DNA from: Granulicella sp. 5B5
GTDB lineage: Bacteria > Acidobacteriota > Terriglobia > Terriglobales > Acidobacteriaceae
Assembly (NCBI RefSeq): GCF_014083945.1
Contig: NZ_CP046444.1
Span: 3,224,001-3,288,000 of the forward strand
Length of the DNA: 64,000 bases
Direction: 5' to 3'
The position numbers and the translations under genes were made by a program. Shown here piece after piece: positions 1 through 64,000 of the stretch; the stretch's first letter is position 1, and every line of letters starts with the position of its first letter. The notes beneath the pieces are model-generated. The model saw only the letters and a list, made by a program, of their open reading frames with translations, was not told the DNA's origin and searched no databases.

Positions 1-1740
1 ATCGACAACGTGCTCAGTGCCAAGGCCTCACCCGATCAGGTGCTGGTTTTCACCATCCCACACACGCATCACATCATCAATCTGCAGTTCCTTATACCGA
101 AGCACTTCCACAATGCGTGGACGGTCGTCGCTGTCGCGCTTATCGGTTCGGCCATCATCAAGTCGTTCTGTGACTACTTCGGAACGCTCTTCGCCAACAA
201 GGCCGGCTTCGGCCTCATCACCGATCTTCGCAACGACCTCTACGATTCCATCCTCGGCCGCTCCACGGCGTTCTTTCAGCGACACTCCTCGGGCACACTC
301 ATCTCCACGCTCATCAACGATATCGAGCGTGTGCAGACGGCCATGGCAACCGTGCTCATCGACTTCCTGCAGCAGTTCTTCACCATGGTCGTCATGATCG
401 GTGTCGTCATCATCACAGGCGGAGCCATGGCCTGGATACTGATTGTCTTCGTGCCGGTCATCATCCTCTCCTCGCGCAAGGTTGGCCGCGATGTTCGCCG
501 CACCACGCGTCGCGGACAGGACAAACTCGCCGAGATCCAGAACATTGTGCAGGAGACCATCTCCGGCCACGGCATCGTCAAGGTCTTCGGCACCGAGCCC
601 CTGGAGATGGCGCGCTTCCGCCGCGCAGCCGACCGCCTCCTCAGCGCCAACCTCCGCTCCGTCGCGGTGCAGGCCATCTCATCGCCGCTCATGGATGCCC
701 TCGGCGCAGTCCTGCTCGCTCTGCTGCTCTTCATCGGGCGCAACGTCATCCAGCACGGCGTCACCCCGGGTGTCTTCATCACCTTCCTCGGCGCGGTCAT
801 CATGCTTTACGACCCCGTCCGACGCATGCCTACCTACTACAACAGCTTCCAGCAGGCCGTCGGCGCCAGTGAAGACGTCTTCAAGTTCATCGACGCGCAG
901 GACGAGGTCCGCGAACGCCGTGGAGCCCGCGCACTCAAGTCCTTCGACGGGCGCATCGAGTTCCGCGACGTGCGCTTCGCCTACGAGCGTGACGGCCACT
1001 CCAAAGAGGTTCTCCACGGCATATCCCTAACGCTCAACCGCGGCGAAGTCCTCGCTCTCGTCGGCCCCAGCGGTGCAGGGAAGTCAACCCTCGTCAATCT
1101 GCTGCCCCGCTTTTACGACGTTACCGAGGGGGCGATCCTGCTCGACAAGCACGATGTCCGCGACCTTACGCTCGCTTCACTTCGCAAGCAGATCGGCAAG
1201 GTCACGCAGGAGACTGTTCTCTTCAACGACACCGTTCGTAACAACATCGCCTACGGCCAGCCCGACGCACCGATGACTGTCGTTGAAGAGGCCGCAAAGG
1301 CGGCCCTCGCGCACGACTTCATCCTGCGGCTCCCGCAAGGGTACGACACTCCCATCGGCGAACGCGGCGCGCGTCTCTCCGGCGGCGAGCGGCAACGTAT
1401 CGCCATCGCCCGCGCCCTGCTCAAAAATGCGCCCATCCTCATCCTCGACGAGGCCACCAGCTCACTCGACACCGAAAGCGAAGCCGCCGTTCAGGCGGCC
1501 CTCGCCAATCTCATTGAAGGCCGCACTGTCCTCGTCATTGCGCACCGTCTCTCCACCGTGCGCCGTGCCGACCGCATCGCCGTCATGGAGAGCGGAACCA
1601 TCACCGAGCTTGGCACGCACGATCAGCTCCTCGCTCTCGGCGGCACCTACTCGCGCCTCTACAACCTGCAGTTTGGTGCACTCGACCCCATCGATGCCGA
1701 CGCGCTTCCACCGCTCGCCGGCCAACTCACACGGAGCTAG
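1..1740 (+). CDS. ABC exporter, fused permease-ATPase (MsbA-like), 5' partial
   Basis: Half-transporter of the lipid A/multidrug exporter family: a membrane permease domain joined to an ATPase that powers export across the inner membrane. The reading frame is open to base 1. The first visible residues already lie around the second membrane segment, so the start codon and first transmembrane helix lie upstream of the window; the GTG at 10 is probably internal. The permease half covers about residues 1-300. The ATPase half shows Walker A (GPSGAGKST), signature LSGGERQ, Walker B (ILILDEATSSLD) and the H-loop His (VIAHRL). The stop is 46 nt before gmk, so the two may be cotranscribed. The substrate cannot be read from the sequence. 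Confidence 0.9.
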   Translation: MDNVLSAKASPDQVLVFTIPHTHHIINLQFLIPKHFHNAWTVVAVALIGSAIIKSFCDYFGTLFANKAGFGLITDLRNDLYDSILGRSTAFFQRHSSGTLISTLINDIERVQTAMATVLIDFLQQFFTMVVMIGVVIITGGAMAWILIVFVPVIILSSRKVGRDVRRTTRRGQDKLAEIQNIVQETISGHGIVKVFGTEPLEMARFRRAADRLLSANLRSVAVQAISSPLMDALGAVLLALLLFIGRNVIQHGVTPGVFITFLGAVIMLYDPVRRMPTYYNSFQQAVGASEDVFKFIDAQDEVRERRGARALKSFDGRIEFRDVRFAYERDGHSKEVLHGISLTLNRGEVLALVGPSGAGKSTLVNLLPRFYDVTEGAILLDKHDVRDLTLASLRKQIGKVTQETVLFNDTVRNNIAYGQPDAPMTVVEEAAKAALAHDFILRLPQGYDTPIGERGARLSGGERQRIAIARALLKNAPILILDEATSSLDTESEAAVQAALANLIEGRTVLVIAHRLSTVRRADRIAVMESGTITELGTHDQLLALGGTYSRLYNLQFGALDPIDADALPPLAGQLTRS

Positions 1741-1786
1741 CGTGCACGTATCCTCGCCCCGGCTCGGGTTACACTGACCTCATCTC

Positions 1787-2455
1787 ATGGCCGGCATCCT
1801 CTTCATCATCTCGGCGCCCAGCGGCTCGGGCAAATCTACGCTCGTCAGCGAGGTCCGCCGTCTCGTCTCTGGCCTCGAGTTCTCCATCTCTTACACCACC
1901 CGCGCTCCCCGTGGCTCGGAGCGGGATGGTGTTGAGTACTATTTCACCGACAAAGCTACCTTCGAACGTATGATCGCTGATGACGAGTTCCTCGAATACG
2001 CCACCGTCTTCGGCAATCACTACTACGGCACAGCAGTCTCTGCCCTGGATCATGCACTGGCCCACGGCAACGACTTGCTCCTTGACATCGACGTCCAGGG
2101 CGCTCTGCAGGTCATGCAAAAGGTCCCGCAGGCAATCTCCATCTTCATCTTGCCCCCCGCGCCAGACGTGTTGGAGAAACGTCTCCGCAACCGCAGCCAG
2201 GCGGAAGGTGTGGCCGACGAGGCAGAGATCGAGAAGCGTCTCTCGCAGGCACGCACGGAGCTGCAACAGCTTCACAGGTATAAGTACGCTCTCGTCAACG
2301 ATGTTCTCGACGAGGCAGCGTCCGAGATGCGTGCGATCGTGCTTGAGGCCCGTGGCGAAGCCAACGCGCAGGAGCGCGTTCTTGCCGATGCCTGTCGCAC
2401 CACGCATCACTCCGAGCGCCTCGACATGGCTCTGGCAAGCTTCGACAAGCCGTAG
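1787..2455 (+). CDS. gmk: guanylate kinase
   Basis: Phosphorylates GMP (and dGMP) to GDP with ATP in the cytoplasm, an essential step of guanine nucleotide supply. The 222-residue product starts almost directly with the P-loop SAPSGSGKST and continues with the guanylate-binding stretch YTTRAPRGSERDGVEYYF, followed by a lid region rich in Arg and Glu. Length fits the family, with a slightly long C-terminus. It is followed by rpoZ, a pairing common in bacteria. Confidence 0.96.
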   Translation: MAGILFIISAPSGSGKSTLVSEVRRLVSGLEFSISYTTRAPRGSERDGVEYYFTDKATFERMIADDEFLEYATVFGNHYYGTAVSALDHALAHGNDLLLDIDVQGALQVMQKVPQAISIFILPPAPDVLEKRLRNRSQAEGVADEAEIEKRLSQARTELQQLHRYKYALVNDVLDEAASEMRAIVLEARGEANAQERVLADACRTTHHSERLDMALASFDKP

Positions 2456-2590
2456 CCCTGCTCTTCTGGCAGTCTGAATCTGCGTGCTCAGTTCTGGTGA
2501 CTTACGTCATCATCCTGAAATCCACAACAAATCTTTCCACAGGGGGTTTGCTTCTCGGGTACTATACCTGCAAACCCCGGAGGTCCATGC

Positions 2591-2800
2591 ATGGCCCTAA
2601 ACGAGCAAGCTTCGCTGCTTCTGCAGAACAAGTACAGCCTCGTCAAAGGCGCTGCACGTCGCGCCAGACAGCTCCAATCCGGAGCGCCTTCCCTTGGCGT
2701 CTCCAACTCGCTCAAAGCCTGTCGTGTCGCACAGGACGAAGTACGCGCAGGCAAGGTCACCTACACCGTCGGTGCCCGCAAGCCTGCACCCGCCCTGTAA
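2591..2800 (+). CDS. rpoZ: RNA polymerase omega subunit
   Basis: Small subunit (69 aa) that helps assemble and stabilise the beta' subunit of RNA polymerase. Recognised by the core NKYSLVKGAARRARQLQSGA, the conserved omega helix with its Ala-Ala-Arg-Arg-Ala-Arg-Gln signature, and by its place directly after gmk. A good ribosome site (CGGAGG, 7 nt before ATG) fixes the start. The 135-nt gap after gmk could hold a separate promoter. Confidence 0.9.
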   Translation: MALNEQASLLLQNKYSLVKGAARRARQLQSGAPSLGVSNSLKACRVAQDEVRAGKVTYTVGARKPAPAL

Positions 2801-2843
2801 AGGTTCCCGCACTGCGCTCCGCAGCCGGTAAACTGGTACACGG

Positions 2844-3824
2844 ATGAGCGCTTCTCCTGAGCAACAACTGCGGGCCTACGTCGACTACCTGCGTGACCTC
2901 GGCATCTACGATCTCTATCGCCGCGACGACCCAGCCACGGTTCTGCCCGAATCGCTGCGTGCAGCGCTGTCGGCGAAACCTGCATCGGTTCCAGCAGCCA
3001 GGGCCGTGACACCACCAGCCCCAACCCCGGCTCGCTCCCCCGCTCCGCCCCCACCAGTGCGTACAGCTCCGCCGGTAGCTTCGTGTCCAACACCTCCGCT
3101 AGTGGCTTCTCCTCCGCCAGACTACTTCTCGCTCGACCCTGTCACATCCTCTGCGCCAGATCTAGGTGCCCCCATGCCCAAGCCCAAGTCCTTTGACGCG
3201 CTCGTGCCCGTGCCTACGCGCGTCATTCCCGCTGCCGAGCGTCCCGCCGCTCTCGAAAGTGTCCGCACCGAAATCGGCGACTGCACCCGCTGCCCGCTCG
3301 CCTACGGCGGCCGCCACAAGATCGTCTTCGCCGACGGCGACCCCAGTGCCCGCCTCATGTTCGTCGGCGAAGGCCCCGGAGCCGACGAGGACGCGCAAGG
3401 CCTGCCCTTCGTCGGCAAGGCCGGCCAACTGCTGAACAACATGATCATGGCCATGGGCCTCAAGCGTGAAGAGGTCTATATCGCCAACATCGTCAAGTGC
3501 CGCCCGCCCGCCAATCGCACCCCGGAGTACGTCGAGGCCACCACCTGCTCGCAGTTCCTCATCCAGCAGATCGACATCGTCCGTCCCGAGGTCATCGTCG
3601 CGCTCGGAGGCACAGCGGCCACCTATCTTCTCGGCGTCAAGCAGTCGCTAGCGTCCCTGCGAGGCCACTGGTACAGTTCACGCGGGGCCAAGGTCGCCGT
3701 AACCTACCATCCCGCGTTCCTGCTCCGCGACCCGCGCCAGAAGGGCGAAGCCTGGAAGGATCTCCAGCGCGTGATGGCCGAACTCGGCCTCAAGGCTCCG
3801 GCACGCCCCTCACCCTCCACCTAG
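2844..3824 (+). CDS. type-4 uracil-DNA glycosylase (iron-sulfur)
   Basis: Removes uracil from DNA to start base-excision repair. The C-terminal two thirds carry the family-4 core: Cys pair CTRCPL, active-site region [20 protein letters not shown], the Cys-containing [12 protein letters not shown], a further Cys (TTCSQF) and the late His motif YHPAFLLR. The four Cys match the 4Fe-4S cluster ligands of the family. The first ~115 residues are a Pro/Ala-rich low-complexity linker, an extension common in acidobacterial and myxobacterial members. ATG at 2844 lacks a clear ribosome site but sits 43 nt after rpoZ. Confidence 0.88.
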
Positions 3825-3892
3825 TCATCGCGGGCGCGGGAGGCTTTGTCTGCCACGCGCACTCCTGCTAAACTGGTCAAGTACCCAAACGT

Positions 3893-3968
3893 GGGGCTGT
3901 AGCTCAGCTGGGAGAGCGCCTCGTTCGCAACGAGGAGGTCAGCGGTTCGATCCCGCTCAGCTCCACCA
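3893..3968 (+). tRNA. tRNA-Ala (anticodon CGC)
   Basis: A complete cloverleaf can be drawn by eye: acceptor GGGGCTG/CAGCTCC, D stem GCTC/GAGC, anticodon stem CCTCG/CGAGG with loop TTCGCAA (anticodon CGC, reading GCG), T arm AGCGG/CCGCT with TTCGATC, and an encoded CCA. Acceptor position 3:70 is G-T (G:U in RNA), the hallmark identity element of alanine tRNAs. Confidence 0.97.
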
Positions 3969-4643
3969 AGAAAATCAAGCAGTTAGTTTGAAAATCTGAA
4001 TCGCGGATGAGCTGAACAAGCCCTGTGAGTCAGAAATGGGTCCAAAGTGGCCTTGCCACCTCCAACACAAGCAGCGCGACGCCTTCCTGGCCTTCCTTTC
4101 AGGTTAGGCGGGGTACCGTTATTTCAGAAATGACGCCAAGGTGCGCGACCAGTTTCAAAGCATTCTGGATTTTCAAAAACCACGGTCAACGAAGTGGCTG
4201 ATCTCGTTTTGGCAAGACCTTAGAGATGCCAATCCTGCAGCGATCCCGCCACCAGCTTGTAGAAAGATGGCAACGGCTGCAGTGAGCATCTATCTTCCGC
4301 TGAAGATGGATGTAGTTATCTGCGCCAGTAGTCACTACAAGAAAACAATACGAAGCAAGAGCATCCGATGTGCCAACCGCACCCGGCCTTATCCGCTTCA
4401 TTTGCCATCGAATGCTCTCTCGGTTGAAGTTGTCAATGATTGACGATATCGAGAATGAATTAGCTTTTGTGGAAATCCTAACCGCTAACTGAGGCAACCC
4501 GCACCAACACAACGTGGGGCTGCTTTACAAATGCTGCTACCTGCGCGTGAGAGCGTGACATGGTCGTGGTTATACTGTGAGAAGCGATTCGCAACTAGCG
4601 TCCTTTTACCGTTATCGCTCGTCTGTTCTTCTATAGATAAGCC
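3969..4643. other. gene-poor, lower-GC stretch downstream of tRNA-Ala
   Basis: About 675 nt with no convincing gene. Base composition is visibly less GC-rich than in the neighbouring genes. The short open frames here have no ribosome site and no recognisable motif. A position just 3' of a tRNA is a classic integration site, but I see no integrase and no repeated copy of the tRNA 3' end in the window. Confidence 0.5.
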
Positions 4644-4700
4644 TTGAATCGAGCCGCACAACGCGCGTTTACGGTGCACCCTCAGCCCCTTCAGTTGAGG

Positions 4701-5003
4701 ATGAAAGCGGTTCTGTGCCTTGTCCTTGCTCTCTGGGTGGGCATGGCACAGGCAGTCCATCATCACGGATCAGGGCGATTTCAGGACGCGCATCACCGAG
4801 TTGTTAGCAAAGATAACGGACACGATTCCGGCGAGCTATATTGCCCTCTGTGCGCGGTTATGCACTCGGTTCTTCCGGGTGCATCGCCGACACTGCCGCC
4901 TTCGTTTCTCTTTCAATCGATCACTACCGTTACAACCTCCCTGGCGGTTGTCCAGCTTTGGCGATTCGATCTCTTCGGTAGACCACCTCCTTCCTCAATC
5001 TAG
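4701..5003 (+). CDS. small secreted CPLC-motif protein (DUF2946-like)
   Basis: Predicted 100-aa protein whose N-terminus (MKAVLCLVLALWVGMAQA) reads as a signal peptide, followed by a His-rich patch and the motif CPLCAVMHSVLPG, then a hydrophobic stretch. Histidines followed by CxxC and a hydrophobic tail recall DUF2946 proteins, often linked with metal or outer-membrane uptake genes; this is similarity of pattern only. A TTG at 4644 would add 19 residues; ATG 4701 is preferred because it begins with the signal peptide. It lies 131 nt before a TonB-dependent receptor, with which it may act. Function unknown. Confidence 0.55.
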   Translation: MKAVLCLVLALWVGMAQAVHHHGSGRFQDAHHRVVSKDNGHDSGELYCPLCAVMHSVLPGASPTLPPSFLFQSITTVTTSLAVVQLWRFDLFGRPPPSSI

Positions 5004-5134
5004 TTCATTGCAAAAGTAGACAAGAGTAGCTCGCGCATTTGCGCGGCTGCCTGCTTGTATTTCGACTGGTCCGCGCGATTGCGAAGGATCGTCGAGCGCA
5101 TTGACAGATATTCAGAGAAAACAGGAGTTGTTCC

Positions 5135-7864
5135 ATGAAGAAGCCACGTTTCTTTCGCTTTGCCGTCTTCGCCTTCCTCGCGGGGTTGGTAATAGCTTTT
5201 GCGGCCGGTGCCGCATATGGCCAGAGCACATCCGGAACGGTCACCGGCTCAGTTTTTGATCCCAGCGGCGCTGGGCTTGCAGGTGCCACCGTCACGCTGA
5301 CGAATCCCGTCAGCGGATACTCGCGAACCGCCGTTACCGATGGAACCGGTACCTATCGCTTCTATAACTTACCCTTCGACCAGTACAGTGTTACGGCAAC
5401 CAGCTCTAATTTTGTGGCTTCCACGCGCCAGGCACAGGTCTACTCTCCGGTGCCACTCGCGCTGGTCTTTCACCTTCAGGTGAGTTCTGTGACCTCAACG
5501 GTGGAAGTACAGGGAGCCCCTGGTTTGGTGGAACAAGATCCCAATTTCCATACCGATGTGGATCGCTCCGTCATCAACCGGCTACCGATCGAGAGCCCGT
5601 CAAGTGAGTTAAGCTCCATCGTCACACTGGCTTCCCCCGGCGTTGCAGCGGATTCAAACGGCCTGATGCACGGGTTAGGGGACCACGCCGAGAACTCCTT
5701 CAATGTTGATGGCGAACCGATCACCGATCAGCAGAGCAAGGTCTTCTCAAACCAGGTGCCGGCAGCCGCGGTTCAATCACTCGAGGTCATCGACGGCGCT
5801 CCACCAGCCGAATATGGTGATAAAACCTCGCTGATCGTGAAGATTACTACCCGCTCAGGCCAGGGAGTTACCACCCCGACAGGAACAGTACGTCTGTCCT
5901 ACAGCACGTTCGGTACCAGCAATCTTGGATTCGACACATCATACGGCGGAACGAACTGGGGCAATTTCATCGCAGTCGATGGATTGCAAAGCGGGCGATT
6001 TCTTGACGGCCCGGAATTTGCAGTGCTGCATGATAAGGGCAACGAAGAGAATTTCTTCGATCGGTTCGACTACAACTTTACGCCGCGCGATTCGATTCAC
6101 TTCAACGCGCAATACACGCGGTCGTGGTTTCAGACGCCAAATGACTTTGAGAATATCGGCGTGGTCGACCCCAATGGGAATGTGATCGGCAACACTGACC
6201 AGCGCTCGAAGATCGGCACGATCAACTTCTCGCCTACCTTCACGCATGTGATCAGCGACGACTCGGTTGCCAATATTGGCGTCTACGTTCGCCGCGATGC
6301 GTACAACTACTATCCCAGCAACAATCCCTTTGCCGACTACGCTCTCGATCAGCAACAGGAAACGATCAGCCAATACAGGACCCTGACGAACATGGGCGTT
6401 CATGCTGATATTTCCTACGTCCACGGTATTAACAACGCAAAGCTTGGCGGCGTATATGAGCAAACGCTGCTACGTGAGAATGACAGCGTAGGTGTTGTCG
6501 ATCCCACGCTGACACCTTCCTGCCTCGACACGAACGGAAATCCAACCGGCTGTACTTCCCCGGGAGCCACACCGAACCCCAACGTCATTCCCGTCTTGGT
6601 TCCCTATGACCTCACGCAGGCCGGCTCTCTTTATGCTTGGAAGGGCCGCACGGACGTCAAGCAGCTTGCCCTCTACGGTGAAGATCAGATTACGGCAGGC
6701 AACTGGCTTTTGAACTTCGGCATTCGCGGCGACTTCTATAACGGGATGACCATTCAACGGCAAGCCGAACCCCGCGTCGGTATCTCATACAACGTAAAGC
6801 CGACGAACACTGTACTGCGAGTCTCCTATGCCCGCACGCAGGAAACTCCGTTCAATGAGAATCTCGTTCTCTCATCGACAGGTTGCTCCGATCCGGTGCT
6901 CTTTGCGGTCTTCTCCACCTTGTCCGCGGGCAGTTGCGCGACACAGGCTATCACCCCCTTCAATCCGGGTTTCCGCAACGAGTTTCACGCTGGGTTTGGC
7001 CAATCCGTGGGTCGTCACTTTGTCTTCAACGGAGAATACATCTGGAAGTACACGCACAATGCGTACGACTTCAGCGTGCTCGGTACGACCCCCATTACCT
7101 TCCCAATTGAATGGGCCAGCTCGAAAATTCCTGGTTATGCTTTGAGCGCGACGTTGACCGACCTTAAGGGTCTGTCGGTTCGGTTCAACGCATCGTCGGT
7201 GGCCGCTCGGTTCTTCAATCCCCAGTTAGGCGGTGTGGGAGCGACGCCGGGTATCGTTGGCAGCACCCTCCCGTTCCGCATCGACCACGACGAACACTTC
7301 AACGAGACAACCCATCTCGAATATGCGATGCCCTTCCATAAGAGCATGTACGTTGGCTTCAATTGGAGATACGACACGGGCCTCGTAGCAGGCGCGTCGC
7401 CCTGCTACAACACAACCGACCCGAACAGCGTTTGCAACCCGCTCAATGGCGGCCCTTCGATCACGATCAATGGGCAGCCCGGGATCGACCTCAGCTATCT
7501 CAGTCCCGATCAGCAGTTCCAGGCAGGCCTCGTCTGCAATGGCGTCAAGGCCACTCCGACAAGCGGTCTAACGCAATGTCTGGCGTCGCAACTGACATCC
7601 AATCTCATCGTGATCCCGGCGCCTGGCACCGAGGATGACGATAAGAACCCACAGCGGATTCAGCCACGGACCGTCTTCGACTTGGCGTTGGGCGATGACA
7701 ACATCATGCACTTCGGCGAGAACGACCGCTATAAGTTCAGCGGACGTATCACGGCCATCAACCTTGCCGATAAGTATGCGCTCTATAACTTCCTCTCCAC
7801 ATTCTCAGGCACACATTATCTAACGCCACGGACTGTAACGGGGGAAGTGGCTTTCCACTTCTAG
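5135..7864 (+). CDS. Oar-like TonB-dependent outer-membrane receptor
   Basis: Outer-membrane beta-barrel of 909 aa for energised import of a large or scarce ligand. Order: signal peptide (residues ~1-31), carboxypeptidase-regulatory Ig-like domain (~35-120; GTVTGSVFDPSGAGLAGATV), plug domain (~130-240, including NSFNVDGEPI and the VIDGAPPAEYGD segment), then the barrel, ending in Phe (VAFHF) as outer-membrane proteins do. Start set by AGGAG 8 nt before ATG. No SusD-like partner, so the substrate is not suggested by context. A strong hairpin follows the stop. Confidence 0.88.
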   Translation: MKKPRFFRFAVFAFLAGLVIAFAAGAAYGQSTSGTVTGSVFDPSGAGLAGATVTLTNPVSGYSRTAVTDGTGTYRFYNLPFDQYSVTATSSNFVASTRQAQVYSPVPLALVFHLQVSSVTSTVEVQGAPGLVEQDPNFHTDVDRSVINRLPIESPSSELSSIVTLASPGVAADSNGLMHGLGDHAENSFNVDGEPITDQQSKVFSNQVPAAAVQSLEVIDGAPPAEYGDKTSLIVKITTRSGQGVTTPTGTVRLSYSTFGTSNLGFDTSYGGTNWGNFIAVDGLQSGRFLDGPEFAVLHDKGNEENFFDRFDYNFTPRDSIHFNAQYTRSWFQTPNDFENIGVVDPNGNVIGNTDQRSKIGTINFSPTFTHVISDDSVANIGVYVRRDAYNYYPSNNPFADYALDQQQETISQYRTLTNMGVHADISYVHGINNAKLGGVYEQTLLRENDSVGVVDPTLTPSCLDTNGNPTGCTSPGATPNPNVIPVLVPYDLTQAGSLYAWKGRTDVKQLALYGEDQITAGNWLLNFGIRGDFYNGMTIQRQAEPRVGISYNVKPTNTVLRVSYARTQETPFNENLVLSSTGCSDPVLFAVFSTLSAGSCATQAITPFNPGFRNEFHAGFGQSVGRHFVFNGEYIWKYTHNAYDFSVLGTTPITFPIEWASSKIPGYALSATLTDLKGLSVRFNASSVAARFFNPQLGGVGATPGIVGSTLPFRIDHDEHFNETTHLEYAMPFHKSMYVGFNWRYDTGLVAGASPCYNTTDPNSVCNPLNGGPSITINGQPGIDLSYLSPDQQFQAGLVCNGVKATPTSGLTQCLASQLTSNLIVIPAPGTEDDDKNPQRIQPRTVFDLALGDDNIMHFGENDRYKFSGRITAINLADKYALYNFLSTFSGTHYLTPRTVTGEVAFHF

Positions 7865-7885
7865 AACCGCAAACCGCGTTAAGAC

Positions 7886-7915
7886 ACCGGGGCCATCCTT
7901 ACGGATGGCCCCGGT
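7886..7915 (+). terminator. hairpin terminator after the first receptor gene
   Basis: Perfect 13-bp stem ACCGGGGCCATCC / GGATGGCCCCGGT with a 4-nt loop, 21 nt after the stop codon. No T-run follows, so termination could be Rho-aided or partial. Confidence 0.7.
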
Positions 7916-7948
7916 CATCTACTTGCGAGAATCAACGAAGAGGACCTA

Positions 7949-8110
7949 ATGCGACGGCTCTATGGGGGAAGGCGCAATCGAGGGAGCAAGCAGCGAATCG
8001 CGGACATCCGTTTCACCACCAGTGATAAGTGGTTCGCCGTCTTTCTGATCGTAATTATGATATTGGCAGGCGCGGCTGGCGCATGGTTGGGAGCTCACTT
8101 CCCAGACTGA
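7949..8110 (+). CDS. 53-aa single-pass membrane protein
   Basis: Small open frame preceded by AGAGGA 5 nt before ATG. The product has a strongly basic N-terminal half (MRRLYGGRRNRGSKQR), then one hydrophobic helix of about 20 residues (WFAVFLIVIMILAGAAGAWLG) and ends in HFPD. Basic residues before the helix predict an N-in orientation. It starts 33 nt after the receptor terminator, so it may be expressed by read-through. No family recognised. Confidence 0.55.
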   Translation: MRRLYGGRRNRGSKQRIADIRFTTSDKWFAVFLIVIMILAGAAGAWLGAHFPD

Positions 8111-8272
8111 CAGCGCTGCTAATGGTCCGAAGGTTTCGCTGTAACAGGCAAAGACGAAGATTGGCGTTGGACAGAACAGTGGCGCCACACGCTGCCTGGT
8201 ATCTCTATGCGGTGAACCTGCGGCAGTAGCAGAAATGGGTTTCGTACAAACGGCCAATTTGTCCGTGTAAAG

Positions 8273-8313
8273 GTCTTCGCAAGGCGAGGGATTGGGCCTG
8301 CGAAGACTTTTTT
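8273..8313 (+). terminator. Rho-independent terminator
   Basis: Stem GTCTTCGC(A)AGGC / GCCTGCGAAGAC with one bulged base, a 10-nt loop and six T directly after. It ends the transcript that carries the 53-aa gene, or a small RNA from 8111-8272. Confidence 0.85.
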
Positions 8314-8322
8314 ATCTTTTTC

Positions 8323-8350
8323 TTGCATCTCGATTGATATGTGATATCTT
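8323..8350 (+). promoter_or_regulatory. candidate sigma-70 promoter for the second receptor gene
   Basis: TTGCAT and TATCTT separated by 16 nt, directly after a terminator and 45 nt before a small gene with a good ribosome site. Prediction by eye only. Confidence 0.4.
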
Positions 8351-8394
8351 ATTTTTGAAAAGCACACAGATCGGAAGTACACTGGAGGCAAATC

Positions 8395-8502
8395 ATGAAG
8401 ATATTCGTCCTTCTTGCCCACTCCTCGAATGCAGTTGTTTCGTTCACGCGCTGTGAGAACACGTCACTTGCGCGTTGTTGTGGCAACACGGCTTCCTGTT
8501 AA
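8395..8502 (+). CDS. 35-aa Cys-containing peptide, candidate leader peptide
   Basis: Starts 6 nt after a perfect GGAGG. The product begins MKIFVLLAHSSNAVVSF and has four Cys, two of them adjacent (residues 20, 28, 29, 35, the last residue). It lies between a terminator/promoter pair and a long structured region before the receptor gene. The Cys-Cys codons come just after the left arm of a long-range inverted repeat (8461-8470), the layout expected of a translation-sensing leader. No known family; a small secreted peptide is the alternative. Confidence 0.5.
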   Translation: MKIFVLLAHSSNAVVSFTRCENTSLARCCGNTASC

Positions 8503-8548
8503 AGCTCTCAGAACAGACTCCGTCGTCTGGTACACCGCCAAGTGACGT
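8461..8548 (+). promoter_or_regulatory. long-range inverted repeat in receptor leader, possible attenuator
   Basis: ACGTCACTTG (8461-8470) is perfectly complementary to CAAGTGACGT (8539-8548), which is followed by CTTCTTTTT. Nested inside are TGTTG/CAACA (8476-8488) and CAGAC/GTCTG (8514-8529). The left arm is inside the 35-aa coding sequence, so a translating ribosome would decide whether it pairs. Confidence 0.4.
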
Positions 8549-8896
8549 CTTCTTTTTACACTCGCAGGGACTTCCATTGCCTGGCGCTGTAAACCCCATT
8601 CTGAGTCTTCCTTTAGTTCAAGTCAGCAATCAACGGTAACCCCGCGTATAGCGGTGGAAGAGCCGTCTCTGCATACTTGAGCTATCCCAATCTTTATTCC
8701 GTTGTGTACGCGGTCTACCTGCCGTAGCGAGAAGGTGTGCCTTCGTGTGCCTGCGCACCGGAGTTGCAGGTCTATCAGCTTGGTTGTGCTTTTGTAGCCG
8801 CGTAGCTCCGTAGCGAAATCTCGTACGACCCTGCAGCAGCACGCTGGGGAAATAGATAGCCATTGATGCATGCGGTTTTCCGCCAAGGGGGAATTG

Positions 8897-11800
8897 ATGA
8901 AACGCCAGCCTGTAAATCACACCGCCCATAAGTTTTTGATCGCACTTGTCTTCTTTTTCGGTCTCTCGCTGGCAGGTACGTCCCTATCCGCCGGTCAAGC
9001 CACGTCGAGCGGCACCGTCGTCGGCAGCATCACGGACCCCAGCGGGGCTGTTATTCCGGACGCTACGATCACTGTCACCGACATGGCGTCCAAAAGCGCC
9101 CGAACGACCGTCTCCAACAAAGCAGGCCAGTACATCGTTCCGGACGTGCCGCCGGGAACGTATGACGTGAAAGCAACAAGGGCCGGATTCTCAACGGACG
9201 AGATTCCCGACATTACCGTAAGCGTCGGTTCTCAAACGACAGCTAATTTCAGGATGACGGTGGGAGCGGAGAACACCACCGTAGAAGTCACAGCTTCCAA
9301 TGCGGATCTGCAGACGATGAATGCATCGACCGGAACAACAGTCGATCCGTCGATGGTCCAGGCATTGCCCACAATCGGGCGCGAGGTCGCCACTTTTACG
9401 ACCATGCAGCCGGGCGTCACGCCTGGAGGAAATGTGGCCGGCACCACCACCGATCAGGCGAGCTTCACCCTCGACGGCGGCAACAACTCCAATGATATGG
9501 ACGGAACGCTGACAACCTACACCACGTCCTACGCCACTTCAACCACCGGCGGGTTCCTTGGAGCGGCTCCGCAGGGAACAATGCCTATGCCACAAGACAG
9601 CATTGAGGAGTTCAAGGTGGCCACGACCGGCCAGACGGCTGACTTCAACAACTCTTCCGGCTCTCAAACGCAGGCCGTTACCAAGCGCGGCCGCGACAGA
9701 TGGACTGGCACCGTATATGAGTACTACCTTGACAACAACTTCAATGGAAACACCTGGCAGAACAACTTTCCAGGAACTGGCTACACCCCCAAGCCGAGCT
9801 ATCACTTCAGTCGCTTTGGCGCCGCCGCTGGTGGGCCCATCGCGCCGAAGTTCCTCGGCGGTAAAACCTACCTGTTTGCTAACTACGAAGGCTTCCGGTA
9901 TCCGCTCGCGAGTACCTATGAACGTACAGTTCCATCTTACGAATATCTTCAGCTCGGCCAACTCAGCTTTACCGGCACAACATACTCCGCTGCGCAGCTC
10001 AAGGCGGCCGATCCACGTGGACTCGGCATGAACCCTGTGCTCACGAATTTCTACAAAACTCAGCTGCCTGTTGCCCCCGTGGGCGATGCGGGTTCTACTG
10101 GAGCGGATGGCACGAAGTATGCTGGCAGCTTCGACAAGAGCTGCGGCGGACTTTCTACCACACTATGCGACAGCAATAACACCATTGGCTATAAAGCCAA
10201 TGTGTCGACTCCCCAGAGCAGCAACTTTCTGGCCACGCGTCTCGACCATGACTTCGGCCAGAAGTGGCACTTCATGGCGAGCTATCGCTACTACGAGTTG
10301 GTGAACTCAACCACCAATCAAATCGACATCGGTGGCGCGCTGCCCGGCGATACGATAGGAGTGCCTAAGGCTGTTGCACCGCACACGCAGGCACCGTGGT
10401 ATCTCGTTGTCGGCCTCACCACAAATATCAGCGCCTCGCTCACAAATGACTTCCACTATAGCTTTCTCCGTGACCAATGGCAGTGGACGGACGCAAATGC
10501 GCCTGCACAGGTAGCTGGTGCAGACGGAGCTATTGAGCCGCTGGGTGAATACGCCAATACCGTCCTGTCCCCTTACAACGTGAACTCGCAGAGTATCCGC
10601 GTCCGCACCTGGGACGGCAAGGATAATTTCTTCAGCGACAACCTGACTAAGTTGAAGGGCAATCATCTCATCCAGGTCGGCGGTCAATTTCAGCATAACT
10701 CCGACTACTTCTCGCGCAGCGACAATGGCGCCAGCATCAACTTCACCCCGACCTACCAAATCGGCGACAGCAGTGGCGGCGGCAACATCGGGTATACAGG
10801 TGGCACACCGGGGACCGCAGCTTGCACAACTGGTACGGGGCTCAATTGCGTCGGCGCAGGTACAGCCGCGAATGCCCGTATGCTTGACACCTACTACGGC
10901 CTCGTCACTGACACGCAGGTTGCGAATAGCTACTCCAACGCCGGTGGATCGCTCAGCTTGAACCCGTCGCTCACTCCTGCGATCGGACACGCCAGCATCC
11001 CGTACTACAACATCTACGCAACGGATACGTGGCATGCCAAACCGAGCCTCACGTTCAATCTTGGACTTAGCTATGCCATCGAGATGCCGCCCACTGAGCG
11101 TAACGGCACGCAGGCCATCTTCACGGATGCCACAGGCAATCCCATCCGTATCGAGCAGTGGCTTGCGTCCCGCAAAGCAGCCGCACTGAGCGGCCAAATC
11201 TTCAATCCTGAAATCGGCTATACGCTGATCAAGAACGTACCGAGCGGCCGCAAGTACCCATACGATCCTTACTATGGCGCGGTCAGTCCAAGACTATCGG
11301 TCATCTGGAACCCCAACTTCAGCAACGCATTTCTCCAGAAGCTCTTCGGCAACGGCTCGACTGCCATCCGTGGCGGATACGGTCGAATCTATGGCCGTGT
11401 CAACGGCGATGCTCAGGTACTTCCGCTTCTCGCCGGTCCCGGACCGCTTCTGGCTACGCAGTGCAAGTACGCGCAGTCTGCGACCACTGGAGCCGGCGGC
11501 TGCAACCAGAGCAACTACAACGACACCACAGCATACCGTTTCGGACCGGATGGCCTTTCCCCTCTGTTGGCGCCAGGTGGCGTTCCTGCAACGCTACCAC
11601 AGCCCTTCCATCCCGGCTTCGATGGCCCTGGCGTGTCTCTTTCACCAGGCGTCGATCCCTCCATGCGTCCCAACGACGTCGACACATTCAACCTCTCCGT
11701 GCAGCGGCAGATCAATCGCCACATGCTGGTTGAGGTCGGGTATATCGGGCGTATCGTCCATCACGAGTTCATGCAGTTAAATCCGAACGTAGTTCCCTAC

Positions 11801-13015
11801 ATGCTCTCGCTTGGCGGCCAGAGCTTCGAGTCGGCATACCTGGCAATCGAAACGGCATTCAACTGCACAACAACAGCGAGTCAGTGCGCCAAGAGCGTTG
11901 CGCCCACGGCTACGGTCACGCCGCAGCCCTTCTTCGAAGCCGCGCTCGGAGGAGCCGGATCAGCCTATTGCTCAAAGTATTCGAGCTGCACCGCGGCGGT
12001 CGTCGCCAAACAAACTGCAGCCTTCCGTGCACAAAGGGTCTTCGGCCTCTGGCAGGCTTTGGACAACAATGTCAACGGCGCCAATGGCGCGGGCTTCGTC
12101 TTCGCAAGAAGCCTGATGGGTACCGCAACATCTAACTCCACATATGGAGCTGCCGGCCAGATGGTTTCGGGCGTCAGCTCTGATACTCCTATCGGACATA
12201 GCAACTACAACGGCGGCTATGTCTCCTTCAAAGCGAGCAGCTTCCACGGCCTCACCGCTCAGGAAAACCTCACCTGGTCCAAGGCCCTCGGCCTCGGCGC
12301 CAACAATCAGTCAAGCAGTGGCACCGTTGCAGAGGACAGCTTCGATATAAACAAGCAATACGGTCGCCAGGCCTTCGATCAGCGAATCATCTTCAACACC
12401 TTCATCGTCTATGAAACCCCGTGGTATCGCTCGCAATCCGGTATCATTGGCCGTCTCGCCGGGGGGTGGACACTGTCCCCCATCGTTACAGCCGGCACTG
12501 GACAGCCGCTGCAGTGCACAACCAACAACAGCGGACAAAACTTCGGTGGTGAAGACGGTGCAAACTTCACCGATAACGAGAACTGCATCTTCAACACACC
12601 ATATACCGGCGGCGCTCACACGCATCGCGGCGTCACAGGCGGCATGGATTCTAACGGAATCGCGGTGGGCACCAATACCAAGGGCTCCGGTGCGGCTGCG
12701 ATCAATATGTTCACCAATCCCGTGGCTGTCTTTGACAGCGTGCGCGCTCCCATTCTCGGCCTCGATGCCGGCAACGGAGGCAGCGGCGCCATCAGCGGCC
12801 TCGGCTATCTCAATCTCGACTTCAGCGTGAAGAAGAGAATCATGATTCACGAGAGATACAGCCTCGAGTTATCCGGCGTCTTTCAGAACGTGATGAACCA
12901 TCTCGACTTTGCGAATCCCAGTCTAAGTCTTCAAAGCGCCGCCAGTTGGGGCGTCACCAAAACCCAGGGCAACGCTCCCCGTCAATTCCAGATGGGTGCA
13001 CGCGCCTACTTCTAA
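8897..13015 (+). CDS. very large Oar-like TonB-dependent receptor
   Basis: Outer-membrane receptor of 1372 aa. Signal peptide ends near residue 33 (LSAGQA), followed by a carboxypeptidase-regulatory domain (SSGTVVGSITDPSGAVIPDATI), a plug with SFTLDGGNNSNDMDG and the segment PQDSIEEFKVATTGQTADFNNSSGSQ, then a long barrel ending in Phe (GARAYF). ATG 8897 is chosen over an in-frame ATG at 8870 because AAGGGGG lies 5 nt upstream and the signal peptide begins there. Such Oar-type receptors are expanded in acidobacteria and are often linked to polymer use, but the ligand is unknown. Its 5' leader is over 500 nt long. Confidence 0.88.
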   Translation: MKRQPVNHTAHKFLIALVFFFGLSLAGTSLSAGQATSSGTVVGSITDPSGAVIPDATITVTDMASKSARTTVSNKAGQYIVPDVPPGTYDVKATRAGFSTDEIPDITVSVGSQTTANFRMTVGAENTTVEVTASNADLQTMNASTGTTVDPSMVQALPTIGREVATFTTMQPGVTPGGNVAGTTTDQASFTLDGGNNSNDMDGTLTTYTTSYATSTTGGFLGAAPQGTMPMPQDSIEEFKVATTGQTADFNNSSGSQTQAVTKRGRDRWTGTVYEYYLDNNFNGNTWQNNFPGTGYTPKPSYHFSRFGAAAGGPIAPKFLGGKTYLFANYEGFRYPLASTYERTVPSYEYLQLGQLSFTGTTYSAAQLKAADPRGLGMNPVLTNFYKTQLPVAPVGDAGSTGADGTKYAGSFDKSCGGLSTTLCDSNNTIGYKANVSTPQSSNFLATRLDHDFGQKWHFMASYRYYELVNSTTNQIDIGGALPGDTIGVPKAVAPHTQAPWYLVVGLTTNISASLTNDFHYSFLRDQWQWTDANAPAQVAGADGAIEPLGEYANTVLSPYNVNSQSIRVRTWDGKDNFFSDNLTKLKGNHLIQVGGQFQHNSDYFSRSDNGASINFTPTYQIGDSSGGGNIGYTGGTPGTAACTTGTGLNCVGAGTAANARMLDTYYGLVTDTQVANSYSNAGGSLSLNPSLTPAIGHASIPYYNIYATDTWHAKPSLTFNLGLSYAIEMPPTERNGTQAIFTDATGNPIRIEQWLASRKAAALSGQIFNPEIGYTLIKNVPSGRKYPYDPYYGAVSPRLSVIWNPNFSNAFLQKLFGNGSTAIRGGYGRIYGRVNGDAQVLPLLAGPGPLLATQCKYAQSATTGAGGCNQSNYNDTTAYRFGPDGLSPLLAPGGVPATLPQPFHPGFDGPGVSLSPGVDPSMRPNDVDTFNLSVQRQINRHMLVEVGYIGRIVHHEFMQLNPNVVPYMLSLGGQSFESAYLAIETAFNCTTTASQCAKSVAPTATVTPQPFFEAALGGAGSAYCSKYSSCTAAVVAKQTAAFRAQRVFGLWQALDNNVNGANGAGFVFARSLMGTATSNSTYGAAGQMVSGVSSDTPIGHSNYNGGYVSFKASSFHGLTAQENLTWSKALGLGANNQSSSGTVAEDSFDINKQYGRQAFDQRIIFNTFIVYETPWYRSQSGIIGRLAGGWTLSPIVTAGTGQPLQCTTNNSGQNFGGEDGANFTDNENCIFNTPYTGGAHTHRGVTGGMDSNGIAVGTNTKGSGAAAINMFTNPVAVFDSVRAPILGLDAGNGGSGAISGLGYLNLDFSVKKRIMIHERYSLELSGVFQNVMNHLDFANPSLSLQSAASWGVTKTQGNAPRQFQMGARAYF

Positions 13016-13025
13016 ACATCCACGA

Positions 13026-13062
13026 CTAAGCCCACGACCAGGAGTTCTGGCCGTGGGCTTAG
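13026..13062. terminator. bidirectional hairpin between converging genes
   Basis: CTAAGCCCACG / CGTGGGCTTAG, 11 bp perfect, 15-nt loop, between the receptor stop (13015) and the end of the convergent GntR gene (13080). Confidence 0.7.
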
Positions 13063-13079
13063 CAAACCCTCAAACGCCT

Positions 13080-13763
13080 CTACTGTTCGGCCGCAATCAC
13101 CTCATCGCGGGACTTCTTCTCCAATGCCTCCAGCAGCCGGTTCCTCACATAGACAATGTGATCTTCCATCGCCGCCTGGGCCTTTTCTCGATCGATGGTA
13201 GTAAGTGCTTTGTAAATCCGCCTATGTGCCAGCGGCGAGCTCGTCGCCGACAACTCGTACGACTTATAACGGCAGAGCAGGCTTTTTTGCTGAATATTTT
13301 CAAACACGCTACACAGCTCATCATTGTCCGTCGCCTCGGCGATCAGGCGGTGGAAACGTAAATCCTCTTCAACGTGGGCTATGCGATCACCCTTTTTCAA
13401 AATGATCTCAGTGCGTTCAATGCTGTCTTTCAGGCACTGCAACAGCTTTGGAGTAATCTTCGCCGTGGATATCGAATGCAGCTCCAGCACAACACGCAGG
13501 TTGAATAGATCGCTGATCTCTTTCGCCGCGAACTCGCGTACAAAAGCCCCTCGGCGGGCTTCTATGCGAATGAGTCCCTCAGCCTCCAGCCGGTTCAACG
13601 CTTCGCGCACAGGCGATTTACTGATGCCGAGCTGCGAAGCGATAAACTCTTCTGTCAATCGAAATGACGGCTCGAAGCTGCCAGTCAGCACGCTCTTCTT
13701 GATGCTGGCGTATGTCATCTCGGTAAGATTGGGTATCTTGCGAAGCTCGCGCAATTTTGTCAT
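13080..13763 (-). CDS. GntR family regulator (FadR/FCD type)
   Basis: DNA-binding transcription factor of 227 aa. The N-terminal winged helix-turn-helix (FIASQLGISKSPVREALNRLEAEGLI) is typical GntR, and the all-helical C-terminal part with the conserved Arg/His pattern (LRVVLELHS, FHRLIAEATDND, HRRIYKAL) is the FCD ligand domain. ATG 13763 is preferred; a TTG at 13817 would add 18 residues. It is divergent from thrC, and the 107-nt gap holds CTTG-N5-CAAG (13805-13817) and a CTGATAtCTGATA direct repeat (13848-13860) as possible operators. Effector unknown; FCD regulators usually sense small organic or sugar acids. Confidence 0.85.
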   Translation of the reverse strand: MTKLRELRKIPNLTEMTYASIKKSVLTGSFEPSFRLTEEFIASQLGISKSPVREALNRLEAEGLIRIEARRGAFVREFAAKEISDLFNLRVVLELHSISTAKITPKLLQCLKDSIERTEIILKKGDRIAHVEEDLRFHRLIAEATDNDELCSVFENIQQKSLLCRYKSYELSATSSPLAHRRIYKALTTIDREKAQAAMEDHIVYVRNRLLEALEKKSRDEVIAAEQ

Positions 13764-13870
13764 GAGAAATAAGTATGGAGCAAATATTGCCGTTTGCCCT
13801 AAAACCTTGTCAGGCAAGCATCATAGCAGTTCCAAATCTGTTCCCAACTGATATCTGATACATTATCGAC

Positions 13871-15094
13871 ATGCCAGCCATCTCACATTTTGCGTGTTCT
13901 TTGTGTGACGCTACGGTCTCAGCCGCAGCCCCCGCCACAGTCTGTCCTGTCTGCGCAGGAAGCCTCTATGTGCGTTACGATCTGAGCTCGCTGATTGGCA
14001 CGGACCCTTCTTCGGTGGTGGCCGGCACCGCCGGTGCATTGAGCTCAAGAGCGTGGAGGGGTCTGTGGCGATACAGCGCGGTCCTTCCTGACGTAGCGCC
14101 CGTCACACTCGGCGAAGGTTGGACGCCGATTCTGCCGAGCCGCCGAAATCCGAATGTGCTTCTGAAGGAAGAGGGCGCCAACCCTACGGGGACTTTCAAG
14201 GCCCGCGGCCTGGCACTCGCCGTTACCATGGCGAAGCACTATGGACTGCGCAAACTCGCGGTTCCGTCCGCAGGCAATGCTGGGGGAGCTCTGGCAGCCT
14301 ACGCTGCTGCCGCTGGTATCGAGTGCCACGTCTTCATGCCCAAAGATGTGCCGATGGCTAACCAGGTCGAAGGGGCTGCATACGGCGCCAACGTCACGCT
14401 GGTCGATGGCCTTATCTCGGACTGCGCAAGGATCGTCAATGAGCGCAAGGAAGCTGAAGGCTGGTTCGACATCTCCACTCTTAAAGAACCGTTCCGTGTC
14501 GAAGGTAAGAAGACGATGGGCTATGAGCTCGTAGAGCAGAACGGCTGGAAGTATCCCGACGCCGTCTTCTATCCAACCGGCGGTGGTGTCGGGCTCATCG
14601 GCATGTGGAAGGCCTTCGAAGAGATGGAACAGCTCGGTTGGGTCTCCGGGACTCGCCCTAAGATGATCGCCGTGCAGGCATCAGGCTGCGCTCCCGTCGC
14701 CCGCGCTTACCGCGAAGGCCAGGACGTAAGCACCATGTGGCAGAACGCGGCGACCTTCGCGGCTGGGCTTCGCGTACCCAAGCCCTACGGTGACCGCATT
14801 ATTTTGAATATCGTGCGCCAGTCCGGCGGGCGGGTCATTGCCGTCTCTGACGATCAGATTTTGAGCTCCCTCAAGGACTGGGCTTCGAACGAAGGTGTCC
14901 TGCTCTCCCCGGAAGGAGCAGCGGCTACGGCTGCCTACGACGTTCTCATTCAAGATGGCTTCCTGAAGCCGTCGGACAAAGTTGTCCTCTTCAACACGGG
15001 TTCCGGCAATAAGTACACAGATGTTCTCTCAGAGTCATTTGGCCTGAACAAGTCCTTGCAGGAAACAACAGGCACGGCCGCTCTCGCACACTAA
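13871..15094 (+). CDS. thrC: threonine synthase (PLP-dependent)
   Basis: Converts O-phospho-L-homoserine to L-threonine. The 407-aa product starts with a small zinc-ribbon-like Cys set (CSLCDA...CPVCAG), then the fold-II PLP core: ligand segment EGWTPILPS, PLP-lysine in NPTGTFKARG, SAGNAGGALAAYAAAAG, the Gly-rich phosphate loop PTGGGVGLIG and the late NTGSGNKY. Length fits the short threonine synthase class. It is divergent from the GntR gene rather than next to thrA or thrB. A related PLP lyase cannot be excluded, but the overall pattern fits threonine synthase best. Confidence 0.85.
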   Translation: MPAISHFACSLCDATVSAAAPATVCPVCAGSLYVRYDLSSLIGTDPSSVVAGTAGALSSRAWRGLWRYSAVLPDVAPVTLGEGWTPILPSRRNPNVLLKEEGANPTGTFKARGLALAVTMAKHYGLRKLAVPSAGNAGGALAAYAAAAGIECHVFMPKDVPMANQVEGAAYGANVTLVDGLISDCARIVNERKEAEGWFDISTLKEPFRVEGKKTMGYELVEQNGWKYPDAVFYPTGGGVGLIGMWKAFEEMEQLGWVSGTRPKMIAVQASGCAPVARAYREGQDVSTMWQNAATFAAGLRVPKPYGDRIILNIVRQSGGRVIAVSDDQILSSLKDWASNEGVLLSPEGAAATAAYDVLIQDGFLKPSDKVVLFNTGSGNKYTDVLSESFGLNKSLQETTGTAALAH

Positions 15095-15256
15095 CTCAAT
15101 ATTGGCCGCTGCCTGGCGGGATCGATCTTTCGCAGAAGCTGTAATAGAGTTGATTTACCTTCGCGCTTCTGAGTAATTCGTCTTTTGCTTTATTCGTCTT
15201 CGCTTTATATAGATGCAGCTGTTCCACAGTCGTCAGTCTCCGCTACGACGGTGAAC

Positions 15257-15283
15257 AGGTGTCAGCCCCGTCCGCTGACACCT
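15257..15283 (+). terminator. hairpin between thrC and the peptidase gene
   Basis: AGGTGTCAGC / GCTGACACCT, 10 bp perfect, 7-nt loop, no T-run. The rest of the 262-nt gap shows nothing else. Confidence 0.4.
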
Positions 15284-15356
15284 TCATGGTCGTCGGCAAC
15301 AAGCTCTCAAGGCTTCAATCTTCAGACATCATCAGCCTCAGACAGGAGCGATTCTC

Positions 15357-17996
15357 ATGAAGAAGCTCGGCATTTTATTTCTGCTTGCGCTCACATTTGC
15401 CACACAGGCGGGTGCCCAGGCGAAACACGTAACCACTCCGGCGGAGCAGTTCGGCTTCGAGCCGGGTACAGACCGCAAACTGGCCGACTGGAAAGAACTG
15501 GTCGCGTACTACCAGAAAGTCGCCTCCCAGTCGGATCGTGTCCGCTTCCAGGTACTTGGCAAGACGATGGAGGGACGTCCCTTCGTCATGCTCACGGTCT
15601 CCTCGCCGGAGAACCTCGCGCACCTGGCGGAATACAAGGAGATCGTCACAAAGCTCTCCGATCCTCGGACCACATCGCCCGCTGAAGCAAAGTCCCTTAT
15701 CGCCAAGGGCAAAACGGTGATGATCATCACCTTCAACATCCATTCAACTGAGATCGCAAGCTCGCAGACGGCGCCGCTGTTTCTTTACCGTATGGCGACC
15801 TCGAACGACCCGGAAGTCCTGAATGAGCTGAAGAACACCATTCTGCTTCTGATTCCTTCCCAGAACCCTGACGGCGAACAGCTCGTCGTCGACTGGTATA
15901 AAAAGACGCTCGGCACACCGGCCGAAGGCTCCAGCCCGCCCGTCCTCTACGCCAAGTACGTTGGTCACGACGACAACCGTGACTGGGTCGGCCTGACTCA
16001 GCTCGAAACGCAGCACACCGCGAAAGTCATCAACGAGTGGCATCCGCAGATCCTGTACGATCTCCACCAGCAGGGAGCGAACGCACCTCGCCTTTACCTT
16101 CCCCCTTGGGTCGATCCCATCGATCCCAACGTCGATCCACTTCTCGTCTTCTCCATGAACGCCCTCGGCATGCGTACAGCGCATGACGTCGCCTCGACCG
16201 GAAAGACCGGTGTCCTCGTCCACGGCGTCTATGATTTCTGGTCGCCGTTGCGCGACTACATCTCGCTCCACAACGGCCTTCGCATCCTCACCGAATCGGC
16301 GAGCGCCAATCTGGCTTCACCGATTGACATGCCGTTCGACCGCCTTGGGACTGGAATCGGTTACGACGCAAAGGTGGCCGCCTGGAACTTCCCCTCGCCA
16401 TGGATGGGCGGCGTCTGGCACATGGGAGACATCGTTGCCTACCAGATGGACGCTCTCGAGTCTCTGACCAGGAGCGCCGCCATCGACCGCGAGCAGTTCC
16501 TCTCGGACTTCTACAAGGTGAGCGACCACGCTGTGCACCCGGTATCCGGCCCGTATGCCTATGTCTTCTCCCCGAAGCAGGTCGATCCCGCGATGGCTGT
16601 AAAACTCGCCAAGACACTCTTCGACGCAGGTGTCGAAGTGAGGCAGTCAACAGCTCCATTTGAAGCGGGCGGCAAAAGCTATCCCGAAGGAACTTACATC
16701 GTCGAGCTGGACCAGCCATTTCGTGCCTTTGCCAAGACAGTGCTTGAGCGCCAGAAGTATCCTGACATGCGCGAGTACCCCGGTGGCCCGCCGCAGCGTC
16801 CGTACGATGTCGCAGGCACGACTCTGCCGCTCTTCTACGGTGTGGAAGCGGACGCCGTTGATGCCAAGTTCACTGCACCCGCGAAGCTGCTCTCTTCCAT
16901 CACCCCACTCGTCGGCCATGTAGCACCGCCTTCGAGCAAGGGATACATCCTGAACGACATGAGCAACAGTAGCCTCTATGCTCTCTTCTCGCTGCTGTCG
17001 GAGGGCGTCAAAACATACCGCCTCACCGGCTCAGGCTATGCTCCGGGCACTATCTATATCCCCGCACAGCCCGGTTTGGAGCCAAAGCTCGAAGCTGCCG
17101 CAAAGCGCTTCGCCGTCGACTTCAAACCCGCCACTGGCACTGTCAGCGGCAGCGCTCTGGAAATGAGGACTCCACGAGTGGCTCTTTACAAGAGCTGGAC
17201 CGCTTCGCTCGACGAAGGCTGGACACGCTTCGTCTTCGATACAAACGGCGTTCCCTATAAAACTGTCGTCGACGCGGACATGCGCAAAGGCCACCTGAAA
17301 GATCAGTTCGACGCGATCATTCTCCCCGACAACTCCCCCGGCGCTATCCTGTCCGGCCGCGCATTTGGCGGAGGTGGCGGCCGTGCCGGTGGCCGCGCAC
17401 GCGGTGGTGCGGGGAGCGCCGCGGGTGCAGGCGCTCCGGCAGCGAACGCCGCGTCGGAGCGTGGCAACATGCCTCAGGTTCCACCCGAGTACCGCGGCGG
17501 CCTTGGCCCTGAGGGCACCGCTGCGCTGAAGGAGTTCCTCAGCGAAGGCGGAATCGTTATCGTGCAGAACAAGGCTTCCGACGTCTACGCCACAAGCGAC
17601 GACCCCACCTTCCAAAATGCCCTGGAGGGCGTGCCTCCGCGCGACTTCTATTGCCCCGGCTCTATCCTTCAGATCACCGTCGACACATCCAACCCGATAG
17701 CCTTCGGTTCAACGCCCACCGTGCCGGTCTTCTTTGAGACTGGGCCGACCTTCAAGCTCTCCGGAGACGCGAAGTCCGTCGGTCACTACACCAGCGATCA
17801 TCCGCTCCTCAGCGGCTGGATTCTTGGTGGTCAGCACTTGGACGGGACCTCCGCTATTGCAGATGTGCCCGTGGGCAAGGGCCAGGTCATCGCCTTCGGC
17901 TTCGTCCCCATGTATCGCGGTCTTAGCGAAGTCACGTACAAGTTCGTATTGAACGCCATGCTGTACTCCGGTTCAACGCCCACTTCAATCCAATAG
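15357..17996 (+). CDS. secreted M14-family zinc carboxypeptidase
   Basis: Large exported metallopeptidase, 879 aa. Signal peptide MKKLGILFLLALTFATQAGA, then the M14 catalytic domain: zinc ligands in NIHSTEIAS (His129, Glu132) and a third His in ILYDLHQQGAN. After the catalytic half comes a long C-terminal region containing a Gly/Ala/Arg-rich low-complexity insert (residues ~665-700), then a glutamine-amidotransferase-like tail. AGGAG lies 8 nt before ATG. Such proteins are frequent in acidobacteria and probably trim peptides in the periplasm or outside. It stands alone, closed by a strong hairpin. Confidence 0.85.
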   Translation: MKKLGILFLLALTFATQAGAQAKHVTTPAEQFGFEPGTDRKLADWKELVAYYQKVASQSDRVRFQVLGKTMEGRPFVMLTVSSPENLAHLAEYKEIVTKLSDPRTTSPAEAKSLIAKGKTVMIITFNIHSTEIASSQTAPLFLYRMATSNDPEVLNELKNTILLLIPSQNPDGEQLVVDWYKKTLGTPAEGSSPPVLYAKYVGHDDNRDWVGLTQLETQHTAKVINEWHPQILYDLHQQGANAPRLYLPPWVDPIDPNVDPLLVFSMNALGMRTAHDVASTGKTGVLVHGVYDFWSPLRDYISLHNGLRILTESASANLASPIDMPFDRLGTGIGYDAKVAAWNFPSPWMGGVWHMGDIVAYQMDALESLTRSAAIDREQFLSDFYKVSDHAVHPVSGPYAYVFSPKQVDPAMAVKLAKTLFDAGVEVRQSTAPFEAGGKSYPEGTYIVELDQPFRAFAKTVLERQKYPDMREYPGGPPQRPYDVAGTTLPLFYGVEADAVDAKFTAPAKLLSSITPLVGHVAPPSSKGYILNDMSNSSLYALFSLLSEGVKTYRLTGSGYAPGTIYIPAQPGLEPKLEAAAKRFAVDFKPATGTVSGSALEMRTPRVALYKSWTASLDEGWTRFVFDTNGVPYKTVVDADMRKGHLKDQFDAIILPDNSPGAILSGRAFGGGGGRAGGRARGGAGSAAGAGAPAANAASERGNMPQVPPEYRGGLGPEGTAALKEFLSEGGIVIVQNKASDVYATSDDPTFQNALEGVPPRDFYCPGSILQITVDTSNPIAFGSTPTVPVFFETGPTFKLSGDAKSVGHYTSDHPLLSGWILGGQHLDGTSAIADVPVGKGQVIAFGFVPMYRGLSEVTYKFVLNAMLYSGSTPTSIQ

Positions 17997-18020
17997 CTTC
18001 ATTCCGAAGCTTCAAACCCC

Positions 18021-18070
18021 GACGCCAGGCCTCAGCCATCCACTCGATGGCACGAAGGCCTGGCGTCTTC
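18021..18070 (+). terminator. terminator after the peptidase gene
   Basis: Perfect 12-bp stem GACGCCAGGCCT / AGGCCTGGCGTC with an inner CCAT/ATGG pairing, followed by TTCTTG. Confidence 0.75.
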
Positions 18071-18238
18071 TTGTCCTATGTTCCAGGCTCATCTCTCGAC
18101 AGGTACTTGACCGGGGCTATCCGGCTTCAATGCTCGGTATCAACGCACCCACTCTTTCCGGCATACCAACAGATTCCACCTCTGGTACACTCACCCGGCA
18201 GCGCCTCGGCGCGCAACCTTCATCCCACAGGCCCTTCC

Positions 18239-19063
18239 TTGCGCATAGACGCCCATCACCATCTCTGGCACTACACTACCGCCGAGTACGGCTGGATCGA
18301 CGACACCATGCAGCCGCTCCGCCGCGACTTCCTCCCCGCCGATCTCGTTGAGGCCTGCGCGGCAGCCCACGTAGACGCCACCATCGCCGTCCAGGCCCGC
18401 CAAACCCTCGAAGAGACCCACTGGCTACTAGCGTTGGCCACAGAAAATCCGCTCATCCGCGGTGTCGTAGGCTGGGCCGACATCGCCGCCGCCGATCTTC
18501 CAGCAACCCTCGAGCCGCTCCTCGCGAACCCGCACCTCAAAGGCCTGCGCCACATCGTACAAGCCGAACCCGACGGCTTCCTCGACGACCCCGCCTTCAA
18601 CCGCGGCATCGAAGCCCTCACCCGCACCGGCCTCACCTACGACATCCTCATCTTCGCCCGCCAGCTCCCCGAAGCCACCCGCTTCGTCGACCGGCATCCC
18701 ACACAGTCCTTCGTCCTCGACCACATCGCCAAGCCATCCATCGCCTCTGGCGAAATCGCGCACTGGTCGGCCTCGATCCACGAACTGGCCCGCCGCCCCA
18801 ACGTCACCTGCAAGCTCTCCGGTATGGTCACAGAGGCGAACTGGCACACCTGGACTCCCTCCACCCTCAAGCCCTACTTCGACGTCGCCCTGGAAGCCTT
18901 CGGCCCCACCCGCCTCATGGCCGGCAGTGACTGGCCCGTCCTCAACGTCGCCTCCACGTACACACAGTGGTGGCAAACGCTCGACACCTGGCTCGCTCCG
19001 CTCTCTCCCGACGAGCGCGTACAGATCGAAGGCCGCACCGCCGCCCGCGTCTACCACCTCTAG
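18239..19063 (+). CDS. amidohydrolase, L-fuconolactonase-like (COG3618)
   Basis: Predicted metal-dependent lactone hydrolase, 274 aa. The N-terminus RIDAHHHLW is the metal motif of this amidohydrolase group, with later His in HIVQAEP and DHIAKP and the terminal Asp in MAGSDWPV. Members hydrolyse sugar lactones such as fucono- or rhamnonolactone, or similar rings. The frame is open back to 18047, but homology begins at residue 1 only from the TTG at 18239, which I take as the start although its ribosome site is poor. The last 4 nt overlap the convergent TetR gene. No sugar genes adjoin, so the substrate is open. Confidence 0.75.
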   Translation: MRIDAHHHLWHYTTAEYGWIDDTMQPLRRDFLPADLVEACAAAHVDATIAVQARQTLEETHWLLALATENPLIRGVVGWADIAAADLPATLEPLLANPHLKGLRHIVQAEPDGFLDDPAFNRGIEALTRTGLTYDILIFARQLPEATRFVDRHPTQSFVLDHIAKPSIASGEIAHWSASIHELARRPNVTCKLSGMVTEANWHTWTPSTLKPYFDVALEAFGPTRLMAGSDWPVLNVASTYTQWWQTLDTWLAPLSPDERVQIEGRTAARVYHL

Positions 19064-19671
19064 CCACCCGCACCCGCCACGAGCCCACCCAGCAAAAACG
19101 CCGTCAAAAACCTCGCTTGCTCTTCCGCAGAGACCTCCTGCGAAAACGCCCTGCGTTCATTCACACCACGCACGGCATCCATCGTCGTCCACGCAGCCGC
19201 CAGAAAATTCTGCTGCGGAATCTCCCCGTTCCTCGCGGCCTCTTCAAACATGTCTTTCAGATACAGCACCGTCTCCAGCTGCCATTTGTGGCTGCGCCGC
19301 CGGTGCTGCTCCAGCCGGTTGATGCTCAGGATGATTCTGTACAGCTGCTGGTGTTCATGCCAGAACGCGATCCGCACCGCGACAAACGCCGCCAGCCGGG
19401 CAGGGAAGTCCGCAGCCTGCCGCACATGCTCGTCGGTCACTGCCGCCAGCTTCGCCAGCGCCTGCTCCACCGTCGCGGTGTACACCTCGTCCTTTGACTC
19501 GAAGTACCGGTACAGCGTCCCCTTGGCCAGCTGCGCGGCCTGGGCAATGTCGTCCATCCGCGTCGACTCGAACCCTTTGCTGGCAAACACCTTCGCCGCC
19601 GCCGCCAGGATCTCCCCTCGGCGCAGTTCGGCCACCACCTGCTGCTTGCGGTCGGTCGCGCCACTCGCCAT
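19060..19671 (-). CDS. TetR family repressor of the adjacent efflux pump
   Basis: 203 aa with an N-terminal TetR helix-turn-helix (MDDIAQAAQLAKGTLYRYFESKDEVY) and a helical ligand domain. It is divergent from a DHA2 pump gene; the 84-nt gap contains a near-perfect palindrome. The arrangement implies that it represses the pump and itself, released by a pump substrate. The ligand is unknown. Confidence 0.9.
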   Translation of the reverse strand: MASGATDRKQQVVAELRRGEILAAAAKVFASKGFESTRMDDIAQAAQLAKGTLYRYFESKDEVYTATVEQALAKLAAVTDEHVRQAADFPARLAAFVAVRIAFWHEHQQLYRIILSINRLEQHRRRSHKWQLETVLYLKDMFEEAARNGEIPQQNFLAAAWTTMDAVRGVNERRAFSQEVSAEEQARFLTAFLLGGLVAGAGG

Positions 19672-19717
19672 CGGCTAGCTCCTTTTCGATCCTTCCACAC
19701 TATAAATCTGCGACGAA

Positions 19718-19733
19718 ATGACTCACCAGTCAT
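19718..19733. promoter_or_regulatory. palindromic operator between tetR and the pump gene
   Basis: ATGACT-CACC-AGTCAT: perfect 6-bp half-sites, 4-nt centre, midway between the divergent starts and 22 nt upstream of the pump GTG. Size and symmetry suit a TetR dimer. Confidence 0.65.
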
Positions 19734-19755
19734 CTCATAGAACTGGAGGGTCACT

Positions 19756-21408
19756 GTGTCCGCTGTACTCGACGAATCTGAGCGACTCGGAATAGCCCAG
19801 GCCGAAGACTCCCTCGCGGAAACCGCTCCCGCCTTCGACAACGAGCGCCTCCCTGAAGCGAAGATCTTCAACCCCTGGATCGTCGCCATCGTTGTCACCA
19901 TCGGCACTTTCATGGAGGTCCTCGACACCTCCATCGCCAACGTCGCCCTCCCGCACATCGCCGGCGGCCTCTCCGCCTCGCTCGACGAAGGCGCATGGGT
20001 GCTCACGAGCTACCTCGTCGCAAACGCCGTCGTCTTGCCCATCAGCGGCTGGCTCTCCTCCGTCATGGGCCGCAAGAACTACTACCTGCTCTCGGTTGCG
20101 CTCTTCACCGTCTTTTCCGCGGCCTGCGGCTTCGCGCCCTCGCTCGGGATGCTCGTCGTCTTCCGCGTCCTCCAGGGCCTCGCCGGCGGCGGCCTGCAGC
20201 CCTCCGTGCAGGCCATCCTCGCCGACAGCTTCTCCGCGCAAAAGCGCGGTATGGCGATGGCGCTCTACACCGTCGCCATCCTCGTCGCTCCCGTCCTCGG
20301 CCCCACCGCCGGCGGTTGGATCACAGACAACTACTCCTGGCGCTGGATCTTCTACATCAACATCCCCATCGGCATCCTCTGCGTCTTCCTCACGCGCATC
20401 GTCCTGCAGGACCCGCCCTACATGCGCGAGCTCAAAGCCAAGGCCCGCAAGCTCTCCGTCGACTGGACAGGCCTCAGCCTCATCTCCCTCGGCCTCGCCT
20501 CCCTCGAAATCGTTCTCGACAAGGGCCAGGAGCTCGACTGGCTCGGCTCGCACTTCATTGTCTTCTTCGCGTCCATCTCGCTGCTCGCGCTCACCGGCGC
20601 CGTCATCTGGGAGCTCCGCAGCAAGAACCCCGTCGTCAACCTCCGCCTCCTCAAGGAGCGCAACTTCCTCTTCTGCTGCCTCATCATCCTCGGCCTCTAC
20701 GCCGCGCTCTACGCCGCCACCTACCTGCTGCCGCTCTACATGCAGCAGATGATGGGTTACACCGCCACTACCTCCGGCTTCGCGCTCTCGCCCGCCGGCC
20801 TCTTCACCATGCTGGAGGTTCCGCTCGTCGGCTACCTCCTCACCCGCGGCTACGACCCCCGCAAGATGGCCTTCGCCGGCATCCTCGTCATCGCCACCTC
20901 CTTCTGGTGGATGTCCTCCTTGAACCTCGACATATCCGAGGGCCAGATCATCCTCCCGCGCATCCTGCAGGTACTCGGCGTCGGCATCATCACCGTGCCC
21001 ATCAGCACCGTCATCTTCCGCTTCCTGCCCAAGACGGAAAGCTCGCAAGCCGCCGGCCTCTACGCCCTCATGCGTAACGAAGGCGGAAGCCTCGGCATCG
21101 CTCTGGTCAGCACCATGCTGCAGCGCAAGTCGCAGCTTCATCAGCAGATTCTCACGCAGCACATCACGGCCACCAACCCCATCGTGCAGCAGACGCTCGG
21201 CGCCGCCGCGTCCGCGCCCGGCAACTTCGCGCAGAACCACTACCTGGCGATGGCCTCGCTCTACAACGCACTGCAGCGCCAGGCCACACTGCTCGCCTAC
21301 ATGGACCAGTTCCGGATGCTCGGCCTCATCTGCCTCTGCATGGTGCCGCTCATCTTCTTCCTCAAGCGCCCACCCGCGCTCAAACACATCGAGCTCGAAG
21401 CCCACTAA
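19756..21408 (+). CDS. DHA2 family (EmrB/QacA) multidrug efflux transporter
   Basis: 550-aa major-facilitator drug:proton antiporter with 14 predicted membrane helices. Visible motifs: helix 1 motif MEVLDTSIANVALP, motif A (GWLSSVMGRK) and motif C (GPTAGGWITDNYSWRW). GTG start with TGGAGGG 5 nt upstream. No HlyD/EmrA adaptor or TolC gene is adjacent. A second gene of the same family lies at 47.7-49.3 kb. Its codons are extremely C-rich at third positions, following the strand bias of this half of the window. Confidence 0.93.
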   Translation: MSAVLDESERLGIAQAEDSLAETAPAFDNERLPEAKIFNPWIVAIVVTIGTFMEVLDTSIANVALPHIAGGLSASLDEGAWVLTSYLVANAVVLPISGWLSSVMGRKNYYLLSVALFTVFSAACGFAPSLGMLVVFRVLQGLAGGGLQPSVQAILADSFSAQKRGMAMALYTVAILVAPVLGPTAGGWITDNYSWRWIFYINIPIGILCVFLTRIVLQDPPYMRELKAKARKLSVDWTGLSLISLGLASLEIVLDKGQELDWLGSHFIVFFASISLLALTGAVIWELRSKNPVVNLRLLKERNFLFCCLIILGLYAALYAATYLLPLYMQQMMGYTATTSGFALSPAGLFTMLEVPLVGYLLTRGYDPRKMAFAGILVIATSFWWMSSLNLDISEGQIILPRILQVLGVGIITVPISTVIFRFLPKTESSQAAGLYALMRNEGGSLGIALVSTMLQRKSQLHQQILTQHITATNPIVQQTLGAAASAPGNFAQNHYLAMASLYNALQRQATLLAYMDQFRMLGLICLCMVPLIFFLKRPPALKHIELEAH

Positions 21409-21450
21409 GCTTCTTTCTCTAGGCACGTCACGTCCGTTCGACAGCCTGTT

Positions 21451-21570
21451 CTCGAACTACCCATGAAGCGTCATCTCGAACTACCCATAAAATGTCATCT
21501 CGAACTACCCATAAAATGTCATCTTGAACTACCCATGAAGTGTCATCTTGAACTACCCATAAAATGTCAT
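21451..21570. repeat. five tandem 24-bp repeats
   Basis: Contiguous units start at 21451, 21475, 21499, 21523 and 21547. Each reads CTCGAACTACCCAT plus AAAATGTCAT or GAAGYGTCAT, with only a few base changes. No spacers. The last unit runs directly into a dispersed hairpin repeat whose first bases (GTCATCTCGA) match the unit junction, so the array probably grew by slippage from the edge of that element. Confidence 0.9.
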
Positions 21571-21620
21571 CTCGACCGGAGCCAAACAGCTTCATCGTTT
21601 GGCGCAGTGGAGAGACCTGC
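21565..21620 (+). repeat. dispersed hairpin repeat, copy A
   Basis: Framework TCATCTCGACCGGA, hairpin GCCAAAC-(9 nt)-GTTTGGC, then GTGGAGAGACCTG. Same framework as copies at 21780, 22359 and 47587 but with a different stem sequence that is still fully paired. Confidence 0.75.
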
Positions 21621-21639
21621 ATTTGGCCCCGGCGATACT

Positions 21640-21779
21640 TTCAGGTCGCGCCGCCTGGTACCGCCAATCGTCGCCCGGCCTTTACCTTGGTTTTGAGGGC
21701 CAAAGGCCCGCCATATCCCAACCCAAGGCGAAGGGGGTAGGAAGCCCCGGGTGCAGGCTCTTGAGCCTCCCGGAAAGAT
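21640..21779. repeat. short palindromes in non-coding DNA
   Basis: Contains GGGCCAAAGGCCC and AGGCTCTTGAGCCT palindromes between two copies of the dispersed hairpin repeat. No gene seen between the pump stop (21408) and rhaM (21986). Confidence 0.45.
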
Positions 21780-21832
21780 CGTCATTTCGACCGGAGCATC
21801 GCAGCCTTATCGCGATGCGGAGCGGAGAAACC
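21780..21832 (+). repeat. dispersed hairpin repeat, copy B
   Basis: TCATTTCGACCGGA, then stem GCATCGC-(AGCCTTATC)-GCGATGC, then GGAGCGGAGAAACC. Confidence 0.85.
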
Positions 21833-21985
21833 TTATCGCTGCCAAGCAAAGCAAGCGCACCACGTCGAACTGCCGCTCGATGCCCTACCGAAAAATCACA
21901 ATCTGCGGGCCTCCTCATATTTTTCAATATGCAATTTATTTCACTTAAGATATTGTGGTCATTTGTAGAGGAAAGCAGGTATTCG

Positions 21986-22339
21986 TTGCAGCGTTACGCG
22001 CAGATCATTCGTCTCCGTCCTGAAGATGAAGCGGAGTACGTCCGCTACCACGCCGAGGTCTGGCCCACCGTCCTCCAGACCATCGCCGACTGCAACATCC
22101 GCAACTACTCCATCTTCCTCCGCGGCGACATGCTCTTCGCCTACTTCGAGTACCACGGCACAGACTACGCCGCCGACATGCGCCGCATGGCCGCCGACCC
22201 TGAAACCCAGCGCTGGTGGAAGATCATGGACCCCATGCAACTCCCCGTCATAGACGCCGCCCCCGGCGACCATTGGACCCAGCTCCACGAAGTCTTCCAC
22301 TTCGACGGCCACCCGTCGCCTGATAGCTGCCGCAGATAA
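21986..22339 (+). CDS. rhaM: L-rhamnose mutarotase
   Basis: Interconverts alpha- and beta-L-rhamnose to feed the isomerase. The 117-aa product matches the small dimeric mutarotase: LRPEDEAEYVRYHAEVWPTVLQ with the catalytic-type His, then YSIFLRGDMLFAYFEYHG and the trailing RWWKIMDPMQ. The TTG at 21986 is taken as the start because it directly precedes the conserved QRYAQIIRL and has a weak AGG upstream; the open frame extends further back into repeat DNA. It sits outside the main rhamnose block, separated by the convergent lut genes and flanked by repeats. Confidence 0.88.
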   Translation: MQRYAQIIRLRPEDEAEYVRYHAEVWPTVLQTIADCNIRNYSIFLRGDMLFAYFEYHGTDYAADMRRMAADPETQRWWKIMDPMQLPVIDAAPGDHWTQLHEVFHFDGHPSPDSCRR

Positions 22340-22358
22340 TCTGCTGCCCAAGAACGCT

Positions 22359-22412
22359 CGTCATTTCGACCGAAGCATCGCGGCTTCATCGCGATGCGAA
22401 GCGGAGAAACCC
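22359..22412 (+). repeat. dispersed hairpin repeat, copy C
   Basis: TCATTTCGACCGAA, stem GCATCGC-(GGCTTCATC)-GCGATGC, then GAAGCGGAGAAACC, 20 nt after the rhaM stop. Confidence 0.85.
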
Positions 22413-22436
22413 CTGTATTTGTCTTTGTTGTTGCCT

Positions 22437-22494
22437 ATTTTCCTCTGCGACCTTTGCGGCTTTTCCTTTGCGTCCTCTGCGTTAAAGCTTTTGC
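22437..22494 (+). repeat. CCTTTGCGTCCTCTGCG-type dispersed repeat
   Basis: CTTTTCCTTTGCGTCCTCTG within a CCTCTGCG/CCTTTGCG-rich stretch; further copies at 32169 and, inverted, at 42695. Confidence 0.65.
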
Positions 22495-22758
22495 CGCAGC
22501 GAGAGCCGAAGGCGCGAGCATACCATGTCAACCCACGAGAGGTGAGAGCGACAGATAAGTTGCTCAATCAAAACGCCTTACAGCGGAAAATCAAAAACAC
22601 GTTCGCCGCCTCAACCTTCTATACTTAAAGTAGAGAAAGAGAGCAGAAAGGTTCGCCGCGCCGACCGCGATCAGACCTCCACAAGTCCACCCTCAACCGC
22701 TTTTCACTCAAGACTTTAGATCGAAAAGTATGGGAGGGGAGGGGTGGGGGCTAGATCA

Positions 22759-23397
22759 TCACTCGCCATAAAGCACAACGCTAAGCCGCCGCGGCCCATG
22801 CACGCCACGAATCCGCGTCATCTCAATATCCGACGTCGCCGAAGGCCCAGAGATCGTCGTCATCGCCATCCGCCTGCTGGAACTGATCGCCGCCAGCGCC
22901 TCCGGTACGGTCTCCACCACCTGCTGCCGCGCCAGCACGCAGATATGATGGTCCGGCAGCAGCGTAACCGCCCGCCGCCCCTGCGCGCCTTCATGCACCA
23001 GGATGATCGTCCCTGTCGCCGCGACAGCCGCCTCGCACGTCGTCAACACGGTACCCAACCCATCCAGCTGCTCCGTCGCCAGCGCGGCATCGACCACAAC
23101 CTCAGCGGCGCTCGGAAGCCAGTTCTTCGGAAACGCCTCGGCAACCAGCACGCTATGCTCACCGGCACGCCGCAGCGCCTCCTCAACAGCGCCGCCAATC
23201 TCCGCCTCGCTGCCAACCTCAAGGATCTCGGAGTCGTAGTCCAGCAACCGGTCCTTCAGCAGATGCAGGCAAGCCTCGCGGTCAAGCGAGCCCTTGCGTT
23301 GATACTCGCGACCTATCTGGTCATACGCAACACGGTCTGGCGCACCGCCAACCGCGGCACGAATGCGCCCCAGGATCACCTCGCGTGCGTCGCTCAT
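22759..23397 (-). CDS. lutC: lactate utilisation protein LutC
   Basis: 212-aa member of the LutC/YkgG (DUF162) family, one of three subunits of the iron-sulfur L-lactate oxidation complex in the cytoplasm. Recognised by the central EAFPKNWLPSAAE, then TVLTTCEAAVAATGTIIL and the C-terminal SATSDIEMTRIRGVHGP. The start overlaps the lutB stop as ATGA, which favours coupled translation. Last gene of the lutABC run. Confidence 0.87.
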   Translation of the reverse strand: MSDAREVILGRIRAAVGGAPDRVAYDQIGREYQRKGSLDREACLHLLKDRLLDYDSEILEVGSEAEIGGAVEEALRRAGEHSVLVAEAFPKNWLPSAAEVVVDAALATEQLDGLGTVLTTCEAAVAATGTIILVHEGAQGRRAVTLLPDHHICVLARQQVVETVPEALAAISSSRRMAMTTISGPSATSDIEMTRIRGVHGPRRLSVVLYGE

Positions 23398-24851
23398 GCG
23401 CTTGCTCCCTTGCTGCGGCTCTTCCACCAGTCGCGGAAGCTCTGCTTCGGGATGGCCTTCAGGTCGCGATACTTAGTCCAGCCCCCCGCCATGCCAGGCA
23501 GGTTCTCCAACTGATCACCCTTCCGGAACAGCATCTGCCCAGCCTGTGCCAGCCGCTGCGCCGCCTCATACCGCCGCTGGCTCTGGAACGCCGCAGCCGC
23601 ACCCTGCATGGCCAGGTTCTCCACCGCCAGCTTGCCGCCCAGCGTCGCCTGGTCCTCGCGCACCACGCGCCCGCGCAGGTGAATCAGGATCTCCGGAATA
23701 TTGATCTTCACCGGGCAGACCTCATAGCAAGCGCCACACAGCGTCGACGCATACGGCAGGGAACGCGAGTGCTCCAGCGACTGCAGCTGCGGCGACAGGA
23801 TCGCCCCAATCGGTCCCGAGTAGATCGATCCATACGCATGCCCACCCGTCTCGCGGTACACCGGGCAAGCGTTCAAACAAGCGCCGCACCGGATGCACTC
23901 CAGCGTCTCGCGTTCCATCTCGTCATGCAGTAGCTTCGTGCGCCCGTTGTCCAGCAGGATCACATGGAACGCCTTCGGCCCATCACCCGCATGCACACCG
24001 CACCACAGCGAGTTGTACGGATTCATCCGCTCCCCCGTCGCCGACCGCGGCAGCAGCTGCAGAAACACTTCAAGGTCCTCGAACCGCGGGATTACCTTCT
24101 CGACGCCGATCAGCGAGATCAACACATCCGGCATCGTCAGGCACATCCGCCCATTGCCCTCGGACTCGACGACACACACACCACCCGTCTCCGCAATCGC
24201 AAAGTTCGCGCCGCTTACACCGATCTTCACCTTCAGGAACCGCTCCCGCAGATACGCCCGCGCTGCCCCGGTCAGATCCTCCGGCTCGGCCGTCAACTCC
24301 GGCCGATGCATCGTCTCGCGGAACAGATCACGCACCTCAAACCGGTTGCGATGTAGCGCCGGAACCACAATGTGCGAGGGCTCATCGTGGCCCATCTGCA
24401 CAATCATATCGGCCAGGTCTGTCTCAATCGGAGTGATGCCCGCGGCCTCCAGCGCCACGTTCATCTGCACCTCATCCGAGGTCATCGTCTTCACCTTGAT
24501 GACCTCGACATGAGAGTTGCCCTCCGAGTATTGCCTAATCAGCCCAATAGCAATCGCATTGGCCTCATCCGCATCGCGGGCCCAGTGCACCTTGCCGCCA
24601 GCCAGCTCGCAGTTCTTCTCAAACTCAACCAGGTACTCGTCGAGATGCCGCAGTGTATGCGCCTTGATCGCACTAGCCGTATCGCGCAGCTGCTGCCAGT
24701 CCGGCATCTCCTCCACGCGCAGAGCACGCTTGCCGCGAATCGTATCCGTCGCGCGGCGCACATTGGCGCGAAGCTGATCGTTCTTCAGCGCGGTCTTCGC
24801 CGCAACCGGAAACGCCGCGGCTCTGTCTGTCTTGCCAACGCGAACGCTCAT
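23394..24851 (-). CDS. lutB: lactate utilisation iron-sulfur protein LutB
   Basis: 485-aa iron-sulfur subunit of the LutABC L-lactate oxidation system. The N-terminal DUF162-type half (GVSGANFAIAETGGVCVVESEGN) is followed by two ferredoxin-like clusters: CIRCGACLNACPVYR (near residue 320) and CGACYEVCPVKINIP (near residue 372), then a C-terminal tail typical of LutB. Start ATG overlaps the lutA stop by ATGA. Here it would oxidise lactate made by the RhaD fusion. Confidence 0.9.
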   Translation of the reverse strand: MSVRVGKTDRAAAFPVAAKTALKNDQLRANVRRATDTIRGKRALRVEEMPDWQQLRDTASAIKAHTLRHLDEYLVEFEKNCELAGGKVHWARDADEANAIAIGLIRQYSEGNSHVEVIKVKTMTSDEVQMNVALEAAGITPIETDLADMIVQMGHDEPSHIVVPALHRNRFEVRDLFRETMHRPELTAEPEDLTGAARAYLRERFLKVKIGVSGANFAIAETGGVCVVESEGNGRMCLTMPDVLISLIGVEKVIPRFEDLEVFLQLLPRSATGERMNPYNSLWCGVHAGDGPKAFHVILLDNGRTKLLHDEMERETLECIRCGACLNACPVYRETGGHAYGSIYSGPIGAILSPQLQSLEHSRSLPYASTLCGACYEVCPVKINIPEILIHLRGRVVREDQATLGGKLAVENLAMQGAAAAFQSQRRYEAAQRLAQAGQMLFRKGDQLENLPGMAGGWTKYRDLKAIPKQSFRDWWKSRSKGASA

Positions 24852-25585
24852 AGCGCAGCTCCCTCGCTCGCAAGAATCTCCGCGATATGCATCGTCCGCA
24901 CAGCCGAGCCTGCGCGATGCAGCCCGCCATAGATCTGCATCAGGCAGCTATTGTCGAGCGCGGTCACAACCTCAGCCCCAGTCTCCACCACGCAGCCCTG
25001 CTTCTCAGCCAGCATCGCCACTGAGACATCGGCGTTCTTCACCGCAAACGTCCCACCGAACCCGCAGCACTGCTCCTTCTTCGGCAACTCCAGCAGCGTC
25101 AACCCGCGCACCTGCCGCAGTAGCCGCACCGGCGCATCGCCCACATGCAGCATCCGCAGCGAGTGGCACGACGGATGGTAGGTCACACTATGCGCAAACG
25201 TCGCGCCCACATCCTCCGTCTGGAGCCGGTTCGCGAGCAGCTCGCTGAACTCAAACACGCGTGGCAGCAGGCTCTTCACATCGGCAAGAAACGCGCTGTC
25301 GTTCTCCGCCTCAGCCATCATTAGATAGTGCTCACGCATCATCGCTACGCAACTGGCAGAAGGCACGCAAACCACTTCGGCATCCCGAAACATCTCCACG
25401 AATCTCCGTACCAGCGGCACAGCTTCGCGATGATAGCCCGTGTTGTAGTGCATCTGCCCGCAACAGGTCTGCGCCAGCGGAAACTCCACCGTATGCCCCA
25501 GCCGCTCCAGCACGCGTGTCACCGCAACACCTGTCTCGGGAAACAGAGTGTCGTTATAGCAGGCTACGAACAGCGAGATGCGCAA
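24848..25585 (-). CDS. lutA: lactate utilisation Cys-rich protein LutA
   Basis: 245-aa Cys-rich-domain protein of the LutABC L-lactate oxidation system. Two CCG-type motifs (TCCGQMHYNTGY and EQCCGFGGTFAVK) are the hallmark. The TTG at 25585 is preferred: it is 4-5 nt after AAAGGAAG and gives the family N-terminus RISLFVACYNDTLFPETG. The frame upstream to 25633 is not conserved. First gene of lutABC, 85 nt downstream of rhaT on the same strand. Confidence 0.88.
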   Translation of the reverse strand: MRISLFVACYNDTLFPETGVAVTRVLERLGHTVEFPLAQTCCGQMHYNTGYHREAVPLVRRFVEMFRDAEVVCVPSASCVAMMREHYLMMAEAENDSAFLADVKSLLPRVFEFSELLANRLQTEDVGATFAHSVTYHPSCHSLRMLHVGDAPVRLLRQVRGLTLLELPKKEQCCGFGGTFAVKNADVSVAMLAEKQGCVVETGAEVVTALDNSCLMQIYGGLHRAGSAVRTMHIAEILASEGAAL

Positions 25586-25670
25586 GGGGCTTCCTTTCAC
25601 CGGGCAATGGCCAAATCGCGTGGCCTTCATCAATTTTACCTATGGAAGAAGAAAGTCACGAGTGAACCAC

Positions 25671-26828
25671 TCAGTGGACCTTCAGATAACTCCCATAGCC
25701 GACCACCACAGTAGATCCGATCAGCAGTGCAAGTCCGCAGCCGACCAACGCTCGCGTCCTCAGGCTCGTTCCGCGCCACTCCTTCAGCGCAATGCCCCAC
25801 AGGTTCGCGAAGATGATGATGCTTGCCATGTGCAGCGTCCAGCTGGCGAAGTCGTACTTGCCCATCTTCGTCTGCCCCATCGAGTAGAAGAAGAACTGGA
25901 AGTACCAGATGATTCCGGCCAGCGCCGCGAACAGGTAGTTCTTGGTCAGCACCTTCCCGCTGATGCGCCCAATATAGTCGCGCGGATTGAAGTCCACCAG
26001 GGTATCGCCCGTCACCGGGGCCGTCCCCATCGGATTATCGCCCGGCGCTCCGCCAAACTGTGCGAACGAGTGGTTCTTCACAATCAGTACCGCAGACCAC
26101 ACGAAGTTCGTAACGAACCCGCCCCACAGCACAACGATCAGCACCGGCAGATTGGACCATAGGTCCCTCCGGCCACCTGCCACCAGGTGTACTCGCGTGA
26201 TGTCTCCGATGGGCTTGCCCGCAGCCAGGCCAAACGCAAAGAACGAGCTCATAATGCCCGCGAACACCGCGACCGCAAGGCCTTTGATGAAAGAGAAGTC
26301 GCGTTCGCCGGCGATCGCCTTCTCCTCCTCGGTCACCTCATGTTCCTTGGAGTAGCCCGCCGCTCCGCTGACCCCGATCGCCAACAGGCACATAAAGACG
26401 CCGACCAGAATCACCTGTCCCGAACGCTCGTTCAAAATGCTGTGCATCTGCCCGTAGTAAATCGGTGGGATCAATGTCCCAAACGCCGTGCAGAAGCCCA
26501 GCGCAATCGCGTATCCCAGTCCCAGTCCCAGATAGCGGATCGCCAGTCCAAACGTCAGTCCGCCGACGCCCCACAGTATCCCCATGAGCATCGGCCAGAA
26601 GAGGCTGGCATCCGGCGAGCGATGCGCTTCTCCGAGAATCTTGAAGACATGCGGCACAAAGATGCTCGCAATCAGCGTTGGAGCGATCAGCCACGCGGCC
26701 ACGCCTTGGATGATCCAGTAAATCTCCCACGACCATCGCTTGATGCCGCGAAACGGAATAAAGTTGCTGGCAGAGGCGAGTCCGCCCAGCCAGTGATAGA
26801 TGACGCCGATAAACGGATTAGGTCCCAC
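25671..26828 (-). CDS. rhaT: L-rhamnose-proton symporter
   Basis: Inner-membrane importer of L-rhamnose, 385 aa with about ten predicted helices. The N-terminus (LASASNFIPFRGIKRWSWEIYWI) and the segment ILWGVGGLTFGLAIRYLG are characteristic of RhaT. GTG start with GAGG 6 nt upstream. Divergent from rhaI and upstream of lutABC, so uptake and lactate oxidation may be one transcript. A GGA-N7-TCC palindrome lies upstream. Confidence 0.92.
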   Translation of the reverse strand: MGPNPFIGVIYHWLGGLASASNFIPFRGIKRWSWEIYWIIQGVAAWLIAPTLIASIFVPHVFKILGEAHRSPDASLFWPMLMGILWGVGGLTFGLAIRYLGLGLGYAIALGFCTAFGTLIPPIYYGQMHSILNERSGQVILVGVFMCLLAIGVSGAAGYSKEHEVTEEEKAIAGERDFSFIKGLAVAVFAGIMSSFFAFGLAAGKPIGDITRVHLVAGGRRDLWSNLPVLIVVLWGGFVTNFVWSAVLIVKNHSFAQFGGAPGDNPMGTAPVTGDTLVDFNPRDYIGRISGKVLTKNYLFAALAGIIWYFQFFFYSMGQTKMGKYDFASWTLHMASIIIFANLWGIALKEWRGTSLRTRALVGCGLALLIGSTVVVGYGSYLKVH

Positions 26829-26931
26829 TTCGGTCCTCGACTTTATGCCGCACAGTGTATGCCTTGTGGGTTGCAGGGCACAGCATCGGCAGGATATGTG
26901 GCGCTGTCATCCTATCCTATCGCCTGTACCA

Positions 26932-26950
26932 TTTGGAAATAATATCCCTA
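26932..26950. promoter_or_regulatory. candidate rhamnose operator 1 (rhaT-rhaI gap)
   Basis: TTTGGA-AATAATA-TCCCTA: half-sites GGA and TCC around a 7-nt A/T centre, the same layout as at 29770-29788 before rhaD. It lies in the 266-nt divergent region. Confidence 0.45.
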
Positions 26951-27094
26951 TTGGACGTCCACCGCCGAACCCGTATGGACAGCTTTCTAGCTGCTCATTG
27001 TTTTCCTCACTTGCGCAGGAAAGTTTCAATACATAGTATAAGTCCTCTATGAAACTTCGCGGCCGCCGCGCCGCTCCGGTTCGAGGTGCTCTTC

Positions 27095-28300
27095 ATGTCG
27101 ACTAATTCCATCTCCAACGCTGCGCAATCCCGCATTCACAAAGCCCTCGACGCCTTCGCCATTGAGATCCCCTCCTGGGGATTTGCCAATACAGGCACGC
27201 GCTTCGGCAAGTTTTCACAGCCTGCCGCCGCTACCAACCTTGAAGAGAAGTTTGCCGACGCGGGTGAGGTCAATCGCCTCACCGGCGTCACTCCCACGCT
27301 GGCACTGCATGTCCTTTGGGATATGCCAAATGGTGTTGCGGATGCTGAGAAGATTCAATCGCTTGCCAAGCAGTATGGCGTCCGTGCAGGCTCGATCAAT
27401 CCCAATCTCTTTCAGGAACCCGAGTACAAGTTCGGCTCCATCTGCAATCCCTCCGCTGAGGTCCGCAAGAAAGCCACGCAGCACCTGCTTGACTCGGTCG
27501 CCATCGGCAAGGCCGTCGGCTCTGCCGAGGTCTCCGTCTGGGTCGCCGACGGCTCCAACTACCCCGGCACGCAGAGCATCTCGCGCCGCATCGGCTGGAT
27601 GAAGGAGGCCTTCGCCGCCGCCCATGAGGCCCTCGCTCCCGGCCAGACTCTGCTCATCGAATACAAGCCCTTTGAGCCTGCTTTTTATCACACGGATATC
27701 GCCGACTGGGGCATGTCCCTTGAGCTCTGTCGAGCTGCTGGCCCCCAGGCCCGCGTGCTGGTCGATACCGGCCATCACTATCAGGGCACCAACATCGAAC
27801 AGATCGTCTCGTGGCTTATTGCGCTCGATGTCCTCGGTGGCTTCCACTTCAACGATCGCAAGTACGCCGATGATGACCTGACGCTCGGGTCCATCGACCC
27901 CTATCAGGTCTTCCGTATCTTCCATGAGATCCACGCCGCGCAAGAGAGCAACAGTGCCTTCACCGCTCCGGCCTACATGATCGATCAGAGCCACAACCTC
28001 AAGGGCAAGATGGAGGCGATGATCCAGACCGTCGTGACGGCGCAGGAACTCTACGCCCGAGCCGCCCTCGTCGATCAGGCTGAGCTCGCCGTTCTGCAGG
28101 ACAGTTGCCAGCTCGTTGCAGCTGAGGAACTCTTTCGTGGCGCTTTCTGGACTGACGTTCGGCCCATTGTGCAGCAGTGGCGTGAGCAGCGCGGTCTGCC
28201 TGTCGATCCCCTTGCCGCTCTCAGGTCCAGCGGTTACGTCGAACAGATAGCAGCGGCCCGTGCGGCAAAAAACTCTGTAGGCCAGAGTTCCTACGCCTGA
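27095..28300 (+). CDS. rhaI: L-rhamnose isomerase (RhaI type)
   Basis: Converts L-rhamnose to L-rhamnulose. The 401-aa TIM-barrel protein matches the Pseudomonas-type isomerase rather than E. coli RhaA: IEIPSWGFANTGTRFGKF near the start, IEYKPFEPAFYHTD, DTGHHYQGTNIEQIV and FHFNDRKYADDDL, which supply the metal-binding Glu, Asp and His. ATG 27095 is chosen (GAGG 8 nt upstream) over GTG 27086. First + strand gene of the rhamnose block. Confidence 0.92.
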   Translation: MSTNSISNAAQSRIHKALDAFAIEIPSWGFANTGTRFGKFSQPAAATNLEEKFADAGEVNRLTGVTPTLALHVLWDMPNGVADAEKIQSLAKQYGVRAGSINPNLFQEPEYKFGSICNPSAEVRKKATQHLLDSVAIGKAVGSAEVSVWVADGSNYPGTQSISRRIGWMKEAFAAAHEALAPGQTLLIEYKPFEPAFYHTDIADWGMSLELCRAAGPQARVLVDTGHHYQGTNIEQIVSWLIALDVLGGFHFNDRKYADDDLTLGSIDPYQVFRIFHEIHAAQESNSAFTAPAYMIDQSHNLKGKMEAMIQTVVTAQELYARAALVDQAELAVLQDSCQLVAAEELFRGAFWTDVRPIVQQWREQRGLPVDPLAALRSSGYVEQIAAARAAKNSVGQSSYA

Positions 28301-28503
28301 GCCTCCAATAGTCGAAAATAATTGTCTGCCTATGCTGTTCGCTCATCGCGAAAGCTGCTCATCTGTAGGCGCTTGCACTTCCTCAATGGTATGCTTCCTC
28401 CAGTAGGAATCCATTAGGGAAACGCCGCCTGAGTGTTGCGTTGGTCCAGGTTTGTTAGCCAGCCACATCCACTCCGCCCGTCGTTGCTCGCGATGAGGGA
28501 AAC

Positions 28504-29724
28504 ATGCCCGGAAAGACAAAGGCCCGCCGCCTTTACCTGATCCCTGTCCTGACCAAGGCGCTCGACATCCTTGAGCTGCTGCAGACGGAAAATCAGCCCA
28601 TGGTCCTCGAGAGCATCCATAAGCGGACCCGCATCTCCAAGACCACCGTCTATCGCATCCTCAAGACGTTGGTCCACCGCGGCTATGTGGGGCAGGGGGC
28701 TGACCGCCAGTATCGCCACATCGCTCGCCCGCGCAAGCTCCGCTTTGGCTTTGGCGGTCAAAGCGCGGAGATGCCGTTCTCCGAGGCCATGACCGCCAGT
28801 CTGCGCCAGGCTGCTGCTGCTGTCGGTGTCGATCTCGTCGTCCTCGATAACCACTACGACCCGCAGGTGGCTATCGAGAACGCCGAGACCTTCATCCGCG
28901 AGCGTGTCGACGTCATCATCGAGTTCCAGGTCGACGAGCACATCGCCCCCATCATCGCCGACAAGATCGCCGAAGCCGGCATCCCGCTCATCGCCGTTGA
29001 CATCCCCCATCCCCGCGCCACGTTCATCGGCGTCGACAACTATCGCGCGGGCCTCGAAGCCGGCGGCCTGCTCGCCGACTACTCCCTCAACTACTGGGAG
29101 GGCAAGATGGACTGGATGGTCGGGCTAGACATCGAAGAGGCCGGCCAGCTCGTCCAGAGTCGTATCACCGGCGCCTTCCAGGGCGTCAAGGCGCGTCTGC
29201 CGAACCTCCCTGTCGAGTCCTTCGTCCGCATCGACGGCCGCGGCATGCGCGACAAGAGTTACAAAGTCATCCTCGACTTCCTCAACCGTCATCCTAAGGA
29301 TAAGCACATCCTCGTTGCAGCTGCCAACGACACCAGCGCGATGGGCGCCATCGCCGCTGTCCGCGAGCTGGGCCGTGAAAAGCACGTCGCCGTCGTCGGC
29401 CAGGATTGCGTCGAGGAGATGCTCCGTGAGATGCAGCGATCGAACAGTCCCGCCATCGGTTCCATCTCGCATGAGGTTCAGCTTTACGGCCCACGCCTCA
29501 TCGACCTCGGCCTCTCGCTGCTGCGTAGTGAGACCGTTCCGCCTTACAACTACGTCGAGCACCGCGCCGTCACGCCGGACCTCGCCTCGCGCGCGCTGGA
29601 GGCTCTCTTGCTGTCACCTTCTCACTTTTCCTCGTCGGCTTCATCGGAAGCGCCACCCCGCGCCGCGCCTCCAAAGAAGCGCGCGAGCGGAAAGAAATCA
29701 ACACAAAGGGCCTTGGCACGCTAG
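28504..29724 (+). CDS. IclR-type HTH fused to a sugar-binding (RbsB/LacI-like) domain: rhamnose regulator
   Basis: Predicted transcription factor of 406 aa with an unusual architecture. Residues ~14-62 form an IclR-type winged helix (VLTKALDILELLQTE, RTRISKTTVYRILKTLVHRGYV). Residues ~95-375 are a periplasmic-binding-protein type sugar domain (AIENAETFIRERVDVIIEF, ADKIAEAGIPLIAVDIPHP, VAAANDTSAMGAIAAVREL, VVGQDCVEEMLREM). The C-terminus is a low-complexity Ser/Ala/Lys tail. No signal peptide, so it acts in the cytoplasm. GAGGG lies 5 nt before ATG. Its place between rhaI and rhaD suggests that it senses rhamnose or a pathway intermediate. Confidence 0.8.
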   Translation: MPGKTKARRLYLIPVLTKALDILELLQTENQPMVLESIHKRTRISKTTVYRILKTLVHRGYVGQGADRQYRHIARPRKLRFGFGGQSAEMPFSEAMTASLRQAAAAVGVDLVVLDNHYDPQVAIENAETFIRERVDVIIEFQVDEHIAPIIADKIAEAGIPLIAVDIPHPRATFIGVDNYRAGLEAGGLLADYSLNYWEGKMDWMVGLDIEEAGQLVQSRITGAFQGVKARLPNLPVESFVRIDGRGMRDKSYKVILDFLNRHPKDKHILVAAANDTSAMGAIAAVRELGREKHVAVVGQDCVEEMLREMQRSNSPAIGSISHEVQLYGPRLIDLGLSLLRSETVPPYNYVEHRAVTPDLASRALEALLLSPSHFSSSASSEAPPRAAPPKKRASGKKSTQRALAR

Positions 29725-29769
29725 CCGAGGTTTTTCCTTGCAGGACATTTTTCAGTGATGGATGTCTCT

Positions 29770-29797
29770 ATAGGAATAGTTGTCCTATTGGTATAAT
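29770..29797 (+). promoter_or_regulatory. candidate operator and -10 before rhaD
   Basis: Palindrome ATAGGA-ATAGTTG-TCCTAT (29770-29788) directly followed by a consensus TATAAT (29792-29797), 72 nt before the ATG. A protein bound here would cover the -35 region, fitting repression. Confidence 0.55.
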
Positions 29798-29868
29798 GTG
29801 TGGGATCATCAATACGCCGCCGACGACCCGTCGAGGACGAACCCACAGGAAACCACACAGGCATCTCT

Positions 29869-32073
29869 ATGACTACCGCTAGCAAGCTCCGCTTCCTCGA
29901 AGACCGCTGGGATGAGGCCGTTGCCTCCAAGCTCGACGCCCCCGAACTCCTCCGCTATCGCTCCAACCTGCTCGGTTCCGATCTCCGCCTCACCAACTTC
30001 GGTGGCGGCAACACCAGCTCCAAGATCGACGAAGTCGACCCCCTCGACGGCCAGACGAAGAAGGTTCTCTGGGTCAAGGGCTCTGGCGGCGATCTCGGCA
30101 GCATCAAGCGCTCCGGCTTCGCCACGCTCTATCTCGATAAGGTCCTCGCCCTCGCAAACAGTTATCAGGGTGTAGCCCGTGAAGACGAGATCGTCTCGAT
30201 GTATCCGCTCTGCACCTTCGGCAACAACCCCGTCGCAGCGTCCATCGACACGCCACTCCACGGCTTCCTCCCGTTCCCGCACGTCGACCACCTCCACCCC
30301 GACTGGGGCATCGCTCTCGCGGCCTCGGCCAACGGCAAGCAAAAAATGGAGGAGTTCAATCAGCAGTTCGGCCACAAGATCGTCTGGGTCCCCTGGCAGC
30401 GCCCCGGCTTCGAGCTCGCACTGATGCTGCGCGATGCCGTCGCCGCGGTCCCTGGCTGCGACGGCGTCGTCCTCGGCGGCCACGGCCTCTTCACATGGGG
30501 CAACACGCAGCGCGAAAGCTACCTCAACACCATCACGATCATTGACCAGATCGGTCAGTTCATCGCGCAGCACGCGGAGAAGAAGTCCACGAGCTTCGGC
30601 GGCGCAAAGCACGCTTCGCACGACGACCGCCAGGCCCTCGCCACGAAGATCATGCCCGTCATCCGTGGCCGAGTCTCCGCAAAGCAGCGCGTCATCGGCA
30701 GCTTCACGGATGCCCCTGACGTCCTTGCCTTCGTGAACTCGCACTCAGCGGAAAAGCTCGCGCACCTCGGCACCAGCTGCCCCGACCACTTCATCCGCAC
30801 CAAGATCCGCCCGCTCTTCGTCAACTGGGACCCCAAGACTGATCCAGCAGGCATCGAGCCTCTGATCGACCAGGCCCTCGAAACCTACCGCGCCGAGTAC
30901 GCCGACTACTACAAGGCCCACGCCCTGCCCGACTCGCCCGCCATGCGCGACGCCAGCCCCACCGTCGTCCTCATCCCCGGCATCGGCATGTTCAGCTTCG
31001 GCAAGAACAAAACCGAGTCCCGCATCACCGGCGAGTTCTACACCAACGCCATCCACGTCATGGAAGGCGCCGGCCACATGGACGAGGATAACTGTCCCGC
31101 GGTGCTTCCGCAGGCTGGTCCTGCCGCAAAGACTGAAGCCTTCACAACGCACCAGAACTACGTCGCACTCCCACCCAGCGAAGCCTTCCGCATCGAGTAC
31201 TGGGCACTTGAAGAGGCGAAGATTCGCCGCCAGCCGCCCGAGAAGGAGCTCTCCCGCCGCATCGCTCTCATCGTCGGCGGAGCCAGCGGCATCGGCCGCG
31301 AGACCGCTCTACTCGCCACCGAGCGCGGCGCGCACATCGTCGTCGCCGACCTTTCGCTCGAAGCCGCACAGAAGGTCGCCGATGAGTGCAAGGCCATCGG
31401 TGGCAAGGAGTGCGCGATCGCCACGGTCATCGACATCCGCAAGCGCGACGCGATCAAGCAGGCGCTCAACGCCACCATCGCAGCCTTCGGCGGCGTAGAC
31501 CTCCTCATTAACACCGCAGCCATCTTCCCGTCTTCGCCCGACGGCATCATCACCGATGCGCAGTGGGGCATCACGCTGGAGATCAACGTCACCGCCAACT
31601 ACCTGCTCACTGACGAAGCCTCATCCGTCTTCAAGGCGCAGGGAATCTCCGGCAGCGTCGTCCTCACCAGCTCTGCCAACGCCGTCGTCGCCAAACGTGG
31701 CAGCGAGGCGTATGACGTCTCCAAGGCCGCGCTCTCGCACCTCGTCCGCGAGCTCGCCGTCACCTACTCGCCTCTGCTGCGCGTCAACGGCATCAGCCCG
31801 GCTACAGTCGTCAAGGGTTCCACCATGTTCCCGCGCGACCGCGTCAAGGCCTCTCTGACGAAGTACAACATCGCCTTCGAGGAGTCTGCGAGCGACGATG
31901 AACTCCGCAACCTCCTCGCGAAGTTCTACGCCAAACGCACCCTCACGCACGTCCCCATCGACCCCAAAGACTGTGCCGAAGCGATCCTCTTCATCGGTGG
32001 CCCCAAGGCACCCGTCACCACCGGCCACCTCGTCCCGGTCGACGGCGGCCTCGTCGAAGCCTACCTCCGCTAA
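29869..32073 (+). CDS. rhaD: bifunctional rhamnulose-1-phosphate aldolase / lactaldehyde dehydrogenase (SDR)
   Basis: Fusion enzyme of 734 aa. Residues ~1-430 are a class II aldolase domain (LTNFGGGNTSSKI, HVDHLHPDWG, LGGHGLFTWG) that splits L-rhamnulose 1-phosphate into dihydroxyacetone phosphate and L-lactaldehyde. Residues ~462-734 are a short-chain dehydrogenase (NAD motif GGASGIGRE, NTAAIF, YDVSKAA) that would oxidise lactaldehyde to lactate. ATG 29869 is preferred to an upstream in-frame start because it lies past the promoter. Lactate would then be taken up by the nearby LutABC. A good terminator follows. Confidence 0.92.
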   Translation: MTTASKLRFLEDRWDEAVASKLDAPELLRYRSNLLGSDLRLTNFGGGNTSSKIDEVDPLDGQTKKVLWVKGSGGDLGSIKRSGFATLYLDKVLALANSYQGVAREDEIVSMYPLCTFGNNPVAASIDTPLHGFLPFPHVDHLHPDWGIALAASANGKQKMEEFNQQFGHKIVWVPWQRPGFELALMLRDAVAAVPGCDGVVLGGHGLFTWGNTQRESYLNTITIIDQIGQFIAQHAEKKSTSFGGAKHASHDDRQALATKIMPVIRGRVSAKQRVIGSFTDAPDVLAFVNSHSAEKLAHLGTSCPDHFIRTKIRPLFVNWDPKTDPAGIEPLIDQALETYRAEYADYYKAHALPDSPAMRDASPTVVLIPGIGMFSFGKNKTESRITGEFYTNAIHVMEGAGHMDEDNCPAVLPQAGPAAKTEAFTTHQNYVALPPSEAFRIEYWALEEAKIRRQPPEKELSRRIALIVGGASGIGRETALLATERGAHIVVADLSLEAAQKVADECKAIGGKECAIATVIDIRKRDAIKQALNATIAAFGGVDLLINTAAIFPSSPDGIITDAQWGITLEINVTANYLLTDEASSVFKAQGISGSVVLTSSANAVVAKRGSEAYDVSKAALSHLVRELAVTYSPLLRVNGISPATVVKGSTMFPRDRVKASLTKYNIAFEESASDDELRNLLAKFYAKRTLTHVPIDPKDCAEAILFIGGPKAPVTTGHLVPVDGGLVEAYLR

Positions 32074-32080
32074 CCAACAA

Positions 32081-32116
32081 GGCACCGCTCTCGCATGTAT
32101 CGAAGCGGTGCCTTTT
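32081..32116 (+). terminator. Rho-independent terminator after rhaD
   Basis: GGCACCGCT / AGCGGTGCC, 9 bp perfect, then TTTT. It separates rhaD from rhaB, so rhaB likely has its own promoter or depends on read-through. Confidence 0.8.
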
Positions 32117-32168
32117 CATTTCTTCTTTGTCATTCCCGCAGGGAATCTGCTTCTGTCTTGGTGTTGCT

Positions 32169-32228
32169 TGTTTTCCTTTGCGTCCTCTGCGGGCTCTTCC
32201 TTTGCACCCTCTGTATGAACGCTTTTGC
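32169..32228 (+). repeat. CCTTTGCGTCCTCTGCG-type dispersed repeat
   Basis: TTTTCCTTTGCGTCCTCTGC again, as at 22437, with a degenerate second half (CCTTTGCACCCTCTG). Confidence 0.65.
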
Positions 32229-32256
32229 CTTTCTGGATCGGCCACAAATCAGGTAC

Positions 32257-32383
32257 CCCGAGGCTTTAGCCTCGGGTCTCATAGGCCCATCAAAGAGTGA
32301 GGGCTTTAGCCCTCCAGTTTGCTTTTGCCTTTGTTGCTTTACATGGAGCGTGACAATCGAAGGGGCATGGCTTCAGCCGTGCC
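32257..32383. repeat. three GGCTTYAGCC hairpins in the rhaD-rhaB gap
   Basis: CCCGAGGCTTTAGCCTCGGG (32257-32276), GAGGGCTTTAGCCCTC (32299-32314) and GGCATGGCTTCAGCCGTGCC (32364-32383). The centre is constant while the outer arms differ but stay paired. The rest of the 363-nt gap has no gene. Confidence 0.8.
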
Positions 32384-32436
32384 ACAAAAGCAAAGCAGAA
32401 GGCCGGTTTAACCGCTGAGGTACGTTTGGTCATAGC

Positions 32437-33873
32437 ATGATGAGCGCCACTGCACCCCAACCCATCGACCTCCGAGCCCTAGTCGCCATCGACTTAGGCG
32501 CCGAATCCTGCCGCGTCTCCCTCCTCCGCTGGAAGAACAGCGAGCCGCATATCGAGCTCGTTCACCGCTTCCCCAACGGCGCCACAGAAACCGCCGACGG
32601 CCTCCACTGGAACCTCGAAGGCATCCTTACCGGTCTCGACGAAGGCCTCCGCAAATGCGCAACCATCGCCACCGAAGGGATCCGCTCCATTGCAGTCGAC
32701 GGATGGGGCGTCGACTACGTCCGCCTCGACAGCAATGGTAAGCCCGTATCTGAACCCTTCTGCTACCGCGACGAGCGCACCGTCACTGCCGAAGAGTCCC
32801 TCAACGACCGCATCAGCCCGCAGCGCATGCGTGAGCTCACCGGCATCGGCCTCCTGCGCATCAACACGGCCTACCAGCTCTTCGCAGACGATGCGAGCGT
32901 CCGTTCGCTCCCCTGGCTCAACCTGCCCGAGTACATCCTCTACTCCCTCGGCGCGCGTCCCGTCTCCGAACGCACTCTCGCCAGCCACACCCAGATCCTC
33001 AGCATGCCCACCGAGCAATCGCCTGGCGAGTGGTGCGACGAGATCGTTCACGAGCTCGACATCCCCGCATCGGCAATGCCTGAGCTGGTGAACCCCGGCA
33101 CCGATGTCGGCCCGCTCACCGGCCCGCTCGCCGCTCTACCGGCCTTCCAAAACACCCGCCTGATCGCACCCTGCTGCCACGACACAGCCTCCGCCATCGC
33201 CGCCATCCCCGACGCCGCCGACGACTGGGCCTACATCAGCTCCGGCACCTGGTCGCTCGTCGGCACGCTGCTCCCGCAGCCCAACAACTCCCAGCGCGCC
33301 CGCGATGAGAACTTCACTAACCTCATCGGCGCCGATGGCACCATCTGCTTCCACAAGAACGTCAATGGCATGTGGCTCCTCCGCCAGTGCATGGAGACCT
33401 GGACCGCCGAAGGCGCGCATCTTGAGATCACCGAGCTCGTCGAGGCCGCCAGCAAGGCTCCTGTGCCCACCTATACGCTCGACGTTGACGACCCTGATTT
33501 GCTCCTCAGTGGTCGCATGCCGCAGCGCATCAATGCGCAGCTCCACCGTCGCAACCTGCCCGAGCTCAGCACTCATCCCAACGACGCCCCCGCAATGGCC
33601 GCCTTCCTCTTCCACTCCCTTGCCGCGCGCTACGCGCAGGTGCTCGCCAGCGTGGCAGCCATCACCGGCAAACCGCTGCGTCGCATCCACATCATGGGCG
33701 GCGGTAGTCAGAACGCCTTCCTCAACCGCCTGACTGAACAAGCGACCGGCCTCGAAGTCCACCGGGTGGGTACCGAGTGCTCCACCGTCGGCAACTTCGC
33801 CGTCCAGCTAGCCACCCTCGAACAAACCCCTGGCCCACGTCCCTCAGCTCATTGGGCCAGCCGCCTCGCATAA
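32437..33873 (+). CDS. rhaB: rhamnulokinase
   Basis: Phosphorylates L-rhamnulose to L-rhamnulose 1-phosphate with ATP. The 478-aa FGGY-type kinase shows the N-terminal phosphate loop VAIDLGAESCRVSLLRW, the sugar site GWGVDYVRLD, the second ATP motif SSGTWSLVGT and the adenine motif IMGGGSQNAFLNRL. Two ATGs stand in tandem at 32437 and 32440. It is separated from rhaD by a terminator and repeats. It completes the rhamnose pathway in the window. Confidence 0.93.
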   Translation: MMSATAPQPIDLRALVAIDLGAESCRVSLLRWKNSEPHIELVHRFPNGATETADGLHWNLEGILTGLDEGLRKCATIATEGIRSIAVDGWGVDYVRLDSNGKPVSEPFCYRDERTVTAEESLNDRISPQRMRELTGIGLLRINTAYQLFADDASVRSLPWLNLPEYILYSLGARPVSERTLASHTQILSMPTEQSPGEWCDEIVHELDIPASAMPELVNPGTDVGPLTGPLAALPAFQNTRLIAPCCHDTASAIAAIPDAADDWAYISSGTWSLVGTLLPQPNNSQRARDENFTNLIGADGTICFHKNVNGMWLLRQCMETWTAEGAHLEITELVEAASKAPVPTYTLDVDDPDLLLSGRMPQRINAQLHRRNLPELSTHPNDAPAMAAFLFHSLAARYAQVLASVAAITGKPLRRIHIMGGGSQNAFLNRLTEQATGLEVHRVGTECSTVGNFAVQLATLEQTPGPRPSAHWASRLA

Positions 33874-34211
33874 CCGCAGAGCTTGCAAAAATCTCTTGCA
33901 AATTTGCGGGCAAACACGCCCTGTCAACCCCAGTTTCCCCGTAAGCCCAACAAATAAATAGCGATAGCCTCTAATAAAGGACAGTTCTCAAACCGCTATC
34001 ATGGAAATAGGGACAACTGCCGGGAACCGATCAGCAAAACCCCTCGTAGCACCGTCTACGGAAGCAGCCTCCGCTAACCTCAATCTTTCCCATATCATAC
34101 GCATAAACGGCTATAGAATCAGTTGCTTAACCCCGGGATCACCCCGTAAGTGACTGATTCTGCTAGATGCCTCAACTACATAGGGAGGGGGGAGGGGTAT
34201 CCCTCCAATCG
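33874..34211. other. non-coding gap between convergent rhaB and NUDIX genes
   Basis: 338 nt without a gene. It contains one long imperfect hairpin, AGAATCAGT-TG-CTTA / TAAG-TG-ACTGATTCT (34115-34161), which may end transcription from either side. Confidence 0.5.
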
Positions 34212-34673
34212 CTAAATCAGCTTCCCATCCGCAAGATCGCGGATCAAGGTCAGGTCCGCAGCCAGGAAGTCGTAATCAGGCAGCCGAGGCACAGGCGTCC
34301 AAAGCATCTGCTGGAAGATATTGTTCGTCATCTCACCCTGGTACTCGCGCACGGTAAAGAAGGCTATCTCGATCGCGCCGCCATTACGGTAGTTGTGCCG
34401 GATAGTCGTGATCCGCGGTCCAATCGTCGCCACAATGCCAAGCTCTTCGGTCAACTCCCGGACCAGCGCCTGCTCCGGCGTCTCACCCGGCTCGATCTTG
34501 CCGCCTGGGAACTCCCACTTCAGCCCCATGGGTTGGTCGGGCCGCCGCTGGCAGATAAACACCTCCCGCGCCTCGCCTTCGCCGCGCAGGATAAGCGCAG
34601 CCACAACCCTGCGCAGCGGCCGTAGGGCAACTGCGGGGCGTCGTCCTGTGAGCTTACGAATGGGCTCCTTCAC
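34212..34673 (-). CDS. NUDIX hydrolase (MutT-like)
   Basis: 153-aa pyrophosphatase of the MutT class. A perfect Nudix box, GKIEPGETPEQALVRELTEELGI, provides the metal-binding Glu residues. The flanking sequence (VICQRRPDQPMGLKWEFPGG) resembles 8-oxo-dGTP or CTP pyrophosphatases that clean the nucleotide pool. The substrate cannot be set from sequence alone. Same strand as the HAD gene 88 nt upstream. Confidence 0.85.
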   Translation of the reverse strand: MKEPIRKLTGRRPAVALRPLRRVVAALILRGEGEAREVFICQRRPDQPMGLKWEFPGGKIEPGETPEQALVRELTEELGIVATIGPRITTIRHNYRNGGAIEIAFFTVREYQGEMTNNIFQQMLWTPVPRLPDYDFLAADLTLIRDLADGKLI

Positions 34674-34761
34674 GGTTCTCCCTGCTCAGTGTAGACGTTC
34701 GTGAGCGGTGGTTTGGTGCGGGTCCCGTTGCAGAGTGGGTTCGTGCCGTGGAAATAGCCCC

Positions 34762-35484
34762 TTACGGCGCAACCGTCGCCGGATAGTAAACCGCCCATCC
34801 TTCGGTCCTGCTGCGCCGTAACAGCTCCACCGATGGATTGACCGGGAACGCTCCACGGGCGATAGCAAGCATCGCCGCATCATGCACCGAGTTCCCGAAC
34901 ACCGCGTCTGGTGCAGTGACCCCCGCCCCATGCAGTGCCGTCACCTTGCCTTCATCCGTAGGAACGTCGATTAGCGTATCCGTGGCTATGCCATCCTTAG
35001 CCACCACCCGTGCGGAGAGTACGCGGTTCGCGGAGATATTGAATCGCGTTACACCTTCTTCGATCACCCAGTCATTGGTGGAGCTCACTGCCCATATCTC
35101 AGCCCCAGACGCCTGGAGCGTCGCTACCAACTCCTGCATCTCCGGAAAGATGTTGGGTTCGATATGTGTCCGGAAGAACTCTGCCGCAGCTTGCCGCAAG
35201 GTCTCGACTGCGATGCCACGATACACCTGAACCATCTCGCCACAGATCGCCAACTCCGAGACCTGGCCCTGCTTGTAGCCCTGATAGCGTCCTTCCATCC
35301 ACTCGACCTGTGCCGGGGCCAGCAGCCCGTTCTGCATCGTCCAGCGCATAAAACTCGAGCCGGCATCTCCCGACCAGAGTGTCCCATCGCAATCGAAGAC
35401 AGCGATCTGTGGACGCAGCGCGTGGACGCGACTATGGAACTCTGCAGTTGTCAGGACGGGTGCGGCAATGAGACTTTCGGACAA
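34762..35484 (-). CDS. HAD-superfamily phosphatase (SerB/IB-like)
   Basis: 240-aa phosphohydrolase with the HAD nucleophile motif VFDCDGTLWSGD, motif II Ser in WAVSSTND, and a late FGNSVHDAAML acid motif in place of the usual GDxxxD. The TTG at 35484, with AGGAG 9 nt upstream, is taken as the start; the frame is open to 35595 but without a ribosome site. The cap and overall order resemble phosphoserine-phosphatase-type enzymes. The physiological substrate is unknown. Confidence 0.75.
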   Translation of the reverse strand: MSESLIAAPVLTTAEFHSRVHALRPQIAVFDCDGTLWSGDAGSSFMRWTMQNGLLAPAQVEWMEGRYQGYKQGQVSELAICGEMVQVYRGIAVETLRQAAAEFFRTHIEPNIFPEMQELVATLQASGAEIWAVSSTNDWVIEEGVTRFNISANRVLSARVVAKDGIATDTLIDVPTDEGKVTALHGAGVTAPDAVFGNSVHDAAMLAIARGAFPVNPSVELLRRSRTEGWAVYYPATVAP

Positions 35485-35607
35485 AACGTTCAACTCCTGC
35501 AGCGTGAACCGCGATAGGGTAGTGAGGTCAATGTTCCTCAGAAGTTCAGTAGACCAGCTTCGCGAGGTTCGTACAAACATTCCGCACGTTGGCAAAACAA
35601 CAAGAAC

Positions 35608-35618
35608 CTGTCTGACAG
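35608..35618. promoter_or_regulatory. palindrome CTGTCTGACAG upstream of uxaC
   Basis: Perfect 11-bp palindrome 60 nt before the uxaC start. The same TGTCTGAC core recurs in the uxaE leader (41307-41314). The TGTC-N-GACA form is typical of FadR-type GntR operators. Confidence 0.45.
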
Positions 35619-35678
35619 TGTAAGGAGAACTTTGATACGCTGCTGCGGTAAGCTTGTGACGAAAGTGGAGAAAGTTTG

Positions 35679-37091
35679 ATGTTGAACGGAAATCGGTTGT
35701 TCCCCGCAGAGAGTGCAGCGCGCGCAGTCGCTGTGAAGCTATACGACATCGTTCGCGACCTCCCCATCATCAGCCCACACGGTCACACTGACCCGCAGTG
35801 GTTCGCTGACAACAAGCCGTTCCCAAATCCTACGGCGCTGTTTCTGCAGCCGGATCACTATGTCTTCCGGATGCTGTACTCGCAGGGCGTGAGCCTGGAG
35901 TCGTTGGGAGTGCCGCAGCAGGGAGCGTACCCGGATCCGAACCCGGCGCTGGTGGACCCGCGTGAGGCGTGGCGTATCTTCGCTAGGCACTATTATCTGT
36001 TTCGCGGTACTCCGACGCGGTTGTGGCTCGACTATGCCTTTGAGAACCAGTTTGGCCTGAAGGAGCGGCTGAGCGAGCACAATGCCGACGAGTACTACGA
36101 GACGATCGACAAGGAGTTGCAGACGCCGGAGTTTCTGCCGCGGACTCTCTTTGAAAAGTTCAATATCGAGGTCCTCTCGACGACAGATACTGCGATCGAT
36201 ACGTTGGAGCAGCACGAGAAGATCAAGGCGTCGGGGTGGACGGGGCGTGTGCTGCCGACGTTCCGTCCGGATTCGGTGGTAGATGCGGAGTACATCGGGT
36301 TCCATGACAACATCCGGAAGTTGGGTGAGCTGACCAATGAGGATGTCTCCAGTTGGAAGGGGTATCTGGATGCGCTGCGTAACCGGCGGAAGTACTTCAT
36401 TGAGCATGGCGCGACGGCGACGGACCATGGGCACCTGACTGCGATGACAGCGGATCTGCCGTTCAATGAGGCTGCGGCGTTGTATGAGCGCATCTACACG
36501 GGCAAGACGCGTCCTGGTGACATCGAGCTGTTCCAGGCGCAGATGCTTACCGAGCTTGCGGGCATGAGCGTGGAAGATGGGCTGACGATGCAGCTGCATC
36601 CAGGGTCGATCCGGAACCACAACCAGAAGGTGTATGAGAAGTTCGGGCGCGATAAGGGAGCGGACATTCCTTCGCCTACCGAGTATGTGCGTTCGCTGCG
36701 GCCGCTGCTGAACAAGTATGGCAATGAGCCCAACTTCATCTTCATTCTGTTCACGCTGGATGAGTCGACGTTCTCGCGGGAGCTGGCGCCGCTGGCGGGG
36801 CACTACCCCTGCCTGAGGCTGGGGCCGCCGTGGTGGTTCCATGACTCGCCGGAGGGGATGATGCGGTTCCGGGAGACGGCGACGGAGACGGCTGGGTTCT
36901 ACAACACGGTCGGGTTCAACGACGATACGCGGGCGTTCCTGTCCATCCCGGCGCGGCATGATGTGGCGCGTCGTGTCGACTGTGCGTTCCTGGGACGGCT
37001 GGTTGCGGAGCACCGGCTGGATGAGGATGAGGCGGTCGAACTGGCGCATGACCTGACGGTTGGATTGGTGCGGAAGGCGTACAAGCTGTAA
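35679..37091 (+). CDS. uxaC: glucuronate/galacturonate isomerase
   Basis: Converts D-glucuronate to D-fructuronate and D-galacturonate to D-tagaturonate. The 470-aa protein shows the N-terminal metal-type motif ISPHGHTDPQWFADN, SLESLGVP, the central TDTAIDTLEQH and the late WWFHDSPEGM. ATG 35679 with GGAG 8 nt upstream (a TTG codon precedes it). First gene of the uronate group and the first + strand gene past the base-skew switch. Closed by a large hairpin. Confidence 0.93.
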   Translation: MLNGNRLFPAESAARAVAVKLYDIVRDLPIISPHGHTDPQWFADNKPFPNPTALFLQPDHYVFRMLYSQGVSLESLGVPQQGAYPDPNPALVDPREAWRIFARHYYLFRGTPTRLWLDYAFENQFGLKERLSEHNADEYYETIDKELQTPEFLPRTLFEKFNIEVLSTTDTAIDTLEQHEKIKASGWTGRVLPTFRPDSVVDAEYIGFHDNIRKLGELTNEDVSSWKGYLDALRNRRKYFIEHGATATDHGHLTAMTADLPFNEAAALYERIYTGKTRPGDIELFQAQMLTELAGMSVEDGLTMQLHPGSIRNHNQKVYEKFGRDKGADIPSPTEYVRSLRPLLNKYGNEPNFIFILFTLDESTFSRELAPLAGHYPCLRLGPPWWFHDSPEGMMRFRETATETAGFYNTVGFNDDTRAFLSIPARHDVARRVDCAFLGRLVAEHRLDEDEAVELAHDLTVGLVRKAYKL

Positions 37092-37130
37092 CCCCCCACC
37101 CCTCCCCCCGGGTACTTTTTGATTCAAAGC

Positions 37131-37199
37131 CCTCAGCGGATTGGAGTTAGGAGCGGACTTGTTAAGGTCTGATCCCCCTCCTATCCGCTGAGGGTTTTT
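37131..37199 (+). terminator. large terminator hairpin after uxaC
   Basis: CCCTCAGCGGAT / ATCCGCTGAGGG, 12 bp perfect, with an inner AGGAG/CTCCT pairing and five T after the stem. The remaining ~160 nt to the GH16 gene show nothing. Confidence 0.8.
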
Positions 37200-37359
37200 G
37201 CAGATGTGCCCGTAGCTCGCCTAGTTCTATTGTAGCGGTTTGAGACGGGTGTTTCGTTCGTTCTAAGTGGTTTATAGTGAGTCATTTAGAAGATCATAGG
37301 CTTGACAGATTTTGGGTGGTAGAAACGGGCCGCGATGCTGCCGACGCATGGCTCCAGAT

Positions 37360-38199
37360 TCATTGGAGTTGATAGAAGCGGACGTAGTCGACCCACATTC
37401 TGCCGGTGGGCGGCGTGGTGGCGTCGACAGTTCCTGCGAAACCGGCCTCGCCGACGGCGAAGTTCAGGATCACGAAAAAGGGATGGTTGTAGACCCAGTG
37501 GGTGCCGGGTGGGAGATCCGCGGGTGTGATGACTGCGTAGGGTTTGGCGGGGTCATCGCGGTAGAACTCCATGCGGTCTTTGGACCAGGTCATGCCGTAG
37601 GTGTGGAAGTTGCCGTCGTCGATGCGACCGGCTACACCGTTGACGGCGGGAAAGGTGTAGGTGTGGCTGATGCCTTTGCCGCCGCTGTAGCCGGGGCCGT
37701 GGAGGGTGGATGAGGTGGTGTTCGGGCCGTACTTCTGGACCCACTCCATGATGTCCTGCTCGCCGCTGGTGGGCCAGCCTACTTTGTCGATGTTGTCGCC
37801 GAGGAGCCAGAAGGCGGGCCAGAAACCGGCGCCTGGTTCCATGCGCAGGCGAGCTTCGACGCGGCCGTAGAGGAGCGTGTGTTTGCCCTGGGTGTTGAGG
37901 CGGGCGGAGCTCCAGAGCTGGTTGTGGTGGATGGCGTGGAGGACGAGGTGGCCCTGGCCGTCGAGGAAGGCGTTGGGCTGGCGGTCGTCGCAGGGGCCTT
38001 CGTGTTCGTGGGGCTGGCAGTACCACTCGATCTCGTGGTTGCCCTGCGGTCCCCAGCCGCGTTCGAAGTCCCAGTCGGTGGCTGAAGGGAGGGAGTTGGC
38101 GGGGCCGTTGAACTCGTCAGACCAGACGAGGTGCCAAGTTTGGGCTTGGGCAATCCCGGTGAACAGAAGTGCGGCGAGGAGTGTGAGGAGTGTGCGCAT
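37360..38199 (-). CDS. secreted GH16 family beta-glucanase
   Basis: 279-aa endo-glucanase-like hydrolase. Signal peptide MRTLLTLLAALLFTGIAQA, then the jelly-roll fold with WHLVWSDEFNG at the start and the catalytic stretch GEQDIMEW, which carries the Glu-x-Asp-x-x-Glu triad. Related enzymes cut beta-1,3 or mixed beta-1,3/1,4-glucans. ATG 38199 is preferred to an upstream TTG because it starts the signal peptide. It lies on the opposite strand inside the uronate cluster and probably serves outside the cell. Confidence 0.9.
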   Translation of the reverse strand: MRTLLTLLAALLFTGIAQAQTWHLVWSDEFNGPANSLPSATDWDFERGWGPQGNHEIEWYCQPHEHEGPCDDRQPNAFLDGQGHLVLHAIHHNQLWSSARLNTQGKHTLLYGRVEARLRMEPGAGFWPAFWLLGDNIDKVGWPTSGEQDIMEWVQKYGPNTTSSTLHGPGYSGGKGISHTYTFPAVNGVAGRIDDGNFHTYGMTWSKDRMEFYRDDPAKPYAVITPADLPPGTHWVYNHPFFVILNFAVGEAGFAGTVDATTPPTGRMWVDYVRFYQLQ

Positions 38200-38216
38200 C
38201 GCGTGGGCAAGGTGGA

Positions 38217-38648
38217 TCAAGGTTGGAAGGGATTATGCCAGCGGAGGTCTGAGAAGCGCGCAAAGTCGCTGTCGTTGGTGTGTACGACGGCGTTGTGTTC
38301 GATGGCTATAGCGGCGATGGCCGCGTCAGTGAATATCTGGCCGAGCGCATTGGCCTGGACAGCGAGCTTCTGGAGGATGCCCCAGTGGTCGCGACCTGGG
38401 TAAAGGACTTGAACGTGCGGGTATTTAAGCCAACCGTCCGCGAAAGCAATAGCCTGCTGAATACTGAGACGGGATGCGCCAAAGGCTGCGCCGGTTGAGA
38501 TGCGGATGAACGCGTGCAGGCAAATCACGGGTATACCGATGGATTCGACTCCATGCAAAGCATCTTGCCAATAGGCGCGCGCCTCAGAATAGAAGGGGGA
38601 ATTGTAGTTATGGGCGTACAGCAGCAGATTCGTGTCGGGCGCGATCAC
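38217..38648 (-). CDS. vapC: PIN-domain toxin, VapC-like, with altered acidic residue
   Basis: 143-aa PIN ribonuclease-like protein. First acidic site in APDTNLLLYA; later Asp in FTDAAIAAIAIEH and TNDSDFARF. The usual second acidic residue, Glu in the family pattern xEFLR, is Ala here (LHAFIRI), so one of four metal ligands seems lost. GTG 38648 begins inside the antitoxin gene, a 41-nt overlap typical of toxin-antitoxin pairs. The stop is 17 nt before the start of the GH16 gene on the same strand. Confidence 0.78.
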   Translation of the reverse strand: MIAPDTNLLLYAHNYNSPFYSEARAYWQDALHGVESIGIPVICLHAFIRISTGAAFGASRLSIQQAIAFADGWLKYPHVQVLYPGRDHWGILQKLAVQANALGQIFTDAAIAAIAIEHNAVVHTNDSDFARFSDLRWHNPFQP

Positions 38649-38892
38649 GCTTGTCCTCGTAGGCTTCAATCTCCATCTGGTAGTCGATCTCCTTCGGAGT
38701 AAGCCCCTTCCACTTTTCGGGTGTTTCGAGAGCAAACGATTCGCCCACAGCAGTTCTGTTTCGTGGATCGTCGATGGCAAAGTACTTACGGAGCAAGCGG
38801 TTTGCGATTGCGTCGATAGTCTCGCCTGAGCGGCGCGACTCTTCCTCCAACTTGCTGAGGATGTCCGGATTGAGATCGACGGCGATGCTCAT
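38608..38892 (-). CDS. vapB: VapB-type ribbon-helix-helix antitoxin
   Basis: 94 aa; the N-terminus MSIAVDLNPDILSKLEEESRRSGETIDAIANRLLRKYF is a ribbon-helix-helix DNA-binding pattern (shown here as family identification), and the acidic C-terminal part would bind and neutralise the PIN protein. ATG 38892 is chosen because the fold starts there. Upstream and overlapping with vapC, so likely autoregulated. Confidence 0.75.
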   Translation of the reverse strand: MSIAVDLNPDILSKLEEESRRSGETIDAIANRLLRKYFAIDDPRNRTAVGESFALETPEKWKGLTPKEIDYQMEIEAYEDKRDRARHESAAVRP

Positions 38893-39041
38893 AGGTTGAT
38901 GATGGAAGGGTTGATTGATGTATGTCAAGGAGCTGTCTGCACACAATTGAGAAAGTTGAGAAAGTGAACCAATATGAATCAGACTGTCTGTGTTGTGAAG
39001 AAGCCTTGTAACCTTACTAGAGGACGCGGAAAGAGGTTGCC

Positions 39042-39980
39042 TTGCCCGATCTAAAGCTTTTCACAACTGATGGCGATATTGCGGTTGAACTGCGTAGCCG
39101 TTCGGTTGCTGTCGAGCGCTCCTTGCAATCATTAATCGAAAAAAATCTTGAAGTGATGCTTGGCGTTCGTTTTTTAGACTCTGAATACTCGACAGGAAGA
39201 GTGCATGGCGGCAGGATCGATTCTTTAGGGCTAGATGAAGATAACTTACCTGTCATCGTGGAATACAAACGAAGAGTTGACGAGAATGTCATCAATCAAG
39301 GGCTCTTTTACCTAGATTGGCTGATGGATCATCAAGCTGAGTTTCAGCTACTTGTAACCAAGAAGCTTGGCGCTCAGGAAGCCGAGCGAATCGATTGGAG
39401 TGGTCCTCGGCTCATATGTATTGCGAGTGACTTCACCCGTTATGACGAACATGCTGTCCAGCAAATCGCGCGAGGTATCGATCTAATTCGCTACAGGAGA
39501 TACGGTGATGACATGCTTCTCCTTGAGTTGACGAATGGTACCTGGTCGGCAACAGAAGGCACTCCGACTGTTCAGAATCCTGAGTTTAAAGCAGATTCCA
39601 GCGCACATCGACTAACTCCAGGCCAAAGAGGGTTTTTCGAGGCATTCTCTAAAAGTTCTCCGCAGCTACAGGCGCTTTATGGTGATGTGGAGCAATTCAT
39701 TAAAAGTCTTGGCGACGACGTGCAGGTAAAGCAGTTGAAGCACTACAAAGCTTTTCGGCGTTTTCGCAATTTTGCGACGATGGAGATTCATTCAGCTGGG
39801 AATGAGATAGTACTCGGGCTTAAGGTCAATATTGACTCCGTAAGCTTAGAAGATGGATTCATTCGAGATGTACGAGAGATCGGCCACTTCGGAACAGGGA
39901 ATGTTCAGATTCGGATTGCCGATCAAGCCGATTTTGAAAGAGCCAAGGAATCAATGATTGCGGCGTATAACGCCGAATAG
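39042..39980 (+). CDS. PD-(D/E)XK nuclease-like protein with DUF5655 domain
   Basis: 312 aa. The N-terminal half has the nuclease core Asp60 ... Glu74-x-Lys76 (RIDSLG, VIVEYKRR), as in NucS/DUF91-like PD-(D/E)XK proteins. The C-terminal half (~215-310; LKHYKAFRRFRNFATMEIH) matches DUF5655. TTG start with AAGAGG 5 nt upstream. Base use is visibly less GC-rich than in its neighbours, and with vapBC it looks like an acquired patch. Cellular role unknown; DNA repair or defence are possible. Confidence 0.72.
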   Translation: MPDLKLFTTDGDIAVELRSRSVAVERSLQSLIEKNLEVMLGVRFLDSEYSTGRVHGGRIDSLGLDEDNLPVIVEYKRRVDENVINQGLFYLDWLMDHQAEFQLLVTKKLGAQEAERIDWSGPRLICIASDFTRYDEHAVQQIARGIDLIRYRRYGDDMLLLELTNGTWSATEGTPTVQNPEFKADSSAHRLTPGQRGFFEAFSKSSPQLQALYGDVEQFIKSLGDDVQVKQLKHYKAFRRFRNFATMEIHSAGNEIVLGLKVNIDSVSLEDGFIRDVREIGHFGTGNVQIRIADQADFERAKESMIAAYNAE

Positions 39981-39998
39981 TGGGTATTGAGAGGATGT

Positions 39999-41276
39999 AT
40001 GAGTTTATTTTTTGCAGCAGGATCGCCGACTACTGAGATGTCTCTCGCCGAGATGAAGGCGGGGTTGTTTGAAGCGCTGGGTAAGCTGGGTGAGCGCAAG
40101 CGGGTGCTTGCGGTGCCGCCGGACTTTACGCGGTTCCACTCGCAGAGCGGCGTGCTGACCGAGATGGCGTGGGAGTACTACGGCGATAGGCTGGTGGATG
40201 TGCTGCCGGCGCTGGGTACGCATACGGCGATGCCAGACCACCAGATTGCGACGATGTTTGGGAAGACGCCGCGCGATCTATTTCGCGTGCATAACTGGCG
40301 CGATGACATTGTGACGCTGGGTGAGATTCCGAGCGAGTTCATGCTGGAGGTGAGCGAGGGGAAGCTCGACTACACTTGGCCGGCGCAGGTGAACAAGCTG
40401 CTGCGGGATGGCGGTCATGATTTGATTTTGAGCATTGGGCAGGTGGTGCCGCATGAGGTTGTCGGCATGGCCAATGGGAACAAGAATATCTTTATTGGAA
40501 CCGGCGGTGTGATGGGGATTCATCGCTCGCACTTTCTGGGTGCGGTGTATGGGATGGAGCGCATGATGGGGCGTGCGGATACTCCGGTGCGGCGGGTGCT
40601 GAACTATGCGAGCGAGCATTTTGGGGACAAGCTGCCGCAGATCGTCTATGTGCAGACCGTCGTGAACAAGAACGATAAGGGCGAGCTGGTGATGCGCGGG
40701 TTGTACATCGGCGATGATACGGAGTGCTTTGAGAAGGCCGCGGCGCTGAGTTTGCAGTGCAACTTCCTGATGATGGACCGCGAAATGAAGAAGGCGGTGG
40801 TGTATCTCGATCCGCATGAGTTCCACTCGACGTGGCTGGGGAACAAGAGCGTGTACCGGACACGGATGGCGCTGGCGGATGATGCCGAGTTGATTGTGCT
40901 GGCTCCGGGGGTGCGTGAGTTTGGTGAGGACAAGACGATCGATAAGCTTATCCGGCGGTATGGGTACTGCGGCACGCCCAAGACGCTGGAGTATGTGAAG
41001 AGCGATCCGGAGCTTGCGGGGAACCTTTCAGCGGCGGCGCATTTGATCCATGGATCGAGCGAGGGAAGGTTTACGATCCGGTACTGTCCGGGGCACCTGA
41101 CGCGGGAGGAGATCGAGGGCGTCCACTTCGAGTATGGCGACCTGGCCGAGTACACCGCGAAGTATGATCCGGCGAAGCTTTCCGATGGGTGGAATGTGGT
41201 GGATGGTGAGGAGATCTTCTATATCTCGAACCCTGGGCTCGGGTTGTGGGCGTATGAGGGACGGTTCAAGGAGTAG
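39999..41276 (+). CDS. LarA-superfamily nickel-pincer racemase/epimerase, proposed hexonate 2-epimerase
   Basis: 425-aa protein of the lactate racemase (DUF2088) superfamily, which inverts the alpha-carbon of 2-hydroxyacids using a nickel-pincer nucleotide bound to a Lys. The key residues are present at LarA spacing: His75 (GTHTAMPD), His152 and Lys162 (VVPHEVVGMANGNKN), His178 (GIHRSH). GAGAGGA precedes ATG 39999. It lies 18 nt after the DUF5655 gene and before uxaE, gntK and an SDR. That context points to a sugar acid, D-mannonate to D-gluconate, rather than lactate. No larB, larC or larE is in the window. Confidence 0.8.
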   Translation: MSLFFAAGSPTTEMSLAEMKAGLFEALGKLGERKRVLAVPPDFTRFHSQSGVLTEMAWEYYGDRLVDVLPALGTHTAMPDHQIATMFGKTPRDLFRVHNWRDDIVTLGEIPSEFMLEVSEGKLDYTWPAQVNKLLRDGGHDLILSIGQVVPHEVVGMANGNKNIFIGTGGVMGIHRSHFLGAVYGMERMMGRADTPVRRVLNYASEHFGDKLPQIVYVQTVVNKNDKGELVMRGLYIGDDTECFEKAAALSLQCNFLMMDREMKKAVVYLDPHEFHSTWLGNKSVYRTRMALADDAELIVLAPGVREFGEDKTIDKLIRRYGYCGTPKTLEYVKSDPELAGNLSAAAHLIHGSSEGRFTIRYCPGHLTREEIEGVHFEYGDLAEYTAKYDPAKLSDGWNVVDGEEIFYISNPGLGLWAYEGRFKE

Positions 41277-41307
41277 GGAAATGTACGGAGCCAGGGGCGC
41301 CAATCTT

Positions 41308-41335
41308 GTCTGACGTTCTATTTGCGCGGTCAGAC
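41308..41335. promoter_or_regulatory. inverted repeat in the uxaE leader
   Basis: GTCTGAC (41308-41314) and GTCAGAC (41329-41335), 14-nt loop, between the LarA-like gene and uxaE. TTGTCTGAC resembles the uxaC palindrome, so it may be an operator or a weak terminator. Confidence 0.4.
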
Positions 41336-41430
41336 TGGATGGGGGTATGCTTGAGGGCGGTAATGTGCAGCCGCGCTCGCAGTCAGGGGGCGCCGCCTGC
41401 TGTATGTAGTGATTTCAGGAGTGGATAGAG

Positions 41431-42693
41431 ATGGCTGAAGGATTGAAGCTGCCGAGGTTTTCGGTGGGTGTGGGTGACCGGTTTGCGCATCAGGCGAAGG
41501 CGCAGTTGGCGGCGTGCATCAAGGCTGCGGAGGCTGGTGTCGAGGTGATTCCGGTGTGGAACAAGTCGAACCGCGAGCACACGATCATCGGTACGGAGCC
41601 AAGCCAGACGCGCAAGGCCGCGGATGCGGCGGTGAAGGAACTCGGCTGGAAGAAGCCGTACTTTGTGGACGCCGATCACATCACGCTGAAGACGGTGGAC
41701 CGCTTTGTGGAACCGGGCGACTTCTTTACGCTGGATGTGGCCGAAGAGATCGGCAAAGCTGCAGCGCCGACGGATGTGGACGCGTTTGTGGCGCGGCATC
41801 CGGAGCTGATTGGCGAGGTGTCGATTCCGCGGATTGCTGCGCCGTTCAAGACGGATGTGGCGTTTGTTAAGGGTGTCGCGAACAAGTTTTTGGCGGCGGT
41901 GCAGGATGCCGGGAAGATCTATCGGCACCTAGTCGAGGTGAAGGGCGAGGGTAAGTTCGTTCCGGAGATCTCGATGGACGAGACCGATGCGCCGCAGACG
42001 CCGGTTGAACTGCTGATTATCCTGGCGGCGATTGCGGATGAGAAGATCCCGATCCAGACGATTGCGCCGAAGTTTACGGGGCGCTTCAACAAGGGCGTGG
42101 ACTATGTGGGCGATGTGGCGCAGTTTACCAAGGAGTTCGAGGAAGACCTGGCGGCGATTGCGTTTGCAGTGAAGCGCTATGGGCTGCCGGAGAACCTGAA
42201 ACTGAGCGTGCACTCGGGGTCGGACAAGTTTTCGATCTATAAGGTGATCCATGATGCGGTGCTGAAGTTCGATGCAGGTGTGCATGTGAAGACGGCCGGT
42301 ACGACCTGGCTGGAGGAACTGATCGGACTGGCTGAGGCTGGCGGTGAGGGGCTGGTTATCGCGAAGGAAGTGTATGCCGAGGCGTTCGCGCATGCCGAGG
42401 AGCTTTGCAAGCCGTATGCGACGGTGATCGACATTGATTATGCGAAGCTGCCGAGTGTGGAGGAAGTGAACGGCTGGACGAGTGAGCAGTATACCGACGC
42501 TCTGCGGCATGATCAGAAGAACCCTGCATACAACCCGAGCTTCCGGCAGTTGCTGCATGTGGGGTTCAAGGTGGCGGCCAAGATGGGCGACAAGTACCTG
42601 AAGGCGCTCGAGGCGAATGAAGAGATCGTGGCGAAGAATGTGACGACGAACCTGTTCGACCGGCACATCAAGCCGATCTTCCTGGGACAGTAG
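41431..42693 (+). CDS. uxaE: tagaturonate (fructuronate) epimerase
   Basis: 420-aa protein of the UxaE family, which interconverts D-tagaturonate and D-fructuronate, letting galacturonate join the glucuronate branch. Recognised by LPRFSVGVGDRFAHQAKAQL, PVWNKSNREHTIIGTEP, FVDADHITL, then LSVHSGSDKFSIY and HVKTAGTTWLEEL, with conserved His, Asp and Glu that fit metal-dependent sugar chemistry. AGGAG lies upstream of ATG. Next to gntK and the SDR, with uxaC 4.3 kb upstream. Confidence 0.87.
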   Translation: MAEGLKLPRFSVGVGDRFAHQAKAQLAACIKAAEAGVEVIPVWNKSNREHTIIGTEPSQTRKAADAAVKELGWKKPYFVDADHITLKTVDRFVEPGDFFTLDVAEEIGKAAAPTDVDAFVARHPELIGEVSIPRIAAPFKTDVAFVKGVANKFLAAVQDAGKIYRHLVEVKGEGKFVPEISMDETDAPQTPVELLIILAAIADEKIPIQTIAPKFTGRFNKGVDYVGDVAQFTKEFEEDLAAIAFAVKRYGLPENLKLSVHSGSDKFSIYKVIHDAVLKFDAGVHVKTAGTTWLEELIGLAEAGGEGLVIAKEVYAEAFAHAEELCKPYATVIDIDYAKLPSVEEVNGWTSEQYTDALRHDQKNPAYNPSFRQLLHVGFKVAAKMGDKYLKALEANEEIVAKNVTTNLFDRHIKPIFLGQ

Positions 42694-42694
42694 G

Positions 42695-42746
42695 ACAGAA
42701 CGCAGAGTCGGCAGAGGTTGCCGAGGTTGCGCAGAGGAAAAGAGGG
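42695..42746 (-). repeat. CTCTGCG-type dispersed repeat, inverted copy
   Basis: CGCAGAG and GCGCAGAGGAAAAGAGG motifs between uxaE and gntK; on the minus strand this resembles the copies at 22437 and 32169. Confidence 0.5.
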
Positions 42747-42817
42747 CGCGGGCTGCGGCTCGCGCCCAGTGGTTTCAGGCTGTTATGGTGGTGGAGTCGA
42801 TTTCGTTCGGAGTTGGG

Positions 42818-43306
42818 ATGATCGTTGTTTTGATGGGCGTCAGCGGATCGGGCAAGACTACCATTGGTACGCTGCTGGCGGAGCGGATGGGCACGGTGTT
42901 TGCGGATGCGGACGACTACCATCCGGAGGCCAACAAGGCCAAGATGGCGGCGGGGCATCCGCTGAATGATGAAGACCGGCAGCCGTGGCTGGAGACGCTG
43001 AATGCGTTGCTGCGTGGCTGGCATGAGAGCGAGACCGGCGGTGTGCTGGCGTGCTCGGCGCTGAAGGAAAAGTATCGCGAGACCCTGAGCAGCGGGATGG
43101 CTATCGGCACGGTGAAGTTTGTGCTGCTGGATGGGTCGAAGGAACTGATTGCCGAGCGGCTGGCACAGCGGCACCACGAGTACATGAACCCGAAGCTTCT
43201 GGAAAGCCAGCTGGCGACGCTGGAGAAGCCCAAGGATGCGTTGTGCATTGCGAATGACAAATCTCCGGAAGAGGTCGTCAGCGAGATTCTGGAGCAGATC
43301 AAGTAG
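42818..43306 (+). CDS. gntK: gluconokinase
   Basis: Phosphorylates D-gluconate to 6-phosphogluconate with ATP. The 162-aa product begins with the P-loop VLMGVSGSGKTTIG, followed by DADDYHPEANKAKMAAGHPLND, the gluconate-binding signature of GntK, then CSALKEKYR. ATG 42818 with GGAG 5 nt upstream is preferred to an earlier start. The next gene begins 18 nt downstream. In this cluster it would trap gluconate formed from mannonate. Confidence 0.92.
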   Translation: MIVVLMGVSGSGKTTIGTLLAERMGTVFADADDYHPEANKAKMAAGHPLNDEDRQPWLETLNALLRGWHESETGGVLACSALKEKYRETLSSGMAIGTVKFVLLDGSKELIAERLAQRHHEYMNPKLLESQLATLEKPKDALCIANDKSPEEVVSEILEQIK

Positions 43307-43324
43307 GAATTGTTAGGAGAGACG

Positions 43325-44101
43325 ATGGCATCGAAGTTGTTTGATTTGACGGGCAAGACGGCGGTTGTGGTGGGTGGAACCTCAGGCATTGGGCTGGCGA
43401 TTGCGCTGGGGCTGGCTGATAGCGGTGCGGATGTGGTGGCGACGAGCCGTCGGCAGGAACAGGTGGACGATACCGCCAAGGAGATTGAGGCGCGTGGGGT
43501 GAAGACGTTGCGGCTGGCGAGCGATGTAGCTGATCGCGCGAGCCTGCAGCACCTGTGCGACGAGACAGTGAAGGCGTTCGGCAAGGTGGACATCCTGGTG
43601 AACAGCGCGGGCAAGATCAAGCGCGCGCCGACGGTGGACTTTCCGGAAGATGAGTGGAACTCGATCATGGACACGAACGTGACCGGAACGCTGCGGTCGT
43701 GCCAGATCTTTGGCAAGCATATGCTGGAGCGCGGCTATGGCAAGATTGTGAACATCGCCAGCCTGAATACGTTTGTGAGCCTGAAGGAAGTGACGGCGTA
43801 TGCGGCGTCGAAGGCGGCAGTGGGTGCACTGACGCGGTCGCTGGCCGTGGAGTGGAGCGACAAGGGGATCACGGTGAATGCGATTGCGCCGGGTGTGTTT
43901 CGCACGGCGCTGAACCAGAAGCTGCTGGATGAGAGCCCGCGCGGCGCTGAGTTGAAGATGCGGACGCCGATGAAGCGGTTTGGCAAGACAGAAGAGAACG
44001 TCGGTGCGGCGATCTTCCTGGCTTCGGATGCGAGCTCGTTCGTGACGGGCGAGATCATCGTTGTGGATGGCGGGTTCCTGGCTAGCGGCGTGAACCAGTA
44101 G
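43325..44101 (+). CDS. SDR oxidoreductase, proposed fructuronate reductase
   Basis: 258-aa classical short-chain dehydrogenase: NAD(P) motif GGTSGIG, NSAG, catalytic Ser in IASLNT, YAASK, and the family C-terminus FVTGEIIVVDGG. Closest by pattern to gluconate 5-dehydrogenase/KduD-like enzymes. TTAGGAGAG precedes ATG, and the gene is tightly linked to gntK. Since uxaC and uxaE deliver fructuronate and no UxuB is present, reduction of fructuronate to mannonate is the role that fits best. Gluconate 5-dehydrogenase is the main alternative. Confidence 0.75.
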   Translation: MASKLFDLTGKTAVVVGGTSGIGLAIALGLADSGADVVATSRRQEQVDDTAKEIEARGVKTLRLASDVADRASLQHLCDETVKAFGKVDILVNSAGKIKRAPTVDFPEDEWNSIMDTNVTGTLRSCQIFGKHMLERGYGKIVNIASLNTFVSLKEVTAYAASKAAVGALTRSLAVEWSDKGITVNAIAPGVFRTALNQKLLDESPRGAELKMRTPMKRFGKTEENVGAAIFLASDASSFVTGEIIVVDGGFLASGVNQ

Positions 44102-44155
44102 AGGCAGACATTAGAGAGTAGACCGTAGAGTGTAGAGAAAGGCATCGGCTGGCCG

Positions 44156-45082
44156 CTATTTGTGGCTGGCCGATTTGCTTTGTTTGGATGTGCTCTGCAC
44201 CGAACGGGCGACTTCTGCGAAGCGGTGAATCATGGAGCGATTGGAGTCCGCGCGCCAGGCGAGTTCGACCTGGCTGCGGACGTCGACGCCGCGGAAGGGG
44301 ATGCAGACGCTTTCGGCGGAGTCGATTTGTGTGACGCAGACCGGCGCGATGGAGACCCCGATGCCCGCGCCGACGAGGCGGAGGATGGTGAGCCAGTGTG
44401 TGGCCTCCTGCACGATGCGTGGGCGAAAGCCGTGGGCTTCGCAGAGGGACAGGGGCTTTTCGTAGGCGCGACTGCCGGCGGAACGCGGGTAGAAGATGAA
44501 GGGCTCGTCGCGCAGAGCAGCGGGAGTGATGGAGCGGCGCGAGGCGAGTGGGTGGTGCGCCGGCACAACGGCGACGAAGGCTTCGGAGAAGAGCGGCTCG
44601 ACGTGGATTGCGTCGGCGGTATCGGCATCGCGAAGAATGCCGACATCGAGATTGCCTGATTGAAGGCCTTCGAGAACGCGGGAGCTGAAGGATTCGTTGA
44701 GATGGAGCTCGACGTTGGGGAAGCGTTCGCGGTAGGCACGCAGAATGGCGGGCAGTGAGGTGAGGACCGCTGAGCCGACGAAGCCGAGATGCAATGAGCC
44801 GACTTCGCCTTTGGCTATGGCGCGTGCTTCGTCGAGGTCGCGTTGTGCGGAGAGAAGGAGACGGCGGGCGCGTTCAAGATAGACCTCGCCAGCCTGTGTG
44901 AGGCGGACCGAGCGTGACGTGCGGATGAAGAGAGGGTATCCGAGGAGCTCTTCAAGGCGGCGGATCTGCTGCGACAGGGGCGGCTGGGCGAGATGCAGAC
45001 GTATGGCTGCGCGGCCGAAGTGGAGCTCTTCCGCGACGGCGATGAAGTAGCGCAGATGGCGAAGTTCGATGTCGCGATCCAT
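44156..45082 (-). CDS. LysR family regulator
   Basis: 308 aa with an N-terminal LysR winged helix (LRHLRYFIAVAEELHFGRAAIRLHLAQPPLSQQIRRLEELLG as the family pattern) and the periplasmic-binding-type effector domain. The C-terminus is a Ser/Lys tail. Divergent from a GNAT acetyltransferase gene, which it may control. It is convergent with the SDR gene, so regulation of the uronate cluster is not implied by position alone. Confidence 0.9.
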   Translation of the reverse strand: MDRDIELRHLRYFIAVAEELHFGRAAIRLHLAQPPLSQQIRRLEELLGYPLFIRTSRSVRLTQAGEVYLERARRLLLSAQRDLDEARAIAKGEVGSLHLGFVGSAVLTSLPAILRAYRERFPNVELHLNESFSSRVLEGLQSGNLDVGILRDADTADAIHVEPLFSEAFVAVVPAHHPLASRRSITPAALRDEPFIFYPRSAGSRAYEKPLSLCEAHGFRPRIVQEATHWLTILRLVGAGIGVSIAPVCVTQIDSAESVCIPFRGVDVRSQVELAWRADSNRSMIHRFAEVARSVQSTSKQSKSASHK

Positions 45083-45166
45083 ATCCTGAAAATCATAATT
45101 GAGTTGAATAAGATATTGGACAGATGGAAGTGCAGAGCACAGACTTGGGTCATGGAGATTCCAACG

Positions 45167-45694
45167 ATGGCAACGGTTTGTGAGGGACAGGAGATTGCGA
45201 CGTTGAAGACTGCCGGAGGGGTCGGCGCTGTGACGATTCGCAGCGCGGGGCGCGGCGATGACATGACGGCGTTTCGCGTGCTGAACGAAGAGTGGATTAC
45301 GAAGTTCTTTGCGTTAGAGCCGAAGGACCGCGAGGTGCTCAACAATCCCGAGGAGAAGATCCTGGCAAAGGGTGGCCGGGTGTTCCTGGCGCGGATCGAT
45401 GGCGAAGAGGTGGGGTGCGTCGCTTTGATCCCGATGGGTGAAGAGGTGTTTGAGCTGTCGAAGATGGCGGTGAGTCCGCGGGCGCAGGGGAAGGGCATCG
45501 GACGGCAACTGCTGCTGCGTTGCCTTGCGGAGGCGCGGGAGATGGGGGCGAAGTCGTTGTTCCTGGGCAGCAACTCGAAGCTGAAGAACGCTGTGCACCT
45601 TTATGAGTCGGTGGGGTTTCGGCATGTGCCGGAGGCGGAGCTGCCGCCAATGGACTACGCGCGTGCGGATGTGTTCATGGACCTGAAGCTGTAG
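45167..45694 (+). CDS. GNAT family N-acetyltransferase
   Basis: 175-aa acetyl-CoA-dependent acyltransferase. The CoA-binding motif is AVSPRAQGKGIGRQLL, preceded by the strand GCVALIPMGEEVFELSKM and followed by SNSKLKNAVHLYESVGF. ATG 45167 (GGAG 9 nt upstream) is preferred; ATG 45152 is possible. The frame upstream would run into the divergent LysR gene. Substrate unknown. Confidence 0.85.
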   Translation: MATVCEGQEIATLKTAGGVGAVTIRSAGRGDDMTAFRVLNEEWITKFFALEPKDREVLNNPEEKILAKGGRVFLARIDGEEVGCVALIPMGEEVFELSKMAVSPRAQGKGIGRQLLLRCLAEAREMGAKSLFLGSNSKLKNAVHLYESVGFRHVPEAELPPMDYARADVFMDLKL

Positions 45695-45905
45695 AGGGCA
45701 GTTGTATGCACCGCGTCTGCGTAGTTGTCCCTCTTGCGGATGAAGGCGCTTACCGTTAGGCTGACGGAACACAGCACTACAGCAACGCTCTAAAGATGGC
45801 CCGAGGTTCCGCGCGGTCGAGCAGGCGTTTTTTGCTACTGGCTCCGTGTGGTTTGGTGTCGTTCGATTTGCGAAGCGCGAAGTAAGTGCGTGAGGAGCGA
45901 TGCGA

Positions 45906-47537
45906 ATGAGATTAAGCCGACGTGGATTTGCGAAGCTTTGTGGCAGTGCGGTGGTGGCCGAGGGGTTGTTGCAGGCGTGGCCGCTGATGGCCGATGTTCC
46001 GGGTGCGAACGATGCTCTGACAGGAAAGACGCTGACTGAGGTTTCGGGGATGATCCGCTCGAAGAGTGTGACCTCGACGCAGCTGGTGGAGGCGCTGCTG
46101 GCGCGGATCATGGCCATCAATCCTAAGGTGAATGCCTATGTGACAGTAATGCGCACGGAGGCGCTGGCGCAGGCCAGGGTGCTGGATGAAGAGCAGAAGG
46201 CAGGAAAGTTTCGCGGGCCGCTGCATGGGATTCCGATTGCGCTGAAGGACAACATCGATACCGCCGGAACGCGGACAACGGCGGCGAGCCCGATGTTCAA
46301 GGACCGCGTGCCGACCGAGGACGCCACGATTGTGACGAAGTTGAAGGCGGCGGGCGCGATCATCCTGGGCAAGCTGAACCTGCATGAGTTTGCGATTGGG
46401 TGCACGGGAGACGTGTCGTACTTCGGGCCGACGCGGAACCCCTGGGAACTGGACCGGGTGACGGGTGGGTCGTCGGCGGGGTCGGGCGCGGCGGTACGGT
46501 CAGACCTTTGCTATGGTGCGCTGGGGACGGACACGGGCGGGAGCATCCGTGTGCCTTCGGCGTGGTGCGGGATTGTGGGGCTGAAGCCGACGGTGGGGCT
46601 GGTGTCGATCAAGGGGATTATTCCTTGCGCGGCGGACCTGGACCATTGCGGGCCGATGGCGCGGACGGTGGAGGATGTTGCGTTGATGCTGGGGCCGATG
46701 GCGGGCTATGACGCGGGGGACATCTACAGCGTGGAGAGCCAGCCGGTGGACTATGTGAAGGCGATGAAGGAGACTCCGATTGGAGAGCTGCGGATCGGGA
46801 CGCCTGCATCGTTTTATGACCACGTGGAGCCGGAGGTGAATGAGGCGATCCAGGCTGCGCTGGCGGTGCTGACGAAGATGACGAAGGGGGTGACGTCCGA
46901 GGAGCCGCTGATGGAGTTCAGCCTGGTGAGCCGTGATTTGGGCGACGCCGCGGCGTATCACGAAGACCTGATACGGAAGTATGGGCTGCTGTACATGAAG
47001 CCGGACCAGGCGCGGTTCGAGCGACTGATGAATCCCCCGCCGGGGTCGAAGGGGCCAACGGCTGCAGACGATGCGCGGGCTCGGGAGCGGCTGGCAGTGA
47101 TGCGGCGGACGATCGACGGTGTGTTCAAGGACTTCGATGTGGTGGTGGTGCCGACGATCCGGAATATGCCGCCGAAGATCAACGAGTCGCTGGCGCTGGA
47201 GAGCGCGGGGACGGAGGCGAACAAGAAGATCTATGACTGGTTTAATGGGACGTCGGCGTGTACGAATACGGCGCCGTTCGATGTGTACGGGATACCGACG
47301 ATCTCGCTACCGTGTGGGTTTTCGAAGAGCGGGCTGCCGATTGGGATGATGATCGCGGCACCGCACTTTCAGGAAGGGCGTGTGCTGGCGCTGGCGTATG
47401 CGTATCAGCAGGCGACGGAGTGGCATAAGCGGACGCCGATGCTGACGGCCGATATGCCGGTGCCTCCGATTGTGGAAGGGAAGCCCTCGGATGGAAAGGG
47501 CGGGGATGGTAAGGCTACGGATGAAGAGAAGAAGTGA
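45906..47537 (+). CDS. Tat-exported amidase (amidase signature family)
   Basis: 543-aa hydrolase of amide bonds. The N-terminus MRLSRRGFAKLCGSAVVAEG is a twin-arginine signal, so a folded enzyme is sent to the periplasm. The amidase triad motifs follow: catalytic Lys in IALKDNID, the Ser/Gly stretch TGGSSAGSGAAV and GTDTGGSIRVPS with the nucleophile Ser. ATG 45906 has AGGAG at ideal distance; ATG 45900 is too close. The C-terminus is Gly/Lys-rich low complexity. It resembles GatA but export argues against a tRNA role. Confidence 0.87.
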   Translation: MRLSRRGFAKLCGSAVVAEGLLQAWPLMADVPGANDALTGKTLTEVSGMIRSKSVTSTQLVEALLARIMAINPKVNAYVTVMRTEALAQARVLDEEQKAGKFRGPLHGIPIALKDNIDTAGTRTTAASPMFKDRVPTEDATIVTKLKAAGAIILGKLNLHEFAIGCTGDVSYFGPTRNPWELDRVTGGSSAGSGAAVRSDLCYGALGTDTGGSIRVPSAWCGIVGLKPTVGLVSIKGIIPCAADLDHCGPMARTVEDVALMLGPMAGYDAGDIYSVESQPVDYVKAMKETPIGELRIGTPASFYDHVEPEVNEAIQAALAVLTKMTKGVTSEEPLMEFSLVSRDLGDAAAYHEDLIRKYGLLYMKPDQARFERLMNPPPGSKGPTAADDARARERLAVMRRTIDGVFKDFDVVVVPTIRNMPPKINESLALESAGTEANKKIYDWFNGTSACTNTAPFDVYGIPTISLPCGFSKSGLPIGMMIAAPHFQEGRVLALAYAYQQATEWHKRTPMLTADMPVPPIVEGKPSDGKGGDGKATDEEKK

Positions 47538-47586
47538 AGGCTTGACGGTGGCTACGCTCACGCCTTCGGCTCTCGCTGCGGTAGAT

Positions 47587-47642
47587 GCAGGTCTCTCCGC
47601 TACGCATCGCGATAAGACTGCGATGCTTCGGTCGAGATGGCA
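47587..47642 (-). repeat. dispersed hairpin repeat, copy D (inverted)
   Basis: On the minus strand: TCTCGACCGAA, stem GCATCGC-(AGTCTTATC)-GCGATGC, then GTAGCGGAGAGACCTGC. It fills the gap between two convergent genes. Confidence 0.85.
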
Positions 47643-47674
47643 CATCTGTGGCGTGGGCGAGGGTTTCCGGGGCT

Positions 47675-49282
47675 TTAGTGCGCCCCGGCGGGGGGCTTGC
47701 CGGGCTTGACCTTCTTGAGCAGCCAGACGAAACAGACGCAGAGGACGCAGAGAAGCGAGAGCCAGCGGAAGACGTCGACGAAGGCCCAGTTGGTGGCCTG
47801 GCGGATGAGCTGCTGGTAGAGGCTGGCTTGTGCGGGAGCGAGGGTGTTGTTCTGGCCGAAGAAGCCGGCGAGCGCGTTTTGCAGGCCGTGCTGCGCGATA
47901 CCTGCTCCGCCGGCACCGCCCTGTCCGGCGACGTAGCCGGGGGAGGAGCTGAGGATCTCGTTCTGATGGACGTCGGCGCGGCGGGCCAGCAGCGTGGTAG
48001 CGATGGAGATGCCGATGCTGCCGCCGACGTTGCGCATGAGATTGAAGATGCCGCTGGCGTTGCCGATCTGCTCGTTCTTGAGGGTGCCGTAGGAGGCTGT
48101 GCTGATGGGCACGAAGACGAAGCTGAGGCCGAAACCGGTGATGAGGATGGGCAGGAAGAGCGTGTTGGGAGAGATGCCCAGCGTGACGGAGCCGAAGTAG
48201 TAGGTCGTCATGCCGAAGACGGCGAAGCCGAAGGTGAGCAGGTAACGAGGATCGACCTTGTTGGAAAGGTAGCCGATGATCGGCATGCCGCAGATGGCGC
48301 CGATTCCGCGGGGCGCGACGACAAGGCCCGCGGTGAAGGCGGTGTAGCCGAGGAGCTCCTGGTAGAAGAGCGGGAGAACGGTGACGGTGGAGTAGATACT
48401 GACTCCGAACATGAAGATAAGCAGGCAGCCGACGGCGAAGTTGCGGTCCTTGAAGACGCGTAGGTTGACGAGGGGGTCCTTGCCCCAGATGGACTGCCAG
48501 AGGAAGATGCCGAAGGAGAGGGCGAGCGCGAAGGCGGCCCAGCGAATCCAGACGGCACCGAACCAGTCGACCTCCTGGCCCTTGTCGAGGATGACCTGCA
48601 GGCAGCCTGTCCAGACGACGAGAGCGCCGAAGCCGAGGTTGTCGAAGCGCGGCACCTTGGCGTTCTTGATGTAGGAGGGGTCCTTGATGTACGTGTTGAT
48701 CATGTACAGGGCAAGGATGCCGATGGGGATGTTGATGTAGAAGGCATAGCGCCAGGAGTAGGTGTCGGTGAGCCAGCCGCCGAGCGTGGGACCGAGCACC
48801 GGGGCGACGACGACACCGAGGGCGAAGACGGCCATGGCTGCGCCACGCTTGGCGGGTGGGAAGCTCTCAAGCAGGATGGCCTGGGAGAGCGGCTGGAGCG
48901 CGCCGCCGCCTGCTCCCTGGACGACGCGGAAGAGTAGAAGGAGCCCAAGGGTGGGTGCGGCTCCGCAGGCGAAGCTGGCGACCGTAAAGATGGCCACGCA
49001 GGCCATGAGGAAGCGTTTACGGCCGAACTTGAGGGAGAACCAGTTCGATGCCGGAAGGATGATGGCGTTGGAGACAAGGTAGCTGGTGAGGACCCAGGTG
49101 GCCTCGTCATTAGAGGCCGAGAGGGAGCCAGCGATGTAGGGGAGGGCTACGGAGGCAATGGAGGTATCGAGGACCTCCATGAAGGTCGCAAGCATTACCG
49201 CCGCGGCGATGAGCCAGGGGTTGATGCCCTGCGCTGCAGACGCCGATTGGTCGGGGGGCGCGGTGGCAGTCGCTGCGGCCAG
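47675..49282 (-). CDS. DHA2 family efflux transporter with probable CTG start
   Basis: 535-aa major-facilitator exporter with 14 predicted helices: MEVLDTSIASVALPYIAG, motif A-like NWFSLKFGRKRF and motif C GPTLGGWLTDTYSWRY. The first in-frame ATG (49195) would cut into helix 1. The open frame continues upstream through GINPWLIAAAVM, the expected beginning of helix 1, but has no ATG, GTG or TTG. A CTG at 49282 has GGAG 6 nt upstream and is my choice. A sequencing frameshift is the alternative. No adjoining adaptor or regulator. Confidence 0.8.
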   Translation of the reverse strand: MAAATATAPPDQSASAAQGINPWLIAAAVMLATFMEVLDTSIASVALPYIAGSLSASNDEATWVLTSYLVSNAIILPASNWFSLKFGRKRFLMACVAIFTVASFACGAAPTLGLLLLFRVVQGAGGGALQPLSQAILLESFPPAKRGAAMAVFALGVVVAPVLGPTLGGWLTDTYSWRYAFYINIPIGILALYMINTYIKDPSYIKNAKVPRFDNLGFGALVVWTGCLQVILDKGQEVDWFGAVWIRWAAFALALSFGIFLWQSIWGKDPLVNLRVFKDRNFAVGCLLIFMFGVSIYSTVTVLPLFYQELLGYTAFTAGLVVAPRGIGAICGMPIIGYLSNKVDPRYLLTFGFAVFGMTTYYFGSVTLGISPNTLFLPILITGFGLSFVFVPISTASYGTLKNEQIGNASGIFNLMRNVGGSIGISIATTLLARRADVHQNEILSSSPGYVAGQGGAGGAGIAQHGLQNALAGFFGQNNTLAPAQASLYQQLIRQATNWAFVDVFRWLSLLCVLCVCFVWLLKKVKPGKPPAGAH

Positions 49283-49617
49283 AGGAAGCTCCGTAGGGGT
49301 GAGATGGCGGTAGAAGCCGCGATATGTGTTCGATGCAGGCTGGCGAGAGGGAGACTCGCTGGGTGGAGAAATTCACCTCGAAAGAGGGAGGCGAGTGTCT
49401 TGTCGGCCTTGGTTTGGCATTGGCACGAGTTTTCTTCTCTTCTTCGGCTTTGGCCTTCTTCTCTTCCGCGGCCTTTTCCCTCTTCTGGGTCTTCAGCCCG
49501 GCGGGGTCAGTTCACGACTGGAGCGGGAACCGTGCTAGACGACGTAGGCTGAATGGTGAGCGTGGCGTGGGGAGCAGAGAATAGAGTGTGGCCTGAGGGG
49601 TAAATTGAATCAACAAA
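49283..49617. other. non-coding gap upstream of dnaK
   Basis: Region between divergent transporter and dnaK. The TTC- and CTT-rich tract at 49420-49500 has no convincing gene; no ribosome site or motif in its open frames. Confidence 0.4.
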
Positions 49618-49638
49618 GTTGACAGTAAGTCACTCATG
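49618..49638 (+). promoter_or_regulatory. HspR-like (HAIR) operator overlapping a -35 box before dnaK
   Basis: GTTGACA-GTAAGTC-ACTCATG compared with the HAIR consensus CTTGAGT-N7-ACTCAAG: spacing exact, right half 6 of 7, left half 4 of 7. The left half contains TTGACA, a perfect -35, at 49619-49624. The -10 is weak. It lies 131 nt before the dnaK ATG, and an HspR gene is in the window. Confidence 0.5.
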
Positions 49639-49768
49639 TGCGAAACTAAGGGAGTATTTGCACGATGTCAGCCATATCTGGAGGGGAATCTCCAGTCAAA
49701 GCTGAAAGAAGAAGACTGCGGAGTTGCGCCGTCGAGGCAGCTTTCCGGAAAAGGTGAGGACAGGGAGT

Positions 49769-51682
49769 ATGGGAAAGATTATTGGTATTGATCTCGGAAC
49801 GACGAATAGCTGTGTCGCGGTAATGGAAGGCGGCGAGCCGAAGGTAATTCCGAATGAAGAGGGCGGCCGCACGACGCCGTCGATTGTGGCGTTCACGAAG
49901 AACGGGGAGCGGCTGGTAGGCCAGGTGGCCAAGCGCCAGGCGATTACGAACCCTGAGAACACGATCTACTCGATCAAGCGGTTTATGGGACGCCGGCTGA
50001 ATGAGGTTGGCGACGAGATGAAGATGGTGCCGTACAAGGTTGTGGCCAAGGGCGACAACGTGGCGGTGTTGGCGCAGGGGCATGAGTACACGGCTCCTGA
50101 GATCTCGGCAATGATTTTGCAGAAGCTGAAGAAGGCTGCTGAGGACTATCTTGGGCAGTCGGTGACGGAGGCTGTCATCACGGTTCCGGCGTACTTCAAT
50201 GACGCGCAGCGGCAGGCGACGAAGGATGCCGGCAAGATCGCTGGTCTGGATGTGAAGCGTATTGTGAACGAGCCGACCGCGGCTGCGCTGGCCTATGGCC
50301 TGGACAAGAAGAAGGACGAGACGATTGCCGTGTATGACTTCGGCGGCGGCACGTTCGATATCTCGATCCTGGAAGTGGGCGATGGCGTGATCGAGGTGAA
50401 GTCGACCAACGGTGATACGCACCTGGGCGGCGACAATCTTGACCAGCGGATTGTGGACTGGTTGATTTCGGAGTTCAAGTCGGAGTCAGGTCTTGATCTG
50501 ACCTCGAAGGGCAACGAGATGGCACTGCAGCGCCTGAAGGATGCTGCGGAGCGCGCCAAGATCGAGCTTTCGACCGCGCAGGAGACGGAGATCAACCTGC
50601 CGTTTATCACAGCAGACGCGAGCGGGCCGAAGCACCTGGTGCGGACATTGAGCCGCGCCAAGCTGGAGCAGTTGGTCGCTGACCTGCTGGAGAAGTCGGT
50701 TGGGCCGAGCAAGCAGGCGCTGAAGGATGCGGGTATCGACGCGAGCAAGATCGACGAGGTTGTTCTCGTCGGTGGACAGACGCGTATGCCGGCGATCCAG
50801 AAGCTGGTGAAGGACCTGTTCGGCAAGGAGCCGCATAAGGGTGTGAACCCGGATGAGGTGGTCGCGATTGGTGCGGCGGTGCAGGCTGGCGTGCTGGCGG
50901 GCGATGTAAAGGACCTGCTGCTGCTGGATGTGACTCCTCTGACGCTGTCGATCGAGACGATGGGTTCGGTGGCGACGCCGATGATCCCGCGCAACACGAC
51001 GATCCCGACGAAGAAGTCGGAGACGTTCTCGACGGCGGCCGATAACCAGACCGAGGTCGAGGTCCACGTGATGCAGGGTGAGCGTCCGATGGCGGCGCAG
51101 AACCGCACGCTGGGCAAGTTCAAGCTGGGCGGCATCCTGCCGGCTCCGCGTGGCGTGCCGCAGATTGAGGTGACGTTCGATATCGACGCGAATGGCATCC
51201 TGAACGTCTCTGCGAAGGACAATGCGACGGGCAAGGACGCGAAGATCACTATCACGAGCTCGTCGGGCCTGAGTAAGGAAGAGGTCGAGCGCATGGCGAA
51301 GGACGCCGAGGCGCACGCGGCCGAGGACAAGGAAGCGAAGGAGAAGATCGAGGCGAAGAACCAGCTCGACTCGATGGTCTACAACGTGGAGAAGATGCTG
51401 AAGGACGGCGGCGAGAAGCTGGACGGCGCGGACAAGGGCGACGTGGAAGGCGCGTTGAGCGAGGCGAAGACGACGCTCGCAGGCGATGCCAGCGCGGCGG
51501 ACCTGAACGCGTCCCGCGAGAAGCTGACCTCGGCAAGCCACAAGCTGGCCGAGGCGCTGTACAAGGCGACGGCTGCGGCGGGCGCTCCCACAGACGGCGA
51601 AACTGCCGCCGCGGGGACGACCGAAGAGCCGAAGAAGGACGAAGGCGTGATCGACGCGGAGTATGTCGACACGGACAAGTAA
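49769..51682 (+). CDS. dnaK: Hsp70 chaperone DnaK
   Basis: ATP-driven chaperone of 637 aa. ATPase domain starts [19 protein letters not shown], includes [31 protein letters not shown] and the linker [18 protein letters not shown]; substrate-binding and lid domains follow, ending in an Ala/Thr-rich tail and [11 protein letters not shown] 49769 is set by homology, with GAGG 9 nt upstream. No grpE adjoins; dnaJ is 1.5 kb downstream after two unrelated genes. Probably repressed by HspR. Confidence 0.97.
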
Positions 51683-51901
51683 GCTGCGAGTGTTCCACAG
51701 CGGTACTGAACCATCGGCGACGTTGGTGCGTACAGACGAGGAGGAGCTTCGGCTCCTCCTCTGTTCGTCTCGCATACCTTTTGGATAATGTGGATGACGG
51801 TGGGCAGGATGTGGAACGCATCAAGTTATGCAAATGTGTGTTGAAGAAAAGTGAACCGATAGGGCGCGCAGGATGCGTCCAATGTAAGGAAGGAGACGGC
51901 C

Positions 51902-52186
51902 ATGAGAGACGATAGAAACGACTACGAACAGGACGATCTTCAGTTGACCGCGACGGGTCGTGACCAGGCATGGCCGGGAGCGGTGCAGTGGGACCTCGGG
52001 GCAGCTCGCGGGTACGCAGGTGAGGTGGTGTGGCGCTGCGATGCGACGCGCGCCGGTAAGCTCTATAAGCGGAGCTTGTTCGGGTCTCGCGAAGAGGCCG
52101 AGCGGTTTGCGGTGCGGATGCGGCAGAATGAGCCCGACCAGATGTTCAGCGTGGAGGCGATCAAGGCGAGTACGATGTGGAACTAG
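51902..52186 (+). CDS. 94-aa protein of unknown function
   Basis: Small acidic-to-mixed protein with a good GGAG ribosome site. It has no signal peptide or membrane helix; the pattern is WDLGAARGYAGEVVWRCDATRAG, then RSLFGSREEAERFAVRMRQNEPDQ. I do not recognise it. It lies between dnaK and a DNA glycosylase and ends at a strong terminator, so it may be expressed with dnaK. Confidence 0.7.
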   Translation: MRDDRNDYEQDDLQLTATGRDQAWPGAVQWDLGAARGYAGEVVWRCDATRAGKLYKRSLFGSREEAERFAVRMRQNEPDQMFSVEAIKASTMWN

Positions 52187-52205
52187 TTTGGATTTGATGC
52201 CCTCT

Positions 52206-52230
52206 GCGAGGCCCCTGAACGGGGCCTCGC
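52206..52230 (+). terminator. terminator hairpin
   Basis: GCGAGGCCCC / GGGGCCTCGC, 10 bp perfect, 5-nt loop, 19 nt after the stop of the small gene; no T-run. Confidence 0.7.
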
Positions 52231-52272
52231 GTTGCAAGAGGGGTAGAGTGATAGAGCGAGGTATGAGGGCTA

Positions 52273-53181
52273 ATGCCTGAAGGCAATGAGATTCATCGGT
52301 GGGCGGAGCGGCATACGCGGGCGTTTGTAGGGAGGAAGATGCATGTGGACTCGCCGACGGGGCGGTTTGCCGATGCAGATGCTCTGGATGGGCGGAAGCT
52401 AGAAGAGGTGAGGGCTAAGGGCAAGCACCTGGGGTATGTGTTTGGGAAAGACCGCGTGCTGCATGTGCATCTGGGGCGGTATGGCGATTGGACCGAAGGG
52501 CAGATGCCTCTGCCGGAGCCGAAGGGCGCGCTGCGGCTGCGGATGTGGCCGGTGGGGGCGAAGGCGCGGACGGATGCGGCGAAGGCCAGCGTGCGGCATG
52601 GGTGGTACTCGGAGGATGATGGGTCGAACCCGGTGGCTCCGGAGGATGTGGACTGGCTGGAGCTGCGGGGGCCGAGCGATTGCAGCCTGTGGAGCGATGC
52701 GAAGTGGGCGGAGTTGCTGAAGCGGTTGGGACCTGATCCTTTATCGAACGACGGGGTGGAAGGGGATGACCCGGCGCCGGCGTTTGCGGAGATCGCGAAG
52801 TCGAAGATGACGATTGCGCAGCTGTTGATGGAGCAGGATGTGATTGCGGGGATTGGGAACATCTATAGAGCGGAGCTGCTGTATCGGGCGCGGATGAGCC
52901 CGTTTCTGGAGGGGCGCGAGGTGCCGCCGGCGGCTCTGAAAGCCATGTGGAAGGATGCGATTCCCCTGATGAAGGCCGGAATGGTGGACCGCAGGATTGT
53001 TACGACGCGGTCGAAGGACAGGCCCCATTCGACAGGTAAACCGCTGAAGGAGGAGGTGCACTATGTGTATCGCCGGGCGGGGAAGCCGTGCTGGGTGTGC
53101 GGGACGAAGATTTTGAAGAAGGATCTGGCGGGGCGGACGTTGTACTGGTGTCCAGTGTGCCAGGGGACGGATGCAAGTTAA
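52273..53181 (+). CDS. Fpg/Nei family DNA glycosylase
   Basis: 302-aa bifunctional base-excision glycosylase/lyase. It begins MPEGNEIHRWAERH: the Pro2 and Glu3 needed for catalysis are present, and the EGNEIH form suggests the Nei rather than the Fpg branch. The helix-two-turn-helix has AQLLMEQDVIAGIGNIYRAELL, and the C-terminal zinc finger is CWVCG...YWCPVC. Oxidised pyrimidines are the probable substrate. It stands between dnaK and dnaJ, 45 nt before dnaJ. Confidence 0.88.
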   Translation: MPEGNEIHRWAERHTRAFVGRKMHVDSPTGRFADADALDGRKLEEVRAKGKHLGYVFGKDRVLHVHLGRYGDWTEGQMPLPEPKGALRLRMWPVGAKARTDAAKASVRHGWYSEDDGSNPVAPEDVDWLELRGPSDCSLWSDAKWAELLKRLGPDPLSNDGVEGDDPAPAFAEIAKSKMTIAQLLMEQDVIAGIGNIYRAELLYRARMSPFLEGREVPPAALKAMWKDAIPLMKAGMVDRRIVTTRSKDRPHSTGKPLKEEVHYVYRRAGKPCWVCGTKILKKDLAGRTLYWCPVCQGTDAS

Positions 53182-53226
53182 GGCTGTGCGCGGGGCGGGT
53201 GGTGGAGTAGGTTAGAGAGAAAGATT

Positions 53227-54474
53227 ATGGCTACGCAGACGAAGGACTACTACGGTGTACTTGGCGTCAAGAAGACGGCGAGTGCGGATGAGATTCGCAA
53301 GGCGTTTCGCAAGCTGGCGCGGAAGTATCACCCGGATGTGAACCCAGGGGACAAGAAGGCGGAGGAGAAGTTCAAGGAGATCTCCGAGGCCAACGACGTG
53401 CTGAGCGACGAGAAGAAGCGGAAGATCTTCGACCAGGTCGGGTTCTACTCGGACAACATCGACCCGGCCGCGGCGGAGGCGTATGCGCGTGGCGGCGGGC
53501 AGCCGGGGGCATCAGGGTTTGGCGGCGGCGGTGCGAGCGCGGGCGCGCGTGGGCAGGCTGGCGGCGGAGTTCCGTTTGATTTTGGCGGGTTTGATTTTTC
53601 GGGCTTTCAGGGTGGTGGCCGCGGCACGCAGGAGAGCGAAGGGTTCGGGGCGAGCTTTCGCGATGTGTTTACCGGGATGTTCAATGGGGGTGGCCGGCAG
53701 GCACGCGGGCCGCAGCCGGGGACCGACGTCGAGTACAAAGTGGAGATCGACTTTTGGACGGCGGTGCGCGGCGGCGTGACGCGGCTGGAGATCCAGCGGC
53801 AGGAGCAATGCCCGACGTGCAAAGGACGTGCTGTGGTGGGTGGGAGCACGGAGTGTCCTGAGTGCCACGGCAGCGGCCAGGTGACGCAGATGGGCGGGCG
53901 GATGAAGTTCAACATCCAGTGCCCGCGGTGCGGTGGCAGCGGCAAGGTGCAGAAGGCGTGTCCAAAGTGCGATGGCGCCGGTGTGCTGACGCGGCGGGAG
54001 CCGTTGGAGTTTCGCATCAAGGCAGGGACGCGCGATGGGCAGCGGATTCGGCTGGCGGGCAAGGGCAATGCGGGGACGGAGGGCGCGCCGGCGGGTGATC
54101 TGTATTTGATTATTGTTGTTGGCCCCAACAAGCTGTTCAAGCGTGTGGGTGATGACATCCACGTGACGGTGCCTGTGACGGTGATGGAAGCTGCCCTGGG
54201 CGCGAAGATCGATGTGCCGACAATTGATGGAGTGGGTACGCAGATTGGGCAGTCGCAGCTGAAGATTCCGCCGGGCACGCAGGCCGGGCAGAAGCTGCGG
54301 ATGCGCGAGAAAGGCGTCACCAGCGCGACGAAAGAAGGGCATCGCGGGGACCAGATCGTCGAGGTGAAGATTGTGGTGCCGAAGGTGCAGGATGAGCGGT
54401 CGAAGGAGATTCTGCGCGAGCTGCAGAAGCTGAACCCGGAAGATCCGCGGGCGGAGATGCTGGCGGGGATTTAG
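53227..54474 (+). CDS. dnaJ: DnaJ co-chaperone
   Basis: Stimulates DnaK ATPase and delivers substrates. The 415-aa protein has a J domain ([20 protein letters not shown], with HPD in KYHPDVN), a Gly/Phe-rich linker (~residues 85-150), four zinc-centre repeats ([31 protein letters not shown]) and the C-terminal substrate domain. The last 4 nt overlap the stop of the convergent SDR gene. Confidence 0.94.
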
Positions 54475-55436
54475 TCGTCGACGGGCGCTTTGGGCAGTAT
54501 GAAGCGGTTGGTGAGGGCGTTGGCGAACTGGATGGTTTCTGGCATGAGGCCAGCGATGCGGGCGGCGAACCAGGCCTGTGGGGTGATGGTGATCTCAGCG
54601 CGGTTGAGTTCGATGGCGCGGTAGATCTTGTTGGCGGCGTGGGTGGCCGTGGTAGTGATGACCGGTTTAGTGGCGGCGAACATGAACCAGCGGCGCTCGG
54701 CTTCGACATTGCCGACGAACTTTGCGTGGGCTTCGCCGCCGGTGCGCATGAGGCCGGGACAGACGGTGGTGACGAGGACGTCTTTCGCATGCAGCTCTGT
54801 GTGCAGGCCTTCAGAGAAACCGACCAGAGCGAACTTGGCTGCGGTGTAGGGGAGCATGTGGGGGACGGCCATCTTGCCGCCAATGCTTGCGATGTTGACG
54901 ATGGCGGCGCGGCGGGAGCCGACGAGCGGTTGCTGCTTGAGCAGGTGCGGCAGTGCAGCCCAGGTGGTGTGGAAGGCGGCGAAGAAGTTGATCTGCATAG
55001 CTTGCTCGAAGGAGGTGGCGGGGAGCAGTTCGGCAGGGCCGACCTCGATGATGGCGGCGTTGTTGATGAGGACGTCGATGCGGCCAAAGCAGGCGAGGGA
55101 GTCGGCGATGAGACGCTGGCACTCTGTGGGCTGCGCCAGGTCGGCGGCGACGAGATGGATGTCTTCGGGCTTGAGGTGCGGATGACGGGCGAGGAGCGTG
55201 GTCTTTGCCTGCTCGAGCTCGTCCATGTGGCGCGAGGTAAGGACGAGGCGTACTGGGTGAGACTTGGCGAAGCGCGAGGCTATGGCGAGGCCCAGGCCTC
55301 GGGAACCACCGGTGACAACGACGACGGCTCCGGCGGGGAGGCGGATGGTGCCGAGGATACGCGTGACTCCGAGCGAAAGGGCAAGCAGTGCGATGATGAA
55401 GGCGATGAGTTCGATCCAGTAAATGGCGTTGTGCAT
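54471..55436 (-). CDS. membrane-anchored SDR oxidoreductase
   Basis: 321 aa. One N-terminal hydrophobic segment ([21 protein letters not shown]) anchors a classical SDR domain: [19 protein letters not shown], Ser in IASIGG, YTAAK, then VCPGLMRTG. Similar enzymes reduce lipid or hydroxysteroid-like substrates, but the substrate is unknown. ATG 55436 is chosen because it begins the membrane segment; the longer frame upstream lacks a ribosome site and family signal. Confidence 0.82.
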
Positions 55437-55592
55437 GTGATAGACCTGTCGAGACTGAGGGTACACCGTGGTGGCGCTGCGAGTTTGATGGTGTAACACT
55501 ATGTGGCGCAAATGATGGAGCGCCTGACTTGAGGCTGCACAGGCACACGGGAACGCGGTATTCTGCTGGCAGGTTTGGATATTGGATAGACG

Positions 55593-55979
55593 ATGGCGAC
55601 GAAGCGTAAGAGTAAAGGCGCGTATATGATCTCGGCGGTGGCGGAGATGTACCAGATCCATCCGCAGACGTTGAGGCTGTATGAGCGTGAAGGACTGTTA
55701 CGGCCGTCGCGGTCGGAGGGGAACACGCGGCTGTATACGGATGAGGATCTGGAGCGGCTGGAGTTCATCCTGAACCTAGCGCGGGATCTGGGCGTGAATA
55801 TGGCGGGGATTGCGATTGTGCTGCAGATGCGTGAACGCATGGAGGAGATGAACCGCCAGATGCAGGGGTTCGTCGACTACGTGCGCACGGAGATGCTGAC
55901 ACGGATGCAGCAGCAGACGCCGCAGCCGGGGCTGGTGCCGTTTCGGCGGCCGGTTAAAGTGAACAAAGAGAAAGAGTAG
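55593..55979 (+). CDS. hspR: heat-shock repressor HspR (MerR family)
   Basis: 128-aa MerR-type regulator. The N-terminal helix-turn-helix (YMISAVAEMYQIHPQTLRLYEREGLLRPSRSEGNTRLY) is HspR-like; the C-terminus lacks the Cys cluster of metal sensors and instead has a long helix and a basic tail. HspR represses dnaK in several phyla and uses DnaK as corepressor. Its presence beside dnaK/dnaJ supports this. It stands alone rather than as the last gene of a dnaK operon. Confidence 0.85.
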   Translation: MATKRKSKGAYMISAVAEMYQIHPQTLRLYEREGLLRPSRSEGNTRLYTDEDLERLEFILNLARDLGVNMAGIAIVLQMRERMEEMNRQMQGFVDYVRTEMLTRMQQQTPQPGLVPFRRPVKVNKEKE

Positions 55980-56058
55980 ACGCGGTCGCGTAGACTTGAA
56001 GAGACGGGTCCGAACCATGGCCTGATCTATCTGAGTTGCGTTTGAGTTGCGTGGTGCA

Positions 56059-57240
56059 ATGACGGTCCTGCTTCATATTCTGTTCTGGGTGGCGGCGTTT
56101 GGGTCGGTTACCTCAACCATCTACTGCGGCATGGTGCTGGCGGCAGCGGGGCGTTTTGGCCTGACGAAGCGGCGCGAACAGCGGGAGGCGGTGGACTATC
56201 TGCCTCCGCTGAGTGTGCTGAAGCCGCTGCACGGCACCGAAGACGGGATGGAACGGAACATTGAGACGTTCTTCGAGCAGGAGTATCCGGAGTTCGAACT
56301 GCTGTTTTGTGCACGGCACGCGACGGACGAAGGACTGCAGTTGGCGGAACGGGTGGGGCAGCGGTATCCGCATGTGGCGGCGCGCTATGTGACGTGCGGC
56401 GAGCCGATGCCGAAGTTTCATAACGCGAAGGTGTACTCGCTGGCGAAGCTGGATTCCGTGGCGAAGTATGACACGTTCATCACTAGCGATGCAGACGTGC
56501 GGGTTGCGAAGGATTACCTGCAGCGGATGGTGCAAACGCTGAAGGACCCGAAGATCGCGCTGGCGAGTTGTGTGTACCTGGGTACAGCGCATGTGGGCGC
56601 GGGGTTTTCGTCGCGACTGGATGCGGTGGGCAAGAGTGTGGAGATGACCAGCGGCGTGCTGGTCGCGGACATGATTGAGGGCACCAAGTTTGCACTGGGT
56701 GCGACGATGGCGCTGCCGCGAAAGAGCTTTCAGGATGCGGGCGGCTTCGACGAACTGGGCCAGTTCTACGCCGATGACTTTGTGCTGGGTAATCGGCTGG
56801 CGAACCAAGGCAAGGGCGTGCGGATGGCCACGCATATCATCCGGTTGATGGTGCAGGACTCGCCGTTCTGGCTGAGCTTCCGCAACCAGCTGCGTTGGAT
56901 GCAGAGCACACGGCGGTCGCGGCCGTGGGGGCACTTCGGCAGCGGGTTTACCTTCGCGATGCCGTTTGGAGTGTTGGGGCTGTTGTGGGGCCTGTTGAGT
57001 GGGCACGCGCTGCTGGGCTTGGTGTGGTTCGCAGCTATGGTGGTGAACCGCTGGCTGCAGGCGGCCGCGATCCTGAGCGTGCTGGGCGATCCGTATATTG
57101 CGTATAACACGCTGATCTATCCGCTGCGCGATCTGCTGGGAAGCATCCTGTGGCTGGGCAGCTATGGCGGCGAGAACTTCTACTATCGCGGAAAGATCTA
57201 CAAGCTGAAGGAAGGCGGCCGTGTGGAGGCGCCGGAGTAG
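56059..57240 (+). CDS. hpnI: GT21-like glycosyltransferase, HpnI type
   Basis: 393-aa membrane glycosyltransferase. An N-terminal membrane helix is followed by a GT-A domain with SVLKPLHGTEDGMERNIETFF, Asp-x-Asp metal motif in ITSDADVRV, FYADDFVLG and the (Q/R)xxRW motif QLRWMQ, then C-terminal helices. This order fits ceramide-glucosyltransferase relatives; in hopanoid-making bacteria HpnI adds an amino sugar to bacteriohopanetetrol. No other hpn genes are in the window, so the hopanoid role is by family only. Confidence 0.75.
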   Translation: MTVLLHILFWVAAFGSVTSTIYCGMVLAAAGRFGLTKRREQREAVDYLPPLSVLKPLHGTEDGMERNIETFFEQEYPEFELLFCARHATDEGLQLAERVGQRYPHVAARYVTCGEPMPKFHNAKVYSLAKLDSVAKYDTFITSDADVRVAKDYLQRMVQTLKDPKIALASCVYLGTAHVGAGFSSRLDAVGKSVEMTSGVLVADMIEGTKFALGATMALPRKSFQDAGGFDELGQFYADDFVLGNRLANQGKGVRMATHIIRLMVQDSPFWLSFRNQLRWMQSTRRSRPWGHFGSGFTFAMPFGVLGLLWGLLSGHALLGLVWFAAMVVNRWLQAAAILSVLGDPYIAYNTLIYPLRDLLGSILWLGSYGGENFYYRGKIYKLKEGGRVEAPE

Positions 57241-57309
57241 GGCAAAGCGTAGAGCATTGAGTGTAGAGCGTAGACCAGTCCTTGCTGAGAGCCACGGTTT
57301 ACGCTCTTT

Positions 57310-59289
57310 CTATTTGGGCTGGTTGGTGAGAATGGTTTTGCCGCCAGAGTCAGCGAAGTCGATGACAGGGCCGAAGGGGGCGAGATCGCGGGCGCGTCTG
57401 GCGGGGTGGTATGTGAGCAGAAAGATGCGATGTGGGCCTCGCCAGAGCTGGTGGAGTTCGGCATCGTCGGCGAAGATGTGTGGGGCGTCAGGCCAGAAGC
57501 TGCCGAACCAGGGGCCGTTGACGCGGCCGTTGACGAGCATTACATGGCCACCGAGGTCTTGTGTGTAGAAGAGCAGCGTGGAGCCGGAGGTGAGCTCGCC
57601 GTCGATGAGGATAAGATCGCCGGGCTTGCGTTGCGAGTCGATGGCGAGGGCGAGGTCTTTGGAACCGAGAATGGGGTAGAAGCGCACGAGGCCCTCATGC
57701 GCGGCGAGCAGCACGGCGGACATGGCGGCGGTGATGAGCAGGTTGGCTATAAAGGTGTGACCCTTGCGGCGTACAGCATAAGCGATGGGGCCGAGTGTGA
57801 TCATGCCCAGAGACACGGTGATGAGCGGGCCACGGAAGAAGCCCATCGCCGCACCGGTGAGGTCGAAGATATGGCCGAGCGAGAGGTTATAGAACGCTGG
57901 GTTGCTGCTGAGGGCGGAGCTGAGGGTGTCGCCGGGATGTGGCGAGGGAGCGGTGATTGCAAAGTAGGCGCAGATGATGGAGAGCAGCGTTCCAAGCGGC
58001 ACGAGAACATAGAGCGCGCCACGGAGCGCCTGAAGCGGAGCGTTGACGCGCAGATGGAGGGTAGTGTTGGCTGGGGTACGGACGTCGGCTGCGGCGAGGA
58101 GTGCGCCGACGAGCAGAGCGAGTGCGGGCAGCGCGGGCAGGTGGTAGTACTCCTGCCGTGAGCTGAGGGTGAAGAAGCCGAGGATGATGCCTGCCCAGAG
58201 GAGAAGCGAGAGCGCGGCCTCGCGGCGGCGGGCGGTGGCTTCGACGAGGCTGACAGTGTCGAAGCCGGCGAAGATGTCGGAGTCGAAGCGTCGGCTGCCG
58301 GGCCGGGAGATGCGAAGCTCGCGGAAGGCATCCAGCAGAGCCCCGAAGAGGAACGCAACCCAGGGGAAGAGCCAGATGAGCAGCAGGAGCCAGAAGAGCG
58401 GGATGGGGACCTGTCCGTAATCGTGCGGGATGCGTTTGCCGAGGAAGCGAGCGATGTGTTCGTTGTAGAGATAGAACCATGCCCAGCCGGCGTGGGCAGG
58501 CAGGCCGAGGCCCGAGGGCATCGCGATAGGTGGATTGCGGAGCGCGGCGAGGATGTGCCACGGCGCAGCGATGATCAGGAAACATGCTGTCGATGCGATG
58601 AGATTGAGCTGCTTGAGCAGGGGCAGGCTGCGTGTGAATGCGAGGTAGAGCAGCACGAAGCCAACAGGGAAGACGACACCGATGAGGCCCTTGGTGAGGA
58701 CGTCAAGTGCCATGACGGCGCCGAAGCCGAGCATGGGCAGCAGTGTGGACTCGCCTTCGCGGATGCGGTCGAGCGCAATGAGGAAGAGATGGACGGAGAG
58801 CGTCATCCAGAGGGCGATGAGGATGTCCGGAATGTAGAAGCGCGTATAGAGGTAAGGGCCGAGCGAGGTGGCCATCGCCAGTGCTGCATAGAGGCCGGCG
58901 CGGTCGGGTGCGGCGGAGGGTGAAACGGCTGCGTAAAGGCGGTTGCCGAGGGCGTAGACGGCGAAGAGCAATGCAAGTACGCCGAGCGCGAGAGGCAGCC
59001 GCGCGGCCCAGTCGTGGATGCCGAAGATGCGCATGGAGCCGGCAGCCATCCAGTACATGAGGGGCGGCTTGTCGAAGAAGCGGATGCCGTCGATGGTGGG
59101 GGTTACATAGTCGTGACGCTGCAGCATCTCGCGGGCAACCTGGATGTAGACGGAGTCGACGTCGTCAAGTAGGCCAGGACGGAAGAGCCCACCGAATTGC
59201 AGCACAAGCCAGGGAAGCGTGATGAGGAGAAGAGAGGAGATGCGCCAGCGTTGTGCTGGACGAAGGTCCGGGTTAGGTGCTGAGGTCAC
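57310..59289 (-). CDS. ArnT-like membrane glycosyltransferase, copy 1
   Basis: 659-aa multi-pass membrane protein of the GT39/GT83 type, which moves a sugar from a polyprenyl carrier to lipid A or another acceptor on the outer face of the inner membrane. The first periplasmic loop has the acidic motif LLDDVDSVYIQVAREML and the conserved DKPPLMYW. GTG start overlaps the stop of the next gene as GTGA, so they are one operon. Sugar and acceptor unknown. Confidence 0.82.
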   Translation of the reverse strand: MTSAPNPDLRPAQRWRISSLLLITLPWLVLQFGGLFRPGLLDDVDSVYIQVAREMLQRHDYVTPTIDGIRFFDKPPLMYWMAAGSMRIFGIHDWAARLPLALGVLALLFAVYALGNRLYAAVSPSAAPDRAGLYAALAMATSLGPYLYTRFYIPDILIALWMTLSVHLFLIALDRIREGESTLLPMLGFGAVMALDVLTKGLIGVVFPVGFVLLYLAFTRSLPLLKQLNLIASTACFLIIAAPWHILAALRNPPIAMPSGLGLPAHAGWAWFYLYNEHIARFLGKRIPHDYGQVPIPLFWLLLLIWLFPWVAFLFGALLDAFRELRISRPGSRRFDSDIFAGFDTVSLVEATARRREAALSLLLWAGIILGFFTLSSRQEYYHLPALPALALLVGALLAAADVRTPANTTLHLRVNAPLQALRGALYVLVPLGTLLSIICAYFAITAPSPHPGDTLSSALSSNPAFYNLSLGHIFDLTGAAMGFFRGPLITVSLGMITLGPIAYAVRRKGHTFIANLLITAAMSAVLLAAHEGLVRFYPILGSKDLALAIDSQRKPGDLILIDGELTSGSTLLFYTQDLGGHVMLVNGRVNGPWFGSFWPDAPHIFADDAELHQLWRGPHRIFLLTYHPARRARDLAPFGPVIDFADSGGKTILTNQPK

Positions 59290-61229
59290 TGGGAGTCTTT
59301 CATGGACGAAGGTGTATCGAGAGCGCGGTCGGTGTAGAGCGCCTTGCCGGAGGTCTCTTTGAGCAGGAGCTTATTGGAGCCGAGAAGTTGGTCGACTTGG
59401 TCACGCAGGTCAGGGGGAACGAAAAGAATCTTACGCTGGCCATGCCCCCACTGCGCAAGGAGTTGTTGAGCAGTGAGGAAGATGGGTGGGGCATCGGGGA
59501 AGGTGCTGCCGAAGAGCATGGAGGTGCTGCGGCCATCGACGAGCAGGACCGGGTGGCCGAGATAGAAGGGGATCGAGGAACCGTAGGCCTGATCGCCGAA
59601 GAGCATGACTTCGGTGCCTGGCGCGATACTGCCGTTGTGCTCCAGCGACTGGATGTTGGCGGCGAAGTCGGCCGAAGAGAGCATGGGGGCGAAGCGGCAC
59701 AGGGCGATGTGCGCGGCGATGAGGAAGACCGCGCTGGTGATGGACATGGTGAAGATCGCGGAGAACAGCCGTCGACGCCTATAGAAGATGAACGCGACTG
59801 TCGGGCCGATGGCGAAGGCCAGCGCAGCCAAAGCCGCGGGCAGCCGAAGTGCTGCGAAAGATGGGCCGGTGAGGTCGAAGAAGTGTGACATCGAGAGTGT
59901 GTAGTCGCCGACGCCGCGATGCGCGAGCAGGGCTCCGATATCTGAGACGAAGGGGAGGTGGCGGGAGTTCCAGAGCCCCCAGCCGAGCGCGATGCTGATG
60001 GCCAGGCCGAGGACAAAGAAGGCCGCGAAGGCGAAGCTGAGGCAGCGGCGGAGCGGTGTGTCTCCACGGGTAGGCTGGTAGGCGAGGGCTGCGGCCAGGA
60101 GCATCAAGAGCGGAAGATAGACGGGGAAGGTGTAGTACTCCTGGTTGGTGGAGAGTGAGAAGAAGGCCAGGATGATGGCGGAGAACAGGCCAAGCAGCAA
60201 GACGGTGCGTTGGGCGAGTGACGCTGTGTGCAGGGAGAGGAGATCGCGGCGGCGGCGCCAGGCGACGAGCAAAGCGGCTGGGGTGAAGAGGCTCCAAGGG
60301 AAGAGCCAGACGAGGTGCAGCAGCCAGTAGAGCGTTGCGGGAAGTTTGTTGTAGTCGCGCGGGATGCGGCGGCCCAGGAAGCGCAGCAGATGCTCGTTGA
60401 CGAAGTAGAACCAGAAGAAACCGTGACCGGGAGCGAAGCCGAAGCCACCGCGGCTGCCGGTGTTATGCAGGCCCGCCAGGATGTGCCACGGAGCTGCGAT
60501 GATCAGGAAGAGCAGTATGCCAGTGATGGGCCGCAGTCTGCGCCAGTGCTTCAGGTCTCCGGTGAGAAACATGTAGAGCAGCGCCGTCCCGCCGAAGAAG
60601 ACAGGCGCGACCAGACCTTTGGTAAGGACAGCGAGAGCGAGCGTTGCCCACATTTCGTAAGGAAACGTGCGGGAGAAGAGTGTGTCGGCAGTGTTGTGGT
60701 CGAGCGAGCGTTGCAGGAGGTAAAGCGACAGGGCGAGAAGCAGCGAAAGCAGAGCGTCTGGGATGAAGACGCGCGTGAACAAGAAGACGCCCGCGGCAGT
60801 AAGGACGAAGATGCCCGCGTAGAGAGCAGCGGCGCTTCCGAAGGCTCGGCGCGACCATGCATATCCCAGTAGCGCAAGGCCTAGCACGGTGAGAGCCAGA
60901 GGCAGATGAATCGCAAAGGCAGGGTATGACGGAAAGAGATGCAGACTTGCGGCGGCGATCCAGTAGGGTAGAGGTGGTTTTTCCAAATAACGGATGCCGT
61001 TGACATGAAGCGTGACGAAGTCGCCGGTGCGCAACATGGCCTGGGCAGCCTGGGCGTGGGTTGCGTCAGCGTCGTCCAGCAGCGGTGGGCCGGCGAGTGC
61101 GGTGATAAAGATGGCAATCCAGAGGGAGAGAAGCAGAGCCACGTGAGACAGGGGCCAGCTCCTTGATTCAGGGGCATCCACGTGGGTGTTATCGAAGGGT
61201 CTTGAAGTGCTTGGGGCCGCAGTGCTCAT
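59286..61229 (-). CDS. ArnT-like membrane glycosyltransferase, copy 2
   Basis: 647-aa paralogue of the downstream gene: same first-loop pattern (LLDDADATHAQAAQAML, EKPPLPYW), about a dozen helices and a soluble C-terminal part. ATG 61229 is chosen because the frame upstream runs into the divergent ppx promoter region and is not conserved; no clear ribosome site. The two copies share the acidic residues expected for catalysis but differ in the C-terminal part, so they may use different acceptors. Confidence 0.82.
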   Translation of the reverse strand: MSTAAPSTSRPFDNTHVDAPESRSWPLSHVALLLSLWIAIFITALAGPPLLDDADATHAQAAQAMLRTGDFVTLHVNGIRYLEKPPLPYWIAAASLHLFPSYPAFAIHLPLALTVLGLALLGYAWSRRAFGSAAALYAGIFVLTAAGVFLFTRVFIPDALLSLLLALSLYLLQRSLDHNTADTLFSRTFPYEMWATLALAVLTKGLVAPVFFGGTALLYMFLTGDLKHWRRLRPITGILLFLIIAAPWHILAGLHNTGSRGGFGFAPGHGFFWFYFVNEHLLRFLGRRIPRDYNKLPATLYWLLHLVWLFPWSLFTPAALLVAWRRRRDLLSLHTASLAQRTVLLLGLFSAIILAFFSLSTNQEYYTFPVYLPLLMLLAAALAYQPTRGDTPLRRCLSFAFAAFFVLGLAISIALGWGLWNSRHLPFVSDIGALLAHRGVGDYTLSMSHFFDLTGPSFAALRLPAALAALAFAIGPTVAFIFYRRRRLFSAIFTMSITSAVFLIAAHIALCRFAPMLSSADFAANIQSLEHNGSIAPGTEVMLFGDQAYGSSIPFYLGHPVLLVDGRSTSMLFGSTFPDAPPIFLTAQQLLAQWGHGQRKILFVPPDLRDQVDQLLGSNKLLLKETSGKALYTDRALDTPSSMKDSQ

Positions 61230-61353
61230 GGTGGTCGGCGATGACGCCTTCTCTAAGGATACCGAACGCCTGTGGATTAATGCGGACTTCGCAGAGCTTT
61301 CCGAGCATGTATGGTGGTCGAGATACTGTTTCCGGAGAAGAGGACCAAGGATA

Positions 61354-62931
61354 ATGCCTACGTTTGCGGCGATCGACATCGGATCGAACTCGTGCCGACT
61401 GGCGATCGCCGCGGTGCAGCAGCACAAGCTGAAGATCCTGCAGGAAGACCGCGAGGTGACACGGCTGGGCGAGAGCGTCTTCGATACAGGCGTAATCTCG
61501 CCGGAGGCAATGGCGAATACGATCCGCGCGTTGAAGCGGTTTCAGAAGACGACGCAGACGTATGTGGTGGACCGGGTGCGCGTGGTGGCGACCAGTGCAA
61601 TGCGCGATGCGCGGAACTCGGATGCGTTTCGTGCGTGGGTGAAGTCGTCGACAGGCTGGACGGTTGATGTCATCTCGGGGCTTGAAGAAGGCCGATTGAT
61701 TCACCTGGGTGTGACGACGATGGAGCCGGGCGCGCGTGGGCGCTGCCTGCTGGTCGACCTGGGTGGCGGCAGCTGTGAGGTGACGCTGTCGGATGGTGGA
61801 CGCATCAAGCAGATGGTGAGTCTGCCGCTGGGCGCGGTGCGGCTGCAACAGGAGTTTCTGATGCAGAATGATCCGCCGAGCAAGGATGATGTCGCCCGGC
61901 TGCGAAAGTTCATCGAGCGCGAACTGCGGCGTGGCGAACGGAAGCTGGGGCTGCCGAAGGTGGCGACAGTGATTGCGACTTCGGGGACAGCTTCGGCGTT
62001 GGCGGAGGCGAGTGTTGCGCTCTCGGAGGGGACGCGCGTTGCAAGGGCCGCGAAGAAGTCAGTGAGCAAGAAGACGACGCGAAGTGGGCCGATGCTGGAG
62101 GCCGATACGGCGTCGGTACGAATGATCGCGGACAAGCTGTTGAAGCTGAACAATGCGGAGCGGGCGTCGATGCCGGGGATCGGGCCGAAGCGTTCGGAGA
62201 TCATCATGGGCGGCGCGCAGGTGTATGCGATGCTGCTGGAACGGCTGCAGTTGAAGGGTTTCCGGTATTCGCCACTGGGGCTGCGGGACGGCGTGCTGGA
62301 GCAGATGCTGGCGGACGTGGATACGAGGGCGAGCGCGCACCGCACCATGGAGGCCGAGCGCTGGGAGGGCGTGCTTGAGGTCTGCAAGCGTTATGGGATC
62401 GACCCGAAGAAGGCTGGGCCGGAGTGCCAGCATGTGGAGCAGCTGTTCGATCAGCTTATTCATGTACATGAACTGCCTGCCGAGTACAGGCTGTGGCTGC
62501 GGGCTGCGGCGATGATGCAGGAGGTGGGCAAGTTCATGAACCACCAGGGGCATCATCGGCATACGCAATACATCATTGCAAACTCGGAGATCTTCGGGTT
62601 CTCGCCGGAGCAACGGGCGATTGTGGCGGCAATTGCGCGCTACCTAGGCAAGAGCAGACCGGAAGCGGAGGACAGACCCATGCGGTCTGTGCCGGTAGAA
62701 GAGCATGTCCATGTGCAGCGGTCAGTGGTGTTGCTGCGGTTGGCGCAGGCGCTGAACCAGGACCGCGCGACCGCGGCGATGAAGCTGCGGATCAACGTGT
62801 TTGCCAAGCGAGTGTTGCTGGAACTGGAGCCGCCGCGTGGGCGTGCCGACCTGGAAGTGTGGGCACTGAAGAAGGAAGCGCCTTACTTCCGCGAGGTCTT
62901 CCGGCGTGAGCTTTTCGTCGAAGTGGCGTAG
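61354..62931 (+). CDS. ppx: Ppx/GppA exopolyphosphatase
   Basis: 525-aa enzyme that removes terminal phosphate from polyphosphate and perhaps converts pppGpp to ppGpp. The N-terminal ASKHA domain has AAIDIGSNSCRLAI, VVATSAMRDARN, LVDLGGGSCEVTL and ATSGTASAL; the C-terminal HD-type part (~residue 340 on) has MMQEVGKFMNHQGHHRHTQYII. ATG 61354 with AGAGGA 9 nt upstream. The 3' end overlaps the convergent sixA gene by 49 nt. Confidence 0.88.
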   Translation: MPTFAAIDIGSNSCRLAIAAVQQHKLKILQEDREVTRLGESVFDTGVISPEAMANTIRALKRFQKTTQTYVVDRVRVVATSAMRDARNSDAFRAWVKSSTGWTVDVISGLEEGRLIHLGVTTMEPGARGRCLLVDLGGGSCEVTLSDGGRIKQMVSLPLGAVRLQQEFLMQNDPPSKDDVARLRKFIERELRRGERKLGLPKVATVIATSGTASALAEASVALSEGTRVARAAKKSVSKKTTRSGPMLEADTASVRMIADKLLKLNNAERASMPGIGPKRSEIIMGGAQVYAMLLERLQLKGFRYSPLGLRDGVLEQMLADVDTRASAHRTMEAERWEGVLEVCKRYGIDPKKAGPECQHVEQLFDQLIHVHELPAEYRLWLRAAAMMQEVGKFMNHQGHHRHTQYIIANSEIFGFSPEQRAIVAAIARYLGKSRPEAEDRPMRSVPVEEHVHVQRSVVLLRLAQALNQDRATAAMKLRINVFAKRVLLELEPPRGRADLEVWALKKEAPYFREVFRRELFVEVA

Positions 62932-63419
62932 AGAGCGCGGACGATGCGGGGGTCGATGAGGCTCTGCAGGATGGCCGGGCCGCGGAGCAGGCTGACGCGG
63001 GCGAGTGAACCTTTGCGGAGGCGGACACCGGGGACGGTGGTCTCGGTGGGGCCGGCGAGGAGCTGGCCAAGGAACTGCGTCAGATTGGGGTTGTGACCGA
63101 CGACGAGCACGTTCTCATAGGCAGTGCAATCGCGGAGCATCTTCTGGAACTGGGCGAAGGTGCTGGAGGGCGCGAGCGCAGTGGAGATAAGGATGCTCTG
63201 CTCGAAGCCCATCTCGGTGGCGACGAGCTGTGCGGTCTGCAGGCTGCGCTTGAGCGGGCTCGAGACGACCATGTCGAAGCTGATCTTCATGGCGTTGAGG
63301 ACGTGGGCGAGCTGCAGGCACTGGGCTTTGCCGTCCTTGTCGAGGGGACGCTTGGTGTCGAGTAGCGGATTGGGGCGGCGAAGACCGGCGCTGGCGTGGC
63401 GAAGGATGTACAGGTTCAT
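62883..63419 (-). CDS. sixA: phosphohistidine phosphatase SixA-like
   Basis: 178-aa histidine phosphatase. The RHG-type motif is near the start (LYILRHASAG), the second Arg/His pair in SSPLKRSLQTA and VVGHNPNL. Family members dephosphorylate protein phosphohistidine or other phospho-targets. Convergent with ppx and overlapping its last codons, an arrangement that may reflect a conserved ppx-sixA pairing. Confidence 0.83.
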   Translation of the reverse strand: MNLYILRHASAGLRRPNPLLDTKRPLDKDGKAQCLQLAHVLNAMKISFDMVVSSPLKRSLQTAQLVATEMGFEQSILISTALAPSSTFAQFQKMLRDCTAYENVLVVGHNPNLTQFLGQLLAGPTETTVPGVRLRKGSLARVSLLRGPAILQSLIDPRIVRALYATSTKSSRRKTSRK

Positions 63420-63467
63420 GGGGCTTTCGTGGGCTGTGCTGTCTGCGCAGCGGCTAGAAGAGGTATT

Positions 63468-64000
63468 TTACCGGCGTTGCCAGAGTTCTGTGTAGAGCAG
63501 GCCGCCGAGCCGCTCGTGGCGTGCGATGCGGACGAAGCCGGAAGCTGTGAGGGCCGACTGCGGATCGGGCAGTTGTTGGGTGCGCAGACCGGTAAGCAGG
63601 CGGAATGCAAGGTAGAGAGAGGCGATGTAGAGCCTTGCGATGGGACGCAAGGCTGCGTTGTCGGGTATGGCGAAGTCTGAGACGAGCCAGAGAGAGCCGG
63701 TGTGAGTGTGCGCGGCGATGTGTTTCGTGATGCTGTTGACCTCGGGTTGCGTGAGGCAGTCGAGGAAGAAGTGGGTGACGACGAGGTCTGTATTGTCTGC
63801 CACTTCGATGTTGAGTGCTGAGGCGTTGATGGTCTCGAGGCGTTCGGCTGCGAAGGCGCATCGCTCACGCAGGAGCTGCAGCATGGTTGCGCTCGTGTCG
63901 ACTGCGGTGGCGCTGAGATTTTTGTTGATGCGCAGAAGCTGCGCGAGGAAGCGTCCGTCGCCGTCGCCGAGGATGAGGGCCTGGCGGCAGGGGGTGAGGC
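63468..64000 (-). CDS. class I SAM-dependent methyltransferase, 5' partial
   Basis: Open to the window edge. The upstream codons before the ATG at 63884 are in frame and encode ALILGDGDGRFLAQLL, a glycine-rich S-adenosylmethionine motif, then AVDTSATML, so the real start lies beyond the window. Later segments (DLVVTHFFLDCLTQPEV) fit motif IV and the following strand. Substrate unknown. It follows sixA on the same strand with a 48-nt gap. Confidence 0.8.
   Translation of the reverse strand, partial: LTPCRQALILGDGDGRFLAQLLRINKNLSATAVDTSATMLQLLRERCAFAAERLETINASALNIEVADNTDLVVTHFFLDCLTQPEVNSITKHIAAHTHTGSLWLVSDFAIPDNAALRPIARLYIASLYLAFRLLTGLRTQQLPDPQSALTASGFVRIARHERLGGLLYTELWQRR

Follow-up and report, generated by a model that had tools for sequence, protein, structure and literature searches.

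An open reading frame of Granulicella sp. 5B5 joins an IclR-type winged helix to a sugar-binding domain of the kind found in ABC transporters. The encoded 406-residue protein (28504..29724, plus strand, ATG start; all positions refer to the window, the whole 64,000-nucleotide stretch of DNA that was analyzed) is with a probability of roughly 0.8 a cytosolic one-component regulator of L-rhamnose use and the reader of a three-box operator. The analysis established the domain architecture, the conserved neighbourhood and the motif, and the mechanism proposed from them would run as follows. The IclR winged helix would read TTTC-N6-GAAA-N3-TTTC before rhaT-lutABC/rhaI, rhaEW-rhaK and rhaM, and probably also a site before the regulator's own gene, while the C-terminal SBP-type domain would bind the sugar imported by RhaT, most likely L-rhamnose itself. 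Closing of the sugar domain would alter the set of the DNA-binding domains, and the enzymes leading from rhamnose through rhamnulose and rhamnulose-1-phosphate to DHAP and L-lactaldehyde, and onward through lactate to pyruvate, would be made when needed.

Domain architecture and predicted structure

The N-terminal part of the protein matched HTH_IclR (PF09339) at residues 16-64 (28549..28695, plus strand; E 3.4e-14, 52.8 bits against a Pfam cut-off of 22), and the corresponding helices are present in the AlphaFold (AF2) monomer model (mean pLDDT 88, pTM 0.75). Most of the remainder is an RbsB/YtfQ-like periplasmic-binding-protein (PBP) fold at residues ~78-370 (28735..29613, plus strand), as assigned by Pfam, Foldseek and VIA superposition. 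The Pfam profile Peripla_BP_4 matched residues 86-328 (E 4.6e-28, 98.9 bits) and Peripla_BP_1 scored 44.5 bits, while the LacI-type Peripla_BP_3 reached 21.9 bits only, under its cut-off. These matches bear out the preliminary description of an IclR winged helix and a PBP-type sugar domain in one ORF, whose borders had been placed nearly right (14-62 and 95-375, compared to 16-64 and 86-328 in Pfam and 12-72 and ~78-370 in the model). The sensor had been called RbsB-like, which stands, with the added specification that it belongs with the SBPs of ABC transporters (RbsB/YtfQ type) and not with the LacI type.

In the model, the winged domain (residues 12-72) comprises three helices (12-29, 35-42 and 46-59) followed by a wing (62-72), and is joined to the PBP fold (~78 to 370) by a short linker without a long helix. 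Canonical IclR proteins are expected to have a long linker helix. The PBP part matched ribose-binding protein 2ioy with a Foldseek E value of 8.5e-19 and a TM(target) of 0.90, and superposition with VIA gave a Z of 34.5 and an rmsd of 1.7 over 271. The protein begins with the helix-turn-helix and has no signal peptide, and its C-terminal tail (374-406) is modelled with low confidence and missing in many relatives. Since PBP-type sensors in regulators are usually linked to LacI domains, the protein could in principle be a regular LacI-type regulator whose DNA-binding domain merely scores poorly. This is very improbable given the HTH_IclR score, the preference of the sensor for Peripla_BP_4 over Peripla_BP_3, and a predicted fold that has a winged helix resembling that of IclR and lacks a hinge helix like that of LacI; in addition, no LacI HTH profile occurred among the Pfam hits shown for the fusion protein or for 36 relatives. 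The Pfam profiles thus leave residues 14-62 with IclR, as first described.

The IclR C-terminal effector domain (PF01614) was not among the Pfam hits shown for the fusion protein (E<=1), and the 23 families to which at least one of the 36 relatives matched (E<=0.001) do not include it either. Because this domain is missing and residues 78-370 form a PBP fold, the protein is not filed as a full member of the IclR family; it is a carrier of the IclR DNA-binding domain only. All NCBIfam matches were remote and far below their cut-offs, the best being to PcaR/PcaU/PobR regulators and RbsB, and the protein is therefore without a named NCBIfam family.

Compared to known systems, the protein has the N-terminal winged helix in common with the IclR family (E. 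coli IclR, KdgR, PcaU/PobR, RhcR), but a periplasmic-binding-protein domain of 280 residues replaces the effector domain. Haloarchaeal RhcR, an IclR-type activator of rhamnose catabolism, is an archaeal example of rhamnose control by this family, and the study on it describes IclR-like regulators of Bacteria and haloarchaea as typically two-domain proteins with an IclR effector domain (PMC11519228). As in the LacI/GalR family, a PBP-fold sugar sensor follows the DNA-binding domain, but there is no LacI HTH or hinge helix and the sensor is nearer to transporter SBPs (Peripla_BP_4). The sensor is alike in fold and sequence to CUT2 binding proteins (RbsB, YtfQ and an Acidisoma SBP beside rhmD); unlike these, the fusion protein lacks a signal peptide, carries a DNA-binding domain and has no adjoining ABC transporter genes. 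The components, an IclR DNA-binding domain and a PBP sensor, were already known, and their combination appears to be new. The fusion is unnamed in Pfam and NCBIfam, and no paper on it was found in the literature available outside subscription. However, a survey counted 80 domains that accompany the IclR DNA-binding domain (PMC5882156), and its lists may thus include the fusion without comment.

The rhamnose gene cluster and its predicted operators

The regulator gene lies amid rhamnose genes, as had been noted; these are rhaT, lutABC, rhaI, rhaEW, rhaK and rhaM, the last of which the preliminary description does not mention. On the plus strand, it is preceded by rhaI, encoding L-rhamnose isomerase (27086..28300; TIGR02635 E 1.4e-144, somewhat under cut-off), and followed by rhaEW, encoding a bifunctional rhamnulose-1-phosphate aldolase/short-chain dehydrogenase (29800..32073; NF006189 E 5.7e-298, over cut-off), and the rhamnulokinase gene rhaK (32437..33873; TIGR02627 E 2.9e-89, under cut-off but the best match). 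The minus strand carries rhaT-lutA-lutB-lutC, pointing away from rhaI: the L-rhamnose/proton symporter gene rhaT (25671..26828; PF06379 E 7.9e-56; NF010024 E 8e-134, just under its cut-off), a lutA-like gene for a CCG-domain protein of lactate oxidation (24848..25633; PF02754 E 2.1e-31), lutB for an L-lactate oxidation iron-sulfur protein (23394..24851; TIGR00273 E 1.9e-135, over cut-off), and a lutC-like gene for a LUD-domain protein (22759..23427; PF02589 E 1.3e-22). The L-rhamnose mutarotase gene rhaM (21986..22339, plus strand) has a proposed TTG start and matches PF05336 (E 6.1e-33) and, under its cut-off, TIGR02625 (E 1.7e-14). Together, the RhaT, RhaI, RhaK, RhaEW and Lut families provide a route from L-rhamnose to pyruvate. 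No Rfam families were found in the cluster. Upstream of rhaM, positions 21450-21575 hold 5.2 copies of a 24-base tandem unit, TCTCGAACTACCCATAAAATGTCA, and the gap between rhaEW and rhaK contains three REP-like GGCTTYAGCC palindromes (32262, 32301 and 32369).

EM searches upstream of rhaI, of rhaT and of the regulator gene independently recovered related motifs, and the joint consensus,.atTtCAATAGaGAAA.taTTTC., consists of three boxes of alternating direction (TTTC-N6-GAAA-N3-TTTC). When promoters were held out, 12 of 22 for rhaI, 12 of 15 for rhaT (these two were held out together, since the intergenic region is common to both in some loci) and 19 of 26 for rhaEW exceeded the 99% level of shuffles. 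None did for rhaK (0/24) or lutB (0/16), both of which are mostly operon-internal, and 4 of 13 did for lutA, which in some loci is the first gene of a divergent unit. The promoter of the regulator gene itself passed in 6/26 cases, a weak test because the site there takes a two-box form, TTTCATTAGCGAAA, which is conserved upstream of regulator orthologues in many loci. Two earlier candidates were discarded: GGA-N7-TCC, the first motif, noticed on visual inspection of the window, showed no conservation, and the first EM motif before rhaEW proved to be the end of the regulator's coding sequence, which led to the shortening of upstream regions to 170 bases.

The final model was built from 47 regions of 20 distant loci, with the window and its close relatives left out and rhaM unused in training. 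Its four best sites in the 64-kb window fall at rhaT/rhaI, rhaEW, rhaM and rhaI and score 18.3-25.8 bits, compared to a maximum of 17.2 in 20 shuffled windows, with a mild leak in that the initial EM seed was a consensus that had included the window. The best predicted operator, CAATAGGGATATTATTTCC (26935..26958, minus strand; 25.8 bits), lies between rhaT-lutABC and rhaI, followed in score by those before rhaEW(-rhaK) (29772..29795, minus strand; 22.5 bits), before rhaM (21920..21943, plus strand; 20.7 bits), 43 bases ahead of the proposed start, and before rhaI (27022..27045, plus strand; 18.3 bits). A candidate autoregulatory site of the two-box form, ATCCATTAGGGAAAC (28407..28430, plus strand), scored 14.5 bits with the full model, which includes the window. 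Genome-wide, sites of this pattern also occur near genes for GH35, GH3 and an MFS protein and near a small ORF that looks broken; however, matches outside the cluster are hardly commoner than those of a control pattern, and a wider regulon is therefore not claimed. Locus L184 has a similar site of 20.7 bits ~60 bases before a GH35 gene, and L187 has a rhamnose-type site of 18.8 bits (about 4045-4073) before a broken-looking small ORF upstream of a GH3 gene.

The predicted operator is probably bound by the fusion regulator. It is possible that the motif belongs to another regulator and that the fusion protein controls something else, its neighbourhood being coincidental, as shared inheritance of the cluster could by itself produce the co-localisation. 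This alternative is considered improbable on several grounds. The motif has the shape of an IclR-family site: GAAA-N3-TTTC also forms the centre of the box TGGAAATNATTTCCA of E. coli IclR, and the box order resembles known three-box sites of the family, which are on record for PcaU and for 32 orthologous groups of IclR regulators (PMC8222616). Regulators of this family bind as dimers or tetramers, to A/T-rich operators that are palindromic or three-box and often stand in tandem. The two-box form stands before the regulator's own gene in many loci, and no other IclR gene of the genome is located within the 64-kb window. In addition, a sister clade of the family that adjoins uxuA is accompanied in the surrounding DNA by another motif, GTTTCACAATGCAAAAC, which is close to the IclR group-1 consensus.

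Distribution and clades of the fusion family

Full-length matches to the fusion protein were present in 47 of 396 sampled Acidobacteriota genomes, representing 15 of 209 genera, and some of the sampled genomes contained two to four copies. Both domains were found in all 36 aligned relatives, and the distances between proteins in the two domains correlate (r 0.91 over 83 proteins, reached in 0/500 permutations), as expected if the domains travelled together. Rare fusions can be artefacts, but it is hardly conceivable that two genes were joined here only locally or by the assembly: the domain distances are correlated, and the same architecture is present in 36/36 relatives and, in separate assemblies, in 15 genera, so that the fusion is not a product of chance. 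The preliminary suggestion of a distinct regulator class in acidobacteria is fair if "class" is taken to mean a domain architecture that has a phylogeny of its own and recurs in the Acidobacteriota. The species-wide scan returned records named as Acidobacteria or their genera only; it used a one-genome-per-species collection seeded with query peptides, which find close relatives only, and more distant fusions in other phyla may have escaped it. Plasmids and phages yielded only transport or partial matches and no fusion among the places looked at, and no fusion was found in viral contigs.

Loci from the species collection are recorded under Granulicella, Edaphobacter, Paracidobacterium, Candidatus Acidiferrum and unnamed Acidobacteria, most of them with the same rhamnose genes, and orthologues adjoin rhaI, rhaEW, rhaK, rhaT and lutAB in most loci. 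In the genus of the source strain, relatives occurred in 20 of 28 genomes; 19 genomes contained both the regulator and rhaEW, 7 contained neither and 2 were discordant, one of which has a contig ending inside rhaEW. The hypergeometric probability of this co-occurrence, computed by hand with kinship ignored, is about 5e-5. Some genomes of the order and class carry rhaEW without the fusion regulator, which is thus not universal.

The IclR-PBP family consists of several clades beside different sugar pathways, defined from the tree plus neighbour-gene families; placement is unsure for tree rows with long branches (L132, L147, L148 and others). The sugar names given to clades other than the rhamnose clade are putative labels read from the neighbouring genes. 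Members of the rhamnose clade neighbour rhamnose genes. The hexuronate (uxuA) clade, of which 8 rows are set apart by a branch with an SH-aLRT of 98, neighbours uxuA, SDR, SMP-30, GH92 and TonB-receptor-like proteins, the last labelled from sequence without a profile match. The isoapionate clade is found beside oiaK, oiaX, GH127 and a rhamnosidase-like protein, and includes a paralogue from the same genome (L034:7271-8686) beside a Bac_rhamnosid6H protein. An isomerase clade (L133, L141, L144, L155, L166) adjoins an Arabinose_Iso_C protein, a rhaM-like mutarotase and a GH39-like protein, and a deeper group comes mostly from other classes of the phylum, with several rows (L110, L117, L118, L122, L139) again in rhamnose clusters. 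Motif searches in the isoapionate, isomerase and deep clades were only weak compared to shuffles. In the window, a glucuronate isomerase gene, uxaC (35676-37091), adjoins the rhamnose cluster; in other genomes it is the sister IclR-PBP clade that adjoins uxuA. Six loci (L130, L135, L138, L142, L143 and L145) have matches, under cut-offs, to oiaK (3-oxo-isoapionate kinase) and oiaX (RuBisCO-like decarboxylase), and the paralogues adjacent to them may possibly point to apiose use in Acidobacteriota.

One potential explanation for this distribution, to which even chances are given, is that a single early joining of IclR and SBP domains founded a family peculiar to the Acidobacteriota. The family would have spread by duplication, with one copy per plant-sugar pathway (rhamnose, hexuronate, isoapionate and others), each having its own operator and pocket and standing in LacI's place.

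Ligand, sign of control and significance

The nearest non-regulator relatives found for the sensor are secreted SBPs of ABC operons with ~30% identity, of which one from Acidisoma lies beside the L-rhamnonate dehydratase gene (rhmD) and others, in Rhizobium, beside an arabinose-isomerase-like gene. These relatives indicate the capture of a transporter-type binding protein and suggest a free deoxysugar or pentose-like ligand, and L-rhamnose would be the simplest choice in a rhamnose cluster. Alternatively, the protein may be a rha regulator that responds to L-rhamnulose, rhamnulose-1-phosphate, L-lactaldehyde or a rhamnose-containing oligosaccharide. A cytosolic regulator meets all pathway intermediates, phosphorylated intermediates are effectors of many sugar regulators, and the clade-specific sensor residues at ~322-326 (SHE in the rhamnose clade, AYFPE in others) should be near the pocket. 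However, free sugars are the normal ligands of SBP-type domains, the closest relatives found in transport belong to deoxysugar or pentose operons, and a predicted site precedes rhaM, whose enzyme acts on free rhamnose; an intermediate or an oligosaccharide as ligand is therefore considered clearly less likely than L-rhamnose.

Regulators of the IclR type can repress or activate. A search of the cluster for a sigma-70-like promoter to position the predicted sites found none; on visual inspection, several of these sites overlap hexamers resembling TATAAT, as repression would lead one to expect. There is a slight lean towards repression lifted by the sugar, with activation, as by PcaU or RhcR, nearly as likely.

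The bacterial rhamnose regulators listed in a 2013 study are of the AraC, DeoR and LacI types, with LacI-type RhaR, RhmR and RhiR belonging to rhamnose regulons, and they control rha operons of content similar to that described here; IclR regulators and Acidobacteria are both absent from the main text of that study (Rodionova et al. 2013, PMC3870299). The fusion would add a further non-orthologous type to the regulators of bacterial rhamnose use, and it illustrates how a class of one-component regulators can arise when a widespread DNA-binding module is fused to the binding protein of a transporter. Many different sugars are bound by SBP domains, and the architecture may for this reason lend itself to the engineering of sugar biosensors as a template provided by nature. 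For the Acidobacteriota, abundant soil bacteria whose regulation has been little studied, the family offers sugar-by-sugar predictions.

Follow-up and report, generated by a model that had tools for sequence, protein, structure and literature searches.

Results

Gene content and base composition of the window

The window analysed here is a stretch of 64,000 nucleotides, bases 3,224,001-3,288,000 of a genome assembled as a single contig of 3,928,701 bases. Near its left end a tRNA-Ala gene (CGC) is followed by a lower-GC stretch (together within 3,893-17,996) that encodes two large carboxypeptidase-regulatory/TonB-like outer-membrane proteins and a zinc carboxypeptidase, and may represent a tRNA-associated island. 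Further right lies an L-rhamnose utilisation block (21,599-33,873), defined by Pfam matches and synteny. It contains a rhaM-type mutarotase, a TIM-barrel isomerase-like protein, an IclR-type regulator, an aldolase II/SDR fusion and, as its last gene, a rhamnulokinase-like FGGY carbohydrate kinase (32,437-33,873, + strand). The spacer that follows is largely occupied by a dispersed repeat of ~230 bp (33,986-34,211, +), found by searching the genome with the spacer. Beyond it, again by Pfam, are genes for a NUDIX hydrolase (34,212-34,673, -), a HAD-like hydrolase (34,762-35,595, -, with an uncertain TTG start) and the glucuronate isomerase UxaC (35,676-37,091, +, listed with a TTG start). Two smaller features lie to the right of uxaC. 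At 38,217-38,900 a PIN-domain protein (Pfam) is found beside a small ORF region, which we take to be possibly a VapBC-type toxin-antitoxin pair. The protein at 39,042-39,980 has matches to DUF5655 and, weakly, to the NucS C-terminal domain, and is missing from the corresponding place in the related genome G002 (see below).

The base composition of the window changes abruptly within this gene cluster. The GC skew is -0.145 over positions 1-35,400 and +0.248 over 35,401-64,000, with the minimum of the cumulative skew at 35,394. All 2-kb windows starting between 1 and 34,001 have a negative skew, and all those starting between 35,001 and 62,001 a positive one. A model with a single change point gained 748 ln units in likelihood, with its optimum at 35,868 and positions 35,370-36,215 within 5 ln units of it; the latter interval is referred to as the composition change. 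The skew at third codon positions is negative in 16/16 ORFs to the left of 35.6 kb, on both strands, and positive in 19/19 ORFs to the right, for ORFs that were picked by hand rather than taken from a gene-caller set and among which the strand of 19,735-21,426 is unsettled. Outside the window, the C-rich segment extends leftward to ~3,188 kb of the genome (~3,188-3,260 kb, ~72 kb in all), and the G-rich side runs on to ~3,324 kb. The strand-composition switch is genuine and strong, and holds whichever way the genes run. The initial annotation had described the + strand as C-rich to the left and G-rich to the right whatever the gene direction, and the third-position skew agrees with this; the six 60-base counts that it gave all proved exact on recount. 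It placed the switch at 35,300-35,900; the break in gene order lies at 33,874-34,211.

Gene order in related genomes

The region was compared with 80 uxaC loci from related genomes and with genome stretches of two relatives, G002 and G006. G002 is a single contig of 6.24 Mb with dnaA at base 467 and, judging by its similarity to locus L056, is probably Granulicella mallensis. The NUDIX and HAD genes are kept beside uxaC in 6/80 loci (L053-L057 and L062). In seven loci (L054, L055, L056, L057, L062, G002 and G006) NUDIX is preceded by three genes, here called X1-X2-X3, for an MgtE_N/CBS protein, a glycosyltransferase and an Nramp transporter (Pfam); these represent about six species, since L056 and G002 are close (most proteins 94-99% identical). 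The adjacency of X3 and NUDIX seen in these 7 loci is lost in the window genome and in L053. The latter is the only one of the six loci in which the rhamnose kinase precedes NUDIX, as it does in the window. L053, with uxaC 92% and rhamnose-block proteins 86-97% identical, is also the nearest relative found, and it too has a skew switch (-0.12 / +0.19).

The two sides of the window have separate counterparts. The rhamnose block (21,599-33,873) matches G002 1,302,886-1,314,600 and, in part, G006 3,137,993-3,145,770. The block from NUDIX onwards (34,212-64,000), G-rich from ~36 kb on, is colinear with G002 1,937,711-1,975,027 in the same orientation, with insertions and deletions (e.g. at 37.4-41.3 kb). 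The rhamnose and NUDIX blocks are 623 kb apart in G002 and 1.7 Mb apart, on one contig, in G006. This places a rearrangement junction between the rhamnose kinase and NUDIX, at 33,874-34,211. Gene order across this point is therefore broken with respect to relatives, not conserved, yet the nearest relative shares the junction. That the junction is common to L053, with its 92% identical uxaC, makes it doubtful that any inversion was recent, as the initial annotation had put it.

Chromosome-wide skew and the replication origin

The chromosome was sampled as 40 evenly spaced 8-kb pieces and then as targeted stretches, 30.4% of it in total. The sole dnaA of the genome is at 2,139,838, ~1.12 Mb from the switch in the window, with yidC and dnaN (the latter at 2.145 Mb) nearby and a sharp C-to-G skew switch beside it at 2,149,390. 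A gradual G-to-C crossing was found at 170-175 kb; by arithmetic, the antipode of dnaA is 176 kb. The skew minimum is ~9 kb from dnaA, with yidC, dnaN and YchF on the far side, still in C-rich DNA, and oppositely oriented copies of the ~230-bp repeat (2,147,193, + and 2,152,034, -) flank it.

Between the origin and the opposite crossing the skew is a patchwork. The 115 strong 8-kb bins of the sampled, incomplete chromosome contain 22 changes of sign, 11 in each direction, so that the switch in the window is one of many. The expected sign is found in 48/56 strong bins on the left arm and 39/59 on the right arm. The window belongs to the right arm, its switch being 1.11 Mb from the origin, and on this arm the + strand is expected to be G-rich. 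The right half thus conforms, whereas the left is anomalous, a C-rich segment (1-33,873, reaching back to ~3,188 kb) with a composition opposite to the present direction of replication. The canonical DnaA box is TTWTNCACA. No cluster of it was found in the 64-kb window, but it is also missing from the 40 kb around dnaA itself, so the scan is uninformative. A search for dif half-sites gave 0 matches. It had been remarked that neither dnaA nor DnaA boxes were visible; dnaA is indeed not in the window, but the absence of boxes carries no weight when there are none at dnaA either. In the 30% sampled, the C-to-G change in the window is one of 11, and the antipodal pair is that at 2.149 and ~0.17 Mb.

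A mirror-placed partner of the junction

X2 has a single match in the window genome, at 1,029,138-1,030,184 (-). X1 and X3 flank it, and X1-X2-X3 is found reversed at 1,027,687-1,031,511. This site is 1.112 Mb from dnaA, compared with 1.118 Mb for the junction in the window; measured from the skew minimum the two distances are 1.122 and 1.109 Mb. As read from gene order, a mirror-placed and reversed partner of this kind is the signature of a symmetric inversion centred on the origin. Re-inverting the origin-containing segment (1.028-3.258 Mb) puts X1-X2-X3 back beside NUDIX. The composition also changes at the reciprocal junction, from a skew of -0.03 to +0.12 at 1,010-1,027 kb (the terminus side) to -0.13 to -0.35 at 1,027-1,050 kb (the origin side); farther out, at 988-1,010 kb, the DNA is C-rich again. 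In G006, a G-rich patch (3,128-3,168 kb, skew +0.07 to +0.21) with C-rich flanks (~-0.22 at 3,108-3,124 kb, and ~-0.1 at 3,200 and 3,260 kb) holds the rhamnose block, there encoded on the minus strand.

We consider it likely, with a probability of roughly three in four, that the switch lies at a rearrangement junction, formed when the origin-containing segment that is now 1.028-3.258 Mb was inverted in an ancestor shared with the nearest relative. The rhamnose operon would thereby have taken the place of X1-X2-X3 beside NUDIX. An inversion that is symmetric about the origin would keep leading-strand DNA leading and would not change polarity by itself, so the switch needs a patch on the left arm that was already of opposite polarity. 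The left-arm breakpoint would have fallen inside such a patch of pre-existing opposite composition, a state like that of G006, and this patch would now abut correctly polarised DNA, giving the skew switch. Dispersed repeats like that of the junction spacer may have supplied the break or simply marked it; no copy of the spacer element was found at the reciprocal junction (1.028 Mb). The switch had initially been attributed to an origin or to the end of an inversion. Gene order and the mirror-placed site at 1.028 Mb favour the second, whereas dnaA-yidC-dnaN at 2.14-2.15 Mb argue against the first.

Some observations sit less easily with this inversion. The composition change is offset from the gene-order junction by 1.2-2.3 kb, to the right, and forcing the change point to 34,211 costs 50 ln units. 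The interval concerned is that of NUDIX and HAD (34,212-35,595), which belongs by gene order to the right block but is C-rich here (-0.07). It is G-rich or neutral in 7/7 relatives measured, which rules out gene direction as the cause of the offset. A conversion tract or a second small breakpoint event might account for it. Moreover, before the inversion the rhamnose kinase is predicted to have adjoined the genes now at 1,010-1,027 kb, an adjacency not seen in the G002 and G006 stretches read, in which the rhamnose block lies elsewhere. A history in several steps is possible; other rearrangements exist, and the chromosome was read to 30%.

Alternative explanations of the C-rich side

The C-rich segment of ~3,188-3,260 kb inside an arm expected to be G-rich is what a local inversion within the arm, of ~70 kb (3.188-3.258 Mb) and unrelated to the origin-centred one, would leave behind. 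After such an event X1-X2-X3 would be expected at ~3.188 Mb, the far end of the segment, but the actual site is at 1.028 Mb. The left-flank genes of L054-L057 and L062 are, in addition, unmatched within 3,104-3,348 kb outside the NUDIX block. A local inversion as the only event is therefore improbable, although one of ~70 kb may have occurred in addition to that around the origin.

Horizontal acquisition or transposition of the C-rich side, as an island of foreign composition, is less probable still. The tRNA-Ala gene (3,893-3,968) and the lower GC content (0.54-0.58) between 4 and 16 kb would suit an island, but other members of the genus also have the rhamnose block, with proteins 55-87% identical (86-97% in L053), and the polar repeats within it are those of the chromosome at large.

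A replication origin at 35.4 kb, whether primary or an atypical second one, would give a change from C-rich to G-rich and of this strength, but is very improbable given the dnaA, yidC and dnaN neighbourhood with its own C-to-G switch at 2.14-2.15 Mb and a crossing at the antipode, a C-rich side spanning just ~72 kb and ten further C-to-G changes in the sampled bins.

Orientation of the junction repeat

The repeat in the junction spacer has a conserved core (34,074-34,199) that occurs 48 times in the genome and includes a hairpin and a terminal G-run. The mean column identity is 87% over 43 aligned copies, and in the hairpin (columns 43-87 of A1, 43 copies) 3/16 predicted pairs have compensatory change. 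The orientation of the copies follows the local skew in 44/48 cases, the 4 exceptions all being at an absolute skew of at most 0.122. Five copies found later served as a held-out check; three agree and two disagree, both at weak skew. An earlier tally of 41/43 excludes 15 short antisense matches (18-23 bits) and becomes 41/58 if they are included; these matches lay inside full copies and were treated as hairpin artefacts.

The present arm is a poor predictor of orientation, with 15/21 copies plus on the left arm and 16/27 minus on the right. Gene orientation as the cause is unsupported, as genes have no skew bias (395/778 called genes on the G-rich strand, using a simple home-made gene caller) and the genes flanking the copies occur in all four arrangements (17, 14, 9 and 7, with 1 incomplete). 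The repeat was also rejected as a general marker of skew flips (1/39 copies against 0/40 control points, Mann-Whitney p = 0.49).

Searching other genomes gave one weak match among 12 relatives. At L053:8380-8503, a diverged copy in the opposite orientation is found at the same junction (58 bits). Among the relatives covered by these searches, the repeat appears almost exclusive to this species. There were 0 matches in viral contigs and, in the window, none in Rfam at the gathering threshold. Three Y1_Tnp genes are present in the genome and 0 copies of the repeat lie within 1.5 kb of them; a Y1 enzyme acting in trans is possible.

Polarity of other repeat families

When the intergenic DNA of the sampled 30% was searched de novo for repeats, seven families with at least 4 copies emerged. 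Relative to the local skew, 215/221 copies have the one orientation of their family, a count in which not all copies are independent because stretches fetched for the 48-copy element are over-represented in the sample and neighbouring repeats are merged in the largest family (151 loci). When the skew was shuffled among copies in 500 trials, the mean was 127 and the maximum 143. At an absolute skew above 0.13, 185/185 copies have the family orientation, and with coding DNA included 239/246 copies are polar.

The same pattern can be seen in the window, where the repeat search placed members on both sides of the switch. A repeat at 21,545-21,640 (+), polar in 19/19 local copies, recurs reversed on the G-rich side at 47,586-47,660 (-), polar in 25/25 local copies. 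One of TTTGCGTCCTCTGCG type is located at 32,100-32,185 (+) and is polar in 16/16 local copies. Directly after uxaC, on the G-rich side, a second repeat related to that of the spacer (37,092-37,260, -) is opposite to the 33,986-34,211 copy. Repeat orientation flips together with the skew and tracks the skew patch rather than the present arm, which fits insertion predating the inversions. In relatives, 12/17 copies (2 families) in the G002 stretches and 4/4 (one family) in G006 are polar, the copies being few; the 80 relative loci gave mostly coding matches and are uninformative on repeats.

We would accept or doubt in equal measure the general proposition that every sizeable family of dispersed intergenic repeats in this chromosome, the ~230-bp one included, was inserted with a single orientation with respect to the fork, probably via a single-stranded lagging-strand template. 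The repeats would then record past directions of replication permanently and independently of base composition, and would show the many skew patches to be inverted DNA. The likeliest mechanism would be that Y1-type transposases insert the repeats into the lagging-strand template, with selection for polar motifs as its rival. In the literature searched, no near-complete polarity of several unrelated repeat families was found described.

Discussion

The finding at this locus is ordinary in kind, an inversion scar that mimics an origin; it is the polar repeats that merit pursuit. An origin-like skew switch is an instructive trap; the scar can be recognised by its reciprocal site, placed in mirror image. 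The repeats, a by-product that matters more than the switch itself, keep their orientation fixed relative to composition across the sampled chromosome, like a fossil compass. If several unrelated families are oriented by replication strand, they provide a second, slow-changing marker of replication direction. If true, this compass could date and order inversions where the skew has been scrambled, and the polar repeats would point to a replication-coupled spread of REP-like elements in Acidobacteriota.

Comparison with known systems

Inversions symmetric about the origin and terminus, seen as X-alignments, are frequent in bacteria (PMC5850607); Acidobacteria are not mentioned there (0 occurrences). 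The inversion proposed here has in common with them the mirror-placed breakpoints, the reversal of the origin segment and the retention by moved genes of their leading-strand orientation. It differs in that the breakpoint joins DNA of opposite polarity, leaving a skew switch.

Among mobile elements, IS608 and ISDra2 insert into the lagging-strand template and the same has been proposed for REP elements, according to PMC6006769. The repeats described here share with IS200/IS605 and with REP/TnpAREP (Y1) that they are short intergenic elements with hairpins and an orientation fixed relative to strand composition. Here, however, no transposase link was found, with 0 copies within 1.5 kb of the three Y1 loci, and the main element, at ~230 bp, is larger than REP. 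The Bordetella repeated element (BRE) is likewise a dispersed intergenic repeat of a high-GC genome, but in PMC3110155 it is reported not to be co-oriented with replication, whereas the repeats of this chromosome are.
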